Virus record (IMG/VR): IMGVR_UViG_3300006810_000306
Span: 1 to 27,074 of that record
Source: a virus
DNA: 27,074 bases
Strand: one strand, 5' to 3'
Numbering within the stretch: position 1 is the first letter of the stretch; the number at the start of each line of letters is the position of its first letter. This document shows positions 1-27,074 of the stretch, piece by piece. Both the position numbers and the translations under genes were made by a program. The notes under the pieces were generated by a model. The model ran no database searches. It saw only the letters and a list, made by a program, of their open reading frames with translations, and was not told the origin of the DNA.

Positions 1-108
1 GGTACTAATATGATTTGGCATAAACAAAAGCCAAACTTTAATGCAAACACACTTGCAATAGCAAGCGGCGCTTTTATAGTGTCAATAGGTATAACTATTA
101 AAATATGA
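1..108 (+). CDS. 3' end of small hydrophobic protein (partial)
   Basis: This is an open frame entering from the left edge and ending at TGA 106-108; it is the only plus frame that stays open there. The 35 visible residues are a polar stretch (WHKQKPNFNANT) followed by a hydrophobic segment (LAIASGAFIVSIGITIKI) that could span a membrane, ending right at the stop. I do not recognise the family. A phage membrane protein such as a holin- or spanin-like product is possible but unsupported. The next reading frame (the 16-residue CxxC peptide) is in the same frame after one intervening codon, so the TGA may divide one gene or separate two coupled ones. One minus frame is also open over part of this stretch but has no ATG; I prefer plus because the tRNA follows on that strand. 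Confidence 0.4.
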   Translation, partial: GTNMIWHKQKPNFNANTLAIASGAFIVSIGITIKI

Positions 109-111
109 GAT

Positions 112-162
112 ATGATTTGTCCATTATGTTTAGGCGGTATTTGTGAATACTGTAATAGCTAA
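112..162 (+). CDS. 16-residue double-CxxC mini-peptide
   Basis: ATG 112 to TAA 160-162 encodes MICPLCLGGICEYCNS. Four of 16 residues are cysteine, arranged as CPLC-x4-CEYC, the spacing of a minimal zinc knuckle or a rubredoxin-like metal site. It begins three bases after the TGA of the upstream hydrophobic ORF and in the same frame. It could be re-initiated by the terminating ribosome, be made as a read-through extension of the upstream protein, or be the remnant of a gene broken by a nonsense change. It ends six bases before the tRNA. It is too short for statistics to prove coding; the cysteine pattern is the only argument. Confidence 0.35.
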   Translation: MICPLCLGGICEYCNS

Positions 163-168
163 AATGTT

Positions 169-242
169 GGGGGATTAGCTCAGCTGGCTAGAGCGCCTGC
201 CTTGCACGCAGGAGGTCATCAGTTCGACTCTGATATTCTCCA
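169..242 (+). tRNA. tRNA-Ala (anticodon UGC)
   Basis: A complete cloverleaf can be folded. The acceptor stem GGGGGAT (169-175) pairs with ATTCTCC (235-241), with discriminator A242. The D-arm is GCTC/GAGC (178-181/191-194). The anticodon stem is CCTGC/GCAGG (196-200/208-212) with loop CTTGCAC and anticodon TGC at 203-205. The variable loop is AGGTC, and the T-arm is ATCAG/CTGAT around TTCGACT. The G3:U70 wobble, the classic alanyl-tRNA synthetase identity element, is present (G171 with T239). CCA is not encoded. It is the only tRNA in the window and is followed by the terminator at 254-287. Confidence 0.95.
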
Positions 243-253
243 CATCTAAAAAT

Positions 254-287
254 AAAAAGGGGACCTCGTAATGAGATCCCCTTTTTT
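254..287 (-). terminator. Bidirectional intrinsic terminator between convergent modules
   Basis: A 9-bp stem (259-267 with 273-281, loop 268-272) is flanked by A5 (254-258) on one side and T6 (282-287) on the other. Read on the minus strand the stem is fully paired with one G-U wobble; read on plus that position is a C/A mismatch. It therefore best fits termination of the minus-strand late operon, but it could also stop transcription leaving the plus-strand tRNA. Confidence 0.85.
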
Positions 288-332
288 GGTTACAGGAACT
301 TTTGGGTATGGTGCCCAGTTTTTTCGTGTTCC

Positions 333-584
333 TTATTTTTCTCCACAAGGTTTACCTGTAGCTACATTAATCCAGTTTTCTTTTTCAAACCAGTCTCTAA
401 GTGTAGCACCTTTTTTTCTTGCTCCCTTAACGTTACTTTTAGCACTACGTCTATACTTTCCTCTAGATGCTGCATTCTTTTTAGCATTAACCACTTTTTG
501 TCTTTCTTCTTTAGACATTGATCTTACCTTTGCAGCAGGTAGACAAACTTTCTTGGTGCCTCCACCTTTAATTTTTTTAGCCAT
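333..584 (-). CDS. Small basic protein, late-operon end (83 aa)
   Basis: This 83-residue protein is very rich in Lys/Arg with few acidic residues. It starts MAKKIKGGGTKKVCLPAAKV, has a basic middle (SKEERQKVVNAKKNAASRGKYRRSAKSNVKGARKKG), and ends with a more structured segment (TLRDWFEKENWINVATGKPCGEK). The tail with WINVATGKPCG resembles a short conserved module I remember from small proteins of marine phages and large algal viruses; I cannot name it with certainty. It has two cysteines, C14 in a CxxAAK motif and C80. The ATG overlaps the stop of the upstream 103-aa gene by one base (TAATG), so translation is probably coupled. It is the last gene before the terminator at 254-287. A nucleic-acid-binding or virion role is inference from charge and position. 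Confidence 0.85.
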   Translation of the reverse strand: MAKKIKGGGTKKVCLPAAKVRSMSKEERQKVVNAKKNAASRGKYRRSAKSNVKGARKKGATLRDWFEKENWINVATGKPCGEK

Positions 585-895
585 TACTTCTTTTTACAAC
601 CCATGTTATTAGCATAGTTAGCCATTTTCACAACATCTCCATCATACTTACCTTTTTTTGCTTTCATTATTTTAGCAGCAGCACTACAAGTAGACTCATT
701 AGGCATATTTCTTTTAACCCATCTTTTAAATTTACCTTGATTCTTTTTCTTTATTTCTGGAAACTCTTGTTTCATTGCTGGAGCTTTTGCTCTGTTCATT
801 TCTTTGATATGTCTCTTTACAGTTTTAGCTTGCTTGCCATGTGCAGTTACAGCTGCATCAAGCTGTTCTGCAACTTCCTCTAAATTCTTTGCCAT
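584..895 (-). CDS. Small lysine-rich protein, late-operon end (103 aa)
   Basis: A 103-residue protein of unknown function. The first third is helical (MAKNLEEVAEQLDAAVTAHGKQAKTVKRHIKEM). The middle is Lys-rich (KQEFPEIKKKNQGKFKRWVKRNMPNES). The C-terminal segment TCSAAAKIMKAKKGKYDGDV...NNMGCKKK contains both cysteines, the first in the CxxAAK motif shared with its two neighbours. Both ends overlap the flanking genes by one base (TAATG junctions), marking a tight three-gene cassette after the giant ejection protein. No family is recognised. Abundant late expression as a minor virion or DNA-associated protein is plausible but is inferred only from charge and position. Confidence 0.85.
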   Translation of the reverse strand: MAKNLEEVAEQLDAAVTAHGKQAKTVKRHIKEMNRAKAPAMKQEFPEIKKKNQGKFKRWVKRNMPNESTCSAAAKIMKAKKGKYDGDVVKMANYANNMGCKKK

Positions 896-1050
896 TACTT
901 TTTCTTTTTACTTTTACCCATTTTACCTGGACCACCAGCTTTAGTACATCTAGTTCCCCATCCAGAAGCGTAAGCACTAGGCCACACTTTAAATTTCTTT
1001 TTAGCAGCTCGTTTACAAGCTGGGCTTATCTTCATTGTTTTTCTTGCCAT
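895..1050 (-). CDS. 51-aa basic PSAYAS-type small protein
   Basis: ATG 1050-1048 to TAA 897-895 encodes 51 residues with 17 Lys/Arg and no acidic residue. The core, ACKRAAKKKFKVWPSAYASG, is followed by WGTRCTKAGGPGKMGK and a poly-Lys end. The pattern Cys ... (W/Y)PSAYAS ... (R/K)C ... GxGK is one I recall from many short proteins of marine phages and large DNA viruses of algae (from memory, function unknown). The start lies two bases after the TGA of the giant protein, and the stop overlaps the ATG of the 103-aa gene (TAATG). This placement and the recognisable core make it a real gene despite its length. The two cysteines could form a disulfide or share a metal. Confidence 0.85.
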   Translation of the reverse strand: MARKTMKISPACKRAAKKKFKVWPSAYASGWGTRCTKAGGPGKMGKSKKKK

Positions 1051-1052
1051 GA

Positions 1053-4000
1053 TCAGTTTCTTGTTCGTTTTCTTCTTGTTCTTGTACGTTTCTTTCTTGT
1101 TTTAACTTTAGGTTTATCAGCTTTATTTTTGCTACCTTCAAGTGTCCACTTAGGCCAACCACCAGCCATAGCTATTCTTTGCCACCAGTCATTTTCCTCG
1201 TCTAACGCACCTTCTAAATTTTCATATTTTAAAAGTATTCTATCTAAAGGTATGTTAGTTGTAGCAGATACTACTTTAGCAGCAGCTAAATAAGCTGGAT
1301 TATCTAAAGCAAAACCTTTATCAAACATCTCTTGTCGTCTTTTCTTACTATCAAACTGCCAACCAGCTTGTCTTAATTTAGATATTTTAGAACCAATTGG
1401 TGGAGCAAACTGTAGTAACTTCCATACAGAATCTGTATATTCAGGTCTTGATCTACCTGATCTTTCATATATGTCCATTAAAAAGTTTTTACCTACAGAA
1501 ACTAAAGCACCTCCAATACCTAAACCTCTAAGTGTAGAATCTAACATACCATTTAAAGTATTATAAACTTTATCATTGTCATCATCTTCTTCACCAAAGC
1601 CTAAAGCAAACATTGCTTGTTGTAGCGCATTGAATATTATATTTTGTACTACACCATAATATATTATTTTACTAACATTAGCTTTACTACTGCCTCTACC
1701 AGCTGCTAAATCTTGAAAAGCTCTTTTTTGTAATCTAGCATATTGCATAGGTGTGTTAGCAAACATAAGTATTAAACGACCAATATCACTTGATTGTTGT
1801 TGAGATATTTTATCAGGTCTACTAGACTGTTGAGACTCTTCAGATATTTCTCTAAACTCTGTCATAGCTTTAGCTTTAGCTTCCGCTTCGGTCATGCCTT
1901 CGTTTTCCATTAAATCTATTATTCTATTACGATAAAATGTAGCACCACCTAAAGCTATAGCAAAACTATCAGCATATTGAGTTGGTAAATAACCTTTTTC
2001 CATTATATAAGATAAAACAGCCTTAGCTTTATTCTTCGATGTTTTAGCTAAATCAGCTATTTCAGATTCATTTATATTTATTCTAAGACCATCTCTTCTG
2101 TCTCTTAAAAAATCAGAGTTCATAAGTGTCATGAAGTCTTTCCAATACTGGCCTTGATTAGCAAAAGCTTTACCGGCTTTTATAGGATTATTAAAACCCC
2201 AGTTTAAAAAGTTAACTGCAGATATTGTTTGAAGTATAGCTGATCTAGTATTAAAGAACATAATAGCGGCATTAGATCCGTTTATATAATTAAGTATTCT
2301 ATTGCTTAATCTATTACCTGTGCTAGTTTTATTTCTACCACTCTTCATTCTTTGTAAAGAGTTTTCTAAAGCTTCTCTAAACTTAGGACCATATATAGCT
2401 TCTATCTTATTTAAATTTTCTTTACTAAATATAACATCTGCATTGTCTTGCCACTCTTTTAAAAATGCAGAACGTTTAGTAGTATTTAAACCGTCTATTA
2501 AGTCAGTCGTTATAGTTCCAGCTAACCAACCTTCTTGTGGTGCAGGGTATGGATCTTTATTTATTTGAGCTAACTGATCTGCAAACTGCTTTAGTGTAGG
2601 ATCACTTTCAACTACATCAACTAATTCTTTAGTATCTGTTTTTGATAGACCAGGTATTGCTACACCTTGTTTATTCCATAAATAAACTCTTACAGCTTGC
2701 TCATTAGTAAAGCCATCAACAGCATCTTTAGCTAATGTTTTAGGAACATTTAAATCTTTCTTTAATTTTCTAAAGTCGTTCATTAAATTAACTCTAGCTG
2801 TGGATAAATTTTCCATAGCTCTAGCAAAAGGATCAAACAAGTTTTCTTTATACCAAGCCATTTGTGCATCACCTAGTTTTCCTTTACCTAAAGTTTTATA
2901 TAATAAACCTGTAAAATCTTCAGCAGAAGGTGGTATCCAGAATTTAAATCTACCTTTGTTTGCACCTCTAACTTTTGCTTTAGCTTCTGAATATCTTTTT
3001 TCAGATGCAATACCAGATTTTTGTTCTAGTATTTTATTAAAATCTCTATCTAAATCTTTAGCAGCTTTAATTTTAGCTTGTTGTACTTTAGACTTAACAT
3101 CAATAACACTTAAAGCTTCTCTTACTGCTTTTACGTTTTGGTAAGCATCATCAGCAAAATAAAAATCATTATATCCATCAGCTGCTTTATCTATTATCCA
3201 GTTGGCTTTTGCTTCACCTGTAGAATTACCTAAACCTGTTATATTTTCTATAGGTATATCAAGACCTTGACTATCTAAAAACTCTTTAATAGCAGCTTGA
3301 GATTCAGGTGCTCTTGCTGTTAATACAAAAACGTCTTCTGTACCTCTAGCTTCTTGTATTTTTTTAGCTATTTTAAGTAATGGTCCTTCAGCACCTTTGG
3401 TTACTTTATTAAATTCAGAAAAATCAAATACATAACCTTCGTCTAACAATGATTTACCTTGTGTTGCAAACTCTTCAGCGTTTAATTTACCTTCAGTTCC
3501 ATCAGGTGCGGTAAATAATACATCGCTTTCTGTAGTAGCAAGCGTATCATCAAAGTCAAACACTCTAATTTTTTTAACAGGAGCATTAGGATCACGAGCT
3601 ATTTTTAAAGCTTCATCAATTGTTTTAGCTTTACTAAGTACCTCAAACATACTCATGTCTTCTTCAAGATTTAGTACACCAGTTTCTTTTAACATTTCTT
3701 GATCAACTCTAGATGCTTCGTCTTTTGAAGCCATTAATCTTTTAGTGTTTAATTTTTCTTGTAATTTACTTTTAGCAAACTCAGATTTATTTTGACCTGT
3801 TATTGGATTTTTAAAGTTATTTTCTAAATCGTTAATTACTTTACTTCTTAAAAAAGATAACTTACTAGTAGTACCAAAAGCTTTATCTTGCACATCAAAC
3901 AATACCTTAGGTCCTAATTCTTGATCGTAGTCTACCATAAGCTCTATAGCTTTTTCATTGAAAGCTTTTAATATAGACACACGTTTGTAAGCTCTACCAT

Positions 4001-7000
4001 TTTTAATTTGCTTAGCAAAATCTATCATAGCTTTAGTAACTTCGTAATTAACTAAAGCAGAAGCTTCCATATGTTCACCTTTAAATCTTAGCACGCTCAT
4101 TAATACTTTAGGATCTAAGTTACCATTAGTATATTCTACAGCTGCTTTATAATCAGGATGTTTTTTATTTATTTCTAGTCTTTCTTTTACTTCAGGTTTA
4201 GCACCAGGTGGGTTTAAACTCATATAGTATTTACCCGTAACTGGATCGACAACAGGAGCTTGACTAACACCTTCTATTATTTGAACAGATGTTAATCTAC
4301 TTAAACCTCTTGGGCCATTTACATTGTTAGTATTAGATTCGTTTAATCTTAATATACCAACTAAATTATCAGGATTATCAGCTATAATATCTAACATTCT
4401 AGTTTGCAAGTAAGCTAAAGCTGGCACGTTGTTTGCATTAGCTGCTGCTATTCTATTACCAAATTTATCTTGTATTTCTTGCAGCTTATTACTTGAGTCT
4501 GATATTAATATTTTTTGTATACCTAACATCAGGCCTTTACCAGCATTTAATATTTCTATTTTTCTAGGATCAAAACCGTTTTTCTTTTTAAACGCTTCAA
4601 CATCTGCTTCAGAAACTTTAGAAGTTATATTATTAAATTGTTTTTCTAAGTCTTCATATATTTTAATATCTTCTTCACTACCTTTTCTTAGATCTTTTAA
4701 AGCTCTATCAACCATACCAAACATAGACTTACCAAAATACTTAACAGCGACTGGATCTAGATTATTCATTAGAGCAGAAGAAGCTGTAGCCATTTGCTTT
4801 AGCGATTTTATATGAGTATCTTTATTTACTCTACTAAAATTATCGTCAGCATACTCTTGTCTTTGCTTAGCAAACTCTTCACCAAATAGTTCTGCTTCAT
4901 TTATCAAAGGTCTTCTAAATCCCATTATAGCTCTACTTAGCAAGTAAGATATTTGAGGATTTTCATCTATTGCCTTTATAACACCTGCAGGTAGCTTCAT
5001 TTTTTCTAAATTAAATTTAGCTACTCTCCAACCTTTTCTAGCGCCATCATTTAAAAACTCTTCAATTCTACTACCTACATCTTTTGAAAATTTAAAATCA
5101 ACACCTCTACCAACTTCACTTGCTATTTCTAACATCTCATCTGCTACTACATCGTCACCCATTAGCATATCTCTTTTCTCTCTTATATCTTCACTACGTA
5201 AAACTTCTTGCGCTGCGTCTAATCCTAGTTCTTCGCCTATTACTTCTGCTAATGCTGTTTGTTTTGAAGCAGGTCTACCAGTTGGCGGATCTAAATGATA
5301 TTCAATAAAACGCTCTTGATTATAAGGAGCTTTTTCAAAAACTAAATTCCCAGCTTTAGGATCTTTAACTCTTGTACCAGCTTGTTGAGACTGATCTACA
5401 GTCATACGTTTTTGTTTGCCAGTTTCTTGATCTATAACAGGTTTTTTAAATGGTGCAAACCTTTTATTAAAAGTACGCTGTGGTACTTTATTATATATAG
5501 CTTCACCATAAGTTTCTAAAAATTGTCTGTACTCAGGTGAACTTGGCTTGCCCATAAGCTTTTTAACATCAGCCATTAAGAACTTTCTAAATTGTTTCTC
5601 TAGCTCTGTAATAAACTTTCCTGACTCTACAGTTGGCAGCTTAGTTCCGAATGTCCTAGAAACAGTATTAACAACCTTCTCAAACAACGGGTCTCCTTCT
5701 TTTATGTCTAATTGTTTACGTAAGCTTTCAACTTCTTCTTCTAGTTTAGTATCTAAAGCTGTTTCTTCTTCTGCAGCTATATCAACTCTTTCAGAAATAT
5801 CTTGAGTAAAGTCTGTACCAAAAAATTTATTAGCTATTTCTATACTTCTAGTCCTGTAACCTGTAGTAGGAAAATTAACAAATGAACCAAGTGTTACATT
5901 TTCTTTATACTCATCTGGTTTAGCATTGTAAGCATCTATTAAATTAACAATACCTCTAGGCCCAGTTAATATTTCATCAACTACAATATCTTTGTATATG
6001 TCAAAATCAGGAACTTGGCTATATTTATTTTTAACAAAGTCTGTTACTTCACGTCTAAACTCTTCTGCTATTTCAAAAGCATCGGCACCTTCTTCTTGTA
6101 GTTGACTTATTACAGAATCTTCAGCACCTTTAATTCTAGTGCCACGCTGGTCTCTAACAGCTTTACGTTTACCTTCTAACTTTTCAGAGCTTTCTTTTCC
6201 TCTTCTTTTTAAATCTTCTGATATGTCTATACCTTCTTCAGCAGCACGTCTTATTGACTTAGATAATTTACCTTTTTTAAACGATCTGTTATAGTCTCTT
6301 AAAAATCTAAATACATCTTCTTCAGTTTCAAACTTCAACTTACCAAATCTTCCAGGTGCTACTGTTGCTGCTAATCTTTGTACAAAATCTTTTATTTTCT
6401 CTGTAAAAGTTCTATCAAATTTAACAATTCCATACTCCATAGCTTCACTCATTATAGTCATAGCTTCTTCAGCCGCTTCTGGTGTTGTAACATCTGGATC
6501 CTTTAAATAAGCATTTAATCTTTTATAAAAATAAGCAAGCTCACCTCTTTTTCCAGGCTTACTAGTGTCTATTGTTTTAAGTTTATCTTTAATAGCTCTA
6601 GCCATTCCTAATGCATTTTCATCACCTTTAGCTATTGTGGCATTTAATACAGAGTGTAAAACTTCATGAGCACCAGTAAAATAATCACCACTATCTTTAA
6701 TTCTTTTCTGATTTAACAATATAAATTTCTCTCCAGTATTAAGATCCTCAACAAAACTACCTTTATTACCTCTTGCTTGTTTACCACCAGATAAACCTTT
6801 TTCTTCCATAAATGCTTCAATAGCAGCATCGTCTTCTAGTTCAACGAATTTAGTATTTAATCCTTCAGATATTTTAGCACCTTTTTTATTTATATCTTCT
6901 GCTTTTACAAACTCAGTTTCTATAAAATTTATTTTTGAAAGCTTAGCTTTTTCTTCTTTTATTCTTTTGTCGATGTCTCCTTGAAACTCAGGTTCTAATC

Positions 7001-9731
7001 TTTGCTTTTGTCTTTCTAAAGTTTTAATTTTAACCATAGATTCTATAGCATCTTTCTTACCTTCTTGACTAAATTTTTTAGGTACCTTACTACCAGAGTT
7101 TCTAGTATCAGCTATAGCATCCATCTCATCTTGATACTCTTGTTCTGTAAATGTTTTTTGAGTAACAGGATTCATTTTAAAAGTACCATCTTTATTTTTG
7201 TACTTTTCATCTACGCCTTTTATTATTTTTTCAAATACTTTATTTTGTTGTACTAAATTGCTACCGTCCCAGTTCCACTTAGTCATTAAATCCATAGCAG
7301 TTGCTCTAGCTTCTATACCTAGTTGAGTTGTAGTTCTACCAGCAAATGGTAAAAAAGCTCCTATAATACCTCCAGCTTTAGCTGATTGCAAAATAACATT
7401 AGGATCAATATCATCACGAACATATTCCCAGCCTTTACCTGAAGCTGTAGTACCAATCATGTTTAATGCTTCTTGACCTGCTTCTGTAAACGCTTCTGAA
7501 AGACCGGCTTTACCACTAACTTTCATTGCATCAATTGCTCTAGGTAAAATCTTATCAAACTCTTTTCTGTAAATAGAACCTAATGCACTTTTAATACTTT
7601 TTTTAGATGTAGCTTTTCCTAAACCACTTAACATGCCTTTTACTACTTTAGTTTGACCTAGTTGTTCTAAACTAGCTTGAGCTAAAGCAGAACCAGCTAA
7701 AAGAGCAGTATCAGTATATTTACCATCTAATACAGCTTCCATATAAGCGTTTGGATTATTAGGATCTAAACCATCAGCTTTCATTCCTTTTTCTATAGCT
7801 TCAGAAAAACCATCACCAAAAAATGTAGTAGCATTAGCAAGAACACTACCTGCCATAATAGCAGTTACAGCCGCGGGTGCTGCCCCAACTGTAGAAGCAA
7901 CTCCAGCTGCAACTCCACCAACCATGTAAGGTAATGATTCACCTACACCTAATACTATATCAGATACGCTGGGTATACCTTCCCAATCAGCTTTTTTAGC
8001 TAAGTTTTTCCAAGCTTCTGATTCAAATTTTGTTCTATAGTTTTCTGCTCCTTCTTTTAATAAGCCATCTACTTTTTTATTTTGAGCATCTAGCATTTCT
8101 TTTAACTTAGGACCATACTGAGATCTATCGCCATACTTATCATAAAGCTTTTGCATTCTATCTCTTTCTTGTATTACTCCTTCGTTAGTAAAACCTAAAT
8201 ACCAATTATCTAAATTTTGTTTAGTTCTTACTCCAATATCTACAGCAGATGAAATAGCAGCTTCACCAAGTAAAATACTACCTTGTGTAAGATCAGCAAG
8301 TCCTGGTACATAATCCGAATCCCAAGCACTAGCCATGTCATACATTGCGTCAGTTGTACTATATAAATCACTGGTTGCTCTGCCTAATTCTCTAGCTTTA
8401 TCACTATAAATACTACCAACTGTTTGGCTTATAGCATTTACTCTAGTGTTAAGACCTTCGTCGTTTTTTCTAAGAGGAGCTAGTAATGATTCTCTATACT
8501 TAAAAAAATCTTCATTAGCAGCCCTTTGACTAGCTTCAGTATCTAGTTTGTATTTTTTTAATATAACATTTTTCTTATACTCTTCTAACTGAGGTTCTAT
8601 TGCTTTAGCATAACCTTTTATTTTAGCTTGAACTAAAGGATCTGTGTTAATGGCATCTGACTGAGCTGTTTTAAAATCTAAATTTAAATCTTTTAAAGTG
8701 CTTATATATTTATCTTCAGTATCTAAAGCTTCTAACTCTTCTTCAGTATAGTCTTTGAAAAAGCCACCTGATAAATCTTCAGGATTAATATCTCTAAAAT
8801 TAGACTCTACTCTATCTCTAGTTTTGTTTTCTACACTTTCTCTATATTTTGCAGTTAGTTCAGGTTTTCCTCCGTTTTCTTTTAATTCTCCACCTCTTCT
8901 AAGATGTTCAGCTATCTCTTCTTCTGACATAGATGGTTGATCACTTTCTGGTTGGACCTGCTCAATCTCACCTTGCTCGTTCATTATTGTTTTTTGTTCA
9001 AAACCAAACAATAAGCCTTTAATTAGTGATCCAGCTGTACCAACAACACTATTAGCATTTTCATCATGATCTACTTCATATGTCATCTCTATATCACCAC
9101 CCATCATAGAAGGCATGTGCTTTACATATTCTGTTTTTTGATCTTGAGATAGTTCATCATTATCAAATATCTGTGTTATTTGATTTTCATAAACTTTAGC
9201 TGCGTCTTCTCTATCAAACTCTACTTCTTCATTGTTAATTTCAGACTCATACTTAAATATTTCTGGATATTGTGCTTTTCTAATATCAGCTATCGCTTTA
9301 GTAGCCTCTACTATAGCTTTGTTATCCTCTAAAGAAGCTAATCGCATTTCAAGATTTTGACCTGGCAAGTTTAAACCTGTTTGATCAGACTTCAACTCCA
9401 TACCACCTGTAAATATTTTATTATCACCTATAGTAGTATAGTTATCGTCTTCAAACTGTTGTTGCTTTTCTTGTTTTCTTTTATTATATTCTTCTTCTTG
9501 TTCTGCTAAGTTATCAAACTCTTTTTGAACATCTTCAGTACTGCCCATTTGAGTAGTAACACCACCACCAAACACAGCATTTTTCCACGTATCATAATCG
9601 TCATCGACTCCTAAGTGACCATGAAGCCCTTGCAAATATTCACCATTATCCTTTACAGCGTTTACCCAAGTGTCGTAATCATCATCAACACCTAGGTGAC
9701 CGTGTAAACCTCTTAAATATTCTTCATTCAT
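1053..9731 (-). CDS. Giant polyvalent ejection (internal virion) protein, metallopeptidase + HAD domains
   Basis: This 2892-residue protein occupies the position of T7 gp16, last of four putative ejection proteins. Visible parts, N to C: two 27-residue repeats with core GLHGHLGVDDDYDTW (residues 3-53); a long charged helical region; a hydrophobic Gly/Ala-rich stretch (about 593-645) that could enter membrane; HEVLH at 1022-1026, a zinc-metallopeptidase signature, with candidate third ligands in the Glu-rich helix about 70 residues on; helical middle regions; a HAD phosphohydrolase domain with DFDDTL (D2059, D2061, T2063), VLTAR (T2138), K2175 and ADD (D2194/D2195); a C-terminal region of the large-polyvalent-protein type (YADSFAIALGG near 2580, hydrophobic segment near 2700, WWQRIAMAGGWPKW near 2850); and an Arg/Lys tail. 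It starts two bases after the 543-aa gene. It is probably packaged and injected. The enzyme activities are predictions from motifs. Confidence 0.9.
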   Translation of the reverse strand: MNEEYLRGLHGHLGVDDDYDTWVNAVKDNGEYLQGLHGHLGVDDDYDTWKNAVFGGGVTTQMGSTEDVQKEFDNLAEQEEEYNKRKQEKQQQFEDDNYTTIGDNKIFTGGMELKSDQTGLNLPGQNLEMRLASLEDNKAIVEATKAIADIRKAQYPEIFKYESEINNEEVEFDREDAAKVYENQITQIFDNDELSQDQKTEYVKHMPSMMGGDIEMTYEVDHDENANSVVGTAGSLIKGLLFGFEQKTIMNEQGEIEQVQPESDQPSMSEEEIAEHLRRGGELKENGGKPELTAKYRESVENKTRDRVESNFRDINPEDLSGGFFKDYTEEELEALDTEDKYISTLKDLNLDFKTAQSDAINTDPLVQAKIKGYAKAIEPQLEEYKKNVILKKYKLDTEASQRAANEDFFKYRESLLAPLRKNDEGLNTRVNAISQTVGSIYSDKARELGRATSDLYSTTDAMYDMASAWDSDYVPGLADLTQGSILLGEAAISSAVDIGVRTKQNLDNWYLGFTNEGVIQERDRMQKLYDKYGDRSQYGPKLKEMLDAQNKKVDGLLKEGAENYRTKFESEAWKNLAKKADWEGIPSVSDIVLGVGESLPYMVGGVAAGVASTVGAAPAAVTAIMAGSVLANATTFFGDGFSEAIEKGMKADGLDPNNPNAYMEAVLDGKYTDTALLAGSALAQASLEQLGQTKVVKGMLSGLGKATSKKSIKSALGSIYRKEFDKILPRAIDAMKVSGKAGLSEAFTEAGQEALNMIGTTASGKGWEYVRDDIDPNVILQSAKAGGIIGAFLPFAGRTTTQLGIEARATAMDLMTKWNWDGSNLVQQNKVFEKIIKGVDEKYKNKDGTFKMNPVTQKTFTEQEYQDEMDAIADTRNSGSKVPKKFSQEGKKDAIESMVKIKTLERQKQRLEPEFQGDIDKRIKEEKAKLSKINFIETEFVKAEDINKKGAKISEGLNTKFVELEDDAAIEAFMEEKGLSGGKQARGNKGSFVEDLNTGEKFILLNQKRIKDSGDYFTGAHEVLHSVLNATIAKGDENALGMARAIKDKLKTIDTSKPGKRGELAYFYKRLNAYLKDPDVTTPEAAEEAMTIMSEAMEYGIVKFDRTFTEKIKDFVQRLAATVAPGRFGKLKFETEEDVFRFLRDYNRSFKKGKLSKSIRRAAEEGIDISEDLKRRGKESSEKLEGKRKAVRDQRGTRIKGAEDSVISQLQEEGADAFEIAEEFRREVTDFVKNKYSQVPDFDIYKDIVVDEILTGPRGIVNLIDAYNAKPDEYKENVTLGSFVNFPTTGYRTRSIEIANKFFGTDFTQDISERVDIAAEEETALDTKLEEEVESLRKQLDIKEGDPLFEKVVNTVSRTFGTKLPTVESGKFITELEKQFRKFLMADVKKLMGKPSSPEYRQFLETYGEAIYNKVPQRTFNKRFAPFKKPVIDQETGKQKRMTVDQSQQAGTRVKDPKAGNLVFEKAPYNQERFIEYHLDPPTGRPASKQTALAEVIGEELGLDAAQEVLRSEDIREKRDMLMGDDVVADEMLEIASEVGRGVDFKFSKDVGSRIEEFLNDGARKGWRVAKFNLEKMKLPAGVIKAIDENPQISYLLSRAIMGFRRPLINEAELFGEEFAKQRQEYADDNFSRVNKDTHIKSLKQMATASSALMNNLDPVAVKYFGKSMFGMVDRALKDLRKGSEEDIKIYEDLEKQFNNITSKVSEADVEAFKKKNGFDPRKIEILNAGKGLMLGIQKILISDSSNKLQEIQDKFGNRIAAANANNVPALAYLQTRMLDIIADNPDNLVGILRLNESNTNNVNGPRGLSRLTSVQIIEGVSQAPVVDPVTGKYYMSLNPPGAKPEVKERLEINKKHPDYKAAVEYTNGNLDPKVLMSVLRFKGEHMEASALVNYEVTKAMIDFAKQIKNGRAYKRVSILKAFNEKAIELMVDYDQELGPKVLFDVQDKAFGTTSKLSFLRSKVINDLENNFKNPITGQNKSEFAKSKLQEKLNTKRLMASKDEASRVDQEMLKETGVLNLEEDMSMFEVLSKAKTIDEALKIARDPNAPVKKIRVFDFDDTLATTESDVLFTAPDGTEGKLNAEEFATQGKSLLDEGYVFDFSEFNKVTKGAEGPLLKIAKKIQEARGTEDVFVLTARAPESQAAIKEFLDSQGLDIPIENITGLGNSTGEAKANWIIDKAADGYNDFYFADDAYQNVKAVREALSVIDVKSKVQQAKIKAAKDLDRDFNKILEQKSGIASEKRYSEAKAKVRGANKGRFKFWIPPSAEDFTGLLYKTLGKGKLGDAQMAWYKENLFDPFARAMENLSTARVNLMNDFRKLKKDLNVPKTLAKDAVDGFTNEQAVRVYLWNKQGVAIPGLSKTDTKELVDVVESDPTLKQFADQLAQINKDPYPAPQEGWLAGTITTDLIDGLNTTKRSAFLKEWQDNADVIFSKENLNKIEAIYGPKFREALENSLQRMKSGRNKTSTGNRLSNRILNYINGSNAAIMFFNTRSAILQTISAVNFLNWGFNNPIKAGKAFANQGQYWKDFMTLMNSDFLRDRRDGLRININESEIADLAKTSKNKAKAVLSYIMEKGYLPTQYADSFAIALGGATFYRNRIIDLMENEGMTEAEAKAKAMTEFREISEESQQSSRPDKISQQQSSDIGRLILMFANTPMQYARLQKRAFQDLAAGRGSSKANVSKIIYYGVVQNIIFNALQQAMFALGFGEEDDDNDKVYNTLNGMLDSTLRGLGIGGALVSVGKNFLMDIYERSGRSRPEYTDSVWKLLQFAPPIGSKISKLRQAGWQFDSKKRRQEMFDKGFALDNPAYLAAAKVVSATTNIPLDRILLKYENLEGALDEENDWWQRIAMAGGWPKWTLEGSKNKADKPKVKTRKKRTRTRRKRTRN
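9570..9725 (-). repeat. Tandem 81-bp (27-aa) repeat in giant protein N-terminus
   Basis: Residues 3-26 and 30-53 of the giant protein are near-identical (x-E-Y-L-x-G-L-H-G-H-L-G-V-D-D-D-Y-D-T-W-x-N-A-V), with a period of 27 residues. The DNA copies differ at many third codon positions: GVDDDYDT uses ggt gtt gat gat gat tac gac act in the first copy and gga gtc gat gac gat tat gat acg in the second. The duplication is therefore old and maintained at protein level. Confidence 0.9.
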
Positions 9732-9733
9732 AC

Positions 9734-11365
9734 TTATGATTTATAGCTGTTCGGATTAAAACCAGTTCCTTTAGTTTTAATTTTTGACCCTTTTTTCTTA
9801 TTTAAATAATTATTGTAATCTTCTTTACCTACTTGATATTCTTGGTATGATGTAGCACCTTGTCCTATATCTTTAAATAAATCTTCTTTTAAACTCTGTG
9901 TTATAGTATCAAAATCTAAAGCTTCTATTTCATTTTCAAAATCTTTTTCATCAAAACCATAAGAAGTTATTAAACCTACTAGTGCAGCTTGTTGTGCAGC
10001 TTTATCACCTACTGAAGCTTTTCTCATTTTCTCATCAACTTTCTCTTCCATTTTAATACCAGCTCTAATAGTATTAGCTTTAGTAACGTCATATTCTTTT
10101 CCAGCATCTGTAGTAAATTTTAAAGACTTACCGTCACCACCACCATCAGTAGTAGAAGATTTTGGTGGATTTGCTATTTTACGTTTACCTACAGTCTTAC
10201 TAGCTCCAGCAGATATTGAATTTTCGTCCCACATAGAATTTGACATCCATCTTTTTGCTACATCTTTTTGTGCTTTGTCTATAGCTGCTATTTGTTCTGG
10301 TTCAAGATCTTCTGGATACTCTCCATATACAGAGTTTTGCCATTGCTCCATGGTTATTCCCATTTCATCTAGATTTATTTCTAAATTAGGATCTCCGCCA
10401 CTAGCATAAAAGCCTAGAGTATTTGGTGGATATTCTCCATTTTCGTCTGGCTCACCATCTTGTATAAGATCTTGCCAAACGCTTAGCATTTCTTTTTCAT
10501 TACCTAACATAGGATTAAGATAAGCGCTAGCTTCAACCTCCGCTATAAAATCATTTTTAGCTTCAGTAACAGGTACTTTTATTACTTGCTCGTAACCATC
10601 TTCTAAACCACTAATAGTTTCACCTGTAATAGGATGCTTGTCACCGTTTTTAACTGCTATAGTTTTTACATAATCACTAATACCTGTTTCTTCACCGCTA
10701 AATTTATTCCAACCAGTACTTATTACTCCACTAACATCTGCTTTTTTATTAAATAATGGCTTATCAGCATTAGCATACATTTCAGATCCATTTAACATTA
10801 CACCACTACCTTCAATAGGTTTTCCTTCTTCATCTAATTCTGGCGCCCAGTAATATATAGATCCATCTTTTTCAATAATATCTACGTATCCATTGTTGTT
10901 TAATCTATTTAAAACCTCCTTACTAGCGACAGATCCTGTGCTAGATAACGTGCCGTTATTAATAGACTCAGTTAAATCACTAGCCTCTCCATATAGTTTT
11001 GAAGTGTTAGACTTAAACATAGGAATTAAATTTTCTATCTGTTTATTTCTTATCATAGCTTCTCTCTGCGTTATCTCACCGTTGGCTGCTAAATTTAAAT
11101 TATTAACATAATCTTCAATTTTTTCGTCCCAAAATTTAACAGTGCTATTCATTGCTTGACCAGCACCTGGTTTAGTAAACTCATTTACTTTGTCTCTTAA
11201 TTGTGACTCTTTATCTATATTGTCTTGTTGTAGTTTTTTGTCAAATGCTTTTTGCGTTTTAACAACATCAAAAAAACCTTGAGAAGTCTTATTGAAACTA
11301 TCAGCCGTTTTATCTAAAGCATCAAATTCTTTGTTTCTTATTCTCTGTGGATTACTATAACTCAT
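9734..11365 (-). CDS. Putative internal virion (ejection) protein, T7 gp15-like position
   Basis: A 543-residue hydrophilic protein of unrecognised family. The N-terminus (MSYSNPQRIRNKEFDALDKTADSFNKTSQGFFDVVKTQKAFDKKLQQDNIDKESQLRDKV) is strongly helical and coiled-coil-like. The middle has acidic loops (ELDEEGKPIEGSG; EYPPNTLGFYASGGDPNLEINL). The C-terminus ends with a basic segment (NYLNKKKGSKIKTKG). No signal peptide or membrane segment is evident. It sits between the 226-aa membrane-active candidate and the giant polyvalent protein, with gaps of 11 and 2 bases, the place held by gp15 in T7. By position it would be the second-largest component of the trans-envelope ejection channel. The function is inferred from synteny, not from motif. 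Confidence 0.7.
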   Translation of the reverse strand: MSYSNPQRIRNKEFDALDKTADSFNKTSQGFFDVVKTQKAFDKKLQQDNIDKESQLRDKVNEFTKPGAGQAMNSTVKFWDEKIEDYVNNLNLAANGEITQREAMIRNKQIENLIPMFKSNTSKLYGEASDLTESINNGTLSSTGSVASKEVLNRLNNNGYVDIIEKDGSIYYWAPELDEEGKPIEGSGVMLNGSEMYANADKPLFNKKADVSGVISTGWNKFSGEETGISDYVKTIAVKNGDKHPITGETISGLEDGYEQVIKVPVTEAKNDFIAEVEASAYLNPMLGNEKEMLSVWQDLIQDGEPDENGEYPPNTLGFYASGGDPNLEINLDEMGITMEQWQNSVYGEYPEDLEPEQIAAIDKAQKDVAKRWMSNSMWDENSISAGASKTVGKRKIANPPKSSTTDGGGDGKSLKFTTDAGKEYDVTKANTIRAGIKMEEKVDEKMRKASVGDKAAQQAALVGLITSYGFDEKDFENEIEALDFDTITQSLKEDLFKDIGQGATSYQEYQVGKEDYNNYLNKKKGSKIKTKGTGFNPNSYKS

Positions 11366-11376
11366 ATTTTACTTTT

Positions 11377-12057
11377 TTATTTTGAAAGTTGTGCGAAATT
11401 ACCAGCCGCCTGCATCATAGAGTCACCCATGCCTGATATTGCTTTTATTCTAGAACCTCTGGCATCAGCAGCATTCTGCATAGCATTATCAGCTAAAGTA
11501 GCAGCTCTATCCATTTGCATTTCTTTAAATCTAATAGCATCTTTTTGAACAGTAAGATCTGCTTGTCCCATTAATTCTTGTAATCTTTGAGCTCCTTGAG
11601 CTTTTGCTTTTTCTACACTAGCTTGACCTTCCGCTCTCATTTTATTATTTTGAGCTTCTTGAGCGTTTATACTAGCAGCAATACCTCTTTTACTTTCAAG
11701 AGCAGCTTGTGCTAAAGCCGTTGCGCCCCCAGCAGCTTGACCTGTTTCCATCATTGCGTCCAAGCTATTAGCTAACGCTTGGTCAGCTTGTTCTGCTTGC
11801 ATTTTAAAAGCTTCGGTGGCTACAGTCAAATTCGCGTAAGGATTGTTTAAATCCTCAAACTCGTTCTGCATATTATCATATGGATTAGTCATAGTAGGTC
11901 TTTCTGCTTCTAGCGCTGCTAAAGCGTCTTGTTGTTGTTGAGCTATTTCCTGTTGTCTAGCTGCTTCTTTTTTAGCCTTATTAGCAGCTACAGCGCCAGT
12001 TACCACACCGCCTATTGCTGCTACCCCACCTGCTATTGCTCCTGCTTTTTCTCCCAT
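11377..12057 (-). CDS. Putative internal virion protein, T7 gp14-like (membrane segment + Ala-rich helix)
   Basis: 226 residues. Residues 5-24 (AGAIAGGVAAIGGVVTGAVA) form a Gly/Ala-rich hydrophobic helix that could insert into the host outer membrane. It is followed by a long Ala/Gln/Glu-rich helical region (KAKKEAARQQEIAQQQQDALAALEAE..., QASVEKAKAQGAQRLQELMG) and a short hydrophobic C-terminus. T7 gp14 (about 196 aa) has the same size class and place in the operon and forms the outer-membrane portion of the ejection channel. Similar Gly-rich N-termini are frequent in gp14-like proteins of podoviruses. The gene lies 5 bases after the GNAT-like gene. The assignment rests on architecture and position. 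Confidence 0.7.
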   Translation of the reverse strand: MGEKAGAIAGGVAAIGGVVTGAVAANKAKKEAARQQEIAQQQQDALAALEAERPTMTNPYDNMQNEFEDLNNPYANLTVATEAFKMQAEQADQALANSLDAMMETGQAAGGATALAQAALESKRGIAASINAQEAQNNKMRAEGQASVEKAKAQGAQRLQELMGQADLTVQKDAIRFKEMQMDRAATLADNAMQNAADARGSRIKAISGMGDSMMQAAGNFAQLSK

Positions 12058-12062
12058 AATGT

Positions 12063-12467
12063 TTATATTAATTTAATCATTTCAAAGCCTGCTTCATCTT
12101 CGTCAACGAACCAGTTTAATTTTTTATGTCTATCTACTACAGACTTACTTTTTCCAAGTGCCAACATACACTTAACACCTTGTTGCATACATGTTAATTC
12201 TGCTGCTTGTAACAATACTTCCATTGCTTTACCTCTGTCGTCTTTTCTATAGTTAGGATCAGAAATAGGCCAAGCAATCCATGCTGTTTTAGAATTAGTA
12301 AAATATATAAAGCAAGCTGCAATTTCCTTGCCTTCATTAACTACCATTAATCCGCCAGTTGCGTTATCTGGTAAAGTTTCTTTTGCCGGTGGTATTTTCC
12401 AGCCATAAGCTTTCCACCACTCTTCTAAAGTCTCATAATCAGACTCTATTAATTTTCTTATTTTCAT
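12063..12467 (-). CDS. GNAT-fold protein, T7 gp13-like (internal virion protein A)
   Basis: 134 residues with the layout of a GNAT N-acetyltransferase. The start MKIRKLIESDYETLEEWWKAYG forms strand 1 and helix 1. Strand pairs follow (GGLMVVNEGKEIAACFIYFTNSKTAWIAWPISDP), then the acetyl-CoA loop and helix region (NYRKDDRGKAMEVLLQAAELTCMQQG) and a C-terminal strand (AGFEMIKLI). The canonical Q/RxxGxG/A pyrophosphate loop is only partly kept (DDRGKA), so catalysis is doubtful. T7 gp13 is 138 aa, and gp13 equivalents in many marine podoviruses have a GNAT fold. Here the gene directly precedes the gp14-like gene, matching that arrangement. A morphogenetic role in assembling the internal core is more likely than acetylation of a substrate, though a protein-modifying enzyme cannot be excluded. 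Confidence 0.75.
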   Translation of the reverse strand: MKIRKLIESDYETLEEWWKAYGWKIPPAKETLPDNATGGLMVVNEGKEIAACFIYFTNSKTAWIAWPISDPNYRKDDRGKAMEVLLQAAELTCMQQGVKCMLALGKSKSVVDRHKKLNWFVDEDEAGFEMIKLI

Positions 12468-12477
12468 TTAATTTAAT

Positions 12478-14415
12478 TTATTGTGAAGATATAGAATAAT
12501 TCAATCCTATAGAATATAACTCTTTAAAACCACCTGGATCTGTAGTTAAATCTGTGCTAAATTCAATGTCTATATAATATCCTTTTATACCAGATATTAC
12601 ATTACCAAATCTAACTTCGCCCTCTGCTGCTGTAGAATTATTAACTATATTAGCTACATATTTGTTTTCTTTTCTGTCAAAGCCAGCTCTAAGCAGTGGC
12701 GCGTTTTGAGGATTAGCAGAGGTACCCGTGTTTCCAGCACTATCATAAGCGCCATCTACGTAGCTATATATACTTAAAGACTCGTCATTGGTTCTTTCCC
12801 AAGTACCTGTCCAAGCACCACCTGTAGTTCTGGTTGTTGAAGCGCCTGTTTTGTCAGAAGATAATAAATTAGCTTGCCAACCGCTATCACCTTCGTAATA
12901 TATTGTTAAAAAGTTTTTTTGTAATGATGGCTGTGAATTTGCAACAATAGAAACTACAGCTCTATTATCTCTACCATAAAACTGGCAATGAGGTATAGTA
13001 TTAACATAATGTTGATACATACCTTGTTTTATTTCTACAGAACCCGTAGATACATTGCTTGCGTTCCAGTATCTATTATTTAAAGTTAAAAAAGTATTTT
13101 TACTACTACCTATTGCTATAGGTGCATAGCTATAAAAGCTAGGCCAACCTTTCACTTGCTCGTCATATCCTAAAGTATAAAAATCTCCACTTGGCTTAGG
13201 AACAGTAGCCGCACCCGCTGGTTGAGTATAAACAGAAGCTTTATTTTCTTGTATAGATAATACATATTGTTTATTATAAGCATCCCAGCCTCCATAAACT
13301 CTACTTCTATTATCAGATACTAATCTTATTTTAGTTATATTTTGTATTTGAGCTTGTGGTAGTGTTCTGTTCATAAGCAAAAACGCATCATTATTATTAC
13401 GTCTCATACCTATACATATAACATTTAAATCTACAAAGTCATTTGGAGCAGAGCTATATGCTACTAATATTCTTTTACCTAAAGTACCTATTTGTTTTGT
13501 TGGGCTTATAGGATCAGTTGGTGTACCAAAAGATATACAGCTTTGATTATAGTTAGCTGTTGAAGAAGCGCCTGTACCTAAATCTAAATTTATCTCAAAG
13601 TAGTTAGTGTAATCATCATTCAAACCGCTTAAGTTGTCTCTAAACCAGTCACGCATGCCGTATTCTGATATTTCAGTAATACCATTTCCAGATAACCTTA
13701 ACACCGCATTTCTATTTCTATCAACAAAATATTTTCTAAAAGCATACACTGCAAAAGATTCTGGATTTTTACTAATACCGTACTCACCTGCATAAGGTAC
13801 TATTTCACCTAATACTTGTCGTTGACTAGTAACACTACCTCCACCTTCAGCGTTATATATGGCATTTTTATCTATTAAAGCTCTACTACATTTGTTTTCT
13901 TGTAGAACAACAATATCATTTTCGTCAGCATATATTTTCTGTATAGATCCATATTCAGGACTAGCAGCTCTAGTTATATTTGTACCTACAGGAAACTCAT
14001 TAGTTCTATTTATACCTGTTCTAGAATTAAATATACCAGAGTATATTAAAGCGTTTAATCTGTGTTGCTGTAAAGGTTCTTCTTCATTTAAATAAGCTCT
14101 AACACCTAAAGACATAGAGTTATTGTTAAAACCGCCTCTAATATACATTTCTTCAACAATAAAGTTTTGTATCGTAACTGATTCATCTTCTGTTACACCT
14201 GTAGAATTCCAAGCAACTAAATCACTAGTTGTTAAAAATGTTAATGGCGGTGCTAACACATTGTTAAGTGGCCATACCCCATAAGCAGCAGAAACACCGC
14301 TACCGCCTGGTACTATAGCAGCTCCAGTTTGCTTAATAGGCTGTGGCGTTAATATCTTCTTATTCCAAATACAATTGTAATAGTCTACTTCTATAATAGG
14401 TAACTGATTAGCCAT
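12478..14415 (-). CDS. Beta-rich tail protein (645 aa), candidate hub/muzzle or receptor-contacting component
   Basis: 645 residues, Asn/Ser/Thr/Tyr/Gly-rich with short alternating strands typical of phage tail proteins; no signal peptide or membrane segment. The start MANQLPIIEVDYYNCIWNKKIL follows a 29-base A/T-rich gap after the 1482-aa gene. A region around residues 205-260 (EYGISKNPESFAVYAFRKYFVDRNRNAVLRLSGNGITEIS) resembles conserved segments I recall in tail/stabilisation proteins of crAss-like and marine podoviruses. Because no separate fibre or spike gene is visible downstream, this protein and the C-terminal half of its 1482-aa neighbour are the best candidates for the tail tip. Exact identity is uncertain. 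Confidence 0.65.
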   Translation of the reverse strand: MANQLPIIEVDYYNCIWNKKILTPQPIKQTGAAIVPGGSGVSAAYGVWPLNNVLAPPLTFLTTSDLVAWNSTGVTEDESVTIQNFIVEEMYIRGGFNNNSMSLGVRAYLNEEEPLQQHRLNALIYSGIFNSRTGINRTNEFPVGTNITRAASPEYGSIQKIYADENDIVVLQENKCSRALIDKNAIYNAEGGGSVTSQRQVLGEIVPYAGEYGISKNPESFAVYAFRKYFVDRNRNAVLRLSGNGITEISEYGMRDWFRDNLSGLNDDYTNYFEINLDLGTGASSTANYNQSCISFGTPTDPISPTKQIGTLGKRILVAYSSAPNDFVDLNVICIGMRRNNNDAFLLMNRTLPQAQIQNITKIRLVSDNRSRVYGGWDAYNKQYVLSIQENKASVYTQPAGAATVPKPSGDFYTLGYDEQVKGWPSFYSYAPIAIGSSKNTFLTLNNRYWNASNVSTGSVEIKQGMYQHYVNTIPHCQFYGRDNRAVVSIVANSQPSLQKNFLTIYYEGDSGWQANLLSSDKTGASTTRTTGGAWTGTWERTNDESLSIYSYVDGAYDSAGNTGTSANPQNAPLLRAGFDRKENKYVANIVNNSTAAEGEVRFGNVISGIKGYYIDIEFSTDLTTDPGGFKELYSIGLNYSISSQ

Positions 14416-14418
14416 AAC

Positions 14419-14433
14419 TTATAATCACTTGTT
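14419..14433. repeat. 15-bp intergenic repeat, copy 1
   Basis: TTATAATCACTTGTT on plus (AACAAGTGATTATAA on minus) lies in the 29-base gap before the 645-aa tail gene. An identical copy is at 20896-20910. It ends three bases before the ATG on the minus strand. The function is unknown. Confidence 0.5.
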
Positions 14434-14444
14434 TTTTAAAGAAT

Positions 14445-17400
14445 TTATATTTTAAATCTTACTATAAAGTTAGATATTAAGGTTTTAATACCTCTACCAC
14501 CATTATCTGTAGCATATATGTTTACGTCTATGTTTTCATAGTTATATATAGAACCTCCTGAAGTAGCTAATACTACACTACCGCCATCTGTACCGCTGTC
14601 TCTTAAAAATAAACCTATACTTTCAATTTTACTAGCTAATTGATAACCTTGTCCATCATTTAAATCTACCTCTAATGTCCATTGTATCTCTTCAGTATTA
14701 CTATTTTGTGCAGTATTATTAACATTGCTACCGTTAGTGGCAGAACTTAAAGTTGTGCTTGTACTATTATTGTTAGCCCATGGTATAGAAGCTCCAGATA
14801 CGTTAGTTGGTGAAGGATCAAAAGCAAAAGCGTTATTTAAATAATATACGGTACTACCATCGTTAATAAAGTCTGTATTTTTAGCTGGAGCAACATTATC
14901 AATATATATAGTTATAGGTATTTCATAATTACTAGTTATTTGTTGTGTTCCAAAAGTAGCACCACTACTATTAGAAAGTGTATGATTTATTATAGCATTA
15001 AAAGTTATATAATTTAAATCATCATTACCACTGTTGTATCCAGGAAAATCACTATTAAGCTTTAATAATAATCTTTGTGATGCGTCAGTAGTTGAAAATA
15101 ATTCTAAAGTAATACCTGATCCAGCAACAGGTGTACCATCTCTATACAAAGGTGTTGTAATACCTGTCAAGTTATACACATCACTTGCTCCGTTGTAAGC
15201 TAATATATTAGCATTTTGATTTATTAAGTTTATAGTAGCTATAGTTGGTGTTGTGGTATAATCTACATTTTCCTGTACTTCCACTAATTTAACTATATCA
15301 TCCGTTCCAAAGAATAAAAAATTATTTGGTATTGATAATGTGTTTAAAACTAAATCATTTAAATCAGATATTAATCCAGCTGTACTAGTTTCATAGTATA
15401 TATCTATTTCAGATATAGTTGGAGTAGTCTCGTATACAGCAGGTACAAACTCAGCTTCAGATGGTGGCTTGGCTGTTTGAGAACTTTCACCTAAATTAAA
15501 ATGATTTTCTATAACAGCGGTTGGCGGATCTGTGTCTGCTTTGTATAGTCCATTATAACTACCTCTTTTATATAAAGCCTCAAAATTACCTATAGCTGTT
15601 ACTTTAGAAGTAATTGGCGATATACCTGGAAACACGGACATTGCTTCTGTGAGTGTTTGATATATAAGACCTGTTCCACTTGGAAACCTATCTGGATTTC
15701 TAGCAGCCCTAGGTATTAACTCTACATCACTAGTTGAATATTGAACTTGAACTGGGGTTGTTTCATTTAACGCAGGTGGAACTTTATTAGCATTGTCAGT
15801 TAGTAAAGTAGTTACATTTAATACGCCATCACTAGAATTAGTACTAAACACAGCATCTACAGTAGCAGTTGCAACAGCATTAGTAGTTAACTCAAACTGA
15901 GTGTAGTTTAATATATTATTTATATAATAAGTATTTGCACCTGCAACAACCTTCATGCCTTCTAGCAAAGGAAATGTTAAATATTCTATAGTACCTATAG
16001 GTGAAACAGTTACTAATTTACTACCTGAAGTGAATACACAATTTAAGTCAAAAGGTTTTATAACTGGTGTACCGTCAAGTAAACTTGGTAAATATACATT
16101 ATAATAATCTTGTTGAGTTTGTTTAACAACTACTTTGTAACTATTAAAACCTAATGGCTTGTCTTGCACATAAAAACTAACTGTGCTTCCGCTTGCTGGC
16201 ATATCATTAACAGAAATATTGGCGCCATCTAAACCTCTTAATAATACCAAGTTTGTACTACCTCCTAAAAACATATACACAAATAAAACAAAATTACCAG
16301 TTGCTCCACCTACAGTTTCTGTAAACTCTACCCTCATGCCAGGAGCTATATTATCTCCAAGCCCTCCAGCAGTTACACTTATATAGTCAAAAGATGTAGT
16401 ACCTATAGTAGTTGTTAAATAAGCTTCTTTATATAAGCCTGGATAACCAATTAAATTTGGTAATGACGAAGGTATAGTAGTTGTAAAAAGTATCTTTAAA
16501 GAATCACCAGGCCAGTCAACATAACCAGACTTAGGGTTTGGTTTGCTTAATATAGTAGCATTGCTAGTATTAGGCGAAGTTGCTGTTGTATTATATGGAT
16601 GATATATAGTTGATCCGCCAAAAGTTATAGGATTATCTTCAAATGTAGTATTTGTACTGCCAGTGCCTAAAGTGTAGTTAGCATCTAAAGTACTTGATAG
16701 TATTACATCAGAAGATCTACCATATCTGTCTTGTAGTATTAAACCTACTTGATAGTTTCTATTTTGTTTTAAACTATGATTAGGATATGAAACGTTAGAA
16801 TATTTATTAGGTAGTAAGTCTGAAGGAAAATCATTACCGCTGCTAGCTACTTTAGCTGTTTCAGTAGGTGTAAATTTTCTACTAGCACCTACTAAATAAT
16901 TTAAAGTATTAGGTGATGAATGTCTATCAAAATAATTACCTAGTATTACTCTATTACCGGCAGATGTCAACGTTTTAGCTCTTACAGGAACATTGTCATA
17001 TACCCTAGTTGTTTCAGCAGATCTTAATGTTTTAATAGGTTTTCTAGCGTCGTATGTATATGTAAGATTATTAGTAGAATTATTTATTATTAATGGATCA
17101 GTTGCTTCAATAGATTTTATTACATTTATATTTTGACTCATCGAGTCTTTATATAATATATCTATTTCAGAAACTTTTAAATTTTCTTTTAAAGTATTTA
17201 TAGCATACTCACATGGTATTCTAAGACCTATTTGAGTAACTTCATTTTCCATATGAGCTACTATAGTGTTTTGACCTGCTACTCTTTCTTGAGGTATATA
17301 AGCATTTTGATCACTACCTGTTGAATCTTGCTTTCCTATGTTTTTTAGGAAATAACCTTTTTGTTTAGGTATAAATACTTCTTGAGTAAATGGAGATATT

Positions 17401-18893
17401 AAAGAATACTCACCATCATCAAACTTAAATCTATAAGCAAACCTAACAAATTTATCTTTTAAATTATCTGGATCACCAGAGTAATTAGCGTCATAATATT
17501 TATTGGGATAATGTATTTTTACTCTATCACCTACTGCTAAATTTAGTTGTGTTGATATAAATTTTGGCCCGTCATAAGTTCCATTTTGTAAAGAAGTTAA
17601 TTCATATATTTTAAAGAACTGAGACGCTGCAGTAGTATCACTAGGATCTCTTGCTACATAGTATTTTCCTGGATCTAATTTAGGGTGCGTTACTCTACAA
17701 TAACATTTTTTATCAGCAGCTAGAGTGTTTTTTGTAAAATGATTATCTCTAAAAAAAGCTTCTGTTCCTATACCTGTAGCTGTACCAGTTGATGCTGATC
17801 TAGTGCCGTGTAAGTATAAAGCAGGAGCATAATCATAGTTACTACCTGAACTAGCTGAAGCATATTGGAAACCTTGACCAGTAGCTACAATTCCAGTTAA
17901 TTCTAATGTAGCTTGATGCTCTCTAAGCCAAGGTGAACTTACATCTTTTGAGTTTTCTTCTATAAATACTACATCCAAATTTTTAGCAGCAGCTTTTGAA
18001 GATTGTGGTGTACTAGCAGTACTTAAATCTCTATTAGGTACTACTAAAACTTCACCAGTAGAAACACCTTCTCTACTAGCATATTGTACAGTAAAATCCC
18101 AAGACTCATCACCTATTTGTAAAAAGCCTTTTAAACCAATATTACCAGATCCTTGAGTATTTTCTGTACCTAACATTTTTGATAACGTACTACCAACGGT
18201 AGCTGTAATAATAAACGCTGGGTACATAGTGTTAAACGCACCTACATAATACGCCCAGTTTGTAGTTACTAAAGCGGCAGCTGTTTGTAGAGTATTATTT
18301 AATTGTATAGGTTTACTAGGATAATATTTAGCTAAAGATACATGATCTTCGTTAAAGTAATATGATGGATTATTTTCAGCAGTTTCAACATTTATAACTC
18401 TAGGCTGATTTCTATTGTCTGTCCAGAACAATAAATTTTCTATCATTGTAGAATCAAGTATAGGGCTATTAGATGAAAAGTTTAAAAATCCACCTTGAAC
18501 TATAGTTAAAGTTGTCTCTGCTACAAGATCACACATGACTATAGTATTTCTTGTACCTAACGGATTATAATTGTTGATTTGATTTGAAGAGTTATCTTGA
18601 TAATTAGTTGTGAATACATATACTTTGTTAGTGTTTTCATTTACATACCAACCTATAATTTGAGATAAAAAGGCTTCATAATTAGATGTAGCACCTTCTC
18701 TTACATTAGGTATATTTAAAGAGTTTAATATTTTATTACCTAATATATTTTCTAATGCGCCCACATCATCAGACTCTGCTCTAGATACAGCAATGTTTTG
18801 CCCATCTCTATATTCATCAGGAGCCAATAATCTAGCATCTAAGTCTTTATTCATTTTAGACTTAGTAAATGTATGGTTAAATTTTCTTTGCAT
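14445..18893 (-). CDS. Tail stabilisation / tubular protein (P22 gp10 / T7 gp12-like), 1482 aa
   Basis: 1482 residues. The N-terminus MQRKFNHTFTKSKMNKDL continues DARLLAPDEYRDGQNIAVSRAESDDVGALENILGN, a recognisable start of the podoviral stabilisation/tail tubular B-type family common in marine phages. The block KDKFVRFAYRFKFDDGEYSLISPFTQ (about residue 485-510) is also characteristic. The remainder is Thr/Ser/Asn-rich beta structure, including YETTPTISEIDIYYETSTAGL near 1155-1180 and a C-terminal domain with Ig-like strand patterning. It is longer than T7 gp12 (about 794 aa) or P22 gp10 (about 472 aa), so extra C-terminal domains are probably fused. The first ATG is favoured because the family keeps the KFNHTFTK segment. 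It starts 4 bases after the 402-aa ring protein gene. It would sit below the connector as the tail nozzle. Confidence 0.8.
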   Translation of the reverse strand: MQRKFNHTFTKSKMNKDLDARLLAPDEYRDGQNIAVSRAESDDVGALENILGNKILNSLNIPNVREGATSNYEAFLSQIIGWYVNENTNKVYVFTTNYQDNSSNQINNYNPLGTRNTIVMCDLVAETTLTIVQGGFLNFSSNSPILDSTMIENLLFWTDNRNQPRVINVETAENNPSYYFNEDHVSLAKYYPSKPIQLNNTLQTAAALVTTNWAYYVGAFNTMYPAFIITATVGSTLSKMLGTENTQGSGNIGLKGFLQIGDESWDFTVQYASREGVSTGEVLVVPNRDLSTASTPQSSKAAAKNLDVVFIEENSKDVSSPWLREHQATLELTGIVATGQGFQYASASSGSNYDYAPALYLHGTRSASTGTATGIGTEAFFRDNHFTKNTLAADKKCYCRVTHPKLDPGKYYVARDPSDTTAASQFFKIYELTSLQNGTYDGPKFISTQLNLAVGDRVKIHYPNKYYDANYSGDPDNLKDKFVRFAYRFKFDDGEYSLISPFTQEVFIPKQKGYFLKNIGKQDSTGSDQNAYIPQERVAGQNTIVAHMENEVTQIGLRIPCEYAINTLKENLKVSEIDILYKDSMSQNINVIKSIEATDPLIINNSTNNLTYTYDARKPIKTLRSAETTRVYDNVPVRAKTLTSAGNRVILGNYFDRHSSPNTLNYLVGASRKFTPTETAKVASSGNDFPSDLLPNKYSNVSYPNHSLKQNRNYQVGLILQDRYGRSSDVILSSTLDANYTLGTGSTNTTFEDNPITFGGSTIYHPYNTTATSPNTSNATILSKPNPKSGYVDWPGDSLKILFTTTIPSSLPNLIGYPGLYKEAYLTTTIGTTSFDYISVTAGGLGDNIAPGMRVEFTETVGGATGNFVLFVYMFLGGSTNLVLLRGLDGANISVNDMPASGSTVSFYVQDKPLGFNSYKVVVKQTQQDYYNVYLPSLLDGTPVIKPFDLNCVFTSGSKLVTVSPIGTIEYLTFPLLEGMKVVAGANTYYINNILNYTQFELTTNAVATATVDAVFSTNSSDGVLNVTTLLTDNANKVPPALNETTPVQVQYSTSDVELIPRAARNPDRFPSGTGLIYQTLTEAMSVFPGISPITSKVTAIGNFEALYKRGSYNGLYKADTDPPTAVIENHFNLGESSQTAKPPSEAEFVPAVYETTPTISEIDIYYETSTAGLISDLNDLVLNTLSIPNNFLFFGTDDIVKLVEVQENVDYTTTPTIATINLINQNANILAYNGASDVYNLTGITTPLYRDGTPVAGSGITLELFSTTDASQRLLLKLNSDFPGYNSGNDDLNYITFNAIINHTLSNSSGATFGTQQITSNYEIPITIYIDNVAPAKNTDFINDGSTVYYLNNAFAFDPSPTNVSGASIPWANNNSTSTTLSSATNGSNVNNTAQNSNTEEIQWTLEVDLNDGQGYQLASKIESIGLFLRDSGTDGGSVVLATSGGSIYNYENIDVNIYATDNGGRGIKTLISNFIVRFKI

Positions 18894-18897
18894 TCAA

Positions 18898-20106
18898 TTA
18901 ATGTTTAATCCACTTAGATTGACCTCTTAATACTTGTGATAGCTCATCTAGTTTTAAGTTAGATAATCTTATTTTAGCGTTACGTGTTTTTACATAAGCA
19001 TCTCTTTTATAAAATTGTTTAGTTCCACCATCTACATCTCTACGAGAAACACATATATTGTACATTATCTTTGAATATAAGGCATCTTCTACAAACTTAG
19101 GTACTAGAGAGTTTAAATCATATGCTAAACCATCAGATATGTATTTTAACTCTATTACTTTATTAACTAAGTTACTACTAAAACTAAACGTTCCAGTTCT
19201 TTCATTTACACTAAACCATCCATTACGTTGGCTTATCTCAGGTATCAATCCATATCTTTGGCCATAGGCCATTTTCCACCACGTGTAATCATATACACCA
19301 CTAGTGTTATAAGCATCATAGTTACCTGTAATATCGTTATCGTTAGCATTTTTCCATCTGTCTTCTATTATAGACTGAGATGCTTCTAGGTTAGTATCGT
19401 AACTACTTTGTGTAGGTATACCTGTAGCACCATCAATTATTGGTAACTCAGTTGGATTACCACTTAAACCTTGTAGTGGATATAACGGGTGTAGTATACC
19501 GTTAGGATCAGCATAACATAAGTTTACGTAATTAACATAATCAATAGGTATAGGAACTGATAAACCTGTAGGCACAGTTAACTCTTGAGCTTTAAAAGCT
19601 TTCAATGTATCATACGATAATTCTTGCATAGCTCTTCTAGCATGAAACAATACTTGTGTTCTAGCTACTGTAGTTAGTATTTGTCCTTCACCTGTGTAAG
19701 CTACTAAAAAATTACTAACAATATCATTTAGTGTTAAGTTTCTATAACTACCCCAGTTGTCTCCTCTAGCTATGTCTGTTAATTGTATAAAAACAAAGTT
19801 AAAAGGAAAACCTGCAGTTCCAATTTGTATACCATTTTGAGTAGTGTCCCATACTATTACTTCATCAGCATCTATTAAATTACCAGGACCTGGTACATCT
19901 GTAGAATTAAAAAGTCCATGTACTTGGAAGTTACCAGTATCTCTAACTTGAGCACCACCTAAAGCGTCGTAATTACTTATAAGCGTAGTATTAAGCTCTG
20001 GAAAAGTATATATTTGATTAGCTACCGCTGGGACAGGACCAGCTTGTCCAGCGTAGTAATTTGAATCATTTTCTGTTAATGGAATTGTAGCTGCTGTTTT
20101 AGTCAT
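18898..20106 (-). CDS. Connector / ring protein (tail tubular A-like), 402 aa
   Basis: 402 residues. The central part (NDIVSNFLVAYTGEGQILTTVARTQVLFHARRAMQELSYDTLKAFKAQEL, about 125-175) is an alpha-helical head-tail connector segment, followed by VPTGLSVPIPIDYVNYVNLCYADPNGILHPLYPL. These patterns occur in head-tail adaptor or ring proteins of crAss-like and marine podoviruses. The C-terminus is helical and basic (KQFYKRDAYVKTRNAKIRLSNLKLDELSQVLRGQSKWIKH). It is flanked by the other connector candidate (6-base gap) and the 1482-aa tail protein (4-base gap), so the order portal side, connectors, nozzle is preserved. The first 120 residues (ALGGAQVRDTGNFQVHGLFNSTDV) look like a separate beta domain I do not recognise. 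Confidence 0.75.
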   Translation of the reverse strand: MTKTAATIPLTENDSNYYAGQAGPVPAVANQIYTFPELNTTLISNYDALGGAQVRDTGNFQVHGLFNSTDVPGPGNLIDADEVIVWDTTQNGIQIGTAGFPFNFVFIQLTDIARGDNWGSYRNLTLNDIVSNFLVAYTGEGQILTTVARTQVLFHARRAMQELSYDTLKAFKAQELTVPTGLSVPIPIDYVNYVNLCYADPNGILHPLYPLQGLSGNPTELPIIDGATGIPTQSSYDTNLEASQSIIEDRWKNANDNDITGNYDAYNTSGVYDYTWWKMAYGQRYGLIPEISQRNGWFSVNERTGTFSFSSNLVNKVIELKYISDGLAYDLNSLVPKFVEDALYSKIMYNICVSRRDVDGGTKQFYKRDAYVKTRNAKIRLSNLKLDELSQVLRGQSKWIKH

Positions 20107-20112
20107 AGTCTA

Positions 20113-20853
20113 TTAGCTTTGTTCTAGTTGGTCTTGAGCTGCTGATGCTTGAGCTGCAGCTTGTATTATTTCTGGATCTCTTATTATAACACCAGTGTAC
20201 ATTAATATTTTTGTAATTAACTCTGTTTGATCTACATCAGATATTTCAAAATTTGTTGAACCAGCAGAGTTGTATATATAAGCACCTACACTGTTAACTG
20301 TAAAAGCCCATACTGGATCTACAGGTTTTTTAACATATTCTACTGCGTAAGTTTTAGGCGCAACCCCTGTGGCTGCAGCTACAGTAGCAATACCTGGCAA
20401 TATGTTTAGTGTATTTCCCTCTATATAGCATATAGGATAATCTGAAGTGGGAGCTGTTAATTGAGAACGCCTTGCTTGTAAAAATAATTGGCGTGATAGT
20501 TTTTCTACTTGTACTGGAAGTTTAGCACTGTCAGTGAATTCTAACATGCCAAATCTATGCATATCTGCAGGTAAAGTAGTTTGGCCAAATTGACCTGACA
20601 AAGCTACAGTAACACTTGCGCTTGTTTCAAATGTAGCTATTTTTTCTTGTAGCAATTTAACACGATTAGCGTATTCAGTACTATTTTGAGGAGCTCTTAA
20701 TTGTTGATTTAAGTTTTCAAAATAACTTTCAAATATCTCTAATTGTACTTGTGTACCTACCTTGTTGAACTCATCAGGTGTTAAATAACCTCTTTGTTCT
20801 TTATTAAGAATAGCTAGCACAGTTGTATATACTGTGTTTACATTAATTGCCAT
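20113..20853 (-). CDS. Head-tail adaptor / ring protein (246 aa)
   Basis: I choose ATG 20853 (MAINVNTVYTTVLAILNKEQRG), giving 246 residues. An ATG 12 codons upstream (20889) is in frame, but that extension is encoded by the hairpin and T-tract of the terminator at 20866-20893, so it is almost certainly not translated. The N-terminal helical segment (VLAILNKEQRGYLTPDEFNKVGTQVQLEIFESYFENLN) is a pattern I recall from conserved structural proteins of marine podoviruses. The middle is beta-rich (TLPADMHRFGMLEF, DYPICYIEGNTLNILPG), and the C-terminus is helical (ELITKILMYTGVIIRDPEIIQAAAQASAAQDQLEQS). By position between the capsid genes and the 402-aa protein it is a connector component. Its exact place in the neck is unknown. 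Confidence 0.7.
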   Translation of the reverse strand: MAINVNTVYTTVLAILNKEQRGYLTPDEFNKVGTQVQLEIFESYFENLNQQLRAPQNSTEYANRVKLLQEKIATFETSASVTVALSGQFGQTTLPADMHRFGMLEFTDSAKLPVQVEKLSRQLFLQARRSQLTAPTSDYPICYIEGNTLNILPGIATVAAATGVAPKTYAVEYVKKPVDPVWAFTVNSVGAYIYNSAGSTNFEISDVDQTELITKILMYTGVIIRDPEIIQAAAQASAAQDQLEQS

Positions 20854-20865
20854 ATTTATATATTT

Positions 20866-20893
20866 AAAAAAAAGGGTGGCGTATACCACCCTT
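20866..20893 (-). terminator. Intrinsic terminator after the 266-aa gene
   Basis: A perfect 8-bp stem (20872-20879 with 20886-20893; AAGGGTGG/CCACCCTT) has a 6-base loop. On the minus strand it is followed by a run of eight T (complement of A 20866-20873). It lies between the stop of the 266-aa gene and the ATG of the 246-aa adaptor gene and would reduce or end transcription coming from the capsid genes. Confidence 0.9.
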
Positions 20894-20895
20894 AA

Positions 20896-20910
20896 TTATA
20901 ATCACTTGTT
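20896..20910. repeat. 15-bp intergenic repeat, copy 2
   Basis: Identical to 14419-14433. It overlaps the stop codon of the 266-aa gene and immediately precedes the terminator at 20866-20893 on the minus strand. Confidence 0.5.
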
Positions 20911-21709
20911 ATTTGAATTTTTTCTCTATTGATCTATAAACTTCTAAACCTTCATCAGTTTTAAACCAAGCGGCCATAGCTGAATAAGGGTTTTCATCAA
21001 AAGGAACATTCATTAATTTTCTATTATTACTTGCCCAAGTAAATGATCTGTTATCTGGGCTGAGAGCTATGATTTTTTCTTCAGCTGCTCTAATAGCAAA
21101 ATTTCGTAATTGTACGTTTTCATCTTCTGCTAAATCTATAAACAACGAAGGATTTTTCTTAGCAAATAATAATAAATCTCTTCTAAGTTCTTTAGATGAT
21201 AAACTAGAAACACTAGAACCAACCTCAACTCTTAATATAGCTTCAGCGTGATCTATGTCCATTTCGTAAGCCATATTCATAGCTTCTATTTCTATTTCTA
21301 ACATATCAAATTGATCTTCTGCTTCTACAATAGGATCAAACTTTTTAAACACTACATTGTTATGTGGGTGTTTTTCTAAGAACTCTTGTAAGTTTCTTTT
21401 TTCTTTAGGTACATATAAATGACCTTTTTCAAAGACAATATGCTTTAACGTTGTTTGACCTTTTTGTTCATCAACAAATATTGACTTTTGATTTGTAGCA
21501 TATCTTAATTCTCTTTCATAACCTAAGTCTGGATCAAACCAAACTAGTGGATACCTTAGAGAATGTCTACTAGGTAGTGTATAAGTTAAAGGTGTTTTAT
21601 TACCTACTAAGTAATAATTTCTATCTTTGTATTCCCAGTTATCTACTGGCTTTTTTTCTACAGGCGTAGCCTTCTTGGCTGGAGCCTTTTTTACTTTTGT
21701 TTCTTCCAT
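20909..21709 (-). CDS. Conserved phage structural protein of unknown function (266 aa)
   Basis: 266 residues. A short Lys/Ala/Pro-rich disordered start (MEETKVKKAPAKKATPVEKKP) precedes a conserved beta-containing domain (NYYLVGNKTPLTYTLPSRHSLRYPLVWFDPDLGYERELRYATNQKSIFVDEQKG), then an acidic helix (DPIVEAEDQFDMLEIEIEAMNMAYEMDIDHAEAILRVEVG) and the helical LSSKELRRDLLLFAKKNPSLFIDLAEDENVQLRNFAIRAAEEK. I recognise this combination from many marine phage genomes, where it lies near the capsid genes, but I know no function. The gene stands alone between two strong terminators (21732-21759 upstream, 20866-20893 downstream) and has the same TATATT-repeat leader as the scaffold gene, so it may be separately transcribed. 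Confidence 0.75.
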   Translation of the reverse strand: MEETKVKKAPAKKATPVEKKPVDNWEYKDRNYYLVGNKTPLTYTLPSRHSLRYPLVWFDPDLGYERELRYATNQKSIFVDEQKGQTTLKHIVFEKGHLYVPKEKRNLQEFLEKHPHNNVVFKKFDPIVEAEDQFDMLEIEIEAMNMAYEMDIDHAEAILRVEVGSSVSSLSSKELRRDLLLFAKKNPSLFIDLAEDENVQLRNFAIRAAEEKIIALSPDNRSFTWASNNRKLMNVPFDENPYSAMAAWFKTDEGLEVYRSIEKKFK

Positions 21710-21726
21710 AATATAATATAATATAA
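21710..21726 (-). promoter_or_regulatory. TATATT-repeat leader before 266-aa gene
   Basis: Seventeen bases immediately before the ATG read, on minus, TTATATTATATTATATT. The same 17 bases precede the ATG of the scaffold-position gene (24826-24842). No Shine-Dalgarno motif is present. It may act as an unstructured leader for SD-independent initiation or contain a TATAAT/TATATT-like -10 element. The function is inferred. Confidence 0.4.
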
Positions 21727-21731
21727 TAATT

Positions 21732-21759
21732 AAAAAAGACCCCGCCGAAGCGGGATCTT
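21732..21759 (-). terminator. Strong UUCG-tetraloop terminator after capsid genes
   Basis: On the minus strand a 10-bp stem (AAGATCCCGC/GCGGGGTCTT, one G-U wobble; 21750-21759 with 21736-21745) closes a C(TTCG)G tetraloop and is followed by TTTTTT. On plus the wobble becomes a mismatch, which supports minus orientation. It lies 15 bases after the stop of the 117-aa gene and marks the end of the portal-scaffold-capsid transcription unit, or a point where downstream expression is reduced. Confidence 0.92.
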
Positions 21760-21773
21760 AAATATAACCTTAA

Positions 21774-22127
21774 TTAAGTTAAAGCTGATGAAAGCTTTAA
21801 TGTAATAACCGGTGTAATTGTTCCTACTAGTATTCCAGTAGCTGTAACTTTTTGTTCAACAATTGGTCCAACTAAAGCTGGTCCGCTTGTTCCCATTGCA
21901 TTACCAAATGAACTTGCAAATAATTCTAAATATTCCGCCTCAGTCTTAGTGAAAGAGTTAGAACCGCCTTTAGTATAGACAATATTAGCTTTAGCTAATT
22001 TGCTTGATCCCATATCTAAAGCATATAGAACATCAATTGTAAGTGTGTTACTTGATATTACTGCTGTAAGTTGTAGTATACCTTCGGCTTGTACAACTTT
22101 ATTTGTAGTTAATTTTACTAAACCCAT
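21774..22127 (-). CDS. Small capsid-accessory candidate (117 aa)
   Basis: 117 residues, beta-rich with Val/Thr/Ser/Ala alternation (GILQLTAVISSNTLTIDVLYALD, EQKVTATGILVGTITPVITLKLSSALT) and a central helix (TKTEAEYLELFASSFGNAMG). It directly follows the major capsid gene (31-base gap) and precedes the strong terminator, so it is co-transcribed with the capsid protein and probably abundant. Genes at this place often encode decoration, head-fibre or auxiliary capsid proteins; that role is inferred from position and beta content. I recognise no family. Confidence 0.7.
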   Translation of the reverse strand: MGLVKLTTNKVVQAEGILQLTAVISSNTLTIDVLYALDMGSSKLAKANIVYTKGGSNSFTKTEAEYLELFASSFGNAMGTSGPALVGPIVEQKVTATGILVGTITPVITLKLSSALT

Positions 22128-22158
22128 AATTTCTATATTTTAAAATGTTAATAAATAA

Positions 22159-23637
22159 TTAAGCTCCTTTGAATAACACGAAGTTATTAGCAGCTTGTGT
22201 AATTAAACATCTTTCAGATAAGAAATTAACTCTTAGCGTATCTAAATCAGTAGTGTAAGCACCACCTACTGAACCAGTGATCCAAGCTTTGAATCGTCTG
22301 TCTTCAGTCTCAGAAGCTCTAAATCTTACGTGTAAGAAAGGTCTTCTAATATTAGATCCTAACATTTGGTCATATACTGTAGATGTACCAGCTGGTATCA
22401 TAACACCATCAATAGCGCTAGATAAACCTCTTGTAGTAGCATCGTTTAAGTATTTCCAGTCAGTTTTATAGAAGTCATAAGAACCTCTTCTGAAACCAGA
22501 GAAACCAAAGTTAAGTGCCATTTCAGCTTCGTTATCAAATAAACCGTAAGAAGCAGCTTGAGTTGAAGCAAAACCACCATTAGTAGCAGCTAACATATCA
22601 TCAAAATCTAGAGCAGTAGCTCTTGATAAGAATAACATATTTTCTTCAATAGCTCCTTGCTTGTCTAATTGCTTTAATATCTCATCGAAATCAGCTAAAG
22701 CGCCTGAACCAGGAGCAGCAGCACCAGCAAAACCAGAGTATACATTACCTCTTGCTTCGATAGCAGCAAATAAACCTTCAGTACCTTTGATGTTTTGAGC
22801 AGCACCACCTGGTCCAAAATTACCACCAAAAGCAACAGTGTTAGCTTGAAGTTCACCTTCAACCATTGCCATTTCTAAATAATCTTCAAATCGTAGTCTA
22901 GTTTCAGACTCAGCTTTTAGATACCATAAGTATCCAGAAGTTCCGTCTTCAGTAGCAACTTCGATCCAACCTATTTGTGCAGCATCAGAACCACTTAACT
23001 CATAGTTATCTTTTAAGATAATTGGTGAGTTAACAAAAGTTGTAACACCTGGCTCGATAGCTCCAGCCATACCATTACTTCCTTTTGGAAATTCAGATCC
23101 ATAAACAAATAAGCTACAAGCACCACCAGTTATAGCAGCTGGTAAAGCAGCAGAAGTTGTTTCATATAATATACAGTCAACAGTATAACCGTTAGTAGTT
23201 ACACCAGAAGTTCTATCAGTTACTAAAGCTTTAGCAGATACAAGACCTGTAGCGTTATCAGTAATTAAGATAGTGTTACCATCTCTGATAGCAGAAGTAG
23301 CTGGGTTACCAGCACCTGGCGTAATAGTAACTGTAATACTAGATCCAGCGTTAGCTGCAACAGCACAGTTATCATATGCAATGTGTAATCTATTTTGTTC
23401 AGACCAAACAACTTGATCTGATGTCATCGGCATCTCTGCACCGACCATTCTTAAGAAACCAGATAATGTTCTGTTTCCATATCTTTCTACCTCTTGCTCA
23501 TAAAGCTCCGGTAGATATTGTTGCGCCCACTGATTAAATGCACCGTCGTTAAAATCAATATAGTTATCCTGTACGGTAACCTGATTTGGCATCGGCTTAA
23601 TTGAAGCAGGGAACGATCCTCCATTTACAAAACTCAT
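22159..23637 (-). CDS. Major capsid protein (HK97-fold, crAss-like type)
   Basis: 492 residues. The start MSFVNGGSFPASIKPMPNQVTV precedes the helical DFNDGAFNQWAQQYLPELYEQEVERYGNRTLSGFLRMVGAEMPMTSDQVVWSEQNRLH, which fits an N-arm and E-loop region. A beta insertion domain follows, then a P-domain-like helical region (LRFEDYLEMAMVEGELQANT). The C-terminal A-domain-like part contains SYDFYKTDWKYLNDATTRGL and RRFKAWITGSVGG. Length and layout match crAss-like and related marine podovirus capsid proteins (about 490 aa). It lies between the scaffold-position gene and a small accessory gene, the usual place. There is no evident protease gene or cleavage signal nearby. Confidence 0.88.
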   Translation of the reverse strand: MSFVNGGSFPASIKPMPNQVTVQDNYIDFNDGAFNQWAQQYLPELYEQEVERYGNRTLSGFLRMVGAEMPMTSDQVVWSEQNRLHIAYDNCAVAANAGSSITVTITPGAGNPATSAIRDGNTILITDNATGLVSAKALVTDRTSGVTTNGYTVDCILYETTSAALPAAITGGACSLFVYGSEFPKGSNGMAGAIEPGVTTFVNSPIILKDNYELSGSDAAQIGWIEVATEDGTSGYLWYLKAESETRLRFEDYLEMAMVEGELQANTVAFGGNFGPGGAAQNIKGTEGLFAAIEARGNVYSGFAGAAAPGSGALADFDEILKQLDKQGAIEENMLFLSRATALDFDDMLAATNGGFASTQAASYGLFDNEAEMALNFGFSGFRRGSYDFYKTDWKYLNDATTRGLSSAIDGVMIPAGTSTVYDQMLGSNIRRPFLHVRFRASETEDRRFKAWITGSVGGAYTTDLDTLRVNFLSERCLITQAANNFVLFKGA

Positions 23638-23655
23638 TTTAGTTTGTTTTTATTA

Positions 23656-24825
23656 TTATGATTTTTTCTTAATTTTCAATTTAGAACTATCAACACCGCT
23701 TATAGCACGGATCTTCCAACCATTAGGTAATGTTTCACCAGTATCCATTGGTTTTGGATCTTGACTAATGTTTTTAGATTTAGCAACAATATCTCTAGTA
23801 GCGTCGGCTTTGCCTTGCTCATAAAAATGTTCTGCTAATTTATCAACATTTCTAGCCGCATATAATGCTTTATGATAACCACTCATATCTGTAATGTTTC
23901 CAGAATCATCAGTATATTTACTTATAATTTTAGCTACATCACTTTGAGTATCTATCATAGCGGATGGGTTGTTTATTTTATACTTAAATCTTTTTTCACC
24001 AACTTCAAAATTGAAACCTTCAAAATCATTAGTAAAAAAATTCTTAGTATTGTTTAAAAACTCATTCCTCGCTTGCGTTAGCGTTTCTTGTTCTTTATTG
24101 TATCGTTGGAAAAAGTCCATAGCTTTTTTCTGCTCATTAGTAACAGATGGCCTCAACTTGATTTCATCATAATATTTACTTTTCATTTGCTCTAAAAAGT
24201 TCTTGGCTTTCGCAACTTCTTCTTTGTATGCAAGCTTTTGCTTACGTACAAATCTTTCTTCGTCCGCTTCTTCGTCAAAAGCAAAGTTATCTTCCATAAC
24301 AAAAGTAACTTCTTCATCTGTAAGATGCGGTCTAGTCTTTTTATAATATTCTCTAACAAGTAGTTTATCGTCATACTTGTTATAATCTTTGTTTAAAGTA
24401 ACATAATCTTCTACAGTTCCTCCTGTTTCAGACATAAAGTTTACTAATTTTTCTATGTTTTCTGGTAATTGTATACCTGATACCTTTTCGTCTCTTATAG
24501 CGTCTTGAGCTTCTTTTTGTAGTTCTTTAGCTTCTTCTTTTACAGTTTCTTCTATTACTACTTCTTCTTTACTCTCTTGCGTAGACTCTTCAAGTTTTGG
24601 TTCGGATATTCTCTTCTCCACTTTTTCCACAGTTTCGGTTTGTTTGTCCGCATCCACGATTCCTGTGCTTGACTCTTGAACGGCATCTTCTTCTTTTTTA
24701 TTTAGTTCAACTTTTGTTACTGCTGGTTTTTCTACCATTTTTCTAGGTCTGCCAGGCTTTTTCTTTATTTTTAAACCTTCCTTTTCTTCGTTTACAGGCA
24801 GGTCTACTTTTTCTTTTGTTGCCAT
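23656..24825 (-). CDS. Putative scaffolding protein with AT-hook-like motif (389 aa)
   Basis: 389 residues of highly charged, largely helical protein between portal and capsid genes, the standard place of a scaffold. The first 115 residues are disordered and Lys/Glu-rich and contain KKKPGRPRK at 21-29, an AT-hook-like core (P-G-R-P with basic flanks). A conserved-looking domain follows (LPENIEKLVNFMSETGGTVEDYVTLNKDYNKYDDKLLVREYYKKTRPHLTDEEVTFVMEDNFAF), then long helices (KLAYKEEVAKAKNFLEQMKSKYY; MDFFQRYNKEQETLTQARNEFL) and a basic end (DSSKLKIKKKS). Scaffolds characteristically have a charged helical C-terminus that binds capsid protein. No protease motif is visible. The scaffold call rests on position and composition, and a packaged core protein is an alternative. 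Confidence 0.72.
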   Translation of the reverse strand: MATKEKVDLPVNEEKEGLKIKKKPGRPRKMVEKPAVTKVELNKKEEDAVQESSTGIVDADKQTETVEKVEKRISEPKLEESTQESKEEVVIEETVKEEAKELQKEAQDAIRDEKVSGIQLPENIEKLVNFMSETGGTVEDYVTLNKDYNKYDDKLLVREYYKKTRPHLTDEEVTFVMEDNFAFDEEADEERFVRKQKLAYKEEVAKAKNFLEQMKSKYYDEIKLRPSVTNEQKKAMDFFQRYNKEQETLTQARNEFLNNTKNFFTNDFEGFNFEVGEKRFKYKINNPSAMIDTQSDVAKIISKYTDDSGNITDMSGYHKALYAARNVDKLAEHFYEQGKADATRDIVAKSKNISQDPKPMDTGETLPNGWKIRAISGVDSSKLKIKKKS

Positions 24826-24842
24826 AATATAATATAATATAA
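24826..24842 (-). promoter_or_regulatory. TATATT-repeat leader before scaffold gene
   Basis: The 17 bases immediately before the ATG are identical to those before the 266-aa gene (21710-21726): three tandem ATATT units on the minus strand. No ribosome binding motif is present. A role in initiation or promotion of transcription is inferred from the recurrence only. Confidence 0.4.
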
Positions 24843-24854
24843 ATTAATAAATGT

Positions 24855-26147
24855 TTAAATTTCTAAACCACCTTCATTTTGGTTTTCAAAATCTATTGGT
24901 AATAAATCATTTTTCTTTTGATCTATCATAGCGCTTTGTTGTGTGCCAACTATTTTAGCACGTTTATCTTTTCTGTTTTCTATGTCTTGTTCTCTTTGTT
25001 TTTCTTTTATAATCTTTTGTTCACCAAGCTGCAGGTTATAATTAAATTCTAAATCCATTAATTCTCGTTTAATTTGTGACTCAACTCTCATACGTTCTAT
25101 TTCAAAACCAGATTTACCTTTTTCAAACTTGAGTTTAGTATCTAGTATAGCTTGTTGTTTTTGAACTTCTGCCAGTGCAGCAGCTTCGCTTGCCTGTGCA
25201 TTAGCTTGGGCTTGCGCCTGTATATTAGCTTGTTGTGCAGCTTGCGCAGCTTCAGCCGCTTTCTTACGTTTTAGCTTAATCATTTGATTAGCTAACTTAA
25301 GATTATTTATTGATCTAATATCTATAGCATCTTCTAGATTTATACTACCGCTAGATAACGCTGCTTGTATATTAGCTTCTAATTGTTCTTTTTCTCTTTC
25401 ATCTGGTATTAAATCAAAGTATATACCAAAATCAGCCATGTGTATTTGAGAAGTATCTGCTAGTTGGCCAACACTCCAAGTTGATATACTATTTTTCAAA
25501 GCTTCTTCTGTCAAAGCAAACTCTATACTATCAGATGTTCTTAATACTATATTCTCGCAAGTTTTAACTGTTAAGTATAAATAAGAATTTAATATATGTT
25601 TAGTAGCTGTATTAGAGTTGGCCGCAGCTAGTTTTTGTAATCCTACTAAAGAATCAGAATTAGGAACACTACCATCTCTCGCTTCATTTAATCCTGTTAC
25701 ATCTCTTATCATTTGTAAATAATACTGGTAGGTTTGTATTAAAGAATTTACTTTACCACCACCATCACTTTTTACTAATTCTTGTATTGGTATTCTGCCT
25801 GGATTAGGATCACCTTCTGTTGTCATTGATCTACCTAGTATACTACCAGTTTGAAAATACATATTTAAAGCTTCTTTAGCGTTGTAGCTAGTGCCATTGC
25901 CAAGGTCTACTTCTGCTAATCCATCTACATCTAAATAAACACCATCTGGTATTACTTTCGATATTACTTGTTGTATTTTTAAATGTGTTAACTGTATCAT
26001 ATCAGCAAATCCCATCATACGACTTACTAAGCTTTCAACTCTACCTTGATACAATTTAGGTGCACATATATTGTAGTTCATATTAACTTTAACTAAATTA
26101 GATTTTGGTCTAGTCATATTTTCAGCAAGCTTCCACTCTAACATCAT
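24855..26147 (-). CDS. Portal protein, C-terminal part (frameshifted)
   Basis: 430 residues from the first ATG, but the same frame is coding upstream to about 26277 (TGLEKSLEKPDTFNP..., SRSIETLYSGAKVLGYDM), so this is the second half of the portal rather than an independent gene. It contains the portal core (SLVSRMMGFADMIQLTHLKIQQVISKVIPDGVYLDVDGL; YYLQMIRDVTGLNEARDGS; KLAAANSNTATKHILNSYLYL) and a C-terminal Ala/Gln-rich helix (KKAAEAAQAAQQANIQAQAQ, then ANAQASEAAALAEVQKQQA), which fits a portal barrel. The last 70 residues are highly charged. Adding one base in the A4 run at 26278-26281 (minus) restores a continuous reading frame with the upstream part. The portal would form the dodecameric ring at the packaging vertex. 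Confidence 0.82.
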   Translation of the reverse strand: MMLEWKLAENMTRPKSNLVKVNMNYNICAPKLYQGRVESLVSRMMGFADMIQLTHLKIQQVISKVIPDGVYLDVDGLAEVDLGNGTSYNAKEALNMYFQTGSILGRSMTTEGDPNPGRIPIQELVKSDGGGKVNSLIQTYQYYLQMIRDVTGLNEARDGSVPNSDSLVGLQKLAAANSNTATKHILNSYLYLTVKTCENIVLRTSDSIEFALTEEALKNSISTWSVGQLADTSQIHMADFGIYFDLIPDEREKEQLEANIQAALSSGSINLEDAIDIRSINNLKLANQMIKLKRKKAAEAAQAAQQANIQAQAQANAQASEAAALAEVQKQQAILDTKLKFEKGKSGFEIERMRVESQIKRELMDLEFNYNLQLGEQKIIKEKQREQDIENRKDKRAKIVGTQQSAMIDQKKNDLLPIDFENQNEGGLEI

Positions 26148-26260
26148 ATCATAACCTAAAACTTTAGCGCCGCTATATAGTGTTTCTATTGATCTACTAA
26201 CTTTGTCAAAGTTATCATTAGACTCAGGATTAAAAGTATCTGGTTTTTCTAATGATTTTT

Positions 26261-27067
26261 CTAAACCTGTTGCAGTCTTTTAATCTTAAATACTTGTTCA
26301 CTGTATGTTTTATACTCAAAAAACAAAATATAAATAGCATTACCATCTCTTCTACCGTTCCAATTATATAAAAAACTACTATTACCTTGATATTGCTCTA
26401 GTCTTTCTAGTTCTGAGTCTGTTAAGTTAGGAAATTGTTTTTTACACTCAGCTAGTGATAATGGTTTTACTTCACCTACATACCACAAGTCTTCAAAGTT
26501 TGGATCCTCACTATATGAATGCACCATACGAGATGGATCAACATATTCTACAGTAACACCTTCAGATTTATTCCAATTTGTTTTAACAGCTCCAATACCT
26601 AGTACTACTAAATCTTCAATAACTCTTTTTTTGGTTAAATCATATTTATTGTAAGCTAATGTATTGTTGATAGCTTCTTCAGCAGCTATTTCACTAGCTT
26701 GCTTATAACTCAACTGCATATGTAAATCTAATTCTTCTTTATTTTCTGGTAACTCTTCAGGATCTTCAGAGTTAAACATATTTAAATTAAGAGTGTTTTG
26801 TATTTCTGTTAAAAAACTTTTAGCTTGCATATCTCTTAATATGTCTTTAGCATACTTAGATCTTGTTCGTCTTGATTCTGGGTCTTGTGCATAAGCTTTT
26901 ATATCATATAGCTTATCGTCCATACCATTAACAACTATATCAACAAACTTGGGTATTATAGGAACTGGCTTCCAGTCTAAATTTAAATAGCTTAAGTCAC
27001 CATTTATAGCTAACTCATCTTTATATTTTTGTACGGGTTGTTCTGCTCTAGCATACAACCTACGCAT
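26261..27067 (-). CDS. Portal protein, N-terminal part (5' end off-window; frameshifted 3' end)
   Basis: 268 residues are visible from the ATG at 27067, but the frame is open to the window edge, so the true N-terminus probably lies outside. The sequence RRLYARAEQPVQKYKDELAI followed by NGDLSYLNLDWKPVPIIPKFVDIVVNGM is the wing/core region of crAss-like and marine podovirus portals, and VDPSRMVHSYSEDPNFEDLWYVGEVKPLSLAECKKQFP is also typical. The frame ends abnormally at TAG 26261-26263 just after KTYSEQVFKIK, while the homologous frame continues without a gap in the -1 register. Joined with the downstream part it would give about 737 residues from this ATG. Confidence 0.82.
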   Translation of the reverse strand: MRRLYARAEQPVQKYKDELAINGDLSYLNLDWKPVPIIPKFVDIVVNGMDDKLYDIKAYAQDPESRRTRSKYAKDILRDMQAKSFLTEIQNTLNLNMFNSEDPEELPENKEELDLHMQLSYKQASEIAAEEAINNTLAYNKYDLTKKRVIEDLVVLGIGAVKTNWNKSEGVTVEYVDPSRMVHSYSEDPNFEDLWYVGEVKPLSLAECKKQFPNLTDSELERLEQYQGNSSFLYNWNGRRDGNAIYILFFEYKTYSEQVFKIKRLQQV

Positions 27068-27074
27068 TCTAAAA

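Follow-up and report, generated by a model that had tools for sequence, protein, structure and literature searches.

A giant phage protein pairing a zincin-like metallopeptidase domain with a HAD domain of polynucleotide kinase-phosphatase type, and its relatives in marine phages

Gene neighbourhood of the giant

The window analysed here is the whole of a 27,074-base IMG/VR fragment (record IMGVR_UViG_3300006810_000306). A 2,892-residue open reading frame with an ATG start lies on its minus strand, and the gene call made in an earlier note on this DNA, which gave no strand, was upheld. Upstream of this giant on the same strand are portal, scaffold-like, major capsid and tail genes, followed by a GNAT-like gene (134 aa) and by genes of 226 and 543 aa. 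The giant is encoded among virion or late genes, with the portal, major capsid protein and tail genes in one operon-like run. The features of the locus are as follows.

1053..9731, minus strand: putative giant polyvalent ejection protein, 2,892 aa, without cysteine (ORF, ATG start)
9576..9731, minus strand: two N-terminal repeats of about 24 residues (EYLxGLHGHLGVDDDYDTW, twice)
6252..6893, minus strand: zincin-like metallopeptidase domain, residues 947-1160 (model pLDDT 86.3, pTM 0.85)
6654..6668, minus strand: HEVLH motif (residues 1022-1026), predicted two zinc ligands and catalytic Glu (EELFH in a sublineage)
6465..6467, minus strand: E1089, predicted third zinc ligand (invariant in 89/89)
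3057..3584, minus strand: putative HAD phosphatase domain of polynucleotide kinase-phosphatase type, residues 2050-2225 (phrog_415, 3e-6; model)
3540..3557, minus strand: HAD motif I, DFDDTL, with D2059 as predicted nucleophile and D2061 as predicted acid/base (conserved)
3312..3326, minus strand: HAD motif II, VLTAR, with T2138 (conserved)
3207..3209, minus strand: HAD motif III, K2175 (conserved)
3147..3152, minus strand: HAD motif IV, D2194/D2195 (conserved)
1122..3056, minus strand: all-helical C-terminal region, residues 2226-2870, conserved more than any other part (LPD38-type polyvalent proteins have the same fold; dN/dS 0.03)
9734..11365, minus strand: 543-aa protein without cysteine, placed like ejection protein gp15 of podoviruses
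11377..12057, minus strand: 226-aa protein without cysteine, in the position of gp14 and syntenic with phi38:1 gp99, 'virion structural protein'

The earlier note had placed the giant at the gp16 position of podoviruses. Consistent with this, it is the last of three consecutive genes (226, 543 and 2,892 aa) downstream of the tail genes, as in a gp14-gp15-gp16-like ejection set, and the order GNAT-like gene, ~200 aa, ~500 aa, giant is identical in Cellulophaga phage phi38:1 and Flavobacterium phage elemo, where the homologous giants carry the annotation 'structural protein'. The small GNAT-like gene between the tail and ejection genes (12063-12467; phrog_17252) encodes three cysteines and is syntenic in relatives.

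No cysteine occurs in the giant or in the 543-aa and 226-aa proteins, against 25 in about 4,990 residues over the twelve further ORFs that were counted. The counterparts of these three genes in phi38:1, elemo and Maribacter phage Panino likewise encode no cysteine, and across a set of 80 giants the total was 4 cysteines in 233,051 residues. In this the three putative ejection proteins differ from most other virion proteins, in which cysteine is present. The injected virion RNA polymerase (vRNAP) of phage N4 also lacks cysteine, a property that has been connected with its route through tail and periplasm (PMC3715699, PMC2784036). Taken with its position and with the structural-protein labels of its homologues, the lack of cysteine suggests that the phage head probably carries the giant, which would enter the host together with the DNA. 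Depletion of cysteine throughout an ejection set can be used as a simple mark of injected proteins.

The capsid protein is 51% identical to that of a Manatee Spring podovirus, 43% to that of Panino, 42% to those of elemo phages and 36% to that of phi38:1 (Pervagoviridae). The phage is probably a marine, short-tailed member of a Callevirus/Elemovirus-like group, with flavobacteria as the probable host; matches to genome contigs were left out of the host assignment, as these are MAG contigs of uncertain binning.

Several other details of the window were recorded. Similarity to one portal protein passes from frame -2 to frame -1 near 26267-26393, splitting the portal gene (24855-27067), which is likely a frameshift or an assembly error. 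Adjacent genes of 645 and 1,482 aa (12478-18893) match different parts of a single family, phrog_14478, which suggests a tail gene that is split or rearranged relative to relatives. A tRNA-Ala gene (169-243) lies just beyond the giant, and at the same place in Panino (L017, 37240-40003) there are about 17 tRNAs and a tmRNA.

The zincin-like, HAD and C-terminal domains

Neither a tblastn search of cultured phages nor whole-protein searches of Pfam and of the PDB (phmmer) returned a match to the giant, the giants being too divergent for the former. The two motif sets reported by the earlier note were found at the residues that it gave, namely HEVLH at 1022-1026 and, for the HAD, DFDDTL from 2059, VLTAR from 2136 (T2138), K2175 and ADD at 2193-2195. 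When the residues of the giant were shuffled 5,000 times, HExxH arose in 0.72% of cases and the ordered HAD pattern never (0/5,000); conservation of the motifs in homologues is the stronger test, and both sets are conserved.

In the homologue alignment the Glu at the position of E1089 is invariant in 89/89 HExxH domains, and it is likewise invariant in the alignment of 72 domains from which an AlphaFold2 model was made. The model shows a helix, three strands, the HExxH helix and a later helix bearing the invariant Glu (E14-19, E45-49, E56-61, H73-87, H137-153), a zincin core, its HExxH and Glu carried by two helices, that bears out the reading of a metallopeptidase fold. This is the layout described for metallopeptidases of polyvalent proteins, a 3-stranded sheet, an HExxH helix and a Glu on the next helix (PMC5512222). 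The best Foldseek matches of the model were lethal-factor chains, although weak (E 0.09-0.18, probability 0.63-0.84); Iyer et al. tied the N4 domain to the same lethal-factor-type zincin (PMC5512222).

The HAD residues D2059, D2061, T2138, K2175, D2194 and D2195 are invariant in 61/61 homologues. The predicted structure has a Rossmannoid core, and motifs I-IV stand at the ends of those strands that are expected to bear them, so that the intact HAD domain of the earlier note stands; its generic phosphatase, proposed for nucleic-acid ends, nucleotides or a defence signal, can be refined to a polynucleotide kinase-phosphatase (PNKP) type, which favours nucleic-acid ends. The family phrog_415 'polynucleotide kinase' matched the HAD in 5/15 diverse giants (best 5.5e-8; 3e-6 for the window), a significant match to a family that has no curated cut-off. 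The HAD scored 16-20 bits against the DNA 3'-phosphatase model TIGR01664, below its cut-off of 107.65. Fold matches of the HAD model in the PDB included HAD phosphatases (probability 0.93 but E 0.7), among them the small-molecule phosphatases 3qgm and 1zjj. For neither the zincin nor the HAD model did any PDB fold match reach an E below 0.001, and profile searches of the PDB with the zincin, HAD and C-terminal alignments gave chance-level matches only. A stand-alone 187-aa relative of the HAD is present in a 462-kb phage.

The C-terminal model matched many phage polyvalent proteins (PolyVal-ART/LPD) by fold, with E from 1e-12 to 1e-4. A known polyvalent-associated domain (LPD, ART and others) is recognized here by fold only, as none of the Pfam LPD and MPTase models recognized the giant family by sequence. 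Compared with a 89%-identical relative (L001), dN/dS was 0.19 for the peptidase domain, 0.09 for the HAD and 0.03 for C-terminal residues 2226-2870.

Distribution of the domains among relatives

A first scan for relatives yielded 14 loci, and a HAD-profile scan of IMG/VR yielded 401 relatives; analysis was confined to the best 80. All 80 of these HADs lie in giant ORFs of 1,890-3,675 aa, some clipped by contig ends, and in 74/80 an HExxH stands upstream of the HAD, nearly always about 900-1,150 residues away. The remaining six had been candidates for giants without a peptidase domain, and this was rejected; the domain is present, with EELFH at the same aligned place and the downstream EE kept (five aligned directly; L090 was assigned through L088, with which its first 1,850 residues agree completely). 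Among 145 giants chosen by C-terminus, HExxH or EELFH was found in 135 of the 139 left when short fragments are set aside. Judged from sequence, the pairing of peptidase and HAD is common to many related marine phages. The IMG/VR scans returned at least 400 HAD-bearing and at least 500 C-terminus-bearing relatives, which suggests that giants of this kind are a common strategy in marine phages.

EELFH replaces HExxH in L027, L029, L088, L090, L094, L095, L134, L136, L138, L160 and L161, and the third-ligand Glu is kept in these giants where aligned. The group may have a variant metal site or be a pseudoenzyme. The existence of such a sublineage indicates that peptidase activity may be dispensable, and it poses the question of whether the peptidase needs to be active. 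The 3,859-aa Manatee Spring giant (L019) has two HEFGH motifs (1615, 2500) and no HAD, and probably contains two peptidase domains.

The HAD was present in 27/78 giants from the C-terminal scan and absent from 51/78, counts made after L144 was moved to the HAD-bearing class and L195 to the class without. L195 had been scored as HAD-bearing by a loose pattern, which was rejected on reading the sequence. The giant of L144 (3549-12000) is divided between two overlapping ORFs, one of 2,014 aa with HETGH and one of 844 aa whose start is just ahead of the HAD; L144 was moved because of this split, the first ATG in the second ORF coming after the HAD. On a C-terminal tree of the 145 giants the HAD label changes at least 7 times, as forced by supported branches, vs 42 for shuffles; this count scores L144 as lacking the HAD and may be one too high. 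The comparison indicates that the HAD is mostly inherited yet has been repeatedly gained or lost. The combination noted earlier is real, with the refinement that the HAD, absent in many relatives, is an accessory module, while nearly all members of the family have the peptidase domain. Other modules are also present in giants of the group, including a tRNA-methyltransferase-like domain (Panino, 1.7e-16) and DUF3293 (elemo, 1e-12). The giants, L002-L014 included, differ at the N-terminus, where unrelated short repeats or a KYIWNNxEYT-type segment take each other's place; that these are packaging tags is possible, and a guess.

In eight giants (L006, L104-L108, L115 and L116) a P-loop kinase of ~200 residues separates HAD motif I from the remaining HAD, whose motifs are intact after the kinase in 7/8 (L104 is cut off). 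In L158 the same kinase (59% identity) occupies residues 792-955, between zincin and HAD and just after the peptidase. The kinase was accompanied by a HAD in 9/9 giants and never occurred without one among the giants examined. It matched Pfam Zeta_toxin/AAA_33 at about 1e-12 (Zeta_toxin 4.5e-12) and phrog_505 polynucleotide kinase, the bacterial Pnkp model matched it below the cut-off, and one orthologue is named UDP-N-acetylglucosamine kinase. On these matches the inserted kinase appears about equally near to zeta toxin and to polynucleotide kinase. A kinase nested in a phosphatase in one lineage and separate from it in another is a natural experiment in module exchange within putatively injected proteins.

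Proposed role and comparison with known systems

In the explanation that we favour, the giant would be the largest of three cysteine-free ejection proteins, packaged and ejected with the DNA. Its zincin (H1022, E1023, H1026, E1089) would most likely cut the giant itself, before or after entry, and free its modules; a host protein is a possible target. The PNKP-type HAD, with D2059 as nucleophile, would most likely remove 3'-phosphates from nucleic-acid ends, and DNA (or RNA) that host nucleases or stress had broken within the first minutes could then be extended or ligated. Some relatives would contribute a 5'-kinase within the same giant, and the helical C-terminus would be the constant structural or ejection part. 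From sequence, motif conservation, predicted folds, synteny, cysteine absence, module gain and loss and kinase pairing, we infer packaging, injection, cleavage, catalysis and substrate, and we hold with moderate confidence that the giant is a virion-packaged, injected polyvalent ejection protein with a self- or host-cleaving zincin and a PNKP-type 3'-phosphatase HAD. A more specific proposal is put forward tentatively: the phages would inject an enzyme that is a 3'-phosphatase or, in some lineages, a PNKP with its kinase nested in the phosphatase; the zincin would release this enzyme, and it would repair broken ends of the incoming genome ahead of all phage gene expression. If the HAD does heal nucleic-acid ends, repair would be delivered ahead of gene expression.

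Healing of nucleic-acid ends is preferred mainly because kinase and HAD pair up. Among related contigs of at least 55 kb, ATP-dependent DNA ligase was found in 12/16 with the HAD and 3/10 without it (L144 as HAD-bearing); with L144 scored as lacking the HAD, Fisher's test gave 0.11 two-sided, in a post hoc and phylogenetically non-independent comparison with only three independent pairs. No NAD-dependent DNA ligase was found as a HAD partner in the related contigs. The ligase association may be taken as a lead for DNA over RNA ends, not a result. A HAD with or without the kinase might instead heal host or phage tRNAs cut by anticodon nucleases, being delivered at entry and not made later. Such a role would use a PNKP-type HAD and kinase, has a precedent in T4 Pnk/Rnl1 against PrrC (PMC2610378), and would accord with the tRNA genes that adjoin the giants of the window and of Panino; however, the kinase needed for 5' ends is missing from most giants, and no RNA ligase scored over the cut-off in 37 related contigs, a weak objection, as the T4 Rnl1 search had no positive control and matched nowhere. 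We consider tRNA healing quite improbable. Destruction of a small phosphorylated molecule (a nucleotide, alarmone or defence signal), with a zeta-like inserted kinase acting on UDP-GlcNAc, is unlikely. Promiscuity of HADs, the fold matches to 3qgm and 1zjj, the Zeta_toxin match and the name of the one orthologue speak for it, as do the nucleotide-signal enzymes known in polyvalent proteins, but both phrog matches and the NCBIfam leanings point to polynucleotide kinase/3'-phosphatase, and the constant company of kinase and HAD resembles PNKP.

As for the zincin, N4 vRNAP has an HExxH domain yet is packaged uncleaved (PMC5512222), which counts against self-processing. The resemblance of the fold to the lethal-factor type would suit an effector that cuts a host protein and not the giant itself, an alternative proposed for polyvalent MPTases (PMC5512222). 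The domain, however, lies mid-chain among modules and is near-universal while other modules change, which suits a processing role, and we regard the host effector as somewhat unlikely. That neither domain is used catalytically, both being structural folds of an ejection scaffold, would agree with the EELFH variants, with the few giants without HExxH and with the helical C-terminus as the most conserved part. It is nevertheless very unlikely, given that every catalytic residue is strictly conserved in otherwise divergent sequence, that both domains are under purifying selection and that many relatives do without the HAD.

The analysis adds to the earlier note a pair conserved across a large marine phage group, a PNKP-type HAD with a mobile kinase, the accessory nature of the HAD, the EELFH variants, a polyvalent C-terminal fold and a cysteine-free ejection set. 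Among the nearest known systems are phi38:1 gp101 and elemo gp18, which occupy the same position after the same structural genes, are cysteine-free and are labelled structural protein. Unlike the window giant, gp101 has 1,691 aa with no HAD and no HExxH, and gp18 (3,694 aa) has no HAD but has HEIFH and DUF3293.

The earlier note's appeal to polyvalent proteins fits in domain content, gene context and C-terminal fold, the zincin and HAD being two disparate enzymatic domains in one very large polypeptide. As in the polyvalent proteins of Iyer et al. 2017 (PMC5512222), a giant multi-domain protein is encoded beside virion genes, with a zincin MPTase of HExxH and Glu, an LPD38/PolyVal-ART C-terminal fold and exchangeable enzyme modules; unlike them, it carries a HAD, HAD/PNK modules being absent from the main text of that paper, and its family is missed by the Pfam LPD/MPTase models. 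The giant resembles N4 virion RNA polymerase gp50 in size (about 3,000-3,500 aa), in being cysteine-free and one of three ejection proteins, and in having an HExxH domain followed by a large helical C-terminal region (PMC12633501), but differs in that a HAD occupies part of the chain. An N4-type RNA polymerase in the giant was rejected, as Pfam and PHROG scans, which remote versions could escape, gave no RNA polymerase match. With T4 Pnkp/PNKP (phrog_415, phrog_505) the giants share a HAD phosphatase with DxDxT, to which a P-loop kinase is joined in some relatives; they differ in that the HAD is fused into a putative virion giant, and in that the kinase is mostly nested inside the HAD instead of standing before it.
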